64,000 nt of DNA from contig NZ_LT607733.1 in NCBI RefSeq assembly GCF_900091445.1, forward strand, positions 3,116,501-3,180,500. The letters are read 5' to 3'. The translations under genes were made by a program, and so were the position numbers. Positions 1-64,000 of this stretch are shown here, in pieces. Each line of letters starts with the position of its first letter. Position 1 is the first letter of the stretch. Under the pieces are notes generated by a model that saw only the letters and a list, made by a program, of their open reading frames with translations, had not been told where the DNA came from and searched no databases. This DNA comes from Micromonospora echinofusca. GTDB lineage: Bacteria > Actinomycetota > Actinomycetes > Mycobacteriales > Micromonosporaceae.

Positions 1-504
1 GGGCACCGGCGCGTCGCGCTGCTCGGCGCGCCCGCCGCCGTCTACGACCGGGGTACGGGCTTCGCGCACCGCACCCGCGCCGGCGTGGTCGAGGCCGCCG
101 CAGGGCACGGCGTCGACGCGGTGACACTGCCCTGCGAGGAGGGCGCGGTCGCGGTCCGCCGCAGCCTCACCGACCTGCTGCAACGCCACCCCGACGTGTC
201 GGGTCTGATCGTGCAGAACGAGGCCGCCGTGGATCCGGTGCTGGCCACGCTGCCCGACCTGGGCCGGCGGGTGCCGCGGGACGTGTCGGTGGTGGCCGTC
301 TGCCCGGACCGCTTCGCCGAGCAGGCCAGCCCGATGCTCACCGCCGTGCCGGTGCCCGCCGAGGAGATCGGCACGCGGGCCGTGGCGCTGCTGATGGGCA
401 AGCTCGACGGCGAGGCCGTGCCCGAGGTCACCCTGCTGCCGCCCCGGCTGACCGTACGCGACAGCACCGCCGTCCCCGCCCCGACGGCGAGGACCGGCCG
501 GTGA
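1..504 (+). CDS. LacI/GalR-type transcriptional regulator, C-terminal part (5' end outside window)
   Basis: The reading frame is open from base 1 and ends with TGA at 502-504, so only the C-terminal ~167 residues are present. They look like the effector-binding, periplasmic-binding-protein-like domain of LacI-family repressors: an RVALLG strand, GVVEAAAGHG, a segment ending in VSGLIVQNEAAV, PRDVSVVAV, and the usual late PVPAEEIGTRAVALL helix followed by LLPPRLTVRDST. The DNA-binding helix-turn-helix would lie upstream. The stop overlaps the start of the glycosidase gene by 4 bases (GTGA). It is therefore probably a sugar-responsive regulator of the same operon. The ligand cannot be told. Confidence 0.85.
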   Translation, partial: GHRRVALLGAPAAVYDRGTGFAHRTRAGVVEAAAGHGVDAVTLPCEEGAVAVRRSLTDLLQRHPDVSGLIVQNEAAVDPVLATLPDLGRRVPRDVSVVAVCPDRFAEQASPMLTAVPVPAEEIGTRAVALLMGKLDGEAVPEVTLLPPRLTVRDSTAVPAPTARTGR

Positions 505-2750
505 CGGGCGGGCCGCCGCCCGCCGTGCACCGCATCGTCGACACCGCCCCCGCCACCCGCTGGGAGGACGCCTTCCTCTCCGGCAACGGCGAGGCCGGCA
601 TCATGGTGTACGGCCGGCCGCACGCCGAGCGCATCATCGTCAACCACCACCGCTTCGTCCTGCCCAACGGCACCCGCGACGCCCGCCCGCCCGAACTGGC
701 CGCCCTGCTGCCGCGCGTCCGCGAGCTGATCCTCGCCGGCCGACGGGCGGAGGCCAGCCGGCTGCTCGCCGGCGACGGGGTGCTGCGCTGGACGCAGTCG
801 TTCCATCCCGGCTTCGCCCTCACCATCGACGCCGTGGCGCCCGGCCCGGTCGACGACTACCGGCGGCGTACCGAGTTCGGCACCGGGGAGGTCGTCGTCG
901 AGTGGGCGGGCGGACGGCGGCGCTCGTTCGTCTCGCGGGCCGCCGCGCTGGTGGTCACCCACCTCGACGCGGGCGCCTGCGAGGTGGGCGTCACCGGCGA
1001 GCTGCCCGGCCGGCCGGAGTCGGTGCGCTACACCGTCGCCGCGTACCGCCGGGGTGATCTGGTGTTCCTGCGGGTGCGGGGCCGCTACCCCGACGCGGGC
1101 GGCGCGTACGGCTTCGAAGGGCTCACCCTGCTGCGCGGCGACGTGGCGGTCGTCGGCGGCGACCGGGTGGTGGTGCGCGGCCCGGCGCTGCTGATGACGG
1201 TGCTCGACCGGCCCGACGCACCGCCGTGGCGCACCGGCGAGTTGGCGGAGCGGCTGGCGGCGCACGCCGGCGCCGACTACGAGAGCCTGCTGGCCCGCCA
1301 CGTGGCGCTGCACGGGCGCGCCTACCGGCGGGTGAGCCTGGACCTGGCGGTGCCGGCCGCGCAGCGGGACCTGCCCGTGGGTGAGCTGCTCGCGGCGCAG
1401 GACGCCGACCCGGGCACGCTGTGCCCGGCGCTGCTGGAGCGGTTGTTCCACGCCGGACGGTACCTGCTGCTCAGCTCCAGCGGGGTGCTGCCGCCCCGGC
1501 TGACCGGGCTGTGGCTCGGCTCGTGGGACGCCGCCTGGGCCGGCGACTTCACCACCGACGCCAACCTGAGCCTGCAACTGGCCGGCGCGAACGTCGGCGC
1601 CCTACCGGAGGTGACCGCCGCGCACGCGAACCTGGTACGCGGGCAGGTCGACGACTGGCGGCGCAACGCACGGGCGATCTACGGCGCCCGGGGCCTGCTG
1701 GCGCCCAGCCGCACGGACGGCGAGCACGGGCACCTGTTCCACCTGCACGAGGACTGGCCGTTCGCGGCGTGGCTGCCCGGCGCGCACTGGCTGCTGTACC
1801 CGCTGTACGAACACCATCTGGTCACCGGCGCGCCCCTCGGTGAGGTCGCCGGCTGGCTGGTGGAGGTGGCGGACTTCTTCTCCGACGTCCTCACCGTCAC
1901 CGACGAGGCGGGCACGGTGGTGCTCGTGCCGTCGTACTCGGCGGAGACCGGCCCGTACGACGAGCGGGGGCGGGCGGTGCACGTGGCCGTGAACGCCACG
2001 ATGGACATCGCGGCCGCCCGGCACGCCCTGCGCACCGCCGCCGAGGTGAGCGGCGTCGACCGGTGGGCGGGGCTGCGGCGGCGGCTGCCCGCGTACCGGG
2101 TGGACGGGCGCGGCGCGCTGGCCGAGTGGGCCTGGCCCGGCTATCACGGCGACGACGAGCACCGGCACGTCAGCCACCTCTACCCGGTGTGGCCGCTGGA
2201 CGAGATCGACCCGGACGACACCCCCGAGCTGGCGCGGGCCGCGCACCGGGCGCTGAGCCTGCGCGGCGACGAGGACCTGTCGGCGCACGGCAGCCTGCAC
2301 CGGGCGCTGGCCGCCGCCCGCCTGCACGACGGCGCCCTGACCGCCGCGAACCTGCGGAAGATCCTCGGCAACGACATGTTCTTCCGGTCCCTGATGAGCG
2401 CGCACAACCCGGGCCTGGTGACGTACAACGCCGATGCCGCGCACGCCCTGCCGGCGGTGCTGATCGAGTCGCTGGTGCAGTCCCGACCGGGGCTGCTGCG
2501 GCTGCTGCCGGCCCCGCTGCCGCGACTGGACGCCGGGGTGCTGCGCGGCGTCACCTGCCGGGGCCGTGTCGGCGTCGAGGAGTTGTCCTGGTCGCCGGGG
2601 CGGGTGCGGGCCCGTCTGCTCTCCCCCGTCGCGCAGCGGCTGCGGGTGCGCAGCCCGTACGGCGAGCGGGACGTGGACCTGGTGGCGGTGACGCCGGTCG
2701 AGGTGGCCTTCGGTGCGCCGGAGCAGCGGGCGGTGGCCGGGCCGGGGTGA
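501..2750 (+). CDS. GH95-like glycoside hydrolase (alpha-L-fucosidase family)
   Basis: A 749-residue protein with a GTG start overlapping the upstream regulator. The N-terminus has the family hallmark WEDAFLSGNGEAGIMVYG followed by an RIIVNHHRF segment. The C-terminal half has the (alpha/alpha)6-barrel signature HRHVSHLYPVWPLDEI near residue 555 and NLRKILGNDMFF further on. GH95 enzymes remove terminal alpha-L-fucose or alpha-L-galactose by inversion. By eye, the usual active-site stretch NxNxQMNYW corresponds here to ANLSLQLAGAN, so one asparagine of the catalytic pair and the NYW are changed. Specificity may therefore differ from classical fucosidases. No signal peptide is visible, so it is probably cytoplasmic and acts on imported oligosaccharides. 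Confidence 0.75.
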   Translation: MTGGPPPAVHRIVDTAPATRWEDAFLSGNGEAGIMVYGRPHAERIIVNHHRFVLPNGTRDARPPELAALLPRVRELILAGRRAEASRLLAGDGVLRWTQSFHPGFALTIDAVAPGPVDDYRRRTEFGTGEVVVEWAGGRRRSFVSRAAALVVTHLDAGACEVGVTGELPGRPESVRYTVAAYRRGDLVFLRVRGRYPDAGGAYGFEGLTLLRGDVAVVGGDRVVVRGPALLMTVLDRPDAPPWRTGELAERLAAHAGADYESLLARHVALHGRAYRRVSLDLAVPAAQRDLPVGELLAAQDADPGTLCPALLERLFHAGRYLLLSSSGVLPPRLTGLWLGSWDAAWAGDFTTDANLSLQLAGANVGALPEVTAAHANLVRGQVDDWRRNARAIYGARGLLAPSRTDGEHGHLFHLHEDWPFAAWLPGAHWLLYPLYEHHLVTGAPLGEVAGWLVEVADFFSDVLTVTDEAGTVVLVPSYSAETGPYDERGRAVHVAVNATMDIAAARHALRTAAEVSGVDRWAGLRRRLPAYRVDGRGALAEWAWPGYHGDDEHRHVSHLYPVWPLDEIDPDDTPELARAAHRALSLRGDEDLSAHGSLHRALAAARLHDGALTAANLRKILGNDMFFRSLMSAHNPGLVTYNADAAHALPAVLIESLVQSRPGLLRLLPAPLPRLDAGVLRGVTCRGRVGVEELSWSPGRVRARLLSPVAQRLRVRSPYGERDVDLVAVTPVEVAFGAPEQRAVAGPG

Positions 2751-2783
2751 CCTCTTGCGCCCGGCCGCCGACGGGCGGGCCGC

Positions 2784-3302
2784 TCAGAGCGCGTCGGGCC
2801 GGTCGAGCGCCGAATGCCGTTCGCCGGGCGCGGCGTGCCAGACGGGGGCGTCCTCGCGCAGCGCGGTGTCGATGCGCAGCCGCACCCACTCGTTGACCTC
2901 GGGCAGGTCGGTCGGGTCGAACCAGGCCACGTCGATGGACTCGTCGTCGTTGACGCGCGGCTCGCCGCCGACGGCCCGGCACCGGAACCACACGTTCAGG
3001 TACTCGCAGACGTCGCCGTTGGGGTAGACGACGGGATGGGTGGCGAGGCCGGCGAGACGCTCGATGCGTACGCGCACGCCGGTTTCCTCGTACACCTCCC
3101 GGACGACGGCGTCGGCGGGTTGCTCGCCGGGGTCGATGAGGCCGGCGGGCACCGACCAGAGGCCGTTGTCGGCGCGCCGGGCCAGCAGCACCCGCCCGGC
3201 GTCGTCGCGCACGACCGCGCTGACGCCGGGCAGCAGGAGCAGGTCGTGCCCGACGTGGGCGCGCAGCCGGGCGACGTACGGGGAGATGGCCACGTCGGCC
3301 AC
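2784..3302 (-). CDS. Nudix hydrolase
   Basis: Predicted 172 residues. The Nudix box is complete: G-L-I-D-P-G-E near residue 60, then REVYEETGV, matching GX5EX7REUXEEXGU, whose glutamates bind the Mg2+ or Mn2+ that drives nucleoside-diphosphate-X hydrolysis. The N-terminus LLLLPGVSAVVRDDAGRVLL is the usual first strand. Start GTG at 3302 lies just after the stop of the SDR gene (TAGC|GTG), so the two are probably translationally coupled. A longer frame reading into the SDR gene is not credible. The substrate is unknown. Its place in the FMO-SDR-Nudix run suggests a house-cleaning or NAD(P)-related role, which is inference. Confidence 0.85.
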   Translation of the reverse strand: MADVAISPYVARLRAHVGHDLLLLPGVSAVVRDDAGRVLLARRADNGLWSVPAGLIDPGEQPADAVVREVYEETGVRVRIERLAGLATHPVVYPNGDVCEYLNVWFRCRAVGGEPRVNDDESIDVAWFDPTDLPEVNEWVRLRIDTALREDAPVWHAAPGERHSALDRPDAL

Positions 3303-3303
3303 G

Positions 3304-4158
3304 CTAGCCGGTGCCGATGCCGGCACCGTTGCCGGCATCGGCACCGGCGCGGTGGCGGCGCAGCATCCCGGCGGCCAGCGGCGCGGCGTCCAGGTCACCG
3401 GCGGCGACCCGGGCGGCGACGGTACGGCGCACGAGCCGGTCGGCCAGCGCCGGCGCGTGCCGGGCGAGGGCCAGCTCGAGGCGCCCGCGCCGGGTGGTGG
3501 CGACGTCCCGGGGCGCGCGTCGGGCGGTGGCGGCACGCAGGATCGCCGCGACGACCCCCGCTACGGGTTCCAGACGCGACACTCCCCGCAGCGACAGCCC
3601 GGCGTCGGCGGTGCTGTCGTGGATCGGTGAGGCGACCATGCTCGGGTAGACGACGCTCACCCCGACGTGGGTGCCCACCTCGTGGCGCAGCGCGTCGGCG
3701 TAGGCGACCAGGGCCCGCTTGCTGACCCCGTACGCGGCGGCCAGGGGCAGCGGCAGCAGGGCCATCCGGCTGGCGACGAAGACCACCCGGCCGCGGGCGG
3801 CCTCCAGGGCGGGCAGCGCGGCGGCGGTGGTCCGCCAGGCGGCGAGCAGGTTCACCTCCAACTGCTGGCGCACCACCTCGTCCGGCGGCAGTTCCGCCGG
3901 GGCGGGTCCGCCGACGCCGGCGTTGTTGACCAGCAGGTCCAGCCCGCCGAGGCGCTCCACGGCGGCGGCGACGGTAGGTGCCACGGCGGCGGGGTCGGTC
4001 AGGTCGCAGCCGAGCACCGGTACGCCGTCGACGGTGCCGGCCTGGCGGTCGACGCCGACGACCCGTGCCCCGGCGGCGGTGAGCGCGGCGCACAGGTGCC
4101 GGCCGAAGGTGCCGCTGGCCCCGGTCACCAGCACCCGGCGGCCCGGCAGGGCGCTCAT
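3304..4158 (-). CDS. Short-chain dehydrogenase/reductase
   Basis: Predicted 284 residues, start ATG at 4158 overlapping the stop of the upstream monooxygenase (ATGA). It has the classical SDR cofactor motif TGASGTFG near residues 14-21, NNAGVGG near residue 90, a catalytic serine in VFVASRMALL and the YxxxK pair in AAYGVSKRALVAYADAL. An aspartate after the second strand (GVDRQAG) favours NAD(H). The C-terminal tail is Arg/Ala-rich and longer than in typical SDRs. It probably oxidises or reduces an alcohol or ketone linked to the product of the adjacent flavin monooxygenase (inference from operon position). Confidence 0.87.
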   Translation of the reverse strand: MSALPGRRVLVTGASGTFGRHLCAALTAAGARVVGVDRQAGTVDGVPVLGCDLTDPAAVAPTVAAAVERLGGLDLLVNNAGVGGPAPAELPPDEVVRQQLEVNLLAAWRTTAAALPALEAARGRVVFVASRMALLPLPLAAAYGVSKRALVAYADALRHEVGTHVGVSVVYPSMVASPIHDSTADAGLSLRGVSRLEPVAGVVAAILRAATARRAPRDVATTRRGRLELALARHAPALADRLVRRTVAARVAAGDLDAAPLAAGMLRRHRAGADAGNGAGIGTG

Positions 4159-5480
4159 GCCGCGGCTCCGGTGGCGCGGGCGCGGCGGGCGCCGGCGACC
4201 AGTTCCCGTCTCAGCTCGGCCAGGTACGCGTCGAAGTCCACCCGCATGGCGGGCCGGCGCTGTCCCCAGCGGGCGGTGGCAGCGCGCAGCTCGGCCCGGC
4301 AGGCGGCGCGCTGCGCGTGCGGCTCGGGCAACGCGTAGCGGCCGGACAGCTGCGCGGCGACCAGTTTGGCCTGCGCCTCGACCAGCGGGAACGCGGCGCC
4401 GGTGGACTGCATCAGCCCGACGAACGCCAGCCCGGGCGCGTCGAGGTGGAACACGTGCCGGTACAGCGGCAGGGTGTCCGCCCCGTCGCCGAGCAGCGCG
4501 GGGTCGAGGAAGGGGACCTGCACCCGGTAGCCGGTGCACCAGATCACCAGGTCGACCTCGTCGACGCGGCCGTCGGTGAAGGTGACCCGTTCGCCGTCGA
4601 AGCCGGCGATGCCGGGGCGGGGCTCGATCTCGCCGTGGGTCAGCCGCGACAGCAGCCCGTCGGACAGCGTCGGGTGGTCCTGGAGGAAGCCGTGGGTGGG
4701 GGCGGGCAGGCCGTAGCGGGTGGGCGCGCCGACGGTCGCGGTGAGCAGCCGCTGGGTGATGCGCTGGCGCAGCCGCCACGGCAGCCGCCGGGCGAGGGCG
4801 CCGTTGAGGGTGTCCGACGGGCGTCCCAGCAGGTGTTTCGGCACCACCCAGACGCCGCGGCGCAGCGACAGCAGGGTGCGCCGGGCCGCGTACGAGGCGT
4901 CCACGGCGATGTCCATCGCGGAGTTGCCGCCGCCGACGACCAGGACCCGCCGGCCGGCGAGCTGTTCGGGCCCCCGGTAGGCGTGGCTGTGCAGCTGCTC
5001 GGCGGTGCAGGTGCCCGGCGGGGCGGGGGTGGGCGGTTTCGGCACCCGGTTGTGGCCGTTGGCGACGACGACGGCGTCGACGCTGACGTCGACGCCGCCG
5101 TCGGGTCCGGCGGCGTGCACGCTCCAGCGGCCGTCGCCGCCGCGTTCGACCCCCTCGACGGTGTGCCGCAGCCGCACCGCGTCGTGCAGGCCGAAGCGGT
5201 CGGCGTAGTCGGTGAGCCAGCCGGCGACGCGGGCGTGGTCGGGGTAGTCCGGCCAGTGCGCCGGCATCGGATGGTCGGCGAACTCGGTGCGCGCCTTGCT
5301 GGTGTTCAGGTGCAGGGTCCGGTACGCGGGCGAGCCGGGTGCCCCGTACACCCAGAGGCCGCCGACCCGCTCGGCCGCCTCGAAGCCGACGGCGGGCACG
5401 CCGGCGTCGGCGAGCGCCTTGAGGGTGGCCAGTCCGGCCGCGCCCGCGCCGATGACCGCCACGGACGGCTGCGCACCCAT
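4155..5480 (-). CDS. Flavin-containing monooxygenase (FMO/Baeyer-Villiger type)
   Basis: A 441-residue, two-dinucleotide-binding-domain enzyme. The FAD Rossmann motif GAGAAG lies at about residues 11-16 with the trailing acidic FEAAERVGGLW. A second NADPH Rossmann motif VVGGGNSAMDIA is near residue 180, just after HSHAYRG, which resembles the FMO fingerprint. DLVIWCTGY is the conserved late motif. It would insert one oxygen atom into a carbonyl or heteroatom substrate using NADPH and O2. Start ATG at 5480 follows a perfect palindromic operator at 5500-5517, so this gene and the coupled SDR and Nudix genes are probably repressed by the adjacent TetR protein. Confidence 0.87.
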   Translation of the reverse strand: MGAQPSVAVIGAGAAGLATLKALADAGVPAVGFEAAERVGGLWVYGAPGSPAYRTLHLNTSKARTEFADHPMPAHWPDYPDHARVAGWLTDYADRFGLHDAVRLRHTVEGVERGGDGRWSVHAAGPDGGVDVSVDAVVVANGHNRVPKPPTPAPPGTCTAEQLHSHAYRGPEQLAGRRVLVVGGGNSAMDIAVDASYAARRTLLSLRRGVWVVPKHLLGRPSDTLNGALARRLPWRLRQRITQRLLTATVGAPTRYGLPAPTHGFLQDHPTLSDGLLSRLTHGEIEPRPGIAGFDGERVTFTDGRVDEVDLVIWCTGYRVQVPFLDPALLGDGADTLPLYRHVFHLDAPGLAFVGLMQSTGAAFPLVEAQAKLVAAQLSGRYALPEPHAQRAACRAELRAATARWGQRRPAMRVDFDAYLAELRRELVAGARRARATGAAA

Positions 5481-5499
5481 CGCCGGCTCCTTCCCGTTA

Positions 5500-5517
5500 A
5501 TCCAACGTGCGTTGGAT
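5500..5517. promoter_or_regulatory. Palindromic operator upstream of the FMO operon
   Basis: ATCCAACG-TG-CGTTGGAT is a perfect 8-bp inverted repeat with a 2-bp centre, ending 20 bp before the monooxygenase start. A related palindrome with the same ATCCA-N8-TGGAT skeleton lies between the TetR gene and the MFS gene, which makes the neighbouring TetR protein the likely binder. Confidence 0.75.
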
Positions 5518-5540
5518 AATGGCCCGGTGCGGGCGGCACG

Positions 5541-6201
5541 TCAAGGCGTCGCCGGCCCGTACAGCCCGTCGAGGAAGCGGTGCACGAACGCGCGGAACTC
5601 CCGCCGCTGCCGCGCCTGCGAACCCCCGCCCGCGGCCAGGGCCACCACGTGCCCGTGCACCGCCCACACCAGGCTGCGCACCGTCACGTGCGGCGCCGGC
5701 TCGACCAGCGCCCCGGCCGCCGCGGCGGCGGTGAGCAGGTCCGCGACGAGCCGGTACAGCGGGGCGGCGTAGCGCTCGTCGAGTTCGGCGTGCCGCTGCG
5801 GCTCCAGCCAGCGGCGCAGCCACAACGCGGTGGTCTCCGGCCGGTCCTCCAGGAAGTCCACGAACACGTCCACCAGGTCGTGCAGCGCCCGCCGGACCTC
5901 GGCCGGCCCGCTGTCGAGCGCCTGCCGGGCGCGCCCCGCCGCCGCCTCGAGCACGTCGCGCTCGGCGGCGAAGACCCGGGCGAAGCAGGCGTCGTAGAGC
6001 TGCGCCTTCGTACCCGTGTGGTGCGAGACCGTGGCCACGTCCACGCCGGCCGCCGCCGCGACCTCCCGCAGCCCGACGGCGTCGAAGCCCCGCCGGGCGA
6101 ACAGCGCGGTCGCGGCGGCGAGCACCACCTCCCGGGTGGGCCGGGTCTCCTCGCGGCGGGGCCGCCCGGGTCGGCGGCGAGGCATGGTCATGGCCGCCAT
6201 T
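5541..6201 (-). CDS. TetR-family transcriptional repressor
   Basis: About 219 residues from ATG 6201; in-frame ATGs at 6192 and 6186 are alternatives. After a basic N-terminus (MPRRRPGRPRREE) comes the TetR helix-turn-helix: LFARRGFDAVGLREVAAAAG, then VDVATVSHHTGTKAQLYDA, which has the usual KxxLY-like ending. The C-terminal helical domain includes LVDVFVDFLEDRPE and SLVWAVHGHVVALA, where the ligand would bind. It lies between the FMO operon and a divergent MFS gene, and a copy of the same operator sits before each. This is the usual arrangement of an autoregulated repressor controlling detoxification and efflux. Confidence 0.88.
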
Positions 6202-6211
6202 CTGCCCCTAC

Positions 6212-6233
6212 AATCCAGCATCCGTTGGATTGC
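6212..6233. promoter_or_regulatory. Palindromic operator between tetR and MFS genes
   Basis: CAATCCA (6212-6218) and TGGATTG (6227-6233) form a 7-bp inverted repeat with an 8-bp spacer containing CCGT. It keeps the ATCCA-N8-TGGAT core of the 5500-5517 palindrome. It lies 11 bp upstream of the tetR start and 29 bp upstream of the MFS start, so one site could repress both. Confidence 0.72.
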
Positions 6234-6261
6234 GGGCGGCGTGCCCGCAGAGGAGGCCGTC

Positions 6262-7608
6262 ATGACCGGGCTCGACCAGCAGCCGGCCGGCACGCGCAGC
6301 GCCACCCTGCCCCGCGGGCCGTTGCTCGGCTTCGCCGCCGGTTCCCTCGGCATGGGCGTCTGGGTGACGGTCCCCGGCCTGCTGCTGCTCTACTTCCTCA
6401 CCGACGTGCTGGCCGTCGCCCCCTGGCTCGCCGGCCTGGCGCTGCTGCTGCCGAAGGTCGCCGACGTCCTGCTGCACCCTTGGATCGGGCACCGCTGCGA
6501 CGTCGAGCAGACCCGCCGGGGCGACCGACGGCGGCTGCTGCTGCTCGGCTGCGCCCTGCCGCTGGCCTTCGCCGCCCTGTTCGCCGTGCCCGGCGCGCTC
6601 ACCGGCGCGCCGGCCGCCGCCTGGGTGGCGCTCGCCTTCGTCGCCGGCAACCTGCTCTTCGCCGCCTACCAGGTCCCCTACCTGGCCACCCCCGCCGACC
6701 TGCGCATCGGCTACCACGAACGCACCCGCCTGATGGCCTTCCGGATGGTGGTGCTGACCCTGGGCATCCTCGCCTCCGGGCTGCTGGCGCCGCTGCTCGC
6801 CGGCGGGCAGGACGCCACCCGGGGCGGCTACCAGCGGATGGGCGTGCTGCTGGCCGTCGGCATGCTGGCCACCATGCTGGTCGGGGTCGCCGGCATCGGT
6901 CGGCTGCGCCGGGCCGCCGCCGCGACGCCCGCACCGCACGCCGGCGGCTGGCGGGGCCTCGCCGTGGCGCTGCGCGATCGGCAGTTCCGGTGGCTGGTCG
7001 CCGCCTACCTGGCCATGTCGAGCACCACCCACCTGGTCCTGGCCGGCGTGCCCTACTACGCCGAGTACGAGCTGGGCCGCCCCGGCCTGACCACCGTGCT
7101 GGTGGCCGCCTTCGTCGCCCCGGCCCTGCTGGTCACCCCGGCCTGGCTGGTGGCGGCCCGCCGGGTCGGTAAACAACGGGCGCTGCTGGGTGCCCAGGGC
7201 GCCTTCGCGGCCGGCTCGCTGGTGCTCGCCGTCGGCCGTCCGGCGGGGCTGCCCGTGCTGGTGGCGGCCGTGGCGGTGCTCGGCGTCGCCTTCGCCGGCA
7301 TGCAGTTGCTGCCGTTCTCGATGGTGCCCGACGTCATCCGTGCCAGCGGCGGCGCCGCCGGCACCTACACCGGGGTCTGGACGGCCACCGAGGCCACCGG
7401 CGCGGCGCTGGGCCCGTGGGCGTACTCGCTGTGCCTGGCCGCGGGCGGGTTCGTCGCCTCCACCGCCGGGGCCGGCGTCACCCAGCCCGACGGCGCGCTG
7501 GACGCGATCCGCTGGGGCTTCGGGCTGCTGCCCGCGGCGGCGATGCTCGTCGCGCTGCTGCTGCAACGCCGCTACACCCTGGACCGTACGGCCCGCACGG
7601 CCGGCTGA
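6262..7608 (+). CDS. MFS transporter, GPH/MFS_2-like
   Basis: Predicted 448-residue polytopic membrane protein with about 12 hydrophobic segments. Start ATG at 6262 is preceded by GAGGAGG. The N-terminal half resembles glycoside-pentoside-hexuronide/cation symporters: LPKVADVLLHPWIGHRCDVEQTRRGDRR has the loop 2-3 D-x6-G-D-R-R pattern, and AYQVPYLATPADL the following helix. LPFSMVPDVI occurs late, as in that family. The substrate is unknown. Control by the shared TetR operator and the nearby monooxygenase suggest uptake or export of a small molecule that the FMO and SDR also handle (inference). Confidence 0.8.
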   Translation: MTGLDQQPAGTRSATLPRGPLLGFAAGSLGMGVWVTVPGLLLLYFLTDVLAVAPWLAGLALLLPKVADVLLHPWIGHRCDVEQTRRGDRRRLLLLGCALPLAFAALFAVPGALTGAPAAAWVALAFVAGNLLFAAYQVPYLATPADLRIGYHERTRLMAFRMVVLTLGILASGLLAPLLAGGQDATRGGYQRMGVLLAVGMLATMLVGVAGIGRLRRAAAATPAPHAGGWRGLAVALRDRQFRWLVAAYLAMSSTTHLVLAGVPYYAEYELGRPGLTTVLVAAFVAPALLVTPAWLVAARRVGKQRALLGAQGAFAAGSLVLAVGRPAGLPVLVAAVAVLGVAFAGMQLLPFSMVPDVIRASGGAAGTYTGVWTATEATGAALGPWAYSLCLAAGGFVASTAGAGVTQPDGALDAIRWGFGLLPAAAMLVALLLQRRYTLDRTARTAG

Positions 7609-7722
7609 GCGCGTCGACGCCGCACACGGCGGCCACCGTCTGGTGCGTCGGCCAGGTGCGAGGGCGGTCCGGTCGGGCGCTGCGGCGGGGACCGGCGGGG
7701 CCGGCAGTAGACTGCGCCCTCG

Positions 7723-8859
7723 ATGGACGCCGAGCCCACCTCCGTTGAGACCCGCCCCTGCGCCCACTGCGGACGCCAGGTGCCGCAGCGTGTCGGCGCC
7801 GGCCGGCCGTTCCGCTACTGCCGCGACAACGACGGCGCCTGCCAGCGGGCCTCCCGCAACAGCCGGATGCGGCACCGCAACGCCCCCGGCCTGCCCGGTC
7901 AGGTGGCCCGCACCTGGGAGGCGGTGGACCGGCTGGAGCAGGTGGCGGAGACCCTCGTCGACGCCCTGCACGCCGAGCTGTCCCCGGTCGGGGTGGAACG
8001 CCAGCTCGCCCAGGCCCGCGCCGACGCGGCCACGCAGGTCGCGGCGGCACAGACCGAGCGCGACGAGGCCCGCCGCGACGCCGAAGACGCCGCCGCGGCC
8101 GCCGTCCTGGCCCGCGAGCAGGCCCGCTCCGCCACCGCCGAACGCGACGCCGCCCACACCGAGGCCCGCTCCGCCGCCGAGCGGGCCTCGGCGGCGATCG
8201 CCCGCGCCGACCGGGCCGAGGCCGCCCGCGACGAGGCCCGCCGGCAGGCCAGCGCCGCGGAGGCCCTGCGCACCCAGGCCGAACGCGACCGCGACACGGC
8301 CCGCCACGAGCTGCGTGCGCTGCGCGTCGACGTCGACGCCGAGCGCCGCCGCGTCACCGAAGTGACCGGCGAGCGCGACGCCGCCCGCGCCGACGCCGAC
8401 CGGGCGACCCGCGCCGCCACGGAGGCCCTCGACCGCGCGCAGCGCCTGCACGCCGAAGCCGAACAGGCCCGCGAGCGCGCCGAGCAGGCCCGCGCCGAGA
8501 CTGACGTCGCCCGCACGGCCGCCGCCGAGGCCGACACGGCCCGGCAGCGCGCCGAGGCGACCAGCCGCGACGCCGAGGCCGCCCGGCAGCGCGCCGAGGC
8601 GACCGCCGAGCAGGCCCGCGCGCAGGTGGCCGACCTCGCCGGGCACCGCGACACGCTGCGCGCCGAGTTGGCCGCCGCACGCGAGGTTGCGAGCGCCGCC
8701 GAGGGCCACGCCGCCGACCTGGCCGTACGGCTACGCGCCGCCGAGACCGACCGCGACGAGGCGCAGCGGCGCGCCGCCCAGCTCGCCGACCAGGTCAGCC
8801 ACCTCGCCGCCGCCCTGGCCAACCTCGGCGCCCCCGGCCCCGCCCGGCAGGCGCCGTGA
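7723..8859 (+). CDS. Coiled-coil protein with N-terminal zinc-finger-like segment
   Basis: A 378-residue protein with no enzyme signature. Residues 13-40 contain CAHC and then C-x5-C (RYCRDNDGACQ), compatible with one zinc ion, followed by a basic patch (RASRNSRMRHR). From about residue 65 to 365 it is an almost uninterrupted Ala/Arg/Glu/Asp heptad-like coiled coil (repeats such as ARAEAERARDEA). The architecture of a DNA-contacting head and a long coiled coil recalls KfrA-like or chromosome-organising proteins, but I cannot name the family. A TAGACT hexamer lies 9 nt before the ATG. It stands alone between the MFS and PNPOx genes. Confidence 0.75.
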   Translation: MDAEPTSVETRPCAHCGRQVPQRVGAGRPFRYCRDNDGACQRASRNSRMRHRNAPGLPGQVARTWEAVDRLEQVAETLVDALHAELSPVGVERQLAQARADAATQVAAAQTERDEARRDAEDAAAAAVLAREQARSATAERDAAHTEARSAAERASAAIARADRAEAARDEARRQASAAEALRTQAERDRDTARHELRALRVDVDAERRRVTEVTGERDAARADADRATRAATEALDRAQRLHAEAEQARERAEQARAETDVARTAAAEADTARQRAEATSRDAEAARQRAEATAEQARAQVADLAGHRDTLRAELAAAREVASAAEGHAADLAVRLRAAETDRDEAQRRAAQLADQVSHLAAALANLGAPGPARQAP

Positions 8860-9042
8860 GTGAGGCGCACGCCCCGCACCGGCACGGGGTCTGCCCGGTG
8901 TCGACGTCGACCCGGTGTTGACCTTGATTTCTTGATCTCGGTTCGGTGCCTCTCCCGGGCCGAGCGCGTCGCCGCGTCCACACGCTGAGCACCGCGCCGC
9001 CCGGGGCAGCCGGGCGGGACGTCGGCGGGTCATGATGCCGGG

Positions 9043-9633
9043 GTGGGAAAGACACATGAGCGCATCGAGGGCCGCCTGCGCACCTTCATCGAGCAGCAGC
9101 CGCTGTTCTTCACCGCCACGGCCCCGCTGTCGGCCGACGGCACCATCAACCTGTCGCCGAAAGGGCTGCGCGGCTCGTGGGCGGTGCTCGACGCGCACAC
9201 GGTGGCCTACCTGGACTTCGCGGGCAGCAACGCCGAAACGATCGCACACCTGCGGGAGAACGGCCGGATCACCCTCATGTGGTGCGCCTTCGAGGGCCCG
9301 CCGAACATCGTGCGGGTGCACGGGCGCGGGGAGCCCGTGTTCCGCGACGACGCCCGCTGGCGGGAGCTGACGGGCCACTTCCCCGACATCGACCCCACCG
9401 TGCACGGCCTGCGGGCGATCATCGTCGTACGCGCCGAACTGATCCGCGACACCTGCGGCTACGCGGTGCCGTTCATGTCCTACGACGCCGACCGCGACCT
9501 GCACGGCCGGCGCTTCGCCCGGGAGGACGACGCGTCGCTGAGCGACTACTTCGCCGGCAAGGACCACGTGGCGCACAGCATCGACGGCCTGCCGGGCCTG
9601 CCGCTGCCCCTGCCACCGACCCCGGCGAGCTGA
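9043..9633 (+). CDS. Pyridoxamine 5'-phosphate oxidase family protein
   Basis: 196 residues, GTG start. The split-barrel flavin-binding fold is indicated by FFTATAPLSADGTINLSPKG near residues 22-41, VAYLDFAGSNAETIAHLRENGRITLMWC and a later GYAVPFMSYDADRD. Family members bind FMN or F420 and reduce varied substrates, and few are true PdxH enzymes. The phosphate-contact and specificity residues of PdxH are not recognisable. CATGAT lies 6 nt before the GTG, so the mRNA may be leaderless. Function beyond flavin or deazaflavin binding is not assigned. Confidence 0.8.
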   Translation: MGKTHERIEGRLRTFIEQQPLFFTATAPLSADGTINLSPKGLRGSWAVLDAHTVAYLDFAGSNAETIAHLRENGRITLMWCAFEGPPNIVRVHGRGEPVFRDDARWRELTGHFPDIDPTVHGLRAIIVVRAELIRDTCGYAVPFMSYDADRDLHGRRFAREDDASLSDYFAGKDHVAHSIDGLPGLPLPLPPTPAS

Positions 9634-9684
9634 ATCGCCCCCGCGCACCTGGTGTCGCCGTCGGCAGGAGCACGCAGCGCCGGT

Positions 9685-9709
9685 GCTGGCCGGCGCGTCA
9701 CCGGCCAGC
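9685..9709 (+). terminator. Hairpin downstream of the PNPOx gene
   Basis: GCTGGCCGG and CCGGCCAGC form a perfect 9-bp stem around a 7-nt loop, 51 nt after the stop codon. There is no U-tract, as is common in high-GC actinomycetes. Confidence 0.5.
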
Positions 9710-9851
9710 GCGAGCTGCGCCGACGCGGGACGGCTACCATCGCCGTTGGCACCGCGGAGACACCGCAGGACCCGACCCGGCGCGGGACGATCCCGCCGGG
9801 CAGCTGGCATGGCCCGCTACCCTTGTGCAGGCCCGCCCGGGCATCCGGGCG

Positions 9852-9878
9852 GGAATGGCCCGGCGGGAACGGACCGTT
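9852..9878 (+). promoter_or_regulatory. SigR-like promoter of rbpA
   Basis: GGGAAT (GGAAT at 9852-9856) is followed after 19 bp by GTT at 9876-9878. This matches the thiol-stress sigma factor SigR pattern GGAAT-N18/19-GTT. rbpA is a known SigR target in Streptomyces coelicolor, so the site makes biological sense. A 9-bp hairpin (9832-9853) abuts it upstream, and TACCCT at 9818-9823 may mark a second, housekeeping promoter. Confidence 0.65.
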
Positions 9879-9919
9879 ACACCGAGTAGACCAGCACCAC
9901 GAACGAGGGGAAGTCGATC

Positions 9920-10261
9920 ATGGGCGAGCGTATGCTGCGTGGCAGCCGTCTGGGCGCGGTCAGCTACGAATCCGACCGCAACACGGAGCTCGCGCCGCGT
10001 CAGACCCGCGAGTACCTCTGCGCCAAGGGCCACCAGTTCGAGGTTCCGTTCGCCGTCGACGCCGAGGTCCCCACGACCTGGGAATGCAAGTTCGACGGCA
10101 GCGTGGCCCGGCTAGTCGACGGCAATGAGCCGGAGCAGAAGAAGGCCAAGCCGCCGCGCACCCACTGGGACATGCTGCTGGAGCGGCGCTCCATCGCCGA
10201 ACTGGAGGACATCCTCGCCGAGCGGCTGCAGGAGGTCCGCACCCGCCGCGGCCGCGCCTGA
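9920..10261 (+). CDS. rbpA: RNA polymerase-binding protein RbpA
   Basis: 113 residues, full length for RbpA. The N-terminal tail (MLRGSRLGAVSYESDRN) is followed by the core domain with EYLCAKGHQFEVPFAVDAEVP and TWECKFDG, whose cysteines and histidine resemble the structural zinc-site region. The C-terminal sigma-interaction helix is THWDMLLERRSIAELEDILAERL. RbpA binds the RNA polymerase beta/beta' clamp and the principal sigma factor and stabilises open complexes in actinobacteria. The order rbpA-fxsA-ppm is conserved with mycobacteria. Start ATG at 9920 has AGGGGAAG upstream. Confidence 0.97.
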   Translation: MGERMLRGSRLGAVSYESDRNTELAPRQTREYLCAKGHQFEVPFAVDAEVPTTWECKFDGSVARLVDGNEPEQKKAKPPRTHWDMLLERRSIAELEDILAERLQEVRTRRGRA

Positions 10262-10269
10262 GCCACACC

Positions 10270-10318
10270 GCACACGACGGCGCCCCGGAAGCGATGCTTC
10301 CGGGGCGCCGTCGTGTGC
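10270..10318. terminator. Bidirectional terminator between rbpA and fxsA
   Basis: A perfect 23-bp inverted repeat (10270-10292 with 10296-10318) around a GAT triloop fills the gap between the convergent genes, beginning 8 bp after the rbpA stop. Confidence 0.85.
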
Positions 10319-10321
10319 GAC

Positions 10322-10849
10322 TCAGTTACGGCCGGGCTCCACGATCTCACCCTCGATGGCCCGACCCCCGTCGACGACGACGACGGTCGGCTCGGCCGGC
10401 TGCGGCTCCGCCGGCGCGGCCGCGCCCCGACGCACCCGCACCCGCCGCGGCCCGAACAGGTCACCGGCCACCATCGACGACACCCGCCGCTCCGCCGCCC
10501 GCTGCACCCCGCCGCGCGCCAACCGGCGCACCGGCGGCACCAGCAACAACACTCCCACCACGCCGCTGAGCAGGCCCGGCAACGCCAGCAGCAGCGCACC
10601 GAGCAGCCCGACGAGACCGTCGGTGACCTGCCGGCCCGGCGGCTGCCCGGCCTGCGCGGACGCCTTGAAGCCCCGCCAGGCCCGCATCCCCTCGCGGCGC
10701 AGCAGCACCAGCCCGAGCAGCGACGCCGCGAACACCGCCAGCAGCGTCGAACCGAACCCGATCGCCCGTCCCACCGCGACGAACACCACCAGCTCCAGCA
10801 ACACCGCCGCCAACAGGGCCAACGGCACAAACCTCAGTCCTCGGCGCAT
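10322..10849 (-). CDS. fxsA: FxsA family membrane protein
   Basis: 175 residues. Three or four hydrophobic helices occupy roughly residues 7-30, 33-50, 78-105. The FxsA features are VLLELVVFVAVGRAIGFGSTLL at the N-terminus, then the RREG loop and LLALPGLLSGVVGVLLLVPPVRR. In E. coli FxsA relieves F-plasmid exclusion of phage T7; its cellular role in actinomycetes is unknown. The C-terminal ~60 residues are Arg/Pro/Glu-rich and cytoplasmic. It is convergent with rbpA across a strong hairpin and adjacent to ppm, as in mycobacteria. Confidence 0.9.
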   Translation of the reverse strand: MRRGLRFVPLALLAAVLLELVVFVAVGRAIGFGSTLLAVFAASLLGLVLLRREGMRAWRGFKASAQAGQPPGRQVTDGLVGLLGALLLALPGLLSGVVGVLLLVPPVRRLARGGVQRAAERRVSSMVAGDLFGPRRVRVRRGAAAPAEPQPAEPTVVVVDGGRAIEGEIVEPGRN

Positions 10850-10933
10850 CTCACCCCACTCACCATCCGCGGCGCACCGACGCGGGTCACCCGCGCGGGC
10901 ACCGGCGCCCCGTCCAGCATGACACGCGGCCGC

Positions 10934-11740
10934 TCAGGGCCACCGGACCTGACCGGTGCGGGTGCCGTGCAGGCCCCGCCGCAACGCCACCCGCCGGTCC
11001 TGCACCGCCCACGTCGTGATCCGCCACAGCGCCTCCACCACGATCAGCGGACTCATCTTGCTGCTGCCGCGTTCCCGCTCGGCGAACGTGATCGGCACCT
11101 CCACGATGCGCGCCCCCGAACGGTGCGCCAACCGCGACAGCTCCACCTGGAACGAGTAGCCCTGCGAACAGACCGACTCCAGGTCGATGGCGTCCAGGGC
11201 CGCCAGCCGGTACACCCGGTAGCCGCCCGTCGCGTCGGACAACGGCATGCCCAACGCCAGCCGCGCGTACAGGTTGCCGCACCGCGACAACAGCAGCCGC
11301 CGCAGCGGCCAGTTCACCACCCGCGCCCCGGCGGTCCACCGCGAACCGATCACCACGTCGGCGTCGCGGGCCGCCGCCAGCAGCGCGGGCAGATCCTCGG
11401 GGGCGTGCGAACCGTCGGCGTCCATCTCCACCACCGCGTCGAAGCCACGCTCGCGGGCCCACGCGAACCCCGCCAGGTAGGCCGCCCCCAGGCCCTGCTT
11501 GCCCTCGCGGTGCAGCACGTGCACCCGGCCGTCGGCGCCCGCCAGGGCGTCGGCGACCGCGCCGGTACCGTCCGGGCTGTTGTCGTCGGCGACCAGGATC
11601 TCCACCGCCGGCGCGGCACGACGCACCCGCGCCACGATCCGCGCCACGTTGTCGGCCTCGTTGTAGGTCGGGATCACCACGAGCACCCGACCCACCCCCG
11701 GCTGACCGGTGTCCGCCCGGGTACCGGTCGTCTCGCCCAC
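10934..11740 (-). CDS. ppm1: Polyprenol monophosphomannose synthase
   Basis: 268-residue GT2 glycosyltransferase, GTG start with GGAGGGG upstream. Motifs: VVIPTYNEADNV near residue 22, ADDNSPDGT, the DXD-type EMDADGSHAPED, and TGGYRVYR, all typical of dolichol/polyprenol-phosphate mannose synthases. It moves mannose from GDP-mannose to polyprenyl phosphate, the donor for lipoglycan and protein O-mannosylation. The gene lies just downstream of lnt. In Mycobacterium tuberculosis the two activities are fused in one Ppm1 polypeptide; here they are separate genes 33 bp apart. Confidence 0.93.
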   Translation of the reverse strand: MGETTGTRADTGQPGVGRVLVVIPTYNEADNVARIVARVRRAAPAVEILVADDNSPDGTGAVADALAGADGRVHVLHREGKQGLGAAYLAGFAWARERGFDAVVEMDADGSHAPEDLPALLAAARDADVVIGSRWTAGARVVNWPLRRLLLSRCGNLYARLALGMPLSDATGGYRVYRLAALDAIDLESVCSQGYSFQVELSRLAHRSGARIVEVPITFAERERGSSKMSPLIVVEALWRITTWAVQDRRVALRRGLHGTRTGQVRWP

Positions 11741-11773
11741 CGTGCTTCCCCTCCGCCGGCGTACCGGCTGGTG

Positions 11774-13369
11774 TCAGCCGCCGTGGTGCCGGCGGCGCAG
11801 CACGACCGCGCCCGCCAGGGCCGCCACGGCCAGGGCGGCCAACGCCACCTCCGGCCACAGCCCGACCCGCGTGGCCAGGGTGCGCCCGTCGTCCAGCCGC
11901 AGCTGCCGCACCACGACCGCTCGGGTGTTGAACCCGGTGGCGTCGCTTACCCGCCCGTCCGGGGCAACGAACCCGGACACCCCGACCGTCGAGGCCATCA
12001 ACGCCGGCCGCCCGTGCTCCACCGCCCGCAACCGCACCATGGCCAACTGCTGACGCGCCTCGGCCACGTCGAACGTGGCGTTGTTGGTCTGCACCACCAG
12101 CAACTGCGCCCCACCGGTCACCGTGTCACGCACCACCTCGTCGTAGGCGACCTCGAAACAGATCACGTCGCCGAGCACCGCCGCCCCGCTGTCCAGCACC
12201 CCCGGCTCGCTGCCCGGCACGAAATCGGCGCGCACCCGGTCGACCTGCTTGCTGACCATCCGGGCCAGATCACGCATCGGCACGTACTCGGCGAACGGCA
12301 CCGGATGCCGCTTGGTGTACAGCTGCGCCAGATCCGGGCCACTGCCGGGCCGCCACAGGATGCCCGCGTTACGGACCTGACCGTCGCCCGGGCCACGCAG
12401 CACCGCACCCACCAGGACCGGGGCACCGACCGCGTCGGCGGCCTGCGAGATGCGCGCCCCGGCATCGGTGTCGCGCAGCGGGTCGATGTCGCTGGAGTTC
12501 TCCGGCCACACCACCAGGTCGGGGCGGGGCCGCACGCCGACGGCCACCTGCCCGGCCAGCTCGATCGTGGCGTCGACGTGGTTGTTCAGCACCGCCTGCC
12601 GCTGCGCGTTGAAGTCCAGGCCGAGACGCGGCACGTTGCCCTGCACGATCGCCACCGTCACCGCGTCGCCGCCCCCCACGGCGGCCACCGGCACCAGCAG
12701 CCCCACCACGGGCACCGCGACCGCCCCCGCGCTCAACCCGGCCACCGGCACCCACCAGCGCCGCCGCCCGCCCCACGGCCGCCACAGCGCCGCCACCAGC
12801 AGCCCACCGGTCAACGCCACCGCGAACGTCACCAGCGGCGCCCCACCCCACGCGGCCAGCCGCAGCAGCGGCGAGTCACCCTGACTGAACGCCAGCCGCC
12901 CCCACGGGAACCCGCCGAACGGCGTACGGTCACGCAGCGCCTCCTGCCCCACCCACAACACCCCGGTCACCGCCGGCCAGCTCCACCGCAGCCGGTCCAC
13001 CAGCGGCGACACGTACGCGCCCGCCGCGCCCAGCAACGCCAGGTAACCGGCCTGCAACAGCGACAAGAGCACCCACGGCAGGTAGCCGGTGTGCAGGTTC
13101 GTCCAGCTCAACAGCGGCGCGAACAACGCCACCCCGGTCAGGAAACCCAGCCCCGCCCCGGCGCGCAGCCGACGGCGGTGCGTCGCCGCCGCCAGCAACG
13201 CCACCCCCAGCGGCGCCAGCGGCCACAGCCCGTACGGCGGAAACGCCCCCAGCAACGCCAGACCCGCCGCCACCGCCATCGGCGCGGCCACCCGCAACGG
13301 CAACGCCTCCGCCCGCCCGGCAGGCCGGTCGTCGTCCCCGGTCGCCGCCGGTCGATTCCCCACGATCAC
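11774..13369 (-). CDS. lnt: Apolipoprotein N-acyltransferase
   Basis: Predicted 531 residues from GTG 13369, which lies 7 nt after TAGCCT. N-terminal half has about six to eight transmembrane helices (from LRVAAPMAVAAGLALLGAF). The C-terminal half is a nitrilase-type domain with the Glu-Lys-Cys triad recognisable in VVWPENSSDIDP, YTKRHPVPFAEYVP and DVICFEVAYDEVV. It transfers an acyl chain to the N-terminal cysteine of lipoproteins in the membrane. It probably forms one transcription unit with ppm1. An upstream in-frame start near 13441 exists but would run over the -10-like box. Confidence 0.92.
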   Translation of the reverse strand: MIVGNRPAATGDDDRPAGRAEALPLRVAAPMAVAAGLALLGAFPPYGLWPLAPLGVALLAAATHRRRLRAGAGLGFLTGVALFAPLLSWTNLHTGYLPWVLLSLLQAGYLALLGAAGAYVSPLVDRLRWSWPAVTGVLWVGQEALRDRTPFGGFPWGRLAFSQGDSPLLRLAAWGGAPLVTFAVALTGGLLVAALWRPWGGRRRWWVPVAGLSAGAVAVPVVGLLVPVAAVGGGDAVTVAIVQGNVPRLGLDFNAQRQAVLNNHVDATIELAGQVAVGVRPRPDLVVWPENSSDIDPLRDTDAGARISQAADAVGAPVLVGAVLRGPGDGQVRNAGILWRPGSGPDLAQLYTKRHPVPFAEYVPMRDLARMVSKQVDRVRADFVPGSEPGVLDSGAAVLGDVICFEVAYDEVVRDTVTGGAQLLVVQTNNATFDVAEARQQLAMVRLRAVEHGRPALMASTVGVSGFVAPDGRVSDATGFNTRAVVVRQLRLDDGRTLATRVGLWPEVALAALAVAALAGAVVLRRRHHGG

Positions 13370-13457
13370 GCGCCGAAGGCTACCCGCCCGTACCGCCGCC
13401 GCCCCGCCACGCCCACCCGGCCGCTCTGCCCCCGCCGCCAACGGACACCGGACACAA

Positions 13458-13487
13458 ATCGGGGCGCGGCTCGCGCCGCGCCCCGAT
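13458..13487 (-). terminator. Intrinsic terminator upstream of lnt
   Basis: A 13-bp perfect GC stem with a 4-nt loop is followed on the minus strand by a short T-rich run. It would end transcription coming from the glmL-like operon or from the putative RNA gene before lnt. Confidence 0.75.
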
Positions 13488-13750
13488 GCTCCCAGGCCCT
13501 TCCCGGCCGGTGGGGCGAGAATGAGCTGCGCCGACCTTCGGACCGACCCGACGCGGACTGGCTGCCCCCGCCTGGCCGTTGTCTACTGGCCGTGCACCTC
13601 ACCCTGCCCGTACACCGGTAACCGCGGCCGGTTCGCGCCGCCCCGCCGACCCCCGCCCGCTGGACCTGGCCGCCGCGACGCACTGCTCACATGTCGCTCG
13701 GCCAGCGGACGAAGGGACGAAGCGAACAACAGCCGCTTCCCGTAGTAGGA
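13458..13750 (-). ncRNA. Candidate small RNA between glmL-like gene and lnt
   Basis: The 398-bp gap between the two genes holds a possible promoter on the minus strand: TTGACA (13783-13788) and TACCGT (13758-13763) with a 19-bp spacer, placing transcription start near 13750. About 290 nt downstream is a perfect 13-bp hairpin (13458-13470 with 13475-13487, loop TCGC on the plus strand), followed on the minus strand by TTTGTGT. I see no convincing ORF within it. It does not match signatures I know for tmRNA, RNase P RNA or 4.5S RNA. It could instead be a long 3' region of the upstream operon plus an lnt leader. Confidence 0.4.
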
Positions 13751-13839
13751 CTCAAAGACGGTACGGCGTACACCCCCGCCGCTGTCAACCCACCCGGGCC
13801 TGTCGTGTGATGTACCACGGCGTGTCGCGTCGGCGAGTC

Positions 13840-15180
13840 TCAATCCGTGCCCAGGTGCCGCCGCAGCAACGCCACCGCCGCCACCGGATGCTCCGCCGCC
13901 AGCAGCCCACCGGCGGCCAGCACGTAGTCGACGTCGACCACCGGCCGGGCCGCCCGCGGCAACGCCCACCCGCCGGCATGATCCGTCAGCACCGCACCCA
14001 GCACCCCCGCCGCGTCCACCGGCGCGGCATGCCGCAACACCCCACCCGAGCCCACCAGCAGCCGCACGTCGCGCAGGTCCCGCCCGGCCCGCTCACCCGT
14101 CGCGGCACCCCGCGCGTGCCGCCGCAACGCCACCGTCGCCGCCAACGCCGCGATCCGGGCGTCCACCGCACGGTCCGCCTCCCCTGCGGGCAGGAAACCC
14201 GGATCGGCGGCCCGCGCCGCCGCCCCCGCCGCCAGCGCGTCGCGCTCCGCGTCGGTGAGCAACCGCTCCTCCGCCGCCGCCCGCACCACCCCCGGCGCGC
14301 TCCACCGCATACCCAGATCGCCCTCGACCGTACGGGCCCGCCACAGCGACCCCGCCACCTCCCGCCCCGGCCCCGTCGCCCGCTCGTCCGGCGTCAACAC
14401 CGAGTACACGTCCGTGGTGGCGCCCCCCACGTCCACCACCACCAGATCACCACCCAGCGCGTCGGCCAGCACCTCCACCCCGGTCAACACCGCGTCGGGG
14501 GTGGCCGCGCGCACCAGCCGCGCGAACCGCGACCCCCGCGACAACCGCTTCCCGCCGATCACGTGCCGCAGGAACACCTCCCGGATGGCCGCCCGCGCCC
14601 CCGCCGGCGCCAACACCCCGATGCGCGGCAGCACGTTGTCGGCCACCGTCACCGGCACCCCCGCCGCCGCCAGCACCGCGTGCAGCTCCTCGCGGACGTC
14701 GACGTTGCCCGCAAGGACCACCGGCACCCGCCAGCGGGCCCGCGCCAGCCGCGTCGCGTTGTGCGTCAACGTCTCGGCGTCCCCGCCGTCGGTGCCACCC
14801 ACCAGCAGCACCACGTCCGGGCGGGCCGCCCGCAACCCGGCCAGGTCCGCCGCGCCGAGCCGACCCGCCGCCACGTGCACCACGTTCGCGCCCGCCGACA
14901 GGCCCACCCGCCGGCCCGCCTGCGCCGTCACCAGCCGCTCGTATCCGATGACCGCCAACCGCAGCCCACCACCGGCCGACGAACACACGTACCACGGCGC
15001 ATCCCGCACACCAGGCAACCCGGCGCGGGCCGCCCCGACCGCCGCGTCCAGGCCGTGCAGCACGTCCGTACCCACCGTCGTCGGCGCCGACGACGCACCC
15101 ACCAACGCGCCGACGTCAAGGTCCACCACCGCCACCTTCGTGTACGTGGACCCGACGTCGGCGCAGACCGCGTACCTCAC
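13840..15180 (-). CDS. GlmL/MutL-like ATPase, probable aminomutase reactivase
   Basis: 446 residues of the ASKHA ATPase fold. The N-terminus has DVGSTYTKVAVVDLD (phosphate-1 loop). VVLLVGGTDGGDAETLTHN and, near residue 260, VVVDVGGATTDVYS (phosphate-2) follow. This is the GlmL/MutL family found beside adenosylcobalamin-dependent glutamate and ornithine mutases and thought to exchange damaged cobalamin. It is not the DNA repair MutL. The GTG start overlaps the kal stop (GTGA), and it ends the aminomutase operon. It probably reactivates KamDE, a job done by the unrelated KamB/KamC proteins in clostridia (inference). Confidence 0.85.
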   Translation of the reverse strand: MRYAVCADVGSTYTKVAVVDLDVGALVGASSAPTTVGTDVLHGLDAAVGAARAGLPGVRDAPWYVCSSAGGGLRLAVIGYERLVTAQAGRRVGLSAGANVVHVAAGRLGAADLAGLRAARPDVVLLVGGTDGGDAETLTHNATRLARARWRVPVVLAGNVDVREELHAVLAAAGVPVTVADNVLPRIGVLAPAGARAAIREVFLRHVIGGKRLSRGSRFARLVRAATPDAVLTGVEVLADALGGDLVVVDVGGATTDVYSVLTPDERATGPGREVAGSLWRARTVEGDLGMRWSAPGVVRAAAEERLLTDAERDALAAGAAARAADPGFLPAGEADRAVDARIAALAATVALRRHARGAATGERAGRDLRDVRLLVGSGGVLRHAAPVDAAGVLGAVLTDHAGGWALPRAARPVVDVDYVLAAGGLLAAEHPVAAVALLRRHLGTD

Positions 15181-15569
15181 GCCGCGGGCGGAACGACCAC
15201 CGTGCCGGTCGCCGTGACCGCCACGACCGGCTCGTCGAGCACCTCCGCCGCCGACTCACCCCGATCCGGACGCCCCCGACACACCACTCGCGCCTCGAAG
15301 TCGATCGTGCGGCTACGCGTACCCACCCGGGTCACCGTCGCCGTCACCTCCAACACGTCCCCCGCCTTCATCGGCGCCCGGAACTGCACATCCGAGTACG
15401 ACGCGAACAACCCCTCGTCACCATCGGTGCGGATACACACCTCCGTGGCCACGTCCCCGAACAACCCCAACGCGTACGCCCCGTCGACCAGGTCGCCCGC
15501 GTAGTGGGCGTGCGAATACGGCACATACCGCCGGTGCACCACCGTCAGACCCACCCGGGAATCACTCAT
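15177..15569 (-). CDS. kal: 3-aminobutyryl-CoA ammonia-lyase (hot-dog fold)
   Basis: 130 residues, the usual size for Kal. A single hot-dog domain is suggested by VVHRRYVPYSHAHYAGDLVDGAYALGLFGDVATE, then FASYSDVQFRAPMKAGDVLEVTATVTRVG. Kal removes ammonia from L-3-aminobutyryl-CoA to give crotonyl-CoA, the last dedicated step of lysine fermentation. ATG at 15569 overlaps the kamE stop (ATGA), and the gene also overlaps the next one. Other acyl-CoA hot-dog enzymes cannot be ruled out from sequence alone, but position directly after kamE makes Kal the best call. Confidence 0.85.
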   Translation of the reverse strand: MSDSRVGLTVVHRRYVPYSHAHYAGDLVDGAYALGLFGDVATEVCIRTDGDEGLFASYSDVQFRAPMKAGDVLEVTATVTRVGTRSRTIDFEARVVCRGRPDRGESAAEVLDEPVVAVTATGTVVVPPAA

Positions 15570-16342
15570 GCCTTCGCCTTCTTCTCGATCAACGCGTGCA
15601 CCAGGAAACTCGCCACCTCACCCGGAGTCGTCCCCCGGCCGAAGATCCGATCCACGCCCAACTCACCGGCCATCGTCTCGTCGAACCGCGGCCCACCCAC
15701 GATCAGCAGCGGCCGACGCCCCGCCGGCATCGCCTCCCGGAACGCCGCCGACATCTCCCGCGTGTTGTGCAGATGCGCATCCCGCTGCGTCACCACCTGC
15801 GACACCAGCACCGCATCCGCCCGCTCCACCCGGGCCGCCTCCACCAACTCCGGCACACTCACCTGCGCCCCCAGGTTGGTGACCTTCAACTCCCGGTAGT
15901 ACTCCAGACCCTTCTCACCGGCGATGCCCTTGACGTTGAGGATCGCGTCGATGCCGACCGTGTGCGCGTCCGTACCGATGCACGCCCCCACCACCGACAA
16001 CTTGCGCCGCAACCGCCGCTTCACCACCGCGTTGACCTCCTTGGCGCTCAGCAGCGGAAAGTCACGCTCCACCACCTGCACCGCCGACAGGTCCACCAGA
16101 TGGTTCACCCGCCCATACACCACGAAGAACGTGAAACCCTCACTCATCGGCTTGGCGTGCACCAGCATCGCCGGATCGATGCCCATCTTGTTCGCCAACT
16201 GCACCGCCGCGCCCTCGGCCCGCTTGTCGTGCGGCACCGGCAACGTGAACGACACCTGCACCATGCCGTCGCCCGTGGTGTCCCCGTACGGCCGCACGAC
16301 CTTCTTCCCGGCGGCCCCGCCGCCGGCCTCCACGGCGCTCAC
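15566..16342 (-). CDS. kamE: Lysine 5,6-aminomutase, beta (cobalamin-binding) subunit
   Basis: 258 residues. The C-terminal Rossmann domain holds the base-off cobalamin motif GTDAHTVGIDAILNVKG. His127 would ligate cobalt, and Lys138, eleven residues later, corresponds to the lysine that forms the PLP aldimine (His133/Lys144 in the clostridial enzyme). GGPRFDETMAGELGVDRIFGRGTTPGEV forms the rest of the B12 pocket. With KamD it shifts the terminal amino group of beta-lysine from C6 to C5. GTG start overlaps the kamD stop (GTGA). Both key residues are intact, so the enzyme should be active. Confidence 0.93.
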   Translation of the reverse strand: MSAVEAGGGAAGKKVVRPYGDTTGDGMVQVSFTLPVPHDKRAEGAAVQLANKMGIDPAMLVHAKPMSEGFTFFVVYGRVNHLVDLSAVQVVERDFPLLSAKEVNAVVKRRLRRKLSVVGACIGTDAHTVGIDAILNVKGIAGEKGLEYYRELKVTNLGAQVSVPELVEAARVERADAVLVSQVVTQRDAHLHNTREMSAAFREAMPAGRRPLLIVGGPRFDETMAGELGVDRIFGRGTTPGEVASFLVHALIEKKAKA

Positions 16343-17901
16343 GCACCCGCCCCTTCCAGGATCTCGGTGGCCGGATTGAAGTAGCCGGCCTCGTGCGCGG
16401 CCACCCCCGCCAACCCCTTGCCCCGGTCCGCCGGCCGCTTCATGATCCCGAACGTGCCCTCGGCGATCGCCGTCAACAACGACTGCTCACCGATACGCTC
16501 CAACAACTCGACCGCCTCCGAGAGCACCCGGTTGGCCCGCTGCTGGATGAACCCACCCGGCGCCGGCACGAAATCCTCGTGCAACCCACCCGCCGCACCC
16601 AGCACATACCGCACGTTCTGCAACGCGATGTCCCGGTCCGACAACCACGGCGTCACCACCGCCTCGGTCATCATCCCCACCAGCAGGATCCCCTGCCCCG
16701 TCATCGTGCCCACCAGGTTGAAGAACCCGTCCAGCAGATTGCCCCGGAACACGTCACCCGTCATGTGCTTCGTCGGCGGCATCCACTTCAACGGCGCGTC
16801 CGGGAACAACTCCCGCGCCAACAACGCGTGCGCCAACTCCAGCCGGAACGACTCCGGCACATCCGGGTTGATCTCGAACGCGTGCCCCAGACCCAACTGC
16901 CAGTCCGCCAACCCCGCCTCGTGCGCGAAGAACTCGTTGAGCAACTGCGACACCGTCACCGTGTGCGCCTCGTCCACCGCGTCCGCCGTGGTCAGGTAGT
17001 TGTCCTCACCGGTGTTGATGACGATCCCCGCCCGCGCGTGCACCTGCCGCGAGAACCGCTGGTCCACGAACGTACGGATCGGATTGATGTCCCGGAACAG
17101 AATCCCGTACATCGAATCGTTCAACATCATGTCGAGCCGCTCCAGGCCCGCCAACGTCGCCATCTCCGGCATGCACAGACCCGACGCGTAGTTCGTCAAC
17201 CGCACGTAGCGGCCCAACTCCCGCGACGTCTCATCCAACGCCGCCCGCATCAACCGGAAGTTCTCCTGCGTCGCGTACGTGCCCGCGAACCCCTCCCGCG
17301 TCGCACCCTCCGGCACGTAGTCCAACAACGACTGCCCCGTCGACCGGATCACCGCGATGACGTCCGCACCCGCCCGCGCCGCCGCCTGCGCCTGCGGAAT
17401 GTCCTCGTAGATGTCCCCCGTCGCCACGATCAGATAGATCCACGGCCGCTGCTTCGGATCCCCGAACCGCTTCACCAGCCGGTCCCGCTCCGCCCGCCGC
17501 CGGTCGATCGCCCGCACCCCCGCACCGACCGCCCGCCGCGCCGCCCGCCGCGCCGCCGTCGCGGCCTTCCCCGTCGGCACCTCGAACCGCACCGACCCCG
17601 CCGCCGCCTTCTGCGCCAGCAACGTCACGTCACCGAGCTGCTCCCGGGCCAACGCGTCGAACACCGGCAACGCCACCCCGTGCCCCAACCCCACGTCCGC
17701 GACCACCGCGTCCACGAGCCGGTTCACCCACGGAATCCCGTCCGGATCGGCACCGGAAACCCCGGCCAGCCGCAACACCGCCCGCTCCACCGACACCGTC
17801 GTGTGGCTACGCGCCAGATCCACCACCGGCTGACCCGCACGGCGCGCCAACTCCCGCGCCCGCGCCACCAACCGCGGATCCAGATCAAGCTTGCCCGTCA
17901 C
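16339..17901 (-). CDS. kamD: Lysine 5,6-aminomutase, alpha subunit
   Basis: Predicted 520 residues, close to the family size, from GTG 17901 (MTGKLDLDPRLVARARELARRAG), which has GGTGGGGTGA upstream; a longer frame to 17937 gives an unlikely Arg/Trp start. The TIM-barrel core includes VIRSTGQSLLDYVPEG, TYATQENFRLMRAALDE, MMLNDSMYGILFRDINP, GIVINTGEDNYLT and KWMPPTKHMTGD, all typical of KamD. It binds PLP and, with KamE, adenosylcobalamin to convert L-beta-lysine to 3,5-diaminohexanoate. It is second-to-third in the operon, 58 bp after the amidohydrolase and coupled to kamE. Confidence 0.93.
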   Translation of the reverse strand: MTGKLDLDPRLVARARELARRAGQPVVDLARSHTTVSVERAVLRLAGVSGADPDGIPWVNRLVDAVVADVGLGHGVALPVFDALAREQLGDVTLLAQKAAAGSVRFEVPTGKAATAARRAARRAVGAGVRAIDRRRAERDRLVKRFGDPKQRPWIYLIVATGDIYEDIPQAQAAARAGADVIAVIRSTGQSLLDYVPEGATREGFAGTYATQENFRLMRAALDETSRELGRYVRLTNYASGLCMPEMATLAGLERLDMMLNDSMYGILFRDINPIRTFVDQRFSRQVHARAGIVINTGEDNYLTTADAVDEAHTVTVSQLLNEFFAHEAGLADWQLGLGHAFEINPDVPESFRLELAHALLARELFPDAPLKWMPPTKHMTGDVFRGNLLDGFFNLVGTMTGQGILLVGMMTEAVVTPWLSDRDIALQNVRYVLGAAGGLHEDFVPAPGGFIQQRANRVLSEAVELLERIGEQSLLTAIAEGTFGIMKRPADRGKGLAGVAAHEAGYFNPATEILEGAGA

Positions 17902-17959
17902 ACCGTCACCCCACCCTGCCCCGCGACGGCGCCACACGCCGTACCGATGGATCGCTCGC

Positions 17960-19534
17960 TCACGAAGACCCTTCCTCGAAGATCACGTCACCACGCAACA
18001 CCGTGCGCCGACACACCGGCAGCGGCGTCGGATCCTGCGGACCACGCGCCTCCGGATCCGCCGCCAACAACACCGGTAGACCCCGCTCCACCCCCGCCGG
18101 CGTCGACCACACCGCGAACGTCGCCGGCGCCCCCAACGCCAACACACCCTCGTTGTCCAGCCGCACCGCCCGCCACCCACCACGGGTATGCGCCGCGAAC
18201 GCCGCCCGCACACTCATCCGCTGCGCCGGGCTGTGATGCCACACCGCCGCCCGCACCGAACCCCACGGATCCAACGGCGTCACCGGCGAATCCGACCCGA
18301 ACGCCAACGCCACCCCCACCGCGTGCATCGCACCCATCGGATTCGACTCCAACGACCGGTCCAACCCCAGCCGCGACTCGTACATCCGACCCGCACCGCC
18401 CCACAACCGGTCGAACGCCGGCTGCATGCTCGCCACGATCCCGTACTCCACGAACCCCGCGATCAACCGCTTGTTCATGATCTCCGCGTGCTCGATGCGG
18501 TGCCGCGCCGCCCGCACCCGGTCCGTGCCCAGCTTCTCCGCCGCCCCCGCGAACCCCTCCAACACCGTCGAGATCGCCGCGTCACCGATCGCGTGGAAAC
18601 CACCCTGCACACCGTGCGCCGCACAGTCCAACAGATGATCCCGCACCTGCTCCGCACTCAGATAACCGTGACCACACCCACCGTCACCGTCCAGGTAGTC
18701 CCGCGACACGTGCGCCGTACGCGACCCCAACGCCCCGTCGGCGAACAGATCACCACCCGCACCCACCGCACCCAACTCCCGGGCCCGCGCCGCACCACCC
18801 AGCTCACCCCAGTACCCGTACACCTCCGCCACGCCGTCACCCGACAACGCCAACAGACCCGTGAAGTCCTCCTCGTCGGAGATCTCCGGACCACCGCACT
18901 CGTGCACCGCCGCGACACCCAACGACGCCGCGTGCCCCAACGCCGCCCGCTGCGCCGCCACCCGCTGCGCCCGCGTCACCGACGCGAACGCCGCCGCCCG
19001 CACCACGTGGTGCGCGTCGCGCCGCAACCACCCCGACGCGTCGTACCCCACCGCAAACACCACCTGCGGACACGCCGCCAGCAACGCCTCCGACACCAAC
19101 GCCGAATGGATCGACGCCTGCGACAGATAGACCCGCCGCCCCCCGGCCGCCCGGTCCACCATCGCCGCGTCCGGCAGCTCCGGCACCGGCCAACTCGACT
19201 CGTCCCAGCCGTGCCCCAGCACCACCGCGTCCGACGGCAATCCCGCCGCGAACCCCGCCACCGCGTCCAACAGCTCCGCCGCCGAACGCACCCCCGATAG
19301 GTCCAGCCCCGACAACGCCAACCCCGTGTCCGTGGCGTGCACGTGCGCGTCCACGAACGCCGGCGTCACCAACGCCCCGTCCAGATCCACCACCCGGTCG
19401 GCGGACGGCGCGTCCGCGTCCACCCCCAGCCAGGAGATCCTGCCGTCGGACACCAGCAGAGCCGTCGCGCTCGGATCGGCCGGGCAGTGCAGCGTCCCGC
19501 CGCGGTACAGAGTCGAGGGGTTCGTCATGACCAT
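17960..19534 (-). CDS. YtcJ-like metal-dependent amidohydrolase
   Basis: About 524 residues from ATG 19534 (or 522 from ATG 19528). The amidohydrolase metal motif is VDAHVHATD near residue 62. Later ligands are suggested by GGFHAIGDAA, ARHRIEHAEI and FGSDSPVTPLDPW. YtcJ-family enzymes hydrolyse N-acyl, amide or cyclic C-N bonds; few have known substrates. The start overlaps the kdd stop by one base (TGATG), so it is co-translated with the lysine pathway genes. That makes an N-acyl-amino acid or lactam deacylation feeding or protecting this pathway conceivable, but this is inference only. Confidence 0.85.
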   Translation of the reverse strand: MVMTNPSTLYRGGTLHCPADPSATALLVSDGRISWLGVDADAPSADRVVDLDGALVTPAFVDAHVHATDTGLALSGLDLSGVRSAAELLDAVAGFAAGLPSDAVVLGHGWDESSWPVPELPDAAMVDRAAGGRRVYLSQASIHSALVSEALLAACPQVVFAVGYDASGWLRRDAHHVVRAAAFASVTRAQRVAAQRAALGHAASLGVAAVHECGGPEISDEEDFTGLLALSGDGVAEVYGYWGELGGAARARELGAVGAGGDLFADGALGSRTAHVSRDYLDGDGGCGHGYLSAEQVRDHLLDCAAHGVQGGFHAIGDAAISTVLEGFAGAAEKLGTDRVRAARHRIEHAEIMNKRLIAGFVEYGIVASMQPAFDRLWGGAGRMYESRLGLDRSLESNPMGAMHAVGVALAFGSDSPVTPLDPWGSVRAAVWHHSPAQRMSVRAAFAAHTRGGWRAVRLDNEGVLALGAPATFAVWSTPAGVERGLPVLLAADPEARGPQDPTPLPVCRRTVLRGDVIFEEGSS

Positions 19535-20595
19535 CAGTCTGCCGCGAGTCGCGCCTCGAACAACGCCCGCACCCCCGGCTCCGACCGCAGCAGACCGAGC
19601 GCGAACTCCGCGTGCCCCGGCACGTAACCGTTGCCGACCAGCATCGTCACGTCCGCCGCCAGGCCCTCCGCCCCCAACGCCGCCGCCGCGAAACTCGTCG
19701 CCATCGAGAAGAACACCACCGTGCCGCCGTCCGCCGTCGCCAGCACCGCCCCGTGCTCACAGCCCGGCACGTCCACGCACACCACCGTCACGTCCGCCGG
19801 CGCCTCCAACGCCGTCGTCACCGCCGTCGACAGCGCCACCGGATCCCGGGCGTCGGCCAACGCCACCGCGTCCGCCAGCCCCACCGCCGTCAGCGCGTCC
19901 CGCTCCGCCACCACCGGCACCACCCCGACCGTACGGGCGGCACCCGCCCGCCGCGCCGCCGCCAGCGACAGCGACCCGCTCTTGCCCGCGCCACCGATCA
20001 CCGCCACCCGCACCGGCGTCGGGTCCCCCGCCCGCTCCCGCTCCACCACGTACCGCGACACCACCCGCGCCGTCAGCGCCGGAGCCCCGCACACGTCCAG
20101 CACCGCCAGGGACAGCTGCGGGTCCAGGTCCGCCGGCAGCACCGCCGCGATCGACCGGGCGAACAGGATCGCGTACCCGTCGCACGGCACCTGCTCGCTG
20201 CGCCCGTCCCAGCGGGCCAACCCGTCGAGGATCGTCAGCGGCGTCAACGTCAGCGACACCAGGGTCGCCACCCGCTGCCCCACCCGCAGCCCCAGCGGGG
20301 AACGCCGCCCCGCCTCCTCCACCGTGCCGATCAGCATCCCGCCCGACCCCGTCACCGGGTTCTGCATCTTGCCCCGCGCGGACACGATCTCAAGCACCTC
20401 GGCGCGCACCGCGTCGCCGTCCCCGCCGTGCTTCTCCCACAACTGCCGGAAGCTCGCCGCGTCCAGGTTCAACCGCTCCACCCGGATCCGCACCTCGTTC
20501 GGCGCGATCTCCGGACTCGCGTCCAGCCGCCACGCGGCCTGCGGCAGCACCCCCGCCGGTTCGACAACGCGGTGCAGACCCACCGGTGACGTCAC
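19534..20595 (-). CDS. kdd: 3,5-diaminohexanoate dehydrogenase
   Basis: 353 residues, near the family size. It has EIAPNEVRIRVERLNLDAASFRQL, QNPVTGSGGMLIGTVEE and a central nucleotide-binding region with RVAVIGGAGKSGSLSLAAARRAGA, the distinctive Kdd Rossmann motif. Kdd oxidises L-erythro-3,5-diaminohexanoate to 3-keto-5-aminohexanoate using NAD+ or NADP+. GTG at 20595 is the first start of the minus-strand operon and faces kamA across 144 bp. It precedes the amidohydrolase, where a kce cleavage gene would be expected in anaerobes. Confidence 0.9.
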   Translation of the reverse strand: MTSPVGLHRVVEPAGVLPQAAWRLDASPEIAPNEVRIRVERLNLDAASFRQLWEKHGGDGDAVRAEVLEIVSARGKMQNPVTGSGGMLIGTVEEAGRRSPLGLRVGQRVATLVSLTLTPLTILDGLARWDGRSEQVPCDGYAILFARSIAAVLPADLDPQLSLAVLDVCGAPALTARVVSRYVVERERAGDPTPVRVAVIGGAGKSGSLSLAAARRAGAARTVGVVPVVAERDALTAVGLADAVALADARDPVALSTAVTTALEAPADVTVVCVDVPGCEHGAVLATADGGTVVFFSMATSFAAAALGAEGLAADVTMLVGNGYVPGHAEFALGLLRSEPGVRALFEARLAAD

Positions 20596-20739
20596 GCCGA
20601 CCTCCCCCTGTCACGCCGCTCGAAGCCCCGGCCAGGGCTCGCGTAGCGGGAAAACTTCCGGCAGACTAATTTCTTCACCGAATATTTTCCAGTAGCCTTC
20701 GGGATCGCTGATCAACCCGCACCACATCGAGGAGGGGCC
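20596..20739. promoter_or_regulatory. Divergent control region between kdd and kamA
   Basis: This 144-bp gap must carry both promoters. It contains an AT-rich stretch unusual for the window at 20667-20692 (CTAATTTCTTCACC then GAATATTTTCC). GGAAAA at 20649-20654 and TTTTCC at 20685-20690 form a widely spaced inverted repeat. CCGAATATTTTCCAG loosely resembles the Lrp site pattern YAGHAWATTWTDCTR, and an AsnC/Lrp gene lies 2.2 kb away. GGAGGGG precedes the kamA GTG. The regulator is not proven. Confidence 0.5.
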
Positions 20740-22146
20740 GTGACCCAGACCCAACCGGTGGAGACCCTGCCCCCGCCCCACCCCGCGCCGGTCGCGGTAC
20801 CCACCGCCGGACAGCCCTACGAATACCGCCGCGCGCCCCTCGTCGAGCCCGACTGGACCCGCTTCCCCGGCTGGCGCCACATCACCCGCGAGCAGTGGGA
20901 GAACGCACAGTGGCAGCGCGTCAACTGCGTCAAGAACATCAAGCAGCTGCGCACCGTCCTCGGCGACACGGTCGACGAGACCTTCTACGCCGACCTCGAG
21001 GCCGACCAGAAGGCCCTGGCCACCATGTCCATGCTGGTGCCGCCACAGATGATCAACACGATGGTGCCGTTCGCGCCGATGACCACCGAGGCGTTCCTCG
21101 CCGACCCCATCCGGCGCTACATGATCCCCGTCGCCTCCGACCGGCGCACCGACTGGCCCTCCCACCCGTACGCCAGCCGCGACTCCCTGCACGAACACGA
21201 CATGTGGGTCGCCGAGGGCCTCACCCACCGCTACCCCACCAAGGTCCTCGCCGAGCTGCTCTCCACCTGCCCCCAGTACTGCGGGCACTGCACCCGCATG
21301 GACCTCGTGGGCAACTCCACCCCCGCCGTCGACAAGCTCAAGCTGACCCTCAAGCCCGTCGACCGCTACGACGCCCACATCGGCTACCTCAAGGCCCACC
21401 CCGGCGTCCGTGACGTCGTCGTCTCCGGTGGCGACGTCGCCAACGTGCCGTGGAAGAACCTCGAGTCCTACCTGATGCGGCTGCTGGAGATCGAAACCAT
21501 CCGCGACATCCGGCTCGCCACCAAGGCCCTCATGGGCCTGCCCCAGCACTGGCTCCAGCCCGACGTCGTCGAGGGCCTCGAACGCGTCGCCCGCACCGCC
21601 GCCCGCCGAGGCGTCAACCTCGCCATCCACACCCACGTCAACCACGCCCAGTCGCTCACCCCGCTGGTCGCCAGGGCCGCCCAGACCGCCCTCGACGTGG
21701 GCGTACGCGACGTACGCAACCAGGGCGTGCTCATGCGCGGCGTCAACGCCACCGCCCCCGACCTGCTCGACCTCTGCTTCGCCCTCCAGGGCGAGGCGGG
21801 CATCCTGCCGTACTACTTCTACATGTGCGACATGATCCCCAACGCCGAGCACTGGCGGGTGCCGGTCTGGCACGCCCAGCAGCTCCAGCACGACATCATG
21901 GGCTACCTGCCCGGCTACGCCACGCCGCGCATCGTCTGCGACGTCCCCTTCGTCGGCAAGCGCTGGGTGCACATGCTCACCGAGTACGACCGCGACCGCG
22001 GCATCTCGTACTGGACGAAGAACTACCGCACCTCCATCGAGTCCGCCGACGCCGAGGCGCTCAACAAGCGCCACGCCTACTACGACCCGATCGACACCCT
22101 GCCCGAGACCGGGCAGCAGTGGTGGGCCGAGCACCGCAACGACTGA
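20740..22146 (+). CDS. kamA: Lysine 2,3-aminomutase family radical SAM enzyme
   Basis: 468 residues, GTG start behind GAGGAGGGG. The [4Fe-4S]/SAM motif CPQYCGHC places cysteines at 177, 181 and 184. VVSGGDVA follows, and two carboxylates that bind the lysine side-chain amine in characterised enzymes are likely in FYMCDMIP and RIVCDVPF. The family moves the alpha-amino group of L-lysine to C3 with SAM and PLP. Details differ from classical clostridial KamA (CTRMDLVG in place of CTRRRFAG), so it is a divergent branch. Divergent pairing with the kdd-kamDE operon supports beta-lysine as product. Confidence 0.88.
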   Translation: MTQTQPVETLPPPHPAPVAVPTAGQPYEYRRAPLVEPDWTRFPGWRHITREQWENAQWQRVNCVKNIKQLRTVLGDTVDETFYADLEADQKALATMSMLVPPQMINTMVPFAPMTTEAFLADPIRRYMIPVASDRRTDWPSHPYASRDSLHEHDMWVAEGLTHRYPTKVLAELLSTCPQYCGHCTRMDLVGNSTPAVDKLKLTLKPVDRYDAHIGYLKAHPGVRDVVVSGGDVANVPWKNLESYLMRLLEIETIRDIRLATKALMGLPQHWLQPDVVEGLERVARTAARRGVNLAIHTHVNHAQSLTPLVARAAQTALDVGVRDVRNQGVLMRGVNATAPDLLDLCFALQGEAGILPYYFYMCDMIPNAEHWRVPVWHAQQLQHDIMGYLPGYATPRIVCDVPFVGKRWVHMLTEYDRDRGISYWTKNYRTSIESADAEALNKRHAYYDPIDTLPETGQQWWAEHRND

Positions 22147-22161
22147 CCCCGCTCGCGACAC

Positions 22162-22199
22162 CGTCACCCCCGGCGCCGACCACCGGCCCGGGGGTGACG
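22162..22199 (+). terminator. Hairpin downstream of kamA
   Basis: CGTCACCCCCGG (22162-22173) pairs perfectly with CCGGGGGTGACG (22188-22199); a smaller GCCG/CGGC stem sits in the loop. It begins 15 nt after the kamA stop. The following 200 bp to the next start hold no gene that I can support. Confidence 0.7.
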
Positions 22200-22407
22200 C
22201 GTTTCCGGGTCCCCCGGGCCCACCACTCCCCTGGTGGTACACCGGCCCGCTGGCACGCCACGTCCGGCCCGCCTGGACTCCCTCCTCGGTGTCGTCTGTC
22301 TTCGTTGATCCGCCCCTCTGCTGTCTGTGCGGTGGCTCGCACACCCGCTAAGGCATCCTAGGACACTAGGTGAAGGATGGGAGCCGGTCGTCTGGTTGAC
22401 TGGACGG

Positions 22408-23019
22408 ATGGGAGAGCTTCTGCTGATCCGGCACGGCGAGACCACCTGGAGCGCCAGCCGGAGGCACACCTCGTACACCGACCTCCCTCTCACCCCCGAC
22501 GGCGAGCGGCAGGCCCGCATCCTCGGCCGGTTCCTCGCCGGCCGACGCTTCGCCGCGGTCCTCACCAGTCCCCGCGCCCGGGCGCTGCACACCGCGCGGC
22601 TGGCCGGCCTCACCGTCACCGGCACCCTCGACGACCTGGCCGAATGGAACTACGGCGAGTACGAGGGGCGGACCACCGCCGACATCAGCGACGACCACCC
22701 GAACTGGTCCATCTGGACCGACGGCTGCCCCGGCGGGGAGTCCCCCAACCAGGTCGGCGAACGCCTCGACCGGGTGCTCGCCCGGGTCCACCCACTGCTC
22801 GACCGGGGCACCGTCGCCCTCGTCGGGCACGCCCACAGCCTGCGCGTGCTCGGCGCCCGCTGGGTCGGCCTGCCGCCCTCGGCCGGCGGGCTGCTGCGGC
22901 TGGACACCGCCACCGTCAGCGTGCTCGGCCACGAGCACGGCCGACGGGTCATCCTGCGGTGGAACCAGCCGGTTCCCCCGACGCCCGGGAACGCACCCGA
23001 ACGTGGGACTCGGCACTGA
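22408..23019 (+). CDS. Histidine phosphatase family protein
   Basis: Predicted 203 residues from ATG 22408. LLLIRHGETTWS at residues 4-15 carries the catalytic histidine of the phosphoglycerate-mutase-like (GpmB/CobC) superfamily. VLTSPRARALHTARLAG holds the second arginine pair, EWNYGEYEG the proton-donor acid and VGHAHSLRVLGARW the second histidine. It dephosphorylates small phosphate esters; the substrate is not evident. The 3' end overlaps the convergent AsnC gene by 71 bp, with no terminator space between them. Confidence 0.88.
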   Translation: MGELLLIRHGETTWSASRRHTSYTDLPLTPDGERQARILGRFLAGRRFAAVLTSPRARALHTARLAGLTVTGTLDDLAEWNYGEYEGRTTADISDDHPNWSIWTDGCPGGESPNQVGERLDRVLARVHPLLDRGTVALVGHAHSLRVLGARWVGLPPSAGGLLRLDTATVSVLGHEHGRRVILRWNQPVPPTPGNAPERGTRH

Positions 23020-23455
23020 TCTTCGGCGGCCGGTTCTCGTACGGCGTCGACAGCACCACCGTCGTACGGGTGGTGACGTTCGCCGCCGTACGGATCTCCT
23101 GGAGCAGCCGCTCCAGGTCCGCCGGGCTGGCCACCCGCACCAGCAGGAGGTAGAAGTCCTCCCCCGCCACCGAGTAGCACGAGTCGATCTCCGGCAGGTG
23201 GGCCAGCCGCTCCGGCGCGTCGTCGGGCTGCGACGGGTCGAACGGTCGGATCGCCACGAACGCGGTAAGCGGCAGCTCCAAGGCCTCGAAGGAGACGCGG
23301 GCGGCGTACCCCTTGATGACGCCGCGCTGCTCCAGGCGGCGCACCCGCTGGTGCACGGCGGAGACCGACAGGCCCACCCGCTCCGCCAGATCGGTGTACG
23401 ACAGCCGACCGTCAGCGGTCAGCGCGGCGATGATGGCGCGGTCGATCTCCTCCAC
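22949..23455 (-). CDS. Lrp/AsnC family transcriptional regulator
   Basis: Predicted 168 residues from GTG 23455, 7 nt after TAGGTT; a TTG at 23464 would add three residues. The helix-turn-helix is LTADGRLSYTDLAERVGLSVSAVHQRVRRLEQRGVI, followed by the RAM ligand domain (LTAFVAIRPF, then IDSCYSVAGEDFYLLLVRVAS with the G-D/E-Y/F-D-like motif). Such proteins sense amino acids and regulate their metabolism. It lies 2.2 kb from the lysine aminomutase control region, which has an AT-rich, Lrp-site-like stretch, so it is a candidate regulator. The C-terminal tail runs 71 bp into the opposite phosphatase gene. Confidence 0.88.
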   Translation of the reverse strand: MEEIDRAIIAALTADGRLSYTDLAERVGLSVSAVHQRVRRLEQRGVIKGYAARVSFEALELPLTAFVAIRPFDPSQPDDAPERLAHLPEIDSCYSVAGEDFYLLLVRVASPADLERLLQEIRTAANVTTRTTVVLSTPYENRPPKISAESHVRVRSRASGEPAGSTAG

Positions 23456-23547
23456 GGCGTGCAACCTACCGGGAAAACCGCGCCACGGCGACGACGCGGC
23501 CCGCCGGCGCGACGCGGCACACGCGCCGGCCGGCGGGACGACGCCCG

Positions 23548-24690
23548 TCAGCCCTTCGCCAGCGCCCGGGAGATGACCAGCCGCTGGATCTGGTTGGTGC
23601 CCTCCACGATCTGGAGCACCTTGGCCTCGCGCATGTAGCGCTCCACCGGGTGGTCGGCCACGTAGCCGGCCCCGCCCAGCACCTGCACCGCGTCGGTGGT
23701 CACCCGCATCGCCACGTCGGTGGCGAAAAGCTTCGCCTTCGCCGCCTCGATCGAGTACGGCCGGCCAGCGTCACGCAGCCGGGCCGCGGCCAGCGTCAAC
23801 GCCCGGGCCGCGGAGATCTGGGTCGCCAGGTCGGCGAGGGTGAACCCCAGCCCCTGGAAGTCGATGATCGCCTTGCCGAACTGCTGGCGTTCCCGGGCGT
23901 AGCCGACCGCGTAGTCCAGCGCCGCCTGGGCCAGCCCCACCGCGCAGGCGGCGATGCCGAGGCGCCCCGAGTCGAGCGCGGACATCGCGATGGTGAAGCC
24001 CGCCCCCTCCCCGCCGATCAGCCGCTCGGCCGGCACCCGGGCCGAGTCGAAGGCGATCTGCGCCACCGGGGAGGCGCGCAGCCCCATCGTGCGCTCGGCC
24101 GCCTGCGGCGCGATGCCCGGCGTGTCGCGGTCGGCCAGCAGGCAGGAGATGCCCTTCGGGCCGGGCCCGCCGGTACGGCAGAAGATGTTGTAGAAGTCCG
24201 CCACCTGGGCGTGGGTGATCCACGCCTTGGTGCCGTCGACCAGGTAGGCGTCGCCGTCGCGTACCGCCCTCGTCGTCAGCGCGGCGGCGTCCGAGCCGCC
24301 CTGCGGCTCCGACAGGCAGTACGCCCCGAGCAGCTCCCCGCCGACCATGGCGGGCAGCAGCTTGCGCTGCTCGTCGGTGCCGAACTGCGCCAGGGGGTAG
24401 CAGGACAGCGTGTGCACGCTGACCGCCTCGGCGACCGCGAGCCAGCGGCTGGCCAGGATCTCCAGCACCTGGAGGTACACCTCGTAGGGCTGGGCGGCGC
24501 CGCCGTGCTCCTCGGCGTACGGCAGGCCGAGCAGGCCGGCCCGCCCGAGGGTGCGCAGCACCTCGCGGGGGAACTCCGCGCGTTCCTCGAACCCGGCGGC
24601 CCGTGGCGCCAACTCCCGGTCGGCGAGTTCGGTGGCGAGGTCGAGCAGGTCGTGGGCCTCGTCGGTGGGGAGGATCCGGTCGACAGTCAT
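23548..24690 (-). CDS. Acyl-CoA dehydrogenase
   Basis: Predicted 380 residues from ATG 24690, overlapping the stop of the M24 peptidase (ATGA). FAD contacts are in YCLSEPQGGSDAA and KAWITHAQVADFYNI; KGISCLLADRDTPGI and MGLRASPVAQIAFD form the beta domain; RQQFGKAIIDFQGLGFTLADLA and VQVLGGAGYVADHPVERYMREAKVLQIVEGTNQIQ are the C-terminal helices with the likely catalytic glutamate in VEGTNQ. It desaturates an acyl-CoA and passes electrons to ETF. Chain specificity cannot be told. It could in principle handle C4 acyl-CoA arising from the lysine route (speculative). Confidence 0.92.
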   Translation of the reverse strand: MTVDRILPTDEAHDLLDLATELADRELAPRAAGFEERAEFPREVLRTLGRAGLLGLPYAEEHGGAAQPYEVYLQVLEILASRWLAVAEAVSVHTLSCYPLAQFGTDEQRKLLPAMVGGELLGAYCLSEPQGGSDAAALTTRAVRDGDAYLVDGTKAWITHAQVADFYNIFCRTGGPGPKGISCLLADRDTPGIAPQAAERTMGLRASPVAQIAFDSARVPAERLIGGEGAGFTIAMSALDSGRLGIAACAVGLAQAALDYAVGYARERQQFGKAIIDFQGLGFTLADLATQISAARALTLAAARLRDAGRPYSIEAAKAKLFATDVAMRVTTDAVQVLGGAGYVADHPVERYMREAKVLQIVEGTNQIQRLVISRALAKG

Positions 24691-25802
24691 AGCGCGATGA
24701 GCTCCGTGGGGGTGGTGTTGAGCCGTTGCACGCCGTCCGGGGCGCAGACGACGATGTCCTCGATACGGGCGCCGTGGCGGCCCGCCAGGTAGATGCCCGG
24801 TTCGACGGAGAACGCCATCCCCGCCTCCAGCGGGCGGGCGTTGCCGGCCACCACGTAGGGCTCCTCGTGGCCGTCCAGGCCGATGCCGTGGCCGGTGCGG
24901 TGCAGGAAGGCCGCGCCGAACCCCGCGGCGGCGATCGGTTCGCGGGCCGCCGCGTCGACGTCCTCGGCGGTCACCCCGGGGCGGACCGCGGCCACCGCGG
25001 CGCGCTGGGCGGCGTGCAGCACCGCGTAGTAGTCGACGAACTCGGCCGGCGCCGGGGCGCCGGCGACGTAGGTGCGGGTGCAGTCGGAGCGGTAGCCCGA
25101 GGGCATCGTCCCGCCGATGTCCACGACGACGGGCTCGCCGGCGCCGATCGGCCGGCCGGAGGTGCCGTGGTGCGGGCTGGCGCCGTTCGGGCCGGCGGCG
25201 ACGATCACGAAGTCCACGCTCACGTGGCCGGCGGCCCGGATCGCCGCGGCGATGTCGGCGCCCACCTCCGCCTCGGTGCGCCCCGGCCGCAGCCACTCCC
25301 CCATCCGCCGGTGCACGGCGTCGATCGCCGCGCCCGCCTCGGCCAGCGCCGCGACCTCGGCCGGGGACTTTCGCAGGCGCATCTCGCGCAGCACCTCGGA
25401 GGCCAGCCGCTGGGCGGCGCCGGGCAGCGCCGCGCGCAGGGCCAGGACCTGCTCGGCCCACATCCGGTCGGCCAGCCCGACCGCCGCCACCGGTCCGCCG
25501 AGGGCGGCGACGAGCAGCGGGTACGGGTCGGTGCCGTCGGCGTGGTCGACGATGCGTACGCCGGTGGCGGGTGCCGGGGACGCCTCGGCGGCCGGCCGCT
25601 CCAGGGTGGGCACGATCAGGGTCGGCTCCCCCTGCGCGGGCAGCACCAGGCAGGTGAGCCGCTCCCCCTCGTGGGCGTCGTAGCCGGTCAGGTAGCGCAG
25701 GTCGGAGCCGGGGGTGAGCAGCAGCGCGTCCAGGCCGGCGGCGGCGGTGGCGCGCTGGGCGTCGGCCAGCCGTCGGGGCGGATACAACTCGTCGGATGCC
25801 AC
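24687..25802 (-). CDS. M24 family Xaa-Pro peptidase
   Basis: 371 residues. The N-terminal creatinase-like domain (LLLTPGSDLRYLTGYDAHEGERL) precedes the pita-bread catalytic domain with metal ligands in VVVDIGGTMPSGYRSDCTRTY (two Asp), RTGHGIGLDGHEEP (His), FSVEPGIYL (Glu) and ARIEDIVV (Glu). All five ligands are present. It is the PepE/PepQ type that cleaves X-Pro dipeptides in the cytoplasm. The mycobacterial pepE lies in the same neighbourhood as helY and the 5'-3' exonuclease, so position is conserved. Confidence 0.92.
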   Translation of the reverse strand: MASDELYPPRRLADAQRATAAAGLDALLLTPGSDLRYLTGYDAHEGERLTCLVLPAQGEPTLIVPTLERPAAEASPAPATGVRIVDHADGTDPYPLLVAALGGPVAAVGLADRMWAEQVLALRAALPGAAQRLASEVLREMRLRKSPAEVAALAEAGAAIDAVHRRMGEWLRPGRTEAEVGADIAAAIRAAGHVSVDFVIVAAGPNGASPHHGTSGRPIGAGEPVVVDIGGTMPSGYRSDCTRTYVAGAPAPAEFVDYYAVLHAAQRAAVAAVRPGVTAEDVDAAAREPIAAAGFGAAFLHRTGHGIGLDGHEEPYVVAGNARPLEAGMAFSVEPGIYLAGRHGARIEDIVVCAPDGVQRLNTTPTELIAL

Positions 25803-25885
25803 CCGGTCAGCTTAACGGTCGTTCGGGGGGCCGCCCCAGCCCGCCCGGCTGCGGGGAGCACTCTCCGATCCATCTAGCGGCGTCG

Positions 25886-25914
25886 TTGACGCCACAGTTA
25901 ACACTCCTTAGGAT
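25886..25914 (+). promoter_or_regulatory. Housekeeping-type promoter before the chitinase gene
   Basis: TTGACG (25886-25891) and TAGGAT (25909-25914) with a 17-bp spacer give a near-consensus promoter, in an AT-richer patch. The transcript would have a leader of about 100 nt before ATG 26024. Confidence 0.7.
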
Positions 25915-26023
25915 TTGGCTGCCTCGAGGATGTCCGCCCGTCCCACCCGTTCGCCCGCTTTCCGGCGCCGGTCGCCGACGCGGGCGGCACGGCCGCCGCA
26001 ACCCGCCCACGGGAAGGCCCCCG

Positions 26024-27367
26024 ATGCCCTCATCGCTGCCCCGCCTCAGGTCGGCCCTCGCCGCCGGCCTGACCCCCGCCCCCGCGCAGGCCGCCGCGCT
26101 GCCCGACGGCTTCCGCAGCGTGGGTTACCTGCCGTCGTGGACCGGCGACGTCAACGCCGTGCAGTACGGCAAGCTCACCCACGTCAACTACGCATTCGTG
26201 CTGCCCAACGGCGACGGCACGCTGCGTCCGGTGGAGAACCCCGCCAAGCTCTCCCAGCTGGTCTCCCGCGGCCACGCCAGCAACGTCAAGGTGTCGATCG
26301 CGATCGGCGGCTGGAACAACGGCGACGACTCCGCCTTCGAGGCGCTCGCCACGAACGCCGGCAGCCGCACGACGTTCGTCAACAACGTCGTCGCCTTCGT
26401 CAACCAGTACGGCCTCGACGGCGTCGACATGGACTGGGAGTACCCCGACCCGGGCGCCTCGGCCACCAACTACACGGCGCTGATGCAGCAGCTGGCCGGC
26501 GCCCTGCACAGCCGGGGCAAGCTGCTCACCGCCGCCGTCGTCTCCGAGGGCTGGTACGCCGAGGGCGTGCAGCCCGCCGTGTTCGGCCACGTGGACTGGC
26601 TCAACATCATGGCGTACGACGGCGGCAGCCCACACGCCAACTACGACTGGTCGATCAACGCCGTCAACTACTGGAAGTCCCGGGGCCTGCCCGCCCGCAA
26701 GGCGGTGCTCGGCGTGCCGTTCTACAGCCGGCCCGGCTACCACACCTACGCCTCGCTGGTCGCCATGGACCCGGCCAACGCCAACCGCGACTGCACCACG
26801 GTCGGCGGGACCCAGCAGTGCTACAACGGCGTCCCCACCGTCAGGCGCAAGACCCAGTGGGCCATGGCCAACGCCGGCGGCATGATGAACTGGGAACTCA
26901 GCCAGGACACCACCGGGGCCACCTCCCTGGTCAGCGCCATCTACGACGTCGCCACCGGCGGCAGCATCCCGCCGCCCGCCGGGCGGACCGGCCCGATCAC
27001 CGGGATCGGCGGCAAGTGCGTCGACGTGGCCGCCGCGAACACCGCCAACGGCACCGCCGTGCAGCTCTACGCCTGCAACGGCACGAACGCCCAGAGCTGG
27101 ACGGTGGGCACCGACGGCACGCTGCGCGCCCTCGGCAAGTGCGCCGACGTGGCCAGCGGCTCCACCGCCAACGGCGCCAAGGTGCAGCTGTGGGAATGCA
27201 ACGGCACCGGCGCCCAGGTCTGGCAGGCCCAGTCCAACGGCACGCTACGCAACCCGCAGGCCGGCAAGTGCCTCGACGCCACCGGCGACAGCTCCGCCGA
27301 CGGCACCCGATTGCAGATCTGGGACTGCTTCGGCGGCGCCAACCAGGTCGGGCGGCTGCCCGCCTGA
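26024..27367 (+). CDS. GH18 chitinase with C-terminal ricin-type lectin domain
   Basis: Predicted 447 residues from ATG 26024. The GH18 motif DGVDMDWE ends in the catalytic Glu139, with VKVSIAIGGWN and WLNIMAYDGG upstream and downstream. From about residue 325 three ricin-B-like repeats follow (GKCVDVAAANTANGTAVQLYACNG and related), each normally ending in QxW. The third ends NQVG, so its tryptophan is lost. The N-terminus (MPSSLPRLRSALAAGLTPAPAQAAALPDG) looks like a signal peptide with an AQA cleavage site but a very short hydrophobic core, so secretion may be impaired or the start mis-set. It would break down chitin outside the cell. Confidence 0.88.
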   Translation: MPSSLPRLRSALAAGLTPAPAQAAALPDGFRSVGYLPSWTGDVNAVQYGKLTHVNYAFVLPNGDGTLRPVENPAKLSQLVSRGHASNVKVSIAIGGWNNGDDSAFEALATNAGSRTTFVNNVVAFVNQYGLDGVDMDWEYPDPGASATNYTALMQQLAGALHSRGKLLTAAVVSEGWYAEGVQPAVFGHVDWLNIMAYDGGSPHANYDWSINAVNYWKSRGLPARKAVLGVPFYSRPGYHTYASLVAMDPANANRDCTTVGGTQQCYNGVPTVRRKTQWAMANAGGMMNWELSQDTTGATSLVSAIYDVATGGSIPPPAGRTGPITGIGGKCVDVAAANTANGTAVQLYACNGTNAQSWTVGTDGTLRALGKCADVASGSTANGAKVQLWECNGTGAQVWQAQSNGTLRNPQAGKCLDATGDSSADGTRLQIWDCFGGANQVGRLPA

Positions 27368-27426
27368 GCGGCGCGCGGGGCACCGCCACCGCCCCGGCGG
27401 GACGGGGCCCGCCACCGCCCTCGACG

Positions 27427-27458
27427 GGGCGGCCGCGCCGCCGTCGGCGCGGCCGCCC
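27427..27458. terminator. Bidirectional hairpin between chitinase and DUF4037 genes
   Basis: A perfect 14-bp inverted repeat (27427-27440 with 27445-27458, loop CCGT) lies between two convergent stop codons. Confidence 0.8.
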
Positions 27459-27462
27459 GGCG

Positions 27463-28551
27463 TCAGTCGGCGCCGTCCGCCACCGGCGGCAGCGCGGCGG
27501 CGAGCCGGCGGACCCGGTGCGCGTGGGTCAGCACGTCCACGCTGTCGACGTACTGGTCGACCGCGCCGAGCGGCACACGCGCGCGCAGGGCCGGGTCGAT
27601 GATGGCGGCGCGTAGCGCGGCGGCGAGGCGACCCGCGTCCAGGACCAGGAACGGCCGGGCGTGAAACGGCCGGGGCCGGGCGCGCACCGGCGCCGCCAGG
27701 CCGGTGCCGTCGGTCCAGGCGGCGACCGCCGCCAGCGCCCGGACCAGCCCGTCCTCCCGCTCCCGCCAGTCCGCCGGGCCGAGCGCGTCGGCCAGGGCCG
27801 CGACGACGGGCGCCGCGTCCGGCAGCCGGGCGAACACCGTGCCGAGCCACTTGTCGTACGGGGGCCAGCGGCGGTGCAGCAGCAGGCCGAGCCGCATCAG
27901 GTCCCGGGCCAGCCCGGCGGCGACCACCCGGCTGCCCAGCTCGTCGCCGCTCTCCGCGCAGCGGCCGGGCAGGTGCTCGGCCTGCGCGACGCGGGTCCAC
28001 GCGGCGGCGAGCACGTGCCGCCACACGTCGTCCGGATACCACGCCAGGGCCGCCCGGGCCACGGTCAGCGCGCCGTCGAGGCCGTCGTGGAAGATCGCGC
28101 CGCCGGTCACCTCGGCCAGCCGCTGCGTCGGGGTGGCCAGCCAGTCGGCCGTGCCGACGCCGCCGGCCGGGTCGAAGCCCAGCCGGTCGTGCCACCAGCC
28201 GCCCAGCTCGTGGACCGTGACGCCGTGGCGGCTGCCCGCCCGGTCGGCCACCCCGAGCCGCCCGTGCCCGGTGAACCGGGTCGGCCAGCCGAGAAACTCC
28301 GCCGGCAGGTCCGCGTCCAGCGCCGCGCGCAGGGCCGGGATGCGCGCCGCGTCCGGCGCGGCGACGAAGAGCTGCCCCCGCGGGCCCCAGTCGTGGTCGG
28401 TGGAGCGCGGGGTGTCCAGGCCGAGCAGTTCCGAGCCGCCGTCGAGCAGACCGGCCGCGTACGGCAGGTCGGAAAGGCGACGACGCAGGATCGGCGCCAG
28501 CACCTCGTCGTGGAACCGGCGGCCCAGCGTCAGGCCGGCAACGAACGTCAC
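27463..28551 (-). CDS. DUF4037 domain protein
   Basis: Predicted 362 residues from GTG 28551. It resembles the DUF4037 family, often described as nucleotidyltransferase-like: FVAGLTLGRRFHDEVLAPIL, then LLDGGSELLGLDTPRSTDHDWGPR with a possible G-S...D-x-D metal-binding pattern, and a helical second half (RLGLLLHRRWPPYDKWLGTVFARLPD). Function unknown. It is convergent with the chitinase and divergent from a small membrane protein gene. Confidence 0.8.
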   Translation of the reverse strand: MTFVAGLTLGRRFHDEVLAPILRRRLSDLPYAAGLLDGGSELLGLDTPRSTDHDWGPRGQLFVAAPDAARIPALRAALDADLPAEFLGWPTRFTGHGRLGVADRAGSRHGVTVHELGGWWHDRLGFDPAGGVGTADWLATPTQRLAEVTGGAIFHDGLDGALTVARAALAWYPDDVWRHVLAAAWTRVAQAEHLPGRCAESGDELGSRVVAAGLARDLMRLGLLLHRRWPPYDKWLGTVFARLPDAAPVVAALADALGPADWREREDGLVRALAAVAAWTDGTGLAAPVRARPRPFHARPFLVLDAGRLAAALRAAIIDPALRARVPLGAVDQYVDSVDVLTHAHRVRRLAAALPPVADGAD

Positions 28552-28665
28552 ACCGGCAAGTCTGCGCCCGGGGGCGGCGCTCCCGCAGCCCGGTTCCGCC
28601 GCCGCCGGCCGTACCCGCCGATAGGCTGGGCGCGGACGGGTCGCCGACGGGAAGGAGCGACCGCC

Positions 28666-28893
28666 GTGGCAGCGACGGAACCCGAGCGCGCCGCGACCCG
28701 ACGCCGCCAGCTGCTCTGGGCGGGCGTCCTCGCGGTGGCGGGCCTGGTCCTGCTGCTCGTCGGCCTGACCGTCGCCGACGGCACGGCGGCCTGGCTCGAG
28801 GTGGCGGCCGCGATCGTGCTGCTGCTGGTCAGCTACGGGCTTCAGCACGTGGCCCGCCGCGAGGCGCTATACCGCGACGACGACCGTCCCTGA
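28666..28893 (+). CDS. Small two-helix membrane protein
   Basis: 75 residues from GTG 28666, with GAAGGAG nine bases upstream. Two hydrophobic segments (LLWAGVLAVAGLVLLLVGLTV and WLEVAAAIVLLLVSYGLQHVA) are flanked by charged ends (RAATRRRQ, RREALYRDDDRP). No family recognised. It is read toward the exonuclease gene 52 bp downstream. Confidence 0.7.
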   Translation: MAATEPERAATRRRQLLWAGVLAVAGLVLLLVGLTVADGTAAWLEVAAAIVLLLVSYGLQHVARREALYRDDDRP

Positions 28894-28945
28894 TCCGCCG
28901 CGCCGTGCCCCCTGATCGTCGGGGGGGTGTGCCAGGCTGTCGGGC

Positions 28946-29866
28946 GTGGCACACCGACCCCCGATCCTGCTCATCGACGCGCCCAGTCTCTACTTCCGGG
29001 CCTACTTCGGCATTCCCGAGTCGGCGGCCCGCGCCGCCGACGGCAGCCCCGTCAACGCGGTGCGCGGCTTCCTCGACATGCTGGCGAGCCTGATCCGCAC
29101 CCGTCGGCCCGACCGGATGGTCTGCGCGATGGACCACGACTGGCGGCCCGACTGGCGGGTGGCGCTGCTGCCGTCCTACAAGGCGCACCGGGTGGCCCCC
29201 GAGGGCGGCGAGGTGGTGCCCGACACGCTCAGCCCGCAGGTCCCGCTGATCCTGGAGGTGCTCGACGCCGTCGGGATCACCCACGTCGGCGCGGCCGGCT
29301 ACGAGGCCGACGACGTGCTCGGCACCCTCTCGGTGACGCAGCCGGCGCCGGTCGAGGTGGTCTCCGGCGACCGGGACCTGTTCCAGCTCGTCGACGACGC
29401 CCGCCCCGTGCGGCTGCTCTACGTCGGGCGGGGCGTGGCCAAGCTGGACGACTGCGACGACGCCGCGGTGCGCGCCCGCTACGGGGTGCCGGCGAACCGG
29501 TACGCCGACTTCGCCGCCCTGCGGGGCGATCCCAGCGACGGGCTGCCCGGAGTGGCGGGCGTGGGCGAGAAGACGGCCGCCCGGCTGGTCGAGCGCTACG
29601 GCGACGTGGCGGGCATCCTGGCCGCCCTGGACGACCCGGGCTCGGGCTTCGCCCCCGGGCTGCGCACCAAGCTCGCCGCCGCGCGGGACTACCTGGCGGT
29701 CGCGCCGAAGGTGGTCCGGGTCGCCCTCGACGTGCCGCTGCCCGAGCTGCCCACCGCGCTGCCGACCGCCCCGGCCGACCCCGAGCGGCTGCTGGAGCTG
29801 GCGGGCGAGTGGAACCTGGCCGGCTCGGCGCGCCGCCTCGTCGACGCCCTCGCGCAGCGGGCCTAG
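28946..29866 (+). CDS. 5'-3' exonuclease (DNA polymerase I N-terminal-domain type)
   Basis: 306 residues, a stand-alone FEN-like nuclease. LLIDAPSLYFRAYFG and RMVCAMDHDWRPDWRVALLPSYKAHR match the PIN-like N-terminal part. Metal-binding acids are in GYEADDVLGTL and VVSGDRDLFQLVDD. GDPSDGLPGVAGVGEKTAARLVERYGDVAGIL is the helix-hairpin-helix DNA-binding region. It probably removes RNA primers or flaps during repair. GTG at 28946 follows a CAGGCT box by 7 nt, suggesting a leaderless transcript. Mycobacteria carry the homologous gene beside helY. Confidence 0.92.
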   Translation: MAHRPPILLIDAPSLYFRAYFGIPESAARAADGSPVNAVRGFLDMLASLIRTRRPDRMVCAMDHDWRPDWRVALLPSYKAHRVAPEGGEVVPDTLSPQVPLILEVLDAVGITHVGAAGYEADDVLGTLSVTQPAPVEVVSGDRDLFQLVDDARPVRLLYVGRGVAKLDDCDDAAVRARYGVPANRYADFAALRGDPSDGLPGVAGVGEKTAARLVERYGDVAGILAALDDPGSGFAPGLRTKLAAARDYLAVAPKVVRVALDVPLPELPTALPTAPADPERLLELAGEWNLAGSARRLVDALAQRA

Positions 29867-29893
29867 CACCCCGACGGGGCCGGAGCCCGGCGC

Positions 29894-30778
29894 TCAGCGT
29901 GGCGGGTCGTTCCGGCGCGACGGGAACGGGGTGCCGGGGCTGCCGAGCGTGGAGCGGGCCCGCAGCCCCACCGGGTCCGGTGCCGCCACCGCCGTGGCCT
30001 CGGCCGGCTCCCTCTCCCGCAGGCTGCCGACGTACGCCGCGGCGGCCCGGTCCTCGGCGGTGGGGGCGGCCAGCAGCGCGTAGACCAGCCCCACCACGCC
30101 GAACACCACCGCGAGGACGATCGGCACGAGCAGGGTGCTGACGCCGGCGCCGGTCACCTCGCCCTGCCGGGTGTGCGGGTGCACCGACATGGCGCTCATC
30201 CCGGTGAAGTGCATGCCGTTGACCGCGACGCCCATCAGCAGCGCCGAGCCGACGATCGCCAGCCATCGCCGGACGGTCATCGCCAGCCAGAGTGCCACGG
30301 TGGCCGCGACCACCGCGATCACGACGGACAGCACGACGCGCGTCGTGTCGTAGTCGATCCGGCCGTTGAGCCGCATGGCGGCCATGCCGGTGTAGTGCAT
30401 CGCGGCGACCCCCGCGCCGGTGAACAGGCCCCCGGCGACAAGCCGTACGGCGGAGAACCGCCCGGTGCCGACGATGGCCAGACCGATGCCGACCGCGACC
30501 ACGGCGATGAGGGCGCTGGCCACGGTGATCGGCACGTCGTACCGGATCCGGGTGCCTTCGACGGCGAAGCCGAGCATCGCCATGAAGTGCATGGTCCAGA
30601 TGGCCGTACCGCCGATGGCCCAGGCCGCCAGGGTGCCCCACCAGGCGCGTTGGCCGGCGCTGCCCGCGGTGCGGATCCGGCTCGCGCAGATCAGCCCCAG
30701 GGCCGAGCCCAGCACCGAGAGCGCGTAGCTGAGAGCGGGGGTGATCCACCCGTACTCAAAGTGATTTATCTCCGCCAT
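29894..30778 (-). CDS. MHYT-domain membrane protein
   Basis: Predicted 294 residues from ATG 30778 (MAEINHFEYGWITP), with GAGGAAGG upstream. Seven hydrophobic helices carry the repeated signature TMHFMAMLGF, AMHYTGMAAMR and GMHFTGMSAM, each with the M-H-Y/F-T pattern proposed to bind copper and sense O2, CO or NO. Unlike many MHYT proteins it has no GGDEF, EAL or kinase domain; the C-terminal ~80 residues are a low-complexity tail. It is separated from the helicase gene by a strong hairpin. Signalling output is unknown. Confidence 0.9.
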   Translation of the reverse strand: MAEINHFEYGWITPALSYALSVLGSALGLICASRIRTAGSAGQRAWWGTLAAWAIGGTAIWTMHFMAMLGFAVEGTRIRYDVPITVASALIAVVAVGIGLAIVGTGRFSAVRLVAGGLFTGAGVAAMHYTGMAAMRLNGRIDYDTTRVVLSVVIAVVAATVALWLAMTVRRWLAIVGSALLMGVAVNGMHFTGMSAMSVHPHTRQGEVTGAGVSTLLVPIVLAVVFGVVGLVYALLAAPTAEDRAAAAYVGSLREREPAEATAVAAPDPVGLRARSTLGSPGTPFPSRRNDPPR

Positions 30779-30854
30779 CGCGGCCTTCCTCGGATCGATT
30801 ACCGGCGCGTAACCGCGCGCCGCAGCAATGATCGAGGATGCTCCCACCAGGCAA

Positions 30855-30889
30855 GACGGCACCCCCCGCACAACTCGGGGGGTGCCGTC
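30855..30889 (+). terminator. Hairpin between the helicase stop and the MHYT gene start
   Basis: A perfect 14-bp stem (30855-30868 with 30876-30889; loop CACAACT) lies upstream of the MHYT start and downstream of the helY-like stop. As both genes read on the minus strand, it most likely ends the helicase transcript. Confidence 0.75.
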
Positions 30890-30941
30890 GTAATGACTGT
30901 GCGATGCGTCGATTCCGATCGCCGGTTACCGACGGTGACGA

Positions 30942-33755
30942 TCAGGCGGTGGCGTGGTAGGCCAGCACGCCCCGGTTCACGGCGCCGATCGCCTGCCGGG
31001 CGGTCGACCTGAGTTCCGTCGAGGCGCCGCCCGAGTCGGCGAGCTGGCCGAGCAGGTCGACCACCTGCCGCGCCCACCGGACGAAGTCGCCGGCCGGCAT
31101 CTCACCGTCGATCTCGTGGCCGCTGCCGAGGACCTTCGCGAGCGCCTCGCCGCGGGCCCAGCGGTAGACCGGCCAGGCGAAGCCGAGGTCGGGCTCCCGG
31201 GTGCCGGTGAGGCCGCGGGCCGCCTCGTCGGCCTCGATCTCGCTCCACAGCTTGAGCGTCTCGTCGACCGCTTCGGCCACCGGGCCGCGCGGCAGCGACG
31301 CCCGCTCGTCGACGTCGCGGCGGGCCTCGAAGACCACCACCGAGACCGCCGCCGCCAGTTCGGCCGGGGAGAGCCCGTCCCACACCCCGCGTCGCAGGCA
31401 CTCGGCGACCAGCAGGTCGGCCTCGGTCCAGATCCGGCCGAGCATCCGGCCGGCATCGGTCACCGTCCCGTCGGGCGTCAGGTAGCCCCGGGCGGTGAGC
31501 AGGGCCACGATCCGGTCGAACGTGCGGGCCAGCGACCCCGTCCGGCCGGCCACCCGCTGGCGCAGCTCCTCGGTGTCCTTCTCCAGGCGGCGGCGCCGCT
31601 CCGCCCAGCGGGCGTGCTCCTCGCGGTCGGGGCAGGCGTGGCAGGGGTGCCGGCGCAGCTCGGTGCGCAGCTGGCTGAGCCGGTGGTCCTCGCCGACCGC
31701 CTGCCGGGAGCGGCCACCCCGCCGGCCGCCGTGGCGGTCCAGCCCCGTGCCGCTGACCTCGGCGGCCAGGTCCCGCCGGGCCGCCGGGGACCGGTGGTTG
31801 AAGTGCTTCGGCACCCGGATGCGCGCCAGCACCTCGGCGGGGGTCGAGAAGTCGCCGGGGCTGACTCGGCCCGCCCAACGGTCCTGGGTGAGCACCAGCG
31901 GCCGGGGCTCACCGAAGCCGCCGGTCGCCGGGTCGAGCACGACGGCCAGGCCGGCCCGCCGACCCGACGGCACGCGGATCACGTCGCCGACCCGCAGCCG
32001 CTCCAGCGAGGCCACCGCGGCGGCCTTGCGCTGGCTCTGCCCCTGCCGGGCGATGGCCCGCTCCCGGTCGCCGATCGCCACCCGCAGCGCGAAGTACTCG
32101 TCGAAGTCGCCGTGGTGGCAGGCCGCCTCCGCGCCGTACGCCTCGATGGTCTCGCTGTTGCGCTGCACCTGACGGGCCAGGCCGACCACGGAGCGGTCTG
32201 CCTGGAACTGGGCGAACGAGGACTCCAGCAGCGCGCGGGCCGGCTCGGCGCCGACGGTGCCGACCAGGTTGACCGCCATGTTGTACGACGGCCGGAAGCT
32301 GGACCGCAGCGGGTAGGTGCGGGTGGAGGCGAGACCGGCCACGTGCCGGGGGTCGGTCTCCGGGGACCAGACGACGACGGCGTGCCCCTCGACGTCGATG
32401 CCCCGCCGGCCGGCCCGGCCGGTGAGCTGCGTGTATTCCCCCGGCGTCAGGTCGACGTGCGCCTCGCCGTTGTACTTCACCAGGCGCTCCAGCACGACGC
32501 ATCGGGCCGGCATGTTGATGCCCAGGGCGAGCGTCTCGGTGGCGAAGACCGCCTTGACCAGGCCCCGGACGAAGAGCTCCTCCACGACCTCCTTGAACAC
32601 CGGCAGCATGCCGGCGTGGTGGGCGGCCAGCCCGCGCTCCAGCCCGTCGAGCCACTCCCAGTAGCCGAGGACGGTCAGGTCCTCGCCGGGAATGGCGGTC
32701 ACCCGCGACTCGACGACGCGGCGGATCTCCGCCCGCTCGTCGGGAGAGGTCAGCCGCAGGCCGGCGGCGAGGCACTGCTGCACGGCGGCGGCGCAGCCGG
32801 CGCGGCTGAAGATGAACAGGATGGCCGGCAGCAGCCCCTCGCGGTCGAGCCGATCGACGATGTCGGGGCGCATCGGGCCGCGCCAGCGGGGCCCGCGCCG
32901 CCCGGCGCCGGGGCCGGCGCTGCGGCCCTCGCCGAGCTCCAGTCGGCGCATGGTGTCGCGGGTGTAGCGCAGCAGCTCGGGGTGCACGTCGTGCTTGCGG
33001 GCGGCGTCGGCGTCGTGGAACAGGTCGAACATGCGCTTGCCGACCAGCATGTGCTGCCACAGCGGCACCGGGCGGTGCTCGCTGACCACCACGGCCGTCT
33101 CGCCGCGCACGGTGACCAGCCAGTCGGCGAACTCCTCGGCGTTGGACACGGTGGCCGACAGGGAGACCAGCGTGACCGAGGCGGGCAGGTGGATGATCAC
33201 CTCTTCCCACACCCCGCCGCGGAAGCGGTCGGCGAGGTAGTGCACCTCGTCCATCACCACGTACGCCAGGCCGTCGAGGGTGGCCGAGCCGGCGTAGAGC
33301 ATGTTGCGCAGCACCTCGGTGGTCATCACCACCACCGGGGCGTCGCCGTTGATGGCGTTGTCGCCCGTGAGCAGCCCGACCTGCGCGGCGCCGTAGCGGT
33401 CGACCAGGTCGTGGTACTTCTGGTTCGACAGGGCCTTGATCGGGGTGGTGTAGAAGCACTTGCGCCGGCGGGGCGGGGCCGCCTCGGCACCGGTCGCCGT
33501 CGCGTCGCCGTCGGCGGGCGCCGGGGTGCCGCGCAGCGCCAGGTGCACGGCGAACTCGCCGACCACGGTCTTGCCGGCACCGGTCGGGGCGCACACCAGC
33601 ACGCCGCTGCCGCGCTCCAGTGCCTGGCAGGCCTCCCGCTGGAAGTCGTCGAGATCGAACCCCAGGTCGAGGGCGAACTCGTTGAGTGCCGGGAACTGTG
33701 AGGCCTGCGCGGCCCGGCGGCGCGCCGCGGCGTACCGCTCGGCGGGGCTCGACAT
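30942..33755 (-). CDS. helY: HelY-like Ski2-type DEAD/DEAH helicase
   Basis: 937 residues. Walker A CAPTGAGKT lies at about 55-63, VVMDEVHYLADRFRGGVWEE carries the DEVH box (169-172), SLSATVSNAEEF is motif III and FATETLALGINMPARCVVLE plus YTQLTGRAGRRGID are motifs V and VI. A long C-terminal region with KAAAVASLERLRVGDVI and a DSHCT-like end matches HelY/Mtr4-like proteins, which unwind RNA or DNA with ATP. ATG 33755 follows TAATCT by 7 nt. In mycobacteria helY directly follows tatC; here 11.5 kb separate them. Confidence 0.93.
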   Translation of the reverse strand: MSSPAERYAAARRRAAQASQFPALNEFALDLGFDLDDFQREACQALERGSGVLVCAPTGAGKTVVGEFAVHLALRGTPAPADGDATATGAEAAPPRRRKCFYTTPIKALSNQKYHDLVDRYGAAQVGLLTGDNAINGDAPVVVMTTEVLRNMLYAGSATLDGLAYVVMDEVHYLADRFRGGVWEEVIIHLPASVTLVSLSATVSNAEEFADWLVTVRGETAVVVSEHRPVPLWQHMLVGKRMFDLFHDADAARKHDVHPELLRYTRDTMRRLELGEGRSAGPGAGRRGPRWRGPMRPDIVDRLDREGLLPAILFIFSRAGCAAAVQQCLAAGLRLTSPDERAEIRRVVESRVTAIPGEDLTVLGYWEWLDGLERGLAAHHAGMLPVFKEVVEELFVRGLVKAVFATETLALGINMPARCVVLERLVKYNGEAHVDLTPGEYTQLTGRAGRRGIDVEGHAVVVWSPETDPRHVAGLASTRTYPLRSSFRPSYNMAVNLVGTVGAEPARALLESSFAQFQADRSVVGLARQVQRNSETIEAYGAEAACHHGDFDEYFALRVAIGDRERAIARQGQSQRKAAAVASLERLRVGDVIRVPSGRRAGLAVVLDPATGGFGEPRPLVLTQDRWAGRVSPGDFSTPAEVLARIRVPKHFNHRSPAARRDLAAEVSGTGLDRHGGRRGGRSRQAVGEDHRLSQLRTELRRHPCHACPDREEHARWAERRRRLEKDTEELRQRVAGRTGSLARTFDRIVALLTARGYLTPDGTVTDAGRMLGRIWTEADLLVAECLRRGVWDGLSPAELAAAVSVVVFEARRDVDERASLPRGPVAEAVDETLKLWSEIEADEAARGLTGTREPDLGFAWPVYRWARGEALAKVLGSGHEIDGEMPAGDFVRWARQVVDLLGQLADSGGASTELRSTARQAIGAVNRGVLAYHATA

Positions 33756-33841
33756 GTCTCCAAGATTAATGCGTGGTGCCGACAGCCACCGGACAAGGCC
33801 AACCGGCAGTCGGGTCGGGGGCGGTCGGTAGGGTGCACGAC

Positions 33842-34615
33842 GTGCCGGATCATGCCGAACCGCCCCACGCCCCGCGCGGCGCCGACGACGCCGTCCGTCC
33901 GGATCCGTCCCGCCGGCCGGTGGAGGCGGTCCTGCTCGACTTCCACGGCACCCTGGCCCAGGTGGAGGAGCCCCGGGAGTGGGTCCTCGCCGCCGCGGCC
34001 GCCTGCGGGGTGACGCTGGAGCGGATGCGGGCCACCGCGCTGGCCGACCGGTTGCTGACCGCCGGCCGGGCGGGCGGGCCGCTGCCGACCCGGGTGCCGC
34101 CCCGGCTGACCGAGCTCTGGGCCGACCGGGATCTCTACCCGCACGCCCACCGGGGCGCCTACACGGGGCTCGCCGAGACCGTGGACGCGGGCATCGAGGG
34201 CTTCGCCGAGGCGCTCTACGAGCGGGTGCTGGTGCCCGAGGGTTGGGTGCCCTACCCGGACACCGCCCCGACCCTGGCCGCGCTGCGCGCCGGGGGCGTA
34301 CGGGTCGCGGTGGTCAGCAACATCGGTTTCGACATCCGGCCGCACTTCGAGGCGTGGGGGCTGGCCGGGCTCGTCGACGCGTTCGTGCTGTCGTACGAGG
34401 TGGGGCGCTGCAAGCCCGACCCGGGCATCTTCCTGCGCGCCTGCGGGATGCTCGGCGTCGACCCGGAGCGGACGCTGATGGTCGGTGACACCCCGGCCGA
34501 CGCGGGCGCCGTGGCGGCCGGGTGCGCGGCGCTGGTGCTGCCGACCGCCGAGGCGGGCCGGGCCAACGGCCTGGGTGCCGTGCTGGACCTGGCCGGGGTC
34601 GGCGAGCAGAGCTAA
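33842..34615 (+). CDS. HAD-superfamily protein with altered motif I
   Basis: Predicted 257 residues from GTG 33842, which is 7 nt after TAGGGT. HAD motifs are VLLDFHGTLAQ (I), VAVVSNIGFD (II), a lysine in GRCKPDPGIF (III) and LMVGDTPADAGAVAAG (IV). Motif I normally reads DxDxT; here the second aspartate is histidine (DFHGT). That residue is the general acid/base of HAD phosphatases, so a dehalogenase-like, slow or non-phosphatase activity is possible. It is not clearly linked to the lanthipeptide genes downstream. Confidence 0.85.
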   Translation: MPDHAEPPHAPRGADDAVRPDPSRRPVEAVLLDFHGTLAQVEEPREWVLAAAAACGVTLERMRATALADRLLTAGRAGGPLPTRVPPRLTELWADRDLYPHAHRGAYTGLAETVDAGIEGFAEALYERVLVPEGWVPYPDTAPTLAALRAGGVRVAVVSNIGFDIRPHFEAWGLAGLVDAFVLSYEVGRCKPDPGIFLRACGMLGVDPERTLMVGDTPADAGAVAAGCAALVLPTAEAGRANGLGAVLDLAGVGEQS

Positions 34616-34648
34616 CAGGACGTCGACAGCACCGTTAACACGCGGTGC

Positions 34649-34664
34649 TAACGCGAAAACGTTA
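34649..34664. promoter_or_regulatory. Possible operator upstream of the second TetR gene
   Basis: TAACG-N6-CGTTA is a 5-bp inverted repeat ending 11 bp before the TetR ATG, in an AT-richer patch that also contains GTTAACA at 34634-34640. Autoregulation would place a repressor site here. Evidence is limited to the palindrome. Confidence 0.45.
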
Positions 34665-34675
34665 TCGTCGCTGTC

Positions 34676-35386
34676 ATGATCACCGAGACGTCGCCCCGGG
34701 ACCGGATCGTCCGGGCCGCCGCAGCGCTGCTCGCCGAGGGAGGCCGCGCGGCGGTCTCCACCCGGGCGGTCGGGCGGGCGGCGGGAGTGCAGGCGCCCAC
34801 GATCTACCGCCAGTTCGGCGACATGCGGGGGCTGCTGGACGCGGCGGCCAGCTACGGGTTCGCCGCGTACCTGCACGCCCAGGCGGCCGGCGACCTCGCC
34901 GGCGACCCCGTCGACGACCTGCGCCGGGGCTGGGACCTGCACGTCGGCTTCGGGGTGACCAACCCGGCGTTCCACGCCCTCATGTACGCCGACCCACGCC
35001 CCGGCGAGACCCCGACCGCGACCCGGGTCGCCGCCGACATCCTGCGCCAGCTCGTGCAGCGGGTCGCCGAGACGGGCCGGCTGCGCACGGGCGTCGACGA
35101 GGCGACCGAGATGCTGCACGCCACCGCGTGCGGGGTGACCCTCAGCCTGATCCGGACCCCGCCCCCGCAGCGCGATCCGGCCCTGTCGACCCGTACCCGG
35201 GAGGCGGTGCTCGCCGCACTGGTCAGCGACTCCGCCGCCGCCCGGGCGACCTCCCGGGCCGACCGTCCGCTCCGGCACGCGGTGGCGCTGCGCGCCGCCC
35301 TGGACACGCTCACCACGGACCTCACCACCGCCGAACGCACCCTGCTGGCCGAATGGCTGGACCGCATGACCAGATCCACCCCCTGA
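34676..35386 (+). CDS. TetR-family transcriptional regulator
   Basis: 236 residues from ATG 34676. The N-terminal helix-turn-helix reads RIVRAAAALLAEGGRAAVSTRAVGRAAGVQAPTIYRQFGDMRGLLDAAA, a very typical TetR head. The C-terminal domain includes HVGFGVTNPAFHALMY and ATEMLHATACGVTLSLIRTPP, which resembles a common actinobacterial ligand domain. The ligand is unknown. Located between the HAD gene and the convergent lipid kinase gene; it has a palindrome just upstream. Confidence 0.9.
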   Translation: MITETSPRDRIVRAAAALLAEGGRAAVSTRAVGRAAGVQAPTIYRQFGDMRGLLDAAASYGFAAYLHAQAAGDLAGDPVDDLRRGWDLHVGFGVTNPAFHALMYADPRPGETPTATRVAADILRQLVQRVAETGRLRTGVDEATEMLHATACGVTLSLIRTPPPQRDPALSTRTREAVLAALVSDSAAARATSRADRPLRHAVALRAALDTLTTDLTTAERTLLAEWLDRMTRSTP

Positions 35387-35516
35387 CCCACGCGTCGATC
35401 ATGCGCTTCTGGTGCCGGTCTCAGCCGCATCCGCATCCACGGCGTGTGCGGGGCACCGCGACCTCCATGACCGACGCCGTTCGGGCGGGGACGACGCCGG
35501 GAGAGCACGCGGCGGG

Positions 35517-36443
35517 TCAGCGGAGGAGGTGCAGGGCGGCGGGGGCGGCCGTGACGGTCAGTGGGAGGGCCAGGGCGCGCTCGCCGTCGGCGTACGTGGT
35601 GATGCCCTCGGCGCTCAGCTCTACCGTACGGGCGCGGTAGCTGCGCACCAGCGGGTGCGCCACATGGGTGCCCCGGTAGATGCGCGGCTTCACCCGCATC
35701 AGGGTGCGCCGGTCGAAGCCGCCGCCCACCACCACGTCGAGCAGGCCGTCGGTCGGGTCCGCGTCCGGGCAGATCCGCATGCCACCGCCGTAGCTGGCGC
35801 AGTTGCCCACCGCCACCAGCACGGCGTCCACCTCGTGTGCCACCCCGTCGAGGCGCAGCGTGTAGCGGCGCGGGCGCAGCCGGGCCAGCTCCACCAGGAT
35901 CGCCAGGTCGTAGCGGCGCGGACCGCTCGGCCAGCGCATCCGGTTGGCGCGCTCGTTGACGATCGCGTCGAAGCCGGCGGCGAGCACCGCCCCGTACCAG
36001 CGCTGCGTGCCGTCGGCCCCCGTCATCCGGGCCAGGTCCACCGGGCGGGTGCAGCCGTCGCGCAGGGCCGCGGCGATGACGTCGGCGGCGGCGAGCGGGT
36101 CGGCCGGGAAGCCGGTGTCGGCCGCGAAGTCGTTGCCGGTGCCGGCGGGCACCGGACCGAACGGGACGGCGGTGCCGGCGACCGCCTGCACCGCGCGGTG
36201 CACGGTCCCGTCGCCGCCGACCACGACCAGGGCCGACGCGCCGTCGCGCACGGCCGCGCGGCAGGCCGCCTCGGCCTCGTCGGCGGTGCCGGCGCGCAGC
36301 GGGCGTACGGGCCGGCCGGCGGCCGCGAGCCGGTGCAGGACCTGCGGCAGCAACCCTCGGTACCGGCCCCGGCCCGCGGTCGGGTTGGCCAGGACGGCGA
36401 CGGGCCCGTCGCCGGCGACGGAGGGGTGATCGTCTGCGGTCAC
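35517..36443 (-). CDS. Diacylglycerol/lipid kinase family protein
   Basis: Predicted 308 residues from GTG 36443, which is 7 nt after TACGGT; an earlier GTG at 36452 overlaps that box. The catalytic-domain motifs are VLANPTAGRGRYRG, VVVGGDGTVHRAVQ (GGDGT nucleotide loop) and PVPAGTGNDFAADTGFP. A C-terminal beta-rich domain includes VAVGNCASYGGGMRICPDADPTDGLLDVVV, as in DgkB/YegS proteins. It would phosphorylate a diacylglycerol or related lipid or sphingoid substrate at the membrane. It is divergent from the lanthipeptide synthetase gene. Confidence 0.9.
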   Translation of the reverse strand: MTADDHPSVAGDGPVAVLANPTAGRGRYRGLLPQVLHRLAAAGRPVRPLRAGTADEAEAACRAAVRDGASALVVVGGDGTVHRAVQAVAGTAVPFGPVPAGTGNDFAADTGFPADPLAAADVIAAALRDGCTRPVDLARMTGADGTQRWYGAVLAAGFDAIVNERANRMRWPSGPRRYDLAILVELARLRPRRYTLRLDGVAHEVDAVLVAVGNCASYGGGMRICPDADPTDGLLDVVVGGGFDRRTLMRVKPRIYRGTHVAHPLVRSYRARTVELSAEGITTYADGERALALPLTVTAAPAALHLLR

Positions 36444-36583
36444 GGCGAGCACCGTACCGCCCCCGGCCGGGTGGGGGCACCGCCCACCGTGCCGCCGCTC
36501 ACCCGCCGACTGGGCACCTCACGACCCGGACGCAACTGACTTTTGTCATGGCCGACCGTGCGGCACGCATTCGTCGTCATGAC

Positions 36584-36678
36584 TGAACGCACTGGAACCG
36601 CCATGGCCCGAACGGACAGACTCATATCCGTCGGCAGGCCGAGCACATCGGCCGAACGACAGAGGCATCGACCGAACA
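36584..36678. promoter_or_regulatory. Repeated GAACG motifs upstream of lanKC
   Basis: GAACG occurs in similar context at 36585, 36610 and 36654 (the latter two as CCGAACGGAC and CCGAACGAC), and CCGAACAGC at 36672. All are on the same strand within 110 bp of the lanKC start. Direct repeats before ramC are bound by RamR in Streptomyces, so these are candidate sites for the LuxR-type regulators of this cluster. Spacing is irregular and no consensus was computed. Confidence 0.35.
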
Positions 36679-36696
36679 GCGGAGGGAGTCGTCACG

Positions 36697-39297
36697 GTGG
36701 ACGAGCGTTACGACAGCTACTGCGCCGCCGACCGGCTCTTCTACGATTCCCTCGGCAGCGCGGTCGAGCAGCCCACGTTCGCGGCGGCGCAGCGAGCCGT
36801 ACCCGACGGCTGGCGCTCCGAGCCGCTCGACGACTGGCTGATCTACGCCCCCGACGGCGGCACGCTGCCCCAGCAGGGCTGGAAGATCCACGTGTCGGCG
36901 ACGCTGGGCAACGCCGAGCGGGTGCTCGACATCGTCTGGGACTACTGCGTACCGCGGGGCCTGTCCTTCAAGTTCCTCCGCGGCCCGCGCACCCTGCTGC
37001 TGCGCAACTCCAAGTACGCCTCCCGGGCGGCCAGCGGCAAGTTCGTCACGGTCTACCCCCGCGACGACGCGGAGCTGGAGCTGGTCTGCAAGGAGCTCGA
37101 CGAGCTGCTCGCCGGCGAGCCGGGCCCGTACATCCTCAGCGACCTGCGCCACGGCGCCGGCCCGGTGCACGTGCGCTACGGCGGCTTCGCCGCCCGCTAC
37201 TGCCACTCCCCCGACGGCCAGGTGGTCCCGGCGATCGAGGACGACACGGGCACGCTGGTGCCCGACCGGCGCGACCCCGTGTTCCACGTGCCGTCCTGGG
37301 TGACCCTGCCCGACTTCCTCGCCCCGCACCTGGCCGCCCGCAACGCCACCAGCACCGACGAGGTGCCGTACCGGATCGAGAAGGTCATCCACTTCTCCAA
37401 CGGCGGCGGTCTCTACGTCGGGCGGGACGTGCGCACCGACACCCAGGTCGTGCTGAAGGAGGCCCGGCCGCACGCCGGCCTCGACGCCGACGGCACCGAC
37501 GCCGTCGCCCGCCTGGCCCGGGAGGCCGACGCGCTGCGCCGCCTCGCCGACCTGCCCCAGGTGCCCCGGGTGCACGACGAGTTCACCCTCGGCGAGCACC
37601 GGTTCCTCGCGCTGGAGTTCGTCGAGGGCCGCGCGCTGAACAAGGTGCTGGTCGACCGGTACCCGCTGATCGACGCCGACGCCACGGACGCCGACCGTGC
37701 CGAGTACACCCGGTGGGCGCTGGACGTGCACCGGCAGGTCGAGGAGGTCGTCACGGCGATCCACGACCGCGGCCTGGTCTACGGCGACCTGCACCTGTTC
37801 AACGTCATGGTCCGCCCGGACGACCGGATCGCGCTGGTCGACTTCGAGGTCGCCGCGCCGATCGACGGTCACCGCCGGCCTGGCCTGCGCAACCAGGGCT
37901 TCGCCGCACCCCGGGACCGCACCGGTCCCGCCGTCGACCGGTACGCCCTGGCCTGCCTGCGGCTGGCGCTGTTCCTGCCGCTGACCCAGCTCGTCCGGCT
38001 CGGGCCGGACAAGGCCGCGCACCTGGCCGACGTGATCGCCGCGCACTTCCCGGTGCCGAGGGACCTCCTCGACGCCGCCGTACGGGAGATCACCGGCACC
38101 GAGGCGGCGGACGCCGGGCCGGCCCCCGACCTCAGCGTCGACGTCGGGCCGGCCCACCGGGACCGCCTCGCCCGGGCGATCCTCGCCAGCGCGACACCCC
38201 AGCGGGACGACCGGCTCTTCCCCGGTGACATCGAGCAGTTCCGCAGCGGCGGGCTCAACCTCGCCCACGGCGCGGCCGGCGTCCTGTACGCCCTGCACGT
38301 CAGCGGCGCCGGGCAATGGCCGGAACACGAGCGGTGGCTGGTCCGCCACGCCACCGCGCCCGCCTCCGGCACCCGGTGCGGCTTCTACGACGGCCTGCAC
38401 GGCGTGGCGTACGCACTGGAGGCGCTCGGCCGCCGGCAGGACGCCCTCGACGTGCTCGACATCTGCCTGCGCCAGCCGCTCGACGGCCTGGACCACAGCC
38501 TCTCCAGCGGCCTCTCCGGCATCGCGCTCAACCTGGCCGAGCTGGCCGGGCGCACCGGCGAGCCGGCCCTGCGCGACGCGGCCTGGCGGGTCGCCGAGCG
38601 GGTGGTCGACCAGCTCGCCGACGACCCGGGGCCGGACATCAGCGGTGGACGCAACCCGTACGCCGGGCTGCTGCGCGGCAGGACCGGGCCGGCGCTGCTG
38701 CTGGTGCGGCTGCACGAGCTGACCGGCGAGCAGTCCCTGCTGGACCACGCCGCCACGGCCCTGCGCCAGGACCTGCGCCGCTGCGTGGTACGCCCCGACG
38801 GCGCGCTGGAGGTCAACGAGGGCTGGCGCACCATGCCCTACCTCGGGCAGGGCAGCGTCGGCATCGGGCTGGTGCTCGACGAGTACCTGCGCCACCGCGC
38901 CGACGAGCGTTTCGCCGAGGCCAGCGCCGGCGTACGCCGCGCCGCCCGGTCCCCGTTCTACGCGCAGTCCGGCCTCTTCGCCGGGCGGGCCGGGATCGTG
39001 GCCTACCTGGCGGCGTACCCCGACGATCCGCAGCGCCGCCGCGAACGCGACGCCCAGGTGGCCCGGCTGGCCTGGCACGCCCTGCCCTACGGCGACGGCA
39101 CCGCGTTCCCGGGCGAGCAGCTGCTGCGGCTGTCCATGGACCTCGGCACCGGCACCGCCGGCGTGCTGCTGGCCCTGGCCGCCGCACGGCCCGACGACCC
39201 GGTGAGCCTGCCGTTCCTCGCGCCCCTGGCGGGCGCCCCCGACTCCCTCGCCTCGGCGAGGGCGACCGACCCGACCGACCAGCACGGAAGGAGGTGA
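36697..39297 (+). CDS. Class III lanthipeptide synthetase LanKC (RamC/AmfT-like)
   Basis: 866 residues, GTG start with GGAGGG upstream. The N-terminal ~235 residues are the lyase-like domain (RYDSYCAADRLFYDSL). A kinase domain follows with Lys254 in VVLKEA, the catalytic loop YGDLHLFN (Asp364, Asn369) and DFE at 382-384 in place of DFG. From about residue 510 a LanC-like cyclase begins (LNLAHGAAGVLYAL, then LSSGLSGIALNL) without the zinc Cys-Cys-His set, as is normal for class III. It phosphorylates and eliminates Ser/Thr of the precursor and forms lanthionine rings. The precursor genes start 6 bp downstream. Confidence 0.95.
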   Translation: MDERYDSYCAADRLFYDSLGSAVEQPTFAAAQRAVPDGWRSEPLDDWLIYAPDGGTLPQQGWKIHVSATLGNAERVLDIVWDYCVPRGLSFKFLRGPRTLLLRNSKYASRAASGKFVTVYPRDDAELELVCKELDELLAGEPGPYILSDLRHGAGPVHVRYGGFAARYCHSPDGQVVPAIEDDTGTLVPDRRDPVFHVPSWVTLPDFLAPHLAARNATSTDEVPYRIEKVIHFSNGGGLYVGRDVRTDTQVVLKEARPHAGLDADGTDAVARLAREADALRRLADLPQVPRVHDEFTLGEHRFLALEFVEGRALNKVLVDRYPLIDADATDADRAEYTRWALDVHRQVEEVVTAIHDRGLVYGDLHLFNVMVRPDDRIALVDFEVAAPIDGHRRPGLRNQGFAAPRDRTGPAVDRYALACLRLALFLPLTQLVRLGPDKAAHLADVIAAHFPVPRDLLDAAVREITGTEAADAGPAPDLSVDVGPAHRDRLARAILASATPQRDDRLFPGDIEQFRSGGLNLAHGAAGVLYALHVSGAGQWPEHERWLVRHATAPASGTRCGFYDGLHGVAYALEALGRRQDALDVLDICLRQPLDGLDHSLSSGLSGIALNLAELAGRTGEPALRDAAWRVAERVVDQLADDPGPDISGGRNPYAGLLRGRTGPALLLVRLHELTGEQSLLDHAATALRQDLRRCVVRPDGALEVNEGWRTMPYLGQGSVGIGLVLDEYLRHRADERFAEASAGVRRAARSPFYAQSGLFAGRAGIVAYLAAYPDDPQRRRERDAQVARLAWHALPYGDGTAFPGEQLLRLSMDLGTGTAGVLLALAAARPDDPVSLPFLAPLAGAPDSLASARATDPTDQHGRR

Positions 39298-39303
39298 CAC
39301 GAC

Positions 39304-39423
39304 ATGGCGCTTCTGGACCTCCAGGGCCTCGAGATGGCCCCCGCCGACCGCACCGGCGGCGGAAGCCGGGCGAGCCTGCTGCTCTGCGGCGACAGCTCGC
39401 TGTCCGTCACGACCTGCAACTGA
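39304..39423 (+). CDS. SapB-like class III lanthipeptide precursor, copy 1
   Basis: 39 residues. The leader starts MALLDLQGLEMAPADRT, with the LLDLQ box recognised by LanKC enzymes. The C-terminal core SRASLLLCGDSSLSVTTCN has two SxxSxxxC modules and, as recalled, differs from Streptomyces SapB (RamS) only in Val for Ile. The expected product is a doubly ringed, amphiphilic peptide that lowers surface tension for aerial growth. GGAAGGAGG lies upstream. It is preceded by lanKC and followed by a second copy. Confidence 0.95.
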   Translation: MALLDLQGLEMAPADRTGGGSRASLLLCGDSSLSVTTCN

Positions 39424-39494
39424 ACCGAACGCCTTCACCGGCGACATGCAGGGCACGACCATCCGACCGACCAGCACACAAGGAGATGATCGAC

Positions 39495-39614
39495 ATGGCG
39501 CTTCTCGACCTTCAGGGCATGGAGATGGCCCCCGCCGACCGCACCGGCGGCGGCAGCCGCGCGAGCCTGCTGCTCTGCGGCGACAGCTCGCTGTCCGTCA
39601 CGACCTGCAACTGA
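39495..39614 (+). CDS. SapB-like class III lanthipeptide precursor, copy 2
   Basis: 39 residues, identical to the first precursor except Met for Leu at position 9 of the leader, so both copies yield the same core peptide. AAGGAG precedes the ATG. Together the two copies raise precursor supply. A strong hairpin begins 16 nt after the stop, so transcripts may mostly end here before the transporter genes. Confidence 0.95.
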   Translation: MALLDLQGMEMAPADRTGGGSRASLLLCGDSSLSVTTCN

Positions 39615-39630
39615 TCAGGTCATCACGCGA

Positions 39631-39664
39631 GGCCCTGGGCGGATGGACGTGTCCGCCCAGGGCC
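39631..39664 (+). terminator. Hairpin between precursor genes and transporter genes
   Basis: A perfect 13-bp stem (39631-39643 with 39652-39664) around an 8-nt loop lies in the 73-bp gap before the first ABC gene. As partial terminator or 3' stabiliser it would give more precursor mRNA than transporter mRNA. Confidence 0.75.
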
Positions 39665-39687
39665 GCACGTCTTCTGCGGGAGGACCG

Positions 39688-41418
39688 ATGCGGACGCCGA
39701 CCGGCTCCGACCGGCTGCTGCGCCGGGTGGTCCGCGACGGCGGCGGATGGACGGTCCTGCTCGGCGCGGTGGCGCTCACCGGCGCCGCCGCCGAACTCGC
39801 CCTGCCCGCCGCGCTCGGGCTCGCGGTCGACGCCGCCGTCGCCGGCGACGGTGGCGCCTGGTGGCCGGCCGCCGCCTGCGGCCTGATCGCCGTCCTCATG
39901 CTCACCGACATCCTCGGCGACGTGGCCAGCGGATACGGCGCGGCCCGGGCAACCGCGCGGCTTCGCCGGCGCCTGCTGCGTCACCTCTTCGCCTGCGACG
40001 TGCGCACCGTCCGCCGCCATCCGGTGGGCGACCTGGTCGGCCGACTCGTCGGGCAGGCCGCCGACGCCGGGCAGGCGGGCACCGCCGTGGTACTGGGCGT
40101 CGTCGCGCTGCTTCCTCCGGTCGGCAGCGTCGTGGCGCTCACCCTGCTCGAACCGCTGCTCGGCCTCACCCTCCTCGGCGGGCTGGCCCTGCTCACGCTG
40201 CTCATGCGCGCCTTCGTCACGGACGCCTCCGCCGCCGTGGCCGGCTACCAGCGGGTGCTGGGGGACATCGCCGGCCGGCTGCTGGAGGCTCTCGGCGGTG
40301 CCCGCACCATCGCCGCCGCCGCGACCGTCGACCGGGAACGCGACCGGGTGCTCGCGGCCCTGCCGGAACTGCGCGGGTACGGCCTGCTCAGCTGGCGGTT
40401 GCTGGCCAGGGCGAGCGCCCGCACCGCCGCCGTCGGCCCGCTGCTCCAGGTGGCCGTCGTGGCCGTCGGCGGGTACGCGCTGACCGTCGGCTGGCTCACC
40501 CCCGGCCAGCTCGTCGCCGCCGTGCAGTACGCGGCCCTCGGCGCCGGGCTCGGCGCGATGCTGGCCACCCTGAACCGGCTGGTGCGCAGCCGCGCGGCGG
40601 CCAGCCGGATCGCCGAACCGCTGGCCCACCCGGTACGCCCCGACGGCACCGAGCCGCTGCCGCCCGGGCGGGGGGAACTGCGGCTGCGCGGGGTGGGCGT
40701 ACGCGCCGACGACGGGCGAACGGTCCTCGACGGGATCGACCTGACCGTACCGGCGGGCGCCACGCTGGCCGTCGTCGGCCGCTCCGGCGCCGGCAAGTCG
40801 ACCCTCGCCGCGGTGGCCGGCCGGCTGCACGACCCGGACAGCGGCGAGGTGCTGCTGGACGGGGTGCCGCTGCGCCGGCTCGCCCCGCCCGCGCTGCGCC
40901 GGGCCGTCGGCCACGCCTTCGACCGGCCCGTCCTGGTCGGCGAGACGGTGCACGACGCGATCGGGCTCGGCCTGCCCGCCACGGCGGCACGACCGCCCGC
41001 CGACGCCGCACCGGCCACCCCTGCGGTGCTGGCCGCGGCGCGCGCGGCGCAGGTCGCCGACGTCGTCGCCCGGCTGCCCGAGGGCTTCCGCACCCGGCTG
41101 GCGGACGCGCCGTTCTCCGGCGGCGAGACGCAGCGCCTCGGGCTGGCCCGCGCGTTCCCCGCCGAGCGGCTGCTCATCCTCGACGACGCCACGTCCAGCC
41201 TCGACACCGCCACCGAGCACCGCATCGCCCGCGCCGTGGCGACCGGCGCCGGCGGCCGTACCCGACTCGTGGTGACCCACCGCGCCGCGACGGCGGCGGC
41301 GGCCGACCTGGTGGCGTGGCTCGACGGCGGGCGGCTGCGGGCCGTGGCGCCACACCGGCGGCTCTGGTCCGACCCGGCCTACCGGGCGGTCTTCGCGCCC
41401 GGCGGGGACGCCCGATGA
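39688..41418 (+). CDS. ABC transporter, membrane-ATPase fusion (RamA/AmfB-like)
   Basis: Predicted 576 residues from ATG 39688, with GGGAGGA upstream; an earlier ATG at 39643 would lie within the hairpin. About six transmembrane helices fill the first ~300 residues. The nucleotide-binding domain has Walker A GRSGAGKST at 364-372, signature SGGETQ at 477-482 and Walker B LLILDDATSSLD near 495-506. It probably pairs with the next gene to export the SapB-like peptide. ATGA overlap couples them. Confidence 0.93.
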   Translation: MRTPTGSDRLLRRVVRDGGGWTVLLGAVALTGAAAELALPAALGLAVDAAVAGDGGAWWPAAACGLIAVLMLTDILGDVASGYGAARATARLRRRLLRHLFACDVRTVRRHPVGDLVGRLVGQAADAGQAGTAVVLGVVALLPPVGSVVALTLLEPLLGLTLLGGLALLTLLMRAFVTDASAAVAGYQRVLGDIAGRLLEALGGARTIAAAATVDRERDRVLAALPELRGYGLLSWRLLARASARTAAVGPLLQVAVVAVGGYALTVGWLTPGQLVAAVQYAALGAGLGAMLATLNRLVRSRAAASRIAEPLAHPVRPDGTEPLPPGRGELRLRGVGVRADDGRTVLDGIDLTVPAGATLAVVGRSGAGKSTLAAVAGRLHDPDSGEVLLDGVPLRRLAPPALRRAVGHAFDRPVLVGETVHDAIGLGLPATAARPPADAAPATPAVLAAARAAQVADVVARLPEGFRTRLADAPFSGGETQRLGLARAFPAERLLILDDATSSLDTATEHRIARAVATGAGGRTRLVVTHRAATAAAADLVAWLDGGRLRAVAPHRRLWSDPAYRAVFAPGGDAR

Positions 41419-43274
41419 GCGGCCCCGGCGTACGCCGGACCACCTGGGCGGCGCTGCGGGCCCGCCGCCGGGCGCTGGGCCGGCTGGCCGCCTGGTCGGC
41501 CGTCGAGGCCCTGCCGGCGCTGCTCGGCGGCGCGCTCGTGGCCCGGGCCGTGGACCGGGGCTTCCTGGCCGGCCAGTTCGGCACCGGGCTGGCCTGGCTG
41601 GCCGGGCTCGCCGCGGCGGTACTGGTCGGCGCGGCGGCCAGCGGCCGGGTGTACCGCAGCCTCGGGGCCGTGGTCGAGCCGTTCCGCGACGACCTCGCCG
41701 CCCGGGTGGTGTGGGGGGCGCTGCGCGACGCCACCCGGGCCGGCGGCCGGGCGGACAGCGCATCCGTGGCCCGGCTGACCCATCAGGTCGAGGTGGTCCG
41801 GGACACCTTCGGCGGGCTGCTGCTGGTGGTCCGCGGGTTCCTGTTCACCGCCGGCGCGGCGCTGCTCGGCCTGTTCGCCCTGGCCCCACCGCTGGCGGGC
41901 GCGGTGGCCGCCCCGCTGCTGGTGGGGCTGGCCGTGTTCGCCGCGTCGCTGCCGGCCATGGTGGCGCACCAGCGGGCGCAGGTGAGCGCCGGCGAGCGGC
42001 TCGGCCGCTCGGCCGCGTCGGCGCTGGCCGGGCACCGCGACGTCGTGGCCTGCGGCGCGCAGGAGCGCGTGGTGTCCGACGTGGACCGGCGGGTCACGGC
42101 GCAGGCCGACGCGGAGCGGACGCTGGCCCGGATGGCGGCGCTGCGCAGCCTCAGCCTCGGGGTGGGCGGCTGGCTGCCCGTCGTGGTGCTGGTGCTGGCC
42201 GCGCCGTGGCTGGTCCGGCAGGGGCTCAGCGCCGGGGCCGTGCTGGGCGCGCTGGTCTACGTCACCACCGGGCTGCAACCGGCCCTGCACGCCGTGGTGC
42301 AGGGCGTCGGCGGGGGCGGTCTGCGCTACGCCGTCACCCTGGACCGGATCCTGCGCACCAGCCCGCCCCCGGGGCCCGCTCCCCTGCCGTCCACCCGCCC
42401 GGCGGCCGACGGCGCCCCGGCCACCGACGGCGACGCCGGGCCGGCGACCCGCTCCGACGCCGCGTCGTCTCCCCCCGCCGCCGGCCCGGCGCCCCGCACC
42501 GGCCCGGCCGGGGAAGCCGGCAGCGTGCCGCCGGCGGTCGCGCTGCGGGGGCTGACCTTCCGGTACGGCCCGCACGCCCGCCCCGTCCTGACCGACCTCA
42601 CCCTGACCGTGGCGGCCGGCGAACACGTGGCCGTGGTGGGGCCGAGCGGCGCCGGCAAGTCCACCCTGGCCGCCCTGGTCTCCGGGCTCGTGCCACCGGA
42701 GTCCGGCACGGTCCACCTGGCCGGCGTGCCGACCGCCGGCACCGCGCCGCAGGAACTGGCCCGGCTGCGGGTCCTCCTGCCGCAGGAGGCGTACGTGCGC
42801 ACCGGTTCCCTCGGCGACAACCTGCGCTACCTGCACCCCGGGGTGGACGACGCGACGGTCCTGGCCGCCGTACGCACCCTCGGCGCCGGTCCCCTGCTGA
42901 GCCGCCTCGGTGGCCTCGACGCCGACCTCGACCCCGCCGCCCTCTCCGCCGGGGAGCGCCAACTCGTCGCCGCGGTCCGGGCCTACCTGGCCCCCGCGCC
43001 GCTGGTGATCCTCGACGAGGCGACGTGTCACCTGGACCCGACCCTGGAGGCGACCGTCGAGCACGCCTTCGCCCACCGGGGCGGCACCCTGGTGGTGATC
43101 GCGCACCGGATCAGCTCGGCGACCCGCGCCCGCCGGGTGGTGGTCTTCGACGGCGACCGGCCCCTCGTCGGCACCCACGACGACCTGCTGCTCCGCTCGC
43201 CCGTCTACCGTGAGCTGGTCGGGCACTGGGAGGACGTGGCACCGCCGGCCCGCGTGCCGCTCGGCCGGCCCTGA
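41415..43274 (+). CDS. ABC transporter, membrane-ATPase fusion (RamB/AmfA-like)
   Basis: Predicted 619 residues from ATG 41415. An N-terminal six-helix membrane domain is joined by a Pro/Ala-rich linker (about residues 315-370) to an ATPase domain with Walker A GPSGAGKST at 409-417, Walker B LVILDEATCHLD and H-loop VVIAHRISS. The signature is LSAGERQ rather than LSGGQ, a mild variation. The linker is longer than usual. It likely forms a heterodimer with the preceding protein for lanthipeptide export. Confidence 0.93.
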   Translation: MSGPGVRRTTWAALRARRRALGRLAAWSAVEALPALLGGALVARAVDRGFLAGQFGTGLAWLAGLAAAVLVGAAASGRVYRSLGAVVEPFRDDLAARVVWGALRDATRAGGRADSASVARLTHQVEVVRDTFGGLLLVVRGFLFTAGAALLGLFALAPPLAGAVAAPLLVGLAVFAASLPAMVAHQRAQVSAGERLGRSAASALAGHRDVVACGAQERVVSDVDRRVTAQADAERTLARMAALRSLSLGVGGWLPVVVLVLAAPWLVRQGLSAGAVLGALVYVTTGLQPALHAVVQGVGGGGLRYAVTLDRILRTSPPPGPAPLPSTRPAADGAPATDGDAGPATRSDAASSPPAAGPAPRTGPAGEAGSVPPAVALRGLTFRYGPHARPVLTDLTLTVAAGEHVAVVGPSGAGKSTLAALVSGLVPPESGTVHLAGVPTAGTAPQELARLRVLLPQEAYVRTGSLGDNLRYLHPGVDDATVLAAVRTLGAGPLLSRLGGLDADLDPAALSAGERQLVAAVRAYLAPAPLVILDEATCHLDPTLEATVEHAFAHRGGTLVVIAHRISSATRARRVVVFDGDRPLVGTHDDLLLRSPVYRELVGHWEDVAPPARVPLGRP

Positions 43275-43349
43275 GCACCCGCCGACGCCACCGTTCTCGA
43301 TCCAGGCGCGGGTGCGACGGCGATCCGGTCGCGGGTGCCGGGGCGGTCG

Positions 43350-43928
43350 TCAGATCCAGCCGGCCTCGCGGGCGACCCGCACGGCCTCCACCCTCGTGCG
43401 CGCGCCCGCCTTGCGGGCTATCCGGCCCAGGTGGTTGCGTACGGTCCCCGGGGCGAGCCCGAGCGTCCGGGCGACCTCCACGACCGGCGCCCCGGCCGCG
43501 GTCAGGTCGAGGATCTCGGTCTCCCGCGAGGTGAGCGGGCTGTCGCGGCTCAGTGCCGCCATCACCAGGTCGGCGTCGACCACCGACTCGCTGCGGGCCA
43601 GCCGCCGGATGCCGTCCACCACCCGGTGCGGGGAGACGTCGCTACCGAGGATCCCGACGGTGCGCCCCGGCACGAAGACCCGGTGCAGGCTGCGTGCCCG
43701 GCGTCGGTCGGCCAGCACCAGCAGCGGGCACCTCCCCGCCACCCCCGCCTCGCCGATGAGGTCGAGGTCCACGACCGCGACGTCGGGACGCTGCGTCCGG
43801 ACCGCCGGCGGCAGGTCGTCGCCCCGGTCCAGTTCGGCCACCACGCTGATGTCCGCCTCGGCGGCGAGGACGAGCGACAGTGCGCCACGGACCAGGGCAC
43901 CGTCGAGAGCGAGCAGCGTACGGATCAC
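43350..43928 (-). CDS. LuxR-type response regulator (RamR-like), copy 1
   Basis: 192 residues, GTG start with GGAGG upstream. C-terminal LuxR/GerE helix-turn-helix: LTSRETEILDLTAAGAPVVEVARTLGLAPGTVRNHLGRIARKAGARTR. The receiver domain keeps an acceptor-like Asp in VAVVDLDL, but the usual acidic pair is LALDGA and the conserved lysine region reads GILGSD, so ordinary phosphorylation is doubtful. RamR of Streptomyces is likewise an orphan regulator of ramCSAB. It lies 75 bp beyond, and convergent with, the transporter genes. Confidence 0.88.
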   Translation of the reverse strand: MIRTLLALDGALVRGALSLVLAAEADISVVAELDRGDDLPPAVRTQRPDVAVVDLDLIGEAGVAGRCPLLVLADRRRARSLHRVFVPGRTVGILGSDVSPHRVVDGIRRLARSESVVDADLVMAALSRDSPLTSRETEILDLTAAGAPVVEVARTLGLAPGTVRNHLGRIARKAGARTRVEAVRVAREAGWI

Positions 43929-44069
43929 CGTCGATCCTCCGGAAACGTCGTCAGACAGATCACGGACCGTCAGAATTCAAACACGTTACGGCGCTCTCCG
44001 CTCGGCGAGCGCGGCGACCGTCCAAGCCGGACGAAGGACGCGGCGACGCTGGCGCCCGGGGCGGGCCCG

Positions 44070-44675
44070 CTACAGCCAGCCGTCGCGTCGGGCGCGCCAC
44101 ACCGCCTCCATCCGGTTGCGCGCGCCGGTCTTGCGCATGACCGCCGACAGGTGGTTGCGTACCGTCCCGTGCGCCAGGTAGAGCCGGCGGGCGATCTCCT
44201 TGAGCGGCAGGCCCTCCGCGGCGACGCGCAGCACCTCCACCTCGCGGCGCGTCAGCGGGCTCGACGCGGGCCGTAGCGCCGTCACGGCGGCGTCCGCGTC
44301 GATGACCTTCCCGCCGGCCGCGAGTTCCCGTACGGCGCCGACCAGCGCCTCCAACGAGGCGTCCTTGCCGACCAGGCCCCGTACGCCGGCGGCCAGCAGG
44401 TCCCCGATGAGCTGCTGGCTCCACCGCCGCCCCATGGCGAGCACGGCGGTGTCGGGCATGGCATCGGTGATGTGGGCGACGACCTGGACCGGGTGCGGGG
44501 CGTCCGGCGCCAGGTCCACCAGTACCACGTCCGGCCGGTGCCGGCGCACCAGGGCGGGCAGGTCCTCCACCCCGGTCACCTCGGCGGCGACCTCGATGTC
44601 CTCCTCGCTCGACAGTGCCGCGCACAGGGCGGTGCGCAGCAGTCCCATCTCCTCGACAACGACGACGCGGATCAA
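44070..44675 (-). CDS. LuxR-type response regulator (RamR-like), copy 2
   Basis: 201 residues from TTG 44675 with GGAG eight bases upstream (the first ATG is at codon 10 and would cut the first strand). LuxR domain: LTRREVEVLRVAAEGLPLKEIARRLYLAHGTVRNHLSAVMRKTGARNR. The receiver has Glu-Glu in VVVEEMGLL in place of Asp-Asp, an acceptor Asp in VVLVDLAPD and a lysine in GLVGKDAS. It is a paralogue of the preceding regulator, with which it shares overall layout. The two may heterodimerise or divide control of the cluster (inference). Confidence 0.88.
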   Translation of the reverse strand: MIRVVVVEEMGLLRTALCAALSSEEDIEVAAEVTGVEDLPALVRRHRPDVVLVDLAPDAPHPVQVVAHITDAMPDTAVLAMGRRWSQQLIGDLLAAGVRGLVGKDASLEALVGAVRELAAGGKVIDADAAVTALRPASSPLTRREVEVLRVAAEGLPLKEIARRLYLAHGTVRNHLSAVMRKTGARNRMEAVWRARRDGWL

Positions 44676-45236
44676 CGCGTTAGCTCCGATCTGGGGTGCG
44701 GGGGCGGCGGTCGGTCCCGTTGACGGGACCCGGCAGGCCGGCCGGAGGGAACGACTGGATCAAGTAGCGCGACAGACGGCGATCGGACGGTCAGGGGCGT
44801 TCGGGCGGCCCGGCGCGCCGGGATGCGGCCGGAGGGGCCGGACGACCGCGCGGGTGGGCCGCCGGGCCTCAGCCGGGGCGGGCACTCACCCCGGGAAACC
44901 GGTCGCCCGGGGCGAGCAGCGGCCCGCCGTCAGTCCTCGTCGAGCGCACGACGGACCGGGCGACGGACACGCCGCACCCCCGCAGCCGGGAGGTGGTCTC
45001 GACCCCGGCCACGGGTGGACGACGAAACGTCGGGCGACGCACTGGACAGCGACCTCCCTCGTCGGGCACGTCGACACATCGTAAAGATCTGCTTACCCGA
45101 TTGCAGCTCGTGGATGCCTCGTGACGGATTGCCGACTGCGGGCTGACGGCTGGCGCGGCATGCGTTAAGGGCGCCAACGGAACAAGCCCCCCGGCGAGGG
45201 AGGGCTTGGTCCGTGCGGCACGAGGACGACCGGCGG
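44676..45236. other. 561-bp interval with no supported gene
   Basis: Between the second regulator and tatC. A 49-codon minus-strand frame from ATG 45079 to TGA 44930 (MCRRARRGRSLSSASPD start, Arg/Ser-rich) begins beside an AT-richer patch (45080-45120, with ATCGTAAAGATCTGCTTACC) that could hold a promoter. No convincing ribosome site or family was seen, so I do not call it. A hairpin at 45183-45208 belongs to tatC. Confidence 0.5.
45183..45208 (-). terminator. Hairpin downstream of tatC
   Basis: CAAGCCC (45183-45189) pairs with GGGCTTG (45202-45208) with one mismatch before an inner CC/GG. It starts 29 bp beyond the tatC stop on the minus strand. Confidence 0.6.
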
Positions 45237-46187
45237 TCAGGTCATGTCGTCGTAGCGGCGGTCGATCGGCGCCGGCGCGGCGACCGGCTCCGGGGCGGTG
45301 ATCGGCGCGCTCGCGTCCACCCGCTGCCCGGCCTCCACCGGCTCGGGGTCGAGCGTCAGCGGCGAGACCTCGTCGTCGTCGATGCCGGCGTAGATCTCCT
45401 TGCCACGTCCCTTGCGCTTGTCGTTGATGAACGCGACACCGACCGCCGCGAAGTAGAGCGCGCAGAGACAGAGCGCCAGCGCGGTCATCCCGAACGGGTC
45501 GGGGGTCGGCGTGACCACGGCGGAGAACGCGAAGAACACGAACACCGCGACCCGCCACCAACTGAGCAGCCGCTTCGCGCTGGCGATGCCGACGAAGTTC
45601 AGCATCAACACCAGCAGCGGAAACTCGAACGCCACTCCGAACAGCAGAATCAGGTTGGTGACGAACGAGACGTAACGGGTGATGTCCAGGGTCGTGTTGA
45701 TGTCGCTGCCGGAGATGTCCAGCAGGAACTCCAGACCCTTCGCGGTCACGAAGTACGCCAGCACCGCGCCGGCGGCGAACAGCGGCGCCGCCAGCGCGGT
45801 GAAGAGGTACGCGTAGCGCCGCTCGTGCCGGTGCAGGCCGGGCGCGATGAACGCCCAGAGCTGGTAGAGCCAGACCGGCGCGGCGATGATCAGCCCGACC
45901 CAGAGCCCGATCTTCAGGTTGAGCAGGAACAGGTCGGCCGGGCCGAGCTGGACGAAGTCGCAGGCGCCGTTGGTCGTCCGTGCCTGCGGCAGATCGCAGT
46001 AGGGCCGCTTCAGCACGTTCAGCACCGGCCCGGCGAGCCAGATGCCGAAGCCGAAGCCGACTAGGATCGCCAGCGACGCCTTGAACAGCCGGTTGCGCAG
46101 CTCGCGAATGTGCTCGATGAGCGTCATCGAGCCGTCGGCGGCCCGCACGAAGCTGCTCGGGCCGCGCTTCTTTAGGGCGAAGGCCAC
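45237..46187 (-). CDS. tatC: Sec-independent protein translocase TatC
   Basis: 316 residues with six transmembrane helices. The N-terminal cytoplasmic signature is MTLIEHIRELRNRLFKA, and FAFSAVVTPTPDPFGM precedes helix five/six, as in all TatC. It recognises twin-arginine signal peptides and, with TatA, exports folded proteins. The C-terminal ~60 residues are an acidic, Pro/Ala-rich tail often seen in actinobacteria. It follows tatA by 17 bp. Confidence 0.96.
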   Translation of the reverse strand: MAFALKKRGPSSFVRAADGSMTLIEHIRELRNRLFKASLAILVGFGFGIWLAGPVLNVLKRPYCDLPQARTTNGACDFVQLGPADLFLLNLKIGLWVGLIIAAPVWLYQLWAFIAPGLHRHERRYAYLFTALAAPLFAAGAVLAYFVTAKGLEFLLDISGSDINTTLDITRYVSFVTNLILLFGVAFEFPLLVLMLNFVGIASAKRLLSWWRVAVFVFFAFSAVVTPTPDPFGMTALALCLCALYFAAVGVAFINDKRKGRGKEIYAGIDDDEVSPLTLDPEPVEAGQRVDASAPITAPEPVAAPAPIDRRYDDMT

Positions 46188-46204
46188 GGTCTCGGGCCCT
46201 TCGG

Positions 46205-46531
46205 TCAGTTGTCGCGGACGCGCTGCACCGGGTCGTTGACCGGGGGTGCGTACGGCTGCTGCTGCGGGGTGACGTGCGGCTGCTGGCCGGGGGGCGGCGG
46301 CGCGTACGGCTGGCCCTGGACGGTCTGCGGCGGGAGCGGCTGGTAGCCGGACTGCGCGTCGGCCTTCTCCGCGAGGTCGCGGTCGTCGTCGTGCAGGCTC
46401 TTGGTCTCGGCCTTGATGATCCGCAGCGACCGGCCCAGCGAACGGGCCGCGTCAGGGAGCCGCTTCGCGCCGAAGAGCAGGATCAGCACGACCACGAGTA
46501 CGGCGATGTGCCACGGCTTGAGGGCACCCAT
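46205..46531 (-). CDS. tatA: Sec-independent protein translocase TatA
   Basis: Predicted 108 residues from ATG 46531. A single N-terminal helix (WHIAVLVVVLILLFGAKRLPDAARSLG) has the FGAKRLP hinge and an amphipathic helix follows (RSLRIIKAETKSL). The C-terminus is a Gln/Pro-rich disordered tail. It forms the pore element of the Tat system. The gene order pafB-pafC-(small membrane protein)-tatA-tatC matches mycobacteria apart from the insertion after tatC. Confidence 0.95.
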   Translation of the reverse strand: MGALKPWHIAVLVVVLILLFGAKRLPDAARSLGRSLRIIKAETKSLHDDDRDLAEKADAQSGYQPLPPQTVQGQPYAPPPPGQQPHVTPQQQPYAPPVNDPVQRVRDN

Positions 46532-46739
46532 GGGAAGCTCCAGTCGCTCTGTGTCGTCGTGAGGGGTGTACCGCAGCCCATCGTACGTGCGCCGACGGCC
46601 GTTGCCACCCGCCGGGTGATGGTGGTTCGTCCCGGCCGGTGAAGTCTTGACCAACACGGAGCGTCCCGTCAACCACCTGCCGCCGGATCGTTCCTGCGTG
46701 CAACCGGGCCGCTTCGCGCAGGAACCGGGCACAGAACGA

Positions 46740-46988
46740 TCAGCCGCCGCGTTTCGCCTTGATCACGGCCATCCGCCGCTGGGCGGTGTCGAGCTGCTCC
46801 TGGAGGGCCTCCGCCCGCGCCTGGAGGGTCTCGGCGGTCGCCCGCAGCGCCTCCGCCTCGCCCGCCCGGCGTTGCAGGGCCACGGCCGCGCGACGCAGTC
46901 GGGGCAGCCGCGTCAGCACCGGCCGCAGGGCCAGGACGAACACGACGAGCGCGAACAGCACCACCGCGAGCACGATCCACTTCACCAC
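46740..46988 (-). CDS. Small membrane-anchored coiled-coil protein
   Basis: 82 residues from GTG 46988, 7 nt after TAGGCT. One N-terminal transmembrane helix (WIVLAVVLFALVVFVLAL) is followed by an Arg-rich linker and a heptad-like helix (AEALRATAETLQARAEALQEQLDTAQRRM). No family name known to me. Its position between pafC and tatA and its shape suggest a small membrane-associated adaptor; this is inference. Confidence 0.75.
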   Translation of the reverse strand: MVKWIVLAVVLFALVVFVLALRPVLTRLPRLRRAAVALQRRAGEAEALRATAETLQARAEALQEQLDTAQRRMAVIKAKRGG

Positions 46989-46998
46989 GGCGGCCAGC

Positions 46999-48048
46999 CT
47001 ACTGGGTGCCCACGGTCACCGCCGGGTCGGCCGGCGACACCGCCCGCGCCGTGGCCGCGACGCCCGCCGGCCCGCGCGGCGAGGCGTACGCGTCGAGGGC
47101 CGCGACCGCCGCGGCCCGGACCTGCTCGGCCAGCTCGACCGGCGCGACCACCGCCACGTCCGGACCCAGACCCAGCACGAAGCGGCGGGCCCAGCCCAGG
47201 TCGGTGACCCGCAGCGAGACCAGCCAGTGGTCGCCGTCACCGGCCTCGACCCGCTCGCACGGGTAGTACTCGGTCAGCCACCGCTCGCCCCGACCGATGC
47301 GCAGCGTGATCAGCGGCAGGTCGGGCGACGGGCGGAACACGCCTTCGGTGAGGTCGTGCGGGCGGGCCTGCGGCGGCACGACGGCCCGCTCGTCCAGCTC
47401 GGTGACCGCGTCGATGCGGTCGGCCCGGAACAGCCGCACCGCCTCCGCCCGGCGGCACCACGCCTCCACGTACGCCCGCCCGCCGACCATGAGCATGCGC
47501 AGCGGGTCGACGACCCGCTCGGTGGTCTCGTCCCGCGCGGCCGTGTAGTAGGTGATGCGCAGCGCCCGGCCGCTCTCGACGGCCGACCGCAGCTCCTCCA
47601 CCCGTCGGGTGTCGGCGGGCAGCCGGACCTCGACCGGCGCCGCCACCAGGTCACCGGCCGCGTGCTCGATCTTCGCCAGGGCCCGCTCGACGGCCTCCCG
47701 GTTGGTCACCCCGGGCGTCTCGGCAAGCATCCGCAGCGCCACCACCAACGCGAGGGCCTCGTCGGGGGTGAGCCGCAGCGGCCGGTCGATGCCGGCGTCG
47801 TAGGTGATCGTCACCCGGTCGCCGTCGAAGGCCATGTCGATCAGGTCACCCGGGCCGTAGCCGGGCAACCCGCACACCCACAGCAGCTCCAGGTCCTCGC
47901 GCAGCTGCCGCTCGGTGACGCCCAGGTCCCCCGCCGCCTCGGCTAGCTCGATGCCGGGCCGGGCCAGCAGGTAGGGCACCAGGTTCAGCAGCCGGGCCAG
48001 CCGGTCGGCCGACGCGCGGGAGCCGCCCCGGGCGGCCGGGCGGGTCAC
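46999..48048 (-). CDS. pafC: WYL-domain transcriptional activator PafC
   Basis: 349 residues, GTG start overlapping the pafB stop (GTGA). An N-terminal helix-turn-helix (LLNLVPYLLARPGIELAEAAGDLGVTERQLREDLELLW) is followed by a WYL-type domain (RVVDPLRMLMVGGRAYVEAWCRRAEAVRLFRADRIDAV) and a WCX C-terminal extension. PafB and PafC form a heterodimer that activates the LexA/RecA-independent DNA-damage response in mycobacteria. They lie next to pafA but are not needed for pupylation. Confidence 0.93.
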   Translation of the reverse strand: MTRPAARGGSRASADRLARLLNLVPYLLARPGIELAEAAGDLGVTERQLREDLELLWVCGLPGYGPGDLIDMAFDGDRVTITYDAGIDRPLRLTPDEALALVVALRMLAETPGVTNREAVERALAKIEHAAGDLVAAPVEVRLPADTRRVEELRSAVESGRALRITYYTAARDETTERVVDPLRMLMVGGRAYVEAWCRRAEAVRLFRADRIDAVTELDERAVVPPQARPHDLTEGVFRPSPDLPLITLRIGRGERWLTEYYPCERVEAGDGDHWLVSLRVTDLGWARRFVLGLGPDVAVVAPVELAEQVRAAAVAALDAYASPRGPAGVAATARAVSPADPAVTVGTQ

Positions 48049-49043
48049 CGGACACCCCCGGCGACCGCGAGGTCCTCGTGCCGCGCGGCGATTTCCTTGA
48101 GTCGCTGGATCACCGCGTCACGCACCTCGGGGGGATCGAGCACCCGCACGTCCGGACCGTAGCCGACGAGCTGCCCGGCGAGGACGTCCACGTCGGCGTA
48201 CGGCAGCACCAGCCGGTCGCCGTCGGGCCCGGCGGTGACGCCGACCGCCCAGCGGCGCAGCCCGGCGGCGCGCCCGGCGGCGACCAGCACGGTGGCCCGT
48301 CCGGTGCGTTCCGTCGGCCCCGACCAGCGGGCCACGTGGCTGATCAGGTCGACCCCGGCCGGCGGCTCGTAGCCCCCCGGGGCGCCGGTCGCCCGGACCG
48401 TGCCGACCACCCGGGACAGCCGGAAGCAGCGCGTCGCCGCGCGGTCGAGGTCGTGCCCGACCACGTACCAGCGGCCCCGCCAGCAGACCACGCCCCACGG
48501 CTGGAGGCGGCGACGGGTCGGGTCGTCGCGGTCGGGGACCCGGTAGTCGAAGCTGACCTCGCGCCGGTCCCGGGCGGCCGCGGTGAGCGGCGCGAACGCC
48601 GGGTCCACCGTCACCATCGGCTCCAGGCCCAGCGTGGCCTGCGGATCCACGTCGACGCCGGCGGCACGCAGCTTCGCCAGCCCCGAGGAGGCGGCGGCGG
48701 CCAGGCCGGCGTGCTGCCACAGCCGGGCGGCGATGCCGACGGCGGCGGCCTCGTCCGGTTCGAGGGGGATGTCGGGCAGCGCGTACTCCCGGTGGGCGAT
48801 CCGGTAGCCGGGCTCCGCGTCGAAGACGCTGGCCGTCCCGGTCTCCAGCGGCACGCCCAGCTCACGCAGCTCGGCCTTGTCCCGCTCGAACTTACGCTGG
48901 AATGCCTCGTGGTCACGCGCGTCGTCCGGATCGTGCTCGTAGCCGGGCACGGTCGCGGCGATCTGCGCGGCGGTCAGGAACCGTCGCGTGGACAGCAGGC
49001 AGATAACCAGGTTGACCAGGCGTTCGGTGCGGGTCCGCGACAC
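48045..49043 (-). CDS. pafB: WYL-domain transcriptional activator PafB
   Basis: Predicted 332 residues from GTG 49043 (MSRTRTERLVNLVICLLSTRRFLTAAQIAATVPGYE), which lies 7 nt after TAGCGT; a longer frame upstream is Arg/Pro-rich and unlikely. Helix-turn-helix, then WYL domain (RRLQPWGVVCWRGRWYVVGHDLDRAATRCFRLSRVVG) with the W-Y-V version of the motif, then a WCX region. Partner of PafC in the mitomycin-type damage response. Divergent from the DUF3866 gene, with both starts near TAGCGT boxes. Confidence 0.93.
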   Translation of the reverse strand: MSRTRTERLVNLVICLLSTRRFLTAAQIAATVPGYEHDPDDARDHEAFQRKFERDKAELRELGVPLETGTASVFDAEPGYRIAHREYALPDIPLEPDEAAAVGIAARLWQHAGLAAAASSGLAKLRAAGVDVDPQATLGLEPMVTVDPAFAPLTAAARDRREVSFDYRVPDRDDPTRRRLQPWGVVCWRGRWYVVGHDLDRAATRCFRLSRVVGTVRATGAPGGYEPPAGVDLISHVARWSGPTERTGRATVLVAAGRAAGLRRWAVGVTAGPDGDRLVLPYADVDVLAGQLVGYGPDVRVLDPPEVRDAVIQRLKEIAARHEDLAVAGGVR

Positions 49044-49245
49044 GCGGTAGACGCTAGCAGCCCACGCGCCGCGCCCGTGCACCCACGCGGGCAGGACGTG
49101 GGGCGCGTCGCGACCGGCCGGCCCCGCCGTACGCCGGGCGGCGGGCGCCGGGCGGCGGGCCGGCGACGAGCGGGAGTCGGACGGCTCCGGCGGCTGACCC
49201 GCCCCGGGCGCGCCCGCCACGGGCGGCGACGCTAGCGTGCCGGGC

Positions 49246-50331
49246 ATGGTGCGATGGCGGTCGGGAACGGTGACGGCGCTGCGGCGGCAGTGGACCGGGG
49301 CGGTGGAACTGGACGTCGACCTGCCCGACGGCGCCACCGTACGGGCCCTGGCCTATCCCGCGCTCGTCGGCCGGCCCGAGCCCGGCGACCGGGTCCTGCT
49401 CAACGCCGGCGCGCTGCTGATGGGCCTCGGCACCGGCGGGTACGCCCTGGTGGTCGCGCTGCCCGACCGGCTGCCGCCGGACCCGCCGCAGGCCCTCGAC
49501 AGTCGCGACGCCGGCCACCTGGTCAAGGCCCGCTACACCCCGTTGCAGCCGATCCTGCTCGGCGTCGACGAGGAGGCCTCGCCGCACCGGGAGGTCATGG
49601 CCGCCGCCGACGACCTGGCCGGCCTGCCCGTCGTCACCGCCGACCTGCACTCCGCGCTGCCGGCGATCCTGGCCGGCATCCACGCCGACGCCCCCGCCGC
49701 CCGGGTGGCGTACCTGCTGACGGACGGCGGCGCCCTGCCGGCCTGGTTCTCCCGCACCCTCGCCGGGCTGCGCGAGCACCTCGTCGGCACGGTCACCGTC
49801 GGCCAGTCCTTCGGCGGGGACCTGGAGGCGGGCACCGTGCACAGCGGGTTGCTGGCCGCCCGGCACGTCCTGGGCGCCGACGTCGCGATCGTCGCCCAGG
49901 GGCCGGGCAACCTGGGCACCGGCACCCGGTGGGGCTTCTCGGGGGTGGCCGTCGGCGAGGCCGTCAACGCCGTCGCCACGCTGGGCGGGCGCCCGGTCGG
50001 CTCGCTGCGGATCTCCGACGCCGACCCCCGGCCCCGGCACCGGGGCGTGTCGCACCACAGCCTCACCGCGTACGGCCGGGTGGCCCTCGCCCCCGCCGAG
50101 CTGGTGGTGCCCGACGGCCTGGCCCCGGCGCTGGCCGGCGAGGTGGACGCGGCGCTGGCGCCGCTGGCGGCGCGGCACACCCTCGTCCGGGTGCCGACCG
50201 ACGGGCTCGACGCCGCGCTGCGGGCCGCGCCCGTCGCGCTGTCCACCATGGGCCGGGGCCTCGACGCCGACCACGCCTACTTCCTGGCCGCCGCCGCGGC
50301 CGGCCGGCACGCCGCGCGCCTGCTGACCTGA
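49246..50331 (+). CDS. DUF3866 protein
   Basis: Predicted 361 residues from ATG 49246, 7 nt after TAGCGT. The sequence matches DUF3866, a conserved actinobacterial/Firmicutes family without known function: ALAYPALVGRPEPGDRVLLNAGALLMGLGTGGYALVVALP at the start, and VTVGQSFGGDLEAGTVHSGLLAARHVLGADVAIVAQGPGNLGTGT in the middle, followed by RHRGVSHHSLTAY. The glycine-rich centre could be a nucleotide or phosphate site. Its neighbourhood next to the Paf genes is conserved in actinomycetes as far as I recall. Confidence 0.88.
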   Translation: MVRWRSGTVTALRRQWTGAVELDVDLPDGATVRALAYPALVGRPEPGDRVLLNAGALLMGLGTGGYALVVALPDRLPPDPPQALDSRDAGHLVKARYTPLQPILLGVDEEASPHREVMAAADDLAGLPVVTADLHSALPAILAGIHADAPAARVAYLLTDGGALPAWFSRTLAGLREHLVGTVTVGQSFGGDLEAGTVHSGLLAARHVLGADVAIVAQGPGNLGTGTRWGFSGVAVGEAVNAVATLGGRPVGSLRISDADPRPRHRGVSHHSLTAYGRVALAPAELVVPDGLAPALAGEVDAALAPLAARHTLVRVPTDGLDAALRAAPVALSTMGRGLDADHAYFLAAAAAGRHAARLLT

Positions 50332-50464
50332 GCTGCCCGACGCCCCGCCCCGCGACGCTGCTCCACGCGCGCGGGGGCGGGCGGCTCGACGGCGGACGGA
50401 TCGCCCGACCCGCCCGACGGACCGGCCTCGACGGCGCGCCGGGGCGGGCCCGACGGCGCTGCGG

Positions 50465-51013
50465 TCAGCTCGTGCCGTAGCCGTAGCGCACGATGTGCTC
50501 GGCGGTCCGCTCGTAGACCCCCGGGTCCTCCGGGGCCAGCGTGCCCAGCCCGTCGACGTACCGGTTGAACATGCAGAACGCCGCCGCGATCAGGACCGTG
50601 TCGTGGATCTCCAGATCCGTCGCGCCGGCGACCCGGGCGGCCTTGACCAGCTCCGCCGTCACGTCACGGCCGCTGCGCTGCACCGCGCCGGCGATCTCCA
50701 GCAGCGCCCGCAGCTTGTCGCTGACCTCGGCGGTCGCCGGATCGGCGCGCACCTGGTCGACCAGCCGCATGCCCGAGGGGAGCTGCGCCGCCGCGAACGC
50801 CGAGTGCGACGCGCAGCAGAACCGGCACTCGTTGAGCCCCGACACGTACGCCGCGATCAGCTCCCGCTCGCCGGGCGTCAGCGTCGGGTGCGGGGCGCGC
50901 AGCAGCGTCTCCGCGAGCTCGTTGAGCGGCTTGGCCGTCTCGGGGCGGAACCGCATCGGACCGTTGATGCCCGGATGTGCCCGCTCGTCGAGACCAAGGT
51001 CGATGTGTGCCAT
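50465..51013 (-). CDS. AhpD-like / carboxymuconolactone decarboxylase family protein
   Basis: Predicted 182 residues from ATG 51013. The all-helical AhpD fold is indicated by ERELIAAYVSGLNECRFCCASHSAFAA, with a CxxCxxxH redox site preceded by glutamate, and by a later TDLEIHDTVLIAAAFCMFNRYVDGLGT. Family members are thiol peroxidases or peroxidase-reducing partners. It is convergent with DUF3866. Confidence 0.88.
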   Translation of the reverse strand: MAHIDLGLDERAHPGINGPMRFRPETAKPLNELAETLLRAPHPTLTPGERELIAAYVSGLNECRFCCASHSAFAAAQLPSGMRLVDQVRADPATAEVSDKLRALLEIAGAVQRSGRDVTAELVKAARVAGATDLEIHDTVLIAAAFCMFNRYVDGLGTLAPEDPGVYERTAEHIVRYGYGTS

Positions 51014-51120
51014 GCCGCCACCCTCCCTGCCGCGACCACGCGGCGTGCGCGGCCGGTCACCGGAAACGCCGAACGGCACCACGGTTCCAGTTCCATCGGG
51101 GGCGCACAACTTCGAGATTG

Positions 51121-51200
51121 CGGCGTCGCCGCGCCGGTACGACCACGGGCCGCAGCCGCGCCCGGTCGGCTACCGCCGGGTGTCGGCGTCGCCGCGCCGG
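51121..51200. repeat. 17-bp direct repeat upstream of the AhpD-like gene
   Basis: CGGCGTCGCCGCGCCGG occurs at 51121-51137 and again at 51184-51200, 63 bp apart, in a 194-bp gap without a gene. Each copy is itself GC-palindromic in part. May be a simple sequence artefact of high GC. Confidence 0.5.
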
Positions 51201-51207
51201 CAGCGGC

Positions 51208-51393
51208 TCAGACCAGGAAGATCAGGGCCAGCCAGGCGCCCACGATCAGCACCAGCGCGAGCGCCAGCACCCAGGTGGGCACCGTGTACTCGCCGCGCCG
51301 GTTGCGCTCGATCTCGGCGCGGATCTTCTCGCGGCGGCGCTCGGCCCAGTTCTGCCGCTGGCGGCCGCTCTCGGGAGGTTCGGAAGTCGTCAT
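51208..51393 (-). CDS. Small single-pass membrane protein
   Basis: 61 residues. A charged N-terminal helix (GRQRQNWAERRREKIRAEIERNRRGEY) is followed by one C-terminal transmembrane helix (WVLALALVLIVGAWLALIFLV). TAGGCT lies 9 nt before the ATG. No family recognised; position between pafA and the AhpD-like gene. Confidence 0.72.
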   Translation of the reverse strand: MTTSEPPESGRQRQNWAERRREKIRAEIERNRRGEYTVPTWVLALALVLIVGAWLALIFLV

Positions 51394-51457
51394 CGCGCGG
51401 TCAGCCTACCGGCCCCGGCCCGGACGGCGCTCAGCACCACCCGGGCCGGCATCGGCG

Positions 51458-52816
51458 TCACATGCTGGCGATCAGCCGCTCCACCCGCTCGTCGTACGCC
51501 CGGAACGGGTCCTTGCAGAGCACGGTGCGCTGCGCCTGGTCGTTGAGCTTCAGGTGCACCCAGTCGACGGTGAAGTCGCGCCGCTTCTCCTGGGCGTGCC
51601 GGATGAACTCCCCGCGCAGGCGGGCCCGCGTCGTCTGCGGCGGCGTCTCCTTGGCCTCGAAGATCTCCGGGTCAGTCGCCACCCGGTCCACCTCCCCGCG
51701 CCGCTCCAGCAGCCCGTAGAGGCCCCGGCCGCGACGCAGGTCGTGGTAGGCGAGGTCCAGCTGGGCCACCCGCGGGTGCGACAGCGGCAGGTCGTGCTTG
51801 CGCTGGTAGCGCTCGATGAGCCGCAGCTTCGTCACCCAGTCGATCTCGCGCGACACCGGCTCCAGGTCGCCGGTCTCCACCGCGCGCAGCACCCGGCCCC
51901 ACAGCTCCACCACCCGCTTGGCGGTCTGGTCGCCGCCGCGCCGCTCCACGAACTCGGTCGCCTTGGCCAGGTATTCCTGCTGGATCTCCAGCGCGCTGAC
52001 CTCCTTGCCGGAGGAGAGCCGCACCTTGCGCCGCCCCGTGATGTCGTGCGAGACCTCGCGGATCGCCCGGATCGGGTTCTCCAGCGTCAGGTCACGCATC
52101 ACCACCCCCGACTCGATCATCCGCAGCACGATGTCGGCGGTGCCGACCTTGAGCAGCGTGGTGACCTCGTTCATGTTGGAGTCGCCGACGATCACGTGCA
52201 GCCGGCGGTAGCGCTCCGCGTCGGCGTGCGGCTCGTCGCGGGTGTTGATGATCGGCCGGCTGCGGGTCGTCGCCGACGAGACGCCCTCCCAGATGTGCTC
52301 GGCCCGCTGCGACAGGCAGTAGACCGCCCCGCGCGGCGTCTGCAACACCTTGCCCGCCCCGCAGATCAGCTGCCGGGTGACCAGGAACGGGATCAGGACG
52401 TCGGCCAGCCGGCCGAACTCCCCGTGCCGCGACACCAGGTAGTTCTCGTGGCAGCCGTACGAGTTGCCGGCCGAGTCGGTGTTGTTCTTGAACAGGTAGA
52501 TCTCGCCCGCGATGCCCTCGTCGTGCAGCCGCTTCTCCGCGTCGACGAGCAGACCCTCCAGGATCCGTTCGCCGGCCCGGTCGTGCGCGACCAGGTCCAC
52601 CACCGAGTCGCACTCGGGGGTGGCGTACTCCGGGTGCGAGCCGACGTCCAGGTAGAGCCGGGCGCCGTTGCGCAGGAAGACGTTGCTGGACCGGCCCCAG
52701 GACACCACGCGGCGGAAGAGGTACCGGGCGACTTCGTCGGGGGACAGCCGCCGCTGCCCACGGTAGGTGCAGGTGACGCCGTACTCGGTCTCGAGGCCGA
52801 AGATTCGCCGCTCCAT
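51458..52816 (-). CDS. pafA: Pup-protein ligase PafA
   Basis: 452 residues, the usual length. The glutamine-synthetase-like fold starts with [12 protein letters not shown] (ATP/Mg glutamates 9 and 11). [15 protein letters not shown] carries the catalytic Asp57, and [25 protein letters not shown] is the conserved core. It couples the C-terminal glutamate of Pup to lysines of target proteins with ATP. ATG 52816 is 6 nt after TAATGT. The paralogue Dop is encoded in the same cluster. Confidence 0.97.
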
Positions 52817-53278
52817 GATGAGACATTAGCCGCCCGAGGCCCCAGATGGGCAGCGCACACCGCGCACGTCTCACACCGGGCGCCCGCCGGCCGTCCCGGG
52901 CAGCCCGCCGCGCGGCCGATCACCCGGGCTCGCTCCCGATTCCCGTACGCCCAGGCGTCCCAGGTGGACGCTGACCGCCGAAAGTCCCTGGGCGGCCGGG
53001 CACAGGGCGCCCAGGCGGCGGAGGCCCCGTACTGCGGCCTGCGCAGACCCCCTTGGACACCCGGCGCTGGCAGTCGCCGACCCGGCCGGGCGCAGATCCG
53101 CACCGGGGCGGCGCGGACGGCGGAGCATGCGAGGCCCCTACCGCCGGCTCCTTGTCGGCCCGGGGGCGGAACGCGGGCGAGGCGGAGCACGGGTCGGGCG
53201 GCGGGCGCGGATCCGGGCGAGCGGTCGTTCCGGGGGTGTCGACGCCCCGACCGTCCGCCCGCCCGGCACGTGCCTCCG
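52817..53278. other. 462-bp interval with no supported gene
   Basis: Between pafA and prcA. An 85-codon minus-strand frame at 52871-53128 is Arg/Gly/Pro-rich with no ribosome site and no recognisable motif; composition is that of non-coding high-GC DNA. The pafA -10-like box is at its left edge. Confidence 0.6.
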
Positions 53279-54100
53279 CTACGCCTCGGGGGCCTCCTGG
53301 CCCTCCAGGTCCGCCGAGCCGGCCGACGTGGTGGGCTTCCTCGCCTCCTGACTCGGCGAGGTCGGCGTCTCCGGACGGGCCGACACCGGCTCCTCGGCCT
53401 TGTCGCCGTCGAGCAGCGCGGTCAGCGCGGCCCCGGTGATGCGGCGGAACGTCCGCCCCACCCGGCGCCGGTCCAGGACGGCCACCTCCAGTTGGTTGGC
53501 GGCGATGGTGCGGGCGGCGCCGCCCTCTCCCCCGACGCTGCTCAGCGCCTGCATCGCGACCTTGACCGCCTCGCCCAGCGACATGTCCGGACGGTGGTGC
53601 GACTTGAGCACGCCGGTGATCGCCTCGGCCTGCCCACCCATGGCCATCCGGCCCGGCTCGTCGTTGACGGAGCCGTCGTAGGTGAGCCGGTAGAGCTCGT
53701 CGTCCTCGGCGGTGGTGCCGACCTCGGCCACGCAGATCTCCACCTCGAACGGCTTCGACTGCTCGGTGAAGATGGCACCCAGGGTCTGCGCGAACGCGTT
53801 CGCCAGGGCCCGGCCGGTGACGTCACGCCGGTCGTAGCTCAGGCCGTTCAGGTCGGCCATCCGCACCCCGGCACGGCGCAGGTTCTCGAACTCGTTGTAG
53901 CGGCCGACGGCGGCGAAGCCGATCCGGTCGTAGATCTCACTGACCTTGTGCAGGGCGCTGGAGAGGTTCTCGGCGACGAAGAGCACCCCACCCTCGTAGC
54001 TCAGGACCACCGCGCTGCGGCCCCGGGCGATGCCCTTGCGGGCCAGCTCGGAGCGGTCGCGCATGATCTGCTCGGGCGAGGCGTAGAACTGCATGGCCAC
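53279..54100 (-). CDS. prcA: Proteasome alpha subunit
   Basis: 273 residues from GTG 54100, ten bases after AAGGAG (ATG 54094 is an alternative). [43 protein letters not shown] is the actinobacterial alpha-subunit N-terminus, including the gating segment, and [33 protein letters not shown] the later helices. A ~45-residue Glu/Pro/Ser-rich tail ends the protein. It forms the outer rings of the 20S core and binds Arc/Mpa C-termini. Confidence 0.97.
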
Positions 54101-54161
54101 GGCGGCGGTTCTCCTTAGGGAGCTGTGCTGACGGCTGCTGACTGCTGCGGGCGGGAGCGGA

Positions 54162-55001
54162 TCAACCGCCCGGGTTCTCCATCCGGCCGGAGACCACGCT
54201 CTCGGCGATCGCCGACATCTCCTCGTCGGTGAGCCGGTGGGTGCCCTCCGCCGTCGCCGTCATGACCACCGGGTAGATCCGTCGGATCAGGTCCGGGCCG
54301 CCGGTCGCGGTGTCGTCGTCGGCCGCGTCGTAGAGCGCCTCCACCGCGAGCCGGACCGCCTCGTCGATGGAGAGCCCCGGCTGGAAGCGCTTCTTCAGCG
54401 CCGACCGGGCAAACAGCGAGCCGGAGCCGATCGCGTCGTAGCCGGTCTCCTCGTAGGGGCCGCCGGTGACGTCGAAGCTGAAGATGCGCCCGGCGCGCGC
54501 CGGGTCCTTCGCGGCCAGGTCGAACCCGGCGAAGAGCGGGATCACCGCGAGACCCTGCATCGCGGCGCCCAGGTTGCCGCGGATCATCGAGGCGAGGCGG
54601 TTGGCCTTGCCGTCGAGCGAGAGCATCGCGCCCTCGATCTTCTCGTAGTGCTCCAGCTCCACCTGGAACAGTCGCATCAGCTCGATGCCGATCCCCGCCG
54701 TGCCGGCGATGCCGACCAGGGAGTACGCGTCGGCCGGGTGCACCTTCTCGATGTCGCGCTGGGCGATCAGGTTGCCCATGGTGGCCCGTCGGTCGCCGGC
54801 CATCACGACGCCGCCGGCCGCCGAGATCGCCACGATGGTCGTCGCGTGCGGCGCCATGTCGGCGGCCATACCCGGCGGCAGGGGCCGGCGGCCGGGCAGC
54901 ATCTCGGGGGCCACCTTGCTCAGGAACGAGGTGAAGGAGGACGTCCCCGCGTTGGTGAACACATCTGGTAGACGCCCGGATGGATCAAAACCCGCTGCCA
55001 C
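54162..55001 (-). CDS. prcB: Proteasome beta subunit (catalytic)
   Basis: 279 residues with a 53-residue propeptide; cleavage in [10 protein letters not shown] exposes Thr54, the nucleophile. Following motifs are [15 protein letters not shown], with the lysine of the triad probably in the IEKVHP region, and [13 protein letters not shown] with the GSG. After self-processing it forms the inner rings that cut pupylated proteins. GTG start has GAGAGGAACC upstream; the start region overlaps the end of a broken endonuclease VII-like gene. Confidence 0.97.
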
Positions 55002-55421
55002 GTGGTTCCTCTCAGATATGTGATCGCCTCCGCCAGCCGCGACTGATCGTCACGGAACTGGCCGAGACCACCGTTGCAGTTGAAGCACAATATCCCGCGC
55101 ACCCACCCGGTGCGATGATCGTGGTCCAGATGTTGGGGGTCCGGCGTGCCACAGATCGCGCAGACCCCGCCCTGCTCGCCCAGGAGCTGCCGGAACTCCC
55201 TCTCCCCGATGCCGTGGGCCGCCGCAGGTGGTACTTGCGCGTACCGCGACAGAGCCGCTCAACCGTCGACGGCGGCTCGCCGTGGAGCGGGCCGCCGCGC
55301 AGGATCCGCAGTGGTACGCAAGCCCGTCAGCCCGCCGCCGGTTGCGATGGAACTCGGCGACGGGCAGCAAGCGGCTGCGCTGGGAGCACACCTTGTCCGA
55401 CGCCAGAGGCGAATCGAACAT
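54920..55421 (-). pseudogene. Frameshifted endonuclease VII-like gene between pup and prcB
   Basis: Pieces of one protein lie in three frames. The first frame (from ATG 55421) gives RLLPVAEFHRNRRRADGLAYHCGSC, the N-terminal zinc-finger-like part, though its first CxxC reads CSQR. A middle frame gives RKYHLRR around 55225. The last frame gives FRQLLGEQGGVCAIC, then HLDHDHRTG and GILCFNCNGGLGQF, the His-Me endonuclease VII motif with its zinc cysteines. At least two frameshifts are needed (near 55260 and near 55215), and the end overlaps prcB. An intact gene of this kind occurs at this place in streptomycetes, as I recall. Decay or a sequencing error are both possible. Confidence 0.7.
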
Positions 55422-55426
55422 AAGTG

Positions 55427-55642
55427 CTATTGCCCCCCTTTCTGCACGTAACCGCGCACGAATTCCTCGGCGTTCTCCTCCAGCACGGAGTCGATCTCGT
55501 CGAGCAGGTCGTCGACGTCCTCGGTGATTTCGGCGTGCCGCTCCGCCACCTCCGGGTTCGCCTCGGTGGTGACGTCCTCGATCTCCTCGCCCTGACGCGA
55601 CTTGCCCGACTGCGACTGCCCGCCGCTGTCACGAGTGGCCAT
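55427..55642 (-). CDS. pup: Prokaryotic ubiquitin-like protein Pup
   Basis: 71 residues from ATG 55642 with GAGGAGG upstream. The first ~25 residues are polar and disordered (ATRDSGGQSQSGKSRQGEE). The centre forms the Arc-binding helix (HAEITEDVDDLLDEIDSVLEENAEEFVRGYVQ). It ends Gly-Gly-Gln, so Dop must deamidate the last residue to glutamate before PafA can attach it. The gene sits between dop and the endonuclease remnant. Confidence 0.98.
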   Translation of the reverse strand: MATRDSGGQSQSGKSRQGEEIEDVTTEANPEVAERHAEITEDVDDLLDEIDSVLEENAEEFVRGYVQKGGQ

Positions 55643-55748
55643 TGCTGCCTCCTCCACGATCGCCCTGCGATCAACTTACCTCGCGCAGGCGACGAAAAGC
55701 CCGCCGCGCGCCGGCTTCGGCACACGGCGGGCAATCGGCGACGACGCC

Positions 55749-57266
55749 TCAGCCGCCGGTGAGGGTCTCCAACAGGTCCTTCGCGCTGGGGCAGCGGTCG
55801 AAGAGCGCGCCCACGTGCTTGCGGGTGCCGCGCTCCGGCTCCATCATCGGCACCCGCACGAGCGACTCCCGGCCGACGTCGAAGATGACCGAGTCCCAGC
55901 TGGCCGCGACGACCTCCGAGGCGTACTGGGCCAGGCAACGGCCGCGGAAGTAGGCCCGGGTGTCCTCCGGCGGCTCGGTCATCGCCGTACGCGTCTGCTC
56001 GTCGTCGAGCAGCGTCTTCATCGCGCCCCGGGAGACCAGCCGGTGGTAGAGGCCCTTCTCCGGGCGGACGTCGGAGTACTGGAGGTCGACCAGCTGGAGC
56101 TTGTGCGAACCCCAGCCGAGCTGCTCGCGCTCCCGGTAGCCCTCCAGCAGCCGCAGCTTGGCCACCCAGTCCAGCTCGTCGGCGCAGAGCATGACGTCGC
56201 GGCCCAGCCTGTCCAGGACGCGCTCCCAGCGGGCGAGCACGTCGAGGGTCTGCTCGTCGGCGTCGGTGCCGTAGCGGTCGTCCACGAAGGACCGGACCCG
56301 CTCGTAGTAGGCCCACTGCACGTCCAGGGCGGTGAGCCGCCGCCCGTCGCGCAGCCGCATCCGGTGCGTCAGGGACGGGTCGTGGCTGACGGCGCGCAGC
56401 TCGCTGACCGGGTCGGCGATGCCGAGGTCGGGGCCGAGCGCCTTCTCCTCGATCATGGTGAGGATCAGCGCCGTGGTGCCGACCTTGAGGTACGTGGAGA
56501 TCTCCGACAGGTTCGCGTCGCCGATGATGACGTGCAGCCGGCGGTACTTGTCGGCGTCGGCGTGCGGCTCGTCGCGGGTGTTGATGATCGGCCGCTTGAG
56601 GGTGGTCTCCAGGCCGACCTCGACCTCGAAGAAGTCCGCACGCTGGGAGATCTGGAAGCCCGTCTGCCCGCCGTCCTGGCCGATGCCGACCCGCCCGGCG
56701 CCGCAGACGATCTGCCGGGTCACGAAGAACGGCGTCAGGTACGCGACGATGTCGGCGAACGGCGTCTGCCGGCGCATCAGGTAGTTCTCGTGCGAGCCGT
56801 AGCTGGCACCCTTGTTGTCGGTGTTGTTCTTGTAGAGGTGGATCGGCTGGGTGCCGGGGATGGTGGCGGCGCGGCGGGCCGCCTCGGCCATCACCCGCTC
56901 CCCCGCCTTGTCCCAGCGCACCACGTCCAGCGGGTTGGTCACCTCCGGCGTGGAGTATTCCGGGTGGGCGTGGTCGACGTAGAGCCGCGCCCCGTTGGTG
57001 AGTATCACGTTGGCCAGCCCGAGGTCCTCGTCGGCGAGTGCCTCGGCCGGGTCGTAGGCGGCGCCCGAGTAGGTGAAGCCGCGCGCGTCCCGCAGCGGCG
57101 ACTCCTCCTCGTAGTCCCAGCGGGCGCGGCCGCCCCGGTTGAGTTCCGGGCGCGCCCCGTAGGCGTTGACCACCTGCGAGGAGGTGACCATGGGGTTGGC
57201 CCCGGCCTGGCCGGGAACGGAGATGCCGTACTCGACCTCGGTGCCCATGATCCGTCTTACGCTCAT
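55749..57266 (-). CDS. dop: Pup deamidase/depupylase Dop
   Basis: 505 residues. [25 protein letters not shown] and the Dop-specific insertion ([24 protein letters not shown]) precede [14 protein letters not shown], with the catalytic aspartate (Asp98), and [25 protein letters not shown]. It converts the C-terminal Gln of Pup to Glu and removes Pup from substrates. It shares the fold and many motifs of PafA. Located between arc and pup, 165 bp after arc. Confidence 0.97.
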
Positions 57267-57383
57267 CGACCTACCCGCTTCGCTCGCCCGACCCGGTCCC
57301 CCGTCACGTCGAGCGTAGTCGGCCGCGCGGCGGAAGGGGGCGCGGCGGACCGGGGCGACGGGGCACGGAGGCGGGCACGGACG

Positions 57384-57422
57384 GCACGGGGCCCGTGACG
57401 CGTCGCGTCACGGGCCCCGTGC
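57384..57422 (-). terminator. Strong hairpin after arc
   Basis: A perfect 18-bp stem (57384-57401 with 57405-57422, triloop GTC) lies 10 bp beyond the arc stop, between arc and dop. Arc is thus probably transcribed separately from dop-pup-prcBA. Confidence 0.85.
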
Positions 57423-57431
57423 GGGTGTCCG

Positions 57432-59213
57432 TCAGAGGTACTGGCCGGTGTTGCTGGCGGTTTCGATGGACCGCCCGGCCTCGGTGCCCTTGCCGCCGGA
57501 GACGAGCGTGCGGATGTAGACGATCCGCTCGCCCTTCTTGCCGGAGATGCGGGCCCAGTCGTCGGGGTTGGTGGTGTTGGGCAGGTCCTCGTTCTCGCGG
57601 AACTCGTCGACGCAGGCGTCGAGGAGGTGCTGGAGGCGTAGGCCCTTGCGTCCGGAGGTGAGGAACTCCTTGATGGCCATCTTCTTGCCCCGGTCGACGA
57701 TGTTCTGGATCATCGCGCCGGAGTTGAAGTCCTTGAAGTAGAGGACTTCCTTGTCGCCGTTGGCGTAGGTGACCTCGAGGAAGCGGTTCTCCTCGGTCTC
57801 CGAGTACATCCGCAGCACGACCGCGTCGATCATCGCCGCGACGGTGGCCTGGGGGTCGCCGCCGTGCTCGGCCAGGTCGTCCGGGTGCAGCGGCAGCCCG
57901 GAGAGGATGTACTTGGAGAAGATGTCCTTGGCCGCCTCGGCGTCCGGTCGCTCGATCTTGATCTTCACGTCGAGTCGGCCGGGGCGCAGGATCGCCGGGT
58001 CGATCATGTCTTCCCGGTTGGAGGCGCCGATGACGATGACGTTCTCGAGCCCCTCGACACCGTCGATCTCGCTGAGCAGCTGCGGGACGATGGTGTTCTC
58101 CACGTCGGAGGAGACGCCGGAGCCGCGGGTCCGGAAGATCGAGTCCATCTCGTCGAAGAACACGATCACCGGGGTGCCCTCGCCGGCCTTCTCGCGGGCC
58201 CGCTGGAAGATCAGCCGGATGTGCCGCTCGGTCTCGCCGACGTACTTGTTGAGCAGCTCCGGGCCCTTGATGTTGAGGAAGAAGCTGGTGTGCTTCTCCT
58301 TGCCCTCCCGCTCGGCGATCTTCTTCGCCAGCGAGTTGGCCACCGCCTTGGCGATCAGCGTCTTGCCGCAGCCGGGCGGACCGTAGAGCAGGATGCCCTT
58401 CGGCGGGCGGAGCTGGTGCTCGCGGAACAGGTCGGCGTGCAGGAAGGGCAGTTCCACCGCGTCGCGGATCTGCTCGATCTGCGAGTGGAGGCCACCGATG
58501 TCGGTGTAGTCGACGTCGGGCACCTCCTCCAGGACCAGTTCCTCGACCTCGCTCTTCGGGATCCGCTCGTACGCGTACGCCGAGCGGGGCTCGATCATGA
58601 GCGAGTCGCCGGCCCTGATCGGCGAGCCGATCAGGGTGTCGGCGAGGTGCACGATGCGCTCCTCGTCGGAGTGCGAGACCACCAGGGCCCGGTCGCCCGG
58701 AGCGCCGTCGGGACCCGCGAGGATCTCCTTGAGCATCGCCACCTCGCCGACCCGCTCGAAACCGAACGCGTCGACGATGTTGAGTGCGTCGTTGAGCAGG
58801 ACCTCCTGGCCGCGCCGCAGCTCGGCGACGTCCAGCGAGGGTGAGACGGCGACGCGGAGCTTGCGCCCGCCGGTGAAGACATCCACCGTGCCGTCATCGT
58901 GCCGCGCGAGGAAGACGCCATAACCACTCGGCGGTTGCGCGAGGCGGTCGATCTCCTCCTTGAGCGTCACGATCTGCGCGCGAGCCTCCTTGAGGGTGCT
59001 CACGAGCCGGTCGTTGTTCTCGGTCAGCCGCGCCAACTGTGCCTGGGTGGCCGCCAGCCGCTCTTCGAGCTGCCGGACGTGTCGGGGGCTTTCGGTCAAC
59101 TTGCGCCGCACCAGAGCGAGTTCCTCTTGAAGGAACGCGACCTGCGTGGAGAGATCGTGGGCCTCCTTCTCCCACCGTGCGGCGCGCGAGTCCGCGTCGT
59201 CGCTGCGTGCCAC
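57432..59213 (-). CDS. arc: Proteasome-associated AAA ATPase Arc/Mpa
   Basis: Predicted 593 residues from GTG 59213, preceded by GGGGAGGTGGG. Residues ~15-95 form the coiled coil that captures Pup, two OB folds follow (to ~225), then an AAA module with Walker A GPPGCGKT at 278-285 and Walker [11 protein letters not shown] near 349-358. The protein ends QYL, whose penultimate Tyr opens the proteasome gate. It unfolds pupylated proteins and feeds them to PrcAB. The longer upstream frame is not supported. Confidence 0.97.
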
Positions 59214-59390
59214 GTCCCACCTCCCCGGGGGGCTTGAACGTTCTGCCCTAACACTAGCCGCTATGAGGCCGATTCGGTCCCACGCAACGCCCTCGTCACC
59301 GAACCTTGATCGCGAAGGGTGGCCCCGGGGGCCGGTCCGGGCGTTCGGGTACCGTCGGTGCGTGGGTCGGGAAAACATGGGGGGTGCGCC

Positions 59391-59687
59391 GTGGCGGAGG
59401 TCGTGACGGATCAGCTGCAGGTCTGGGTTGACCAGGATCTCTGCACGGGCGACGGGCTCTGCGTGCAGTACGCGCCCGAGGTCTTCGAGTTCGACGTCGA
59501 CGGGCTCGCCTACGTCAAGGGCTCCGACGGTGAGCTGCGGACGGCGCCGGGCAGCCGGGTCGACGTGCCGGAGCACCTGCGCCTCGAGGTCATCGACTCG
59601 GCGAAGGAGTGCCCGGGCGAGTGCATCCACGTGGTGCGCGGCAGCGACGGCGTCGAGGTGGCCGGCCCGGAGGCCGAGGAGGACTGA
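59391..59687 (+). CDS. Ferredoxin
   Basis: Predicted 98 residues from GTG 59391 with GGGGGGTG upstream. Cluster ligands are in [17 protein letters not shown] (C-x5-C) and [10 protein letters not shown] (CPxxC), the pattern of small one-cluster [3Fe-4S] or [4Fe-4S] ferredoxins that serve P450s and other oxidoreductases. The protein is acidic, as expected. TACCGT upstream may be its -10. Divergent from arc; partner unknown. Confidence 0.88.
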
Positions 59688-59788
59688 CGGCGGCGTCCTC
59701 CCGCGCCACCGGGCACGCCGAGGACGACCGGACCGGGTGTCGACCGGACCGTGCGGCCGACCCCGAGGGCGACGCCCAGGCGTACGGC

Positions 59789-60361
59789 TCAGAGCATCGG
59801 GCGGCCGACCACCGAGGCGACCAGGCGGGCGAACTCCTCCAGCCGGGCGATCTGCCCCGCGCCGCCGTCGTCGAGGGTCTTGCCGAAGCGCAGCGCGTCG
59901 TGCCGGGCCCCGCCCACCGCCTCGTCGCTGGGCGGGGCCTCGTCGAGCGAGGTGAGCAGCAGGTAGACGTCGATGCTGTCGACCCGGATCCCGCCGTCGT
60001 CGTCGCGGGTCAGCCGGCGCCGGCAGCCGACCTCGGTCACCGTGGAGATCGGCACCACCCGCAGCGACGAGGTCATCGACCCCGGTGGCCCCTCCCCCGG
60101 CGGCACGTCCTCACCGTGCCAGAGGACGAGCCGGCTGCCGTCGCAGACCACGACCTCCTGCCACACCCCGTTGACCTCGTTGACGAAGCGTTCCAGGGTG
60201 AAGCCGAGCACCGACGCGCCGCGCAGCACCCCGCCGAGCGCCTCCAGCGCGACGTCGGGATCCCGCAGGTACGCCCGGGCCGCCGATTCGAGGTCCTGGT
60301 AGGGCGACCAGTCCGGGAACACCGCCGGCAGGTCGCCCTGGCCGAAGCCGGGCCGGCTCAT
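59789..60361 (-). CDS. Conserved hypothetical protein
   Basis: Predicted 190 residues from ATG 60361 ([43 protein letters not shown]). No catalytic motif seen; alternating strands and helices with [29 protein letters not shown] and [39 protein letters not shown]. It lies between the ferredoxin and trmI, 80 bp after the latter. Its position beside arc is, I believe, common in Micromonosporaceae. Confidence 0.7.
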
Positions 60362-60442
60362 TCCACCTCCCCGTGCCCGGCCCGCCGGCACGCGCCGACG
60401 GGCGGGATCCGTCCGTTCACTCCTCGTCGCCCCGCCGCACCG

Positions 60443-62589
<2,147 letters not shown>

Positions 62590-62612
62590 CGGCTCGATGC
62601 TACGCGGCGGAG

Positions 62613-62684
62613 ATCATGCGCCGGCGCGGCGACGGGACCACGCGCCGGTGCGGCGAGGCGATCATGCACCGGTGCGGCGACGGT
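62613..62684. repeat. Three 24-bp tandem repeats between protease and recB-like genes
   Basis: Exact 24-bp periodicity at 62613-62636, 62637-62660 and 62661-62684; each copy carries CATGC(G/A)CCGG(T/C)GCGGCGA with small changes (second copy CCACGC). The array fills the 128-bp gap between divergent genes, ending 33 bp before the exonuclease ATG. Confidence 0.85.
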
Positions 62685-62717
62685 GGTGGTGTCACACCGG
62701 TGCCCTAACCTTCGGGC

Positions 62718-63629
62718 ATGACGGCGCAACCGGTGACCACGCAGCAGTCCTCGACCCCGGCCGACGTCCCGGCGACCGTGCGGGCCTCGCTGTCGCCGTC
62801 GCGGGCGGCGGATTTCAAGACCTGCCCGCTGCTCTACCGGTTCCGCAGCATCGACCGGCTGCCCGAGCGGCCGACCGTCGAGCAGGCCCGGGGCACGCTG
62901 GTGCACGCGGTGCTGGAGCGGCTGTTCGACCTGCCGGCCACCGGGCGCACCCCGGCGGCGGCCGGCGACCTGGTCGGCCCGCAGTGGGACCGGTTGGTCA
63001 CCGAGCAGCCGGAGCTGGCGGCGCTGTTCGCCGACGGCGACTCCCCCGCCGCGGCCGAGTTCCTCCGCTCCGCCGCCGCGCTGCTGGAGGGCTACTTCGC
63101 GGTGGAGGATCCGCGCCGGCTGGAGCCGGCCGAGCGGGAGAGCCTGATCTCGGCGGTGGTCGACGAGGAGCTGCTGATCCGGGGCTACGTCGACCGGCTC
63201 GACGTGGCGCCCGACGGGGCGCTGCGGGTGGTCGACTACAAGACCGGCGGCGCGCCGCGAGAGGCGTTCGAGGCCAGGGCGTTGTTCCAGCTCAAGTTCT
63301 ACGCGCTGGTGCTCTGGCGCACCCGGGGTGTGGTTCCCCGGGTGCTGCGGCTGCTCTACCTCAAGGACGCGGAGGTCTGCGACTACGCCCCCGACGCCGA
63401 CGAGCTGCTGCGCTTCGAGCGCACGGTGGTGGCGTTGTGGCGGGCCATCGAGCAGGCGACCGCGCAGCAGGACTTCCGCCCCCGGCCGAGCCGGCTGTGC
63501 GACTGGTGCAGCCACCAGGCGCTCTGCCCGACCTACGGGGGCACGCCGCCGCCGTTTCCGACCCTGGCGGCGCCGGATCCGCTGCGTGACGCCCGGTCGC
63601 ACCCGACGCCCCCGGGCGCCGACGAGTGA
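62718..63629 (+). CDS. RecB-family (PD-(D/E)XK) exonuclease
   Basis: 303 residues, ATG 6 nt after TAACCT. LSPSRAADFKTCPLLYRFRSID starts the fold; GTLVHAVLERLF has the catalytic His; VVDYKTG the D-x-K of motif III. Cys36 with Cys261, Cys264 and Cys270 form the four-cysteine AddB-type iron-sulfur set. It probably acts in DNA repair, and an equivalent gene (Rv2119) follows trmI in M. tuberculosis. Confidence 0.93.
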   Translation: MTAQPVTTQQSSTPADVPATVRASLSPSRAADFKTCPLLYRFRSIDRLPERPTVEQARGTLVHAVLERLFDLPATGRTPAAAGDLVGPQWDRLVTEQPELAALFADGDSPAAAEFLRSAAALLEGYFAVEDPRRLEPAERESLISAVVDEELLIRGYVDRLDVAPDGALRVVDYKTGGAPREAFEARALFQLKFYALVLWRTRGVVPRVLRLLYLKDAEVCDYAPDADELLRFERTVVALWRAIEQATAQQDFRPRPSRLCDWCSHQALCPTYGGTPPPFPTLAAPDPLRDARSHPTPPGADE

Positions 63630-63672
63630 CCCGAGGCCCCCACCCGGCCGGCGCCGACAGGGATGAGGGGCT

Positions 63673-63690
63673 CTCCTCCTGACGGAGGAG
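63673..63690 (+). terminator. Weak hairpin after the recB-like gene
   Basis: CTCCTCC (63673-63679) pairs with GGAGGAG (63684-63690) across a TGAC loop, 44 nt after the stop. Confidence 0.5.
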
Positions 63691-63746
63691 GCCGACCTCA
63701 CCGCCGGCGACGATCAATCGGGCGGGTTGGCGGATAGCGTCGCGGT

Positions 63747-64000
63747 ATGACTTCGGCCCCCCGGGCGTGGCTGCGCCGGCACCCCCTCGCCGCGGACGCG
63801 CTCCTCGCCGGGGGGCTCGTCGTGGCGGAGGTGGTGCTCACCGCGCTGACTCCCCGCGAGTTCTGGCCGGGGCGGCTGCTGGCGGCGCTGGGCTGGAGCG
63901 TGGTGTGCGCCGTGCCGGTGGCGTGGCGGCGGGTGGCCCCGTGGGCGGCGGTCGCGCTGGCGGTGGCGACGCTGGCGGTGCCCCTGCTGCTCGGCCCCGC
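63747..64000 (+). CDS. Probable sensor histidine kinase, N-terminal membrane part (3' end outside window)
   Basis: Open frame from ATG 63747, 6 nt after TAGCGT, running off the window after 84 codons. It encodes WLRRHPLAADALLAGGLVV then three hydrophobic helices with a PVAWRRVAPWAAVALA turn. This resembles the four-helix N-terminus of NarL-type actinobacterial sensor kinases. No kinase motif is included, so the call is tentative. Confidence 0.6.
   Translation, partial: MTSAPRAWLRRHPLAADALLAGGLVVAEVVLTALTPREFWPGRLLAALGWSVVCAVPVAWRRVAPWAAVALAVATLAVPLLLGP

Follow-up and report, generated by a model that had tools for sequence, protein, structure and literature searches.

Genes of an anaerobe-type lysine pathway in Micromonospora echinofusca: a kam cluster, a distant Kce-type gene, and an amidohydrolase that is probably a resident neighbour

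Seven clustered genes in the window (the whole stretch of 64,000 nucleotides of Micromonospora echinofusca DNA that was analysed) resemble the lysine fermentation genes of anaerobes, and a Kce-type BKACE gene is located 3.0 Mb from this kam cluster in the same genome. Taken together, they are likely to represent a complete anaerobe-type lysine route distributed over two loci, probably with an oxidative end, in which the amidohydrolase encoded amid the kam genes is an inherited neighbour.

The kam cluster and its products

In the window, kamA and a coupled run of six genes, kdd-amidohydrolase-kamD-kamE-kal-glmL-like, are oriented divergently, the order reported in a preliminary description of this DNA. 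Reading frames are intact in all seven genes; kamD/kamE, kamE/kal, and kal/mutL overlap at their ends by 4 bases each, and a single base is common to the ends of kdd and the amidohydrolase gene. The genes, the region between the divergent genes, and the neighbours are listed below (position, strand, description; evidence in parentheses).

20740..22146, + strand: kamA, divergent KamA-family radical SAM aminomutase, probable lysine 2,3-aminomutase (TIGR00238 below cut-off; PDB 2a5h)
20596..20739, no strand: kamA/kdd divergent promoter region (position; AT-rich stretches partly common to relatives)
19534..20595, - strand: kdd, L-erythro-3,5-diaminohexanoate dehydrogenase (NF052381)
17960..19534, - strand: Amidohydro_3 (YtcJ-like) metal-dependent hydrolase, resident neighbour and probably no pathway enzyme (PF07969)
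16339..17937, - strand: kamD, component of lysine 5,6-aminomutase KamDE (NF052384; PDB 8t0v, 1xrs)
15566..16342, - strand: kamE, component of lysine 5,6-aminomutase KamDE (NF052385; alignment to 9q1a)
15177..15569, - strand: kal, 3-aminobutyryl-CoA ammonia lyase (NF052388)
13840..15180, - strand: mutL/glmL-like ATPase, possible aminomutase reactivase (PF13941; TIGR01319)
22949..23464, - strand: Lrp/AsnC-family regulator, neighbour conserved in kam-bearing and some kam-free blocks (synteny)
23548..24690, - strand: acyl-CoA dehydrogenase, conserved neighbour (NCBIfam match below cut-off; synteny)
11774..13441, - strand: lnt, apolipoprotein N-acyltransferase, block marker (PF20154, PF00795; synteny)
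10934..11740, - strand: ppm-like glycosyltransferase family 2, block marker (PF00535; synteny)
10322..10849, - strand: fxsA, block marker (PF04186; synteny)
9920..10261, + strand: rbpA, block marker (PF13397; synteny)

Four products exceed the cut-offs of their NCBIfam equivalog models: Kdd (NF052381, 267 vs. 200 bits), KamD (NF052384, 694 vs. 600 bits), KamE (NF052385, 353 vs. 280 bits), and Kal (NF052388, 198.5 vs. 160 bits), which upholds the initial recognition of a lysine-fermentation enzyme set in an actinomycete. KamD is matched in PDB by 8t0v (E 3.7e-163) and 1xrs (E 3.5e-158). The catalytic residues named at the outset were also recovered: His127 and Lys138 of KamE, presumably catalytic, lie within DAHTVG and NVKG stretches that can be aligned to the solved KamE 9q1a; Cys177, Cys181, and Cys184 of KamA (CxxxCxxC) are invariant in an alignment of 18 sequences.

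KamA does not reach the cut-off of any NCBIfam model matched, so that its substrate assignment is provisional; the top match is TIGR00238 (170 bits, cut-off 199.2), and the lysine 2,3-aminomutase equivalog TIGR03820 gives 156 vs. 525 bits. Its sole PDB match is lysine 2,3-aminomutase (AblA/KamA, 2a5h; E 3e-40). Like that enzyme, KamA of the window retains the Fe-S cysteines and the counterparts of Arg134, Asp293, and Asp330, which we take to be the substrate-binding arginine and the two substrate-binding aspartates; all six positions are kept in 19 of 19 KamA alignment rows. Unlike lysine 2,3-aminomutase, it has no cysteine beyond residue 400 and carries DVPxVGK (18 of the 19 rows) where DAPGGGGK is expected, both presumably forms of the PLP lysine motif of the KamA family; identity to the ordinary lysine 2,3-aminomutase of genome G187 is 28%. 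On these sequence features, KamA is a divergent member of the KamA family and a probable lysine 2,3-aminomutase. The DVPxVGK subfamily is a direct target for substrate and oxygen-tolerance assays.

The ATPase closing the run was initially called GlmL-type, and this agrees with matches to Pfam MutL (PF13941, 464 bits, passed) and, above the cut-off, to the GlmL family model TIGR01319 (245.6 vs. 204 bits), which place it with the GlmL/MutL family of B12 mutase accessory proteins; it is below the cut-offs of both the GlmL equivalog (NF040745, 330 vs. 475 bits) and the ornithine Or-4 equivalog. It may service KamDE. Of the 66 named loci that extend 4 kb or more past kamD (named loci being the best 80 of 537 found), 53 have a GlmL-like gene and 13 do not (12 Kribbella or Nocardioides, 1 unclassified MAG); the gene is thus not universal in the kam set. 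A passage of PMC3149608 gives a MutS-family gene for the clusters of anaerobes, as opposed to the GlmL-type ATPase found here.

No Rfam match or riboswitch was found within the window, and no conserved operator between kamA and kdd, with no 8-mer common to more than 8 of 29 representative loci. For the acyl-CoA dehydrogenase (23548..24690), the top NCBIfam model is acryloyl-CoA reductase, at 359 bits and short of the cut-off of 640.

A Kce-type gene at a second locus

With the stronger of the genome's own BKACE genes as the only query (E 1e-10), neither the window nor the kam loci that were inspected gave a BKACE match, and in none of these loci was Kce found within ~10 kb of kam genes. The reported lack of kce thus holds for the window; it does not hold for the genome, where a search for BKACE/Kce-family genes returned the distant gene (100638–101477 in the coordinates of the genome). 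Its top NCBIfam model is KCE (273 bits, below the equivalog cut-off of 382) and its top PDB match is the true Kce 2y7d (E 2e-60), with which it shares the HxHIR, TGAE, and ED positions that we take to be the active-site residues of Kce. The second BKACE of the genome is weaker (119 bits, PF05853).

In a tree of 40 proteins, the unlinked BKACE groups with Kce of genome G034, which is above the curated KCE cut-off (408.5 vs. 382 bits), and with Kce of other KamD-bearing genomes; with the genome's own protein as query, members of this Kce clade score at least 191.6 bits and all other proteins at most 155.8 bits. The clade is represented in 14 of 18 KamD-positive genomes and in 2 of 378 others (p = 1.7e-20; sample of 396 genomes, 77 covered by the own-protein test and 319 judged from the family search), the latter two being incomplete MAGs (68% and 83%). 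Among the KamD-positive genomes of this sample, no Kce-clade gene was found in G187 (97% complete), G059 (90%), G179 (85%), and G391 (65%); in a set of 18 named genomes chosen for this test, it was found in all 18. The missing or altered cleavage step first proposed is at odds with this co-occurrence of Kce and KamD across the phylum, and the step thought missing is probably encoded at a second locus of the same genome. If so, genomes that seem to be without a cleavage step carry it elsewhere.

The amidohydrolase and other readings of the cluster

The amidohydrolase matches PF07969 (255 bits); His64, His66, His314, His349, and Asp415, presumably its metal ligands, are invariant in 11 of 11 aligned sequences, including one from a genome without KamD. 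Gene orders were compared by tblastn, and the arrangement extends beyond this strain: the amidohydrolase is between kdd and kamD in 71 of the 75 named loci showing both genes (among the best 80 of 537) and in seven of seven f9 loci. Orthologues (46–58% identical) are present in all 25 sampled genomes of the two families f2 and f4, all KamD-free, and where inspected they adjoin lnt or ppm and are without kam genes; the distance to lnt or ppm is at most 1.3 kb in 17 of 19 KamD-negative loci inspected. The amidohydrolase is missing from four Nocardioides loci that carry kam genes, and only distant homologues (29–32% identity over most of the length) are found in those genomes; in one Nocardioides MAG, a piece of 132 residues is 46% identical and the remainder 29%. 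The amidohydrolase tree, in which several deep splits have weak support, sorts mostly by family, with kam-bearing and kam-free members intermixed. At locus L235 of genome G017, kamA is found beside lrp and an amidohydrolase gene, with no match for kdd, kamD, kamE, or kal.

The adjacency of amidohydrolase and kam genes reflects a shared position and not a demonstrated shared function. The amidohydrolase looks like an old resident of this site, is probably no pathway enzyme, and does not replace Kce; it serves as a warning that an enzyme whose gene keeps its place in a cluster in distant groups may be a neighbour instead of a pathway member.

Alternatively, its conserved place between kdd and kamD could reflect a shared role, for instance as an accessory hydrolase of lactam or N-acyl side-products that was retained for another use after loss of the kam genes. 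We consider this unlikely: the coupled position recurs in two distant groups and some Amidohydro_3 members are deacylases, but the gene is widely distributed without kam, is absent from the four Nocardioides loci that keep kam, and has a tree that does not follow kam presence. Still less probable is a cluster that supplies beta-lysine or 3,5-diaminohexanoate for a solute, EF-P modification, or a natural product instead of breaking lysine down; the divergence of the KamA subfamily and the G017 locus would fit such a supply, but Kdd and Kal (both above their cut-offs) and the co-occurring Kce-clade gene represent degradative steps, and many genera carry the cluster at a conserved position of the chromosome. 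A pathway without Kce, in which the amidohydrolase does or replaces the cleavage (e.g., by beta-keto acid hydrolysis), as its place in the gene order had first suggested, was rejected as very improbable: its position and intact putative metal ligands speak for it, but a Kce clade that tracks KamD, kam loci without the amidohydrolase, and an amidohydrolase block that persists, with the same invariant residues, in kam-free genomes speak against it.

Proposed route and history

In the best reading, a complete route from lysine to crotonyl-CoA and acetoacetate is predicted from the genes of both loci. KamA (radical SAM, PLP) would convert L-lysine to beta-lysine; KamDE (adenosylcobalamin, PLP), beta-lysine to 3,5-diaminohexanoate; Kdd would deaminate the latter to 3-keto-5-aminohexanoate; the unlinked Kce-type enzyme would convert this, with acetyl-CoA, to 3-aminobutyryl-CoA and acetoacetate; Kal would release ammonia to yield crotonyl-CoA. 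The genes, their orthology, co-occurrence, and synteny are observed, and the reactions with their directions, the physiology, and the history of loss are inferred from them. A cobalamin adenosyltransferase is encoded in the genome. The products would probably be oxidised and not turned into butyrate, since the search for butyryl-CoA and acetoacetate genes proposed earlier returned an acetoacetyl-CoA synthetase (828 bits, cut-off 521), by which acetoacetate could be activated, and no AtoDA-type CoA-transferase (PF01144, 0 matches in the genome; control positive in 6 of 14 genomes). An anticorrelation with lysine 6-aminotransferase was considered as a sign that kam is a lysine route and was dropped (0 of 18 KamD-positive vs. 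29 of 378 other genomes, p 0.38, not significant).

The conserved site suggests an inherited chromosomal block, acdh-lrp-[kamA, kdd]-amidohydrolase-[kamD, kamE, kal]-lnt-ppm. Most likely, an early actinobacterium already had the kam genes, and many lineages would later have lost them while keeping the amidohydrolase. Tentatively, and with rather less confidence than in the two-locus route itself, a B12- and radical-SAM-dependent route from lysine to acetyl-CoA may be ancestral in Actinobacteria; Micromonosporaceae, Kribbella, and Nocardioides would still use it oxidatively, with a KamA subfamily of its own that is adapted to oxygen, and it would have been erased from relatives, the f2 and f4 families among them, in which the amidohydrolase-lnt block would mark the old site. 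In contrast to the hosts of the anaerobe pathway, the actinomycete genera carrying the kam cluster are known as aerobes. If this is true, a large group of soil actinomycetes would have, as a common and long-held lysine route, a pathway known from anaerobes of gut and sludge. No paper on this lysine pathway in Micromonospora or Nocardioides was among the matches listed, judged by their titles and the opening lines of their abstracts; the name Kribbella was not among the search terms.

For the lysine fermentation pathway of Clostridium sticklandii and Fusobacterium nucleatum, the portion of PMC3149608 concerned names kamA, kamDE, kdd, kce, and kal. The present set is alike in KamD, KamE, Kdd, and Kal (by curated models) and in having a Kce-clade gene in the genome; it differs in that kce is unlinked, KamA belongs to a divergent subfamily, and the PF01144 CoA-transferase is not found in the Micromonospora genome. 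In the Cloacamonas variant described there, kat replaces kal, and kamA, kamDE, kdd, and kce are common to both (PMC3149608); here, kal is present. One 'lysine aminomutase' is placed downstream of a polyketide gene in a passage of PMC3364876.

The kam cluster and its KamA

The genome is a single contig of 7.0 Mb. The window occupies positions 3116501-3180500, and its kam genes are arranged as follows.

20740-22146, strand +: kamA, divergent from the run on the other strand
strand -, tightly packed run: kdd, Amidohydro_3 hydrolase, kamD, kamE, kal, MutL/GlmL-type ATPase

In the NCBIfam search, Kdd, KamD, KamE and Kal each exceeded their curated equivalog cut-off, bearing out the gene set and the divergence of kamA from a coupled run in the preliminary description; the ATPase exceeded its family cut-off and reached no equivalog cut-off. 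Named loci are the best 80 of 537 relatives from the KamD scan, hence nearer ones; the nearest among them is that of Micromonospora sp. C31 (KamD 96% identical). Between kamA and kdd (20596-20739), AT-rich GGAAAACTTCC and TTTTCC stretches, in part common to relatives, are possibly regulator sites.

KamA fell below the cut-off of every NCBIfam model matched, its sole solved relative being lysine 2,3-aminomutase 2a5h. Fe-S cysteines and counterparts of Arg134, Asp293 and Asp330 are invariant in all 19 alignment rows. Eighteen of the 19 carry DVPxVGK, a motif with one residue fewer than the DAPGGGGK of ordinary lysine 2,3-aminomutase; the exception, from sampled genome G187, is an ordinary lysine 2,3-aminomutase (605 bits, cut-off 525), to which the window KamA is 28% identical. 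Motif and divergence place KamA, on sequence grounds, in a separate subfamily, with lysine its predicted substrate.

A GlmL-like gene follows kal in 53 of the 66 named loci (from the best 80 of 537) with at least 4 kb beyond kamD; the other 13 comprise 12 from Kribbella or Nocardioides and one unclassified MAG. The ATPase may maintain KamDE; its gene does not accompany the other kam genes at every locus.

A probable Kce elsewhere in the genome and the end of the route

The reported absence of kce holds for the window but not for the genome, where a BKACE search returned two genes, the stronger of Kce type and 3.0 Mb from the kam cluster.

100638-101477 of the genome: BKACE gene, Kce-type

Its top model is NCBIfam KCE (273 bits, below the 382 cut-off), and among solved structures it matches best 2y7d, a true Kce (E 2e-60), whose active-site HxHIR, TGAE and ED positions it retains. 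In a tree of 40 BKACE proteins it groups with the Kce of genome G034, which exceeds the curated cut-off, and with Kce of other KamD-bearing genomes. The kam loci themselves gave no BKACE match within about 10 kb each side, where sequence reached.

One sample of 396 genomes from the phylum served for both the KamD and the Kce search. KamD matched in 21, of which 18 were counted (15 over the cut-off, three fragments at 381-431 bits); three matches at 141-145 bits, resembling ornithine aminomutase, were set aside. Alongside its true KamD, one genome has a further match that resembles ornithine aminomutase (loci L027 and L029; G139:C1:2600722-2602379). With the own Kce-type protein as query in 77 genomes, Kce-clade members scored at least 191.6 bits and all others at most 155.8. 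The clade is present in 14/18 KamD-positive vs 2/378 other genomes (p 1.7e-20; 319 of the 396 judged by family search alone), the latter two being incomplete (68% and 83%), and was not found in KamD-positive G187, G059, G179 and G391. The Kce-type gene also occurs in all 18 named KamD-positive genomes that we chose from the 80 (64-98% identity). The altered or missing cleavage step proposed earlier is not supported for this genome, which has a Kce-clade gene of the kind that co-occurs with KamD. A better candidate for such a step is locus L034 of G187 (8213-17708; ordinary lysine 2,3-aminomutase, kdd, kamDE, kal), in a genome 97% complete whose best BKACE is just 35% identical, with no Kce-clade gene found.

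The steps from lysine to crotonyl-CoA follow PMC3149608, and we infer every reaction from KamA to Kal. KamA would convert lysine to beta-lysine, KamDE beta-lysine to 3,5-diaminohexanoate, Kdd the latter to 3-keto-5-aminohexanoate, the unlinked Kce this to 3-aminobutyryl-CoA and acetoacetate, and Kal 3-aminobutyryl-CoA to crotonyl-CoA. The suggested check for butyryl-CoA and acetoacetate genes recovered an acetoacetyl-CoA synthetase, far above its cut-off, and no PF01144 CoA-transferase match in the genome; a cobalamin adenosyltransferase is also encoded, and the route therefore probably ends oxidatively rather than in butyrate. Among the kce-bearing loci of f9, a family outside the class, five have a member of an acyl-CoA dehydrogenase cluster nearby and three a member of a cobalamin adenosyltransferase cluster; for either enzyme one case was confirmed. 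At L158 (f9; 12457-15562), genes for both lie about 4-7 kb from kce.

The enzymes of the route are already known; among the open-access literature matches listed, no description of the pathway in Micromonospora or Nocardioides was found. What marks this as a variant of the known lysine route is its host group, its division over two loci, the KamA subfamily and an end that is probably oxidative.

The amidohydrolase and the history of the cluster

Of the 75 named loci showing both kdd and kamD (from the best 80 of 537), 71 have the amidohydrolase between the two; it holds this place also, at 32-36% identity, in the seven f9 loci, so that the adjacency is not confined to this strain. It very probably does not stand in for Kce. 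Orthologues (46-58% identity) occur in 14/14 and 11/11 sampled genomes of families f2 and f4, none with KamD. Judged by size and kinship, these families may be Mycobacteriaceae and Streptomycetaceae. Matches at 1e-30 were found in 105 of the 396 genomes, including 13 of the 18 KamD-positive ones. Twenty amidohydrolase loci were retrieved, L234 being the one whose genome has KamD. Among the remaining 19, 17 have the gene no more than 1.3 kb from lnt or ppm; of these 17, six have lrp within 1 kb, six an acyl-CoA dehydrogenase within 4 kb, and none a kam-gene match. These four genes also neighbour the window's cluster. Of the two exceptions among the 19, L236 is without a block marker of this kind, a dehydrogenase lying 7 kb away, and the second is L235, described below. 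Conversely, no amidohydrolase was found in four Nocardioides loci with kam genes; in the four genomes concerned all homologues are distant (29-32% identity across most of the length), one MAG having a 132-residue piece at 46% and the remainder at 29%. The amidohydrolase is probably not tied to the lysine pathway.

In the amidohydrolase tree, members group mostly by family, kam-bearing and kam-free intermixed, with several deep splits weak. The simplest history would be an early block in which kam genes flanked the amidohydrolase on both sides, followed by repeated kam loss; it may instead have been transfer with loss afterwards. At L235 (genome G017), kamA is retained, adjoining lrp and the amidohydrolase, and no kdd, kamD, kamE or kal was found; this locus may be a decay intermediate, or its KamA may have a different use. 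In the kam cluster of genome G085 (L044, 14950-19492), kdd is separated from the amidohydrolase by genes for a phosphate acetyltransferase and a phosphoketolase.
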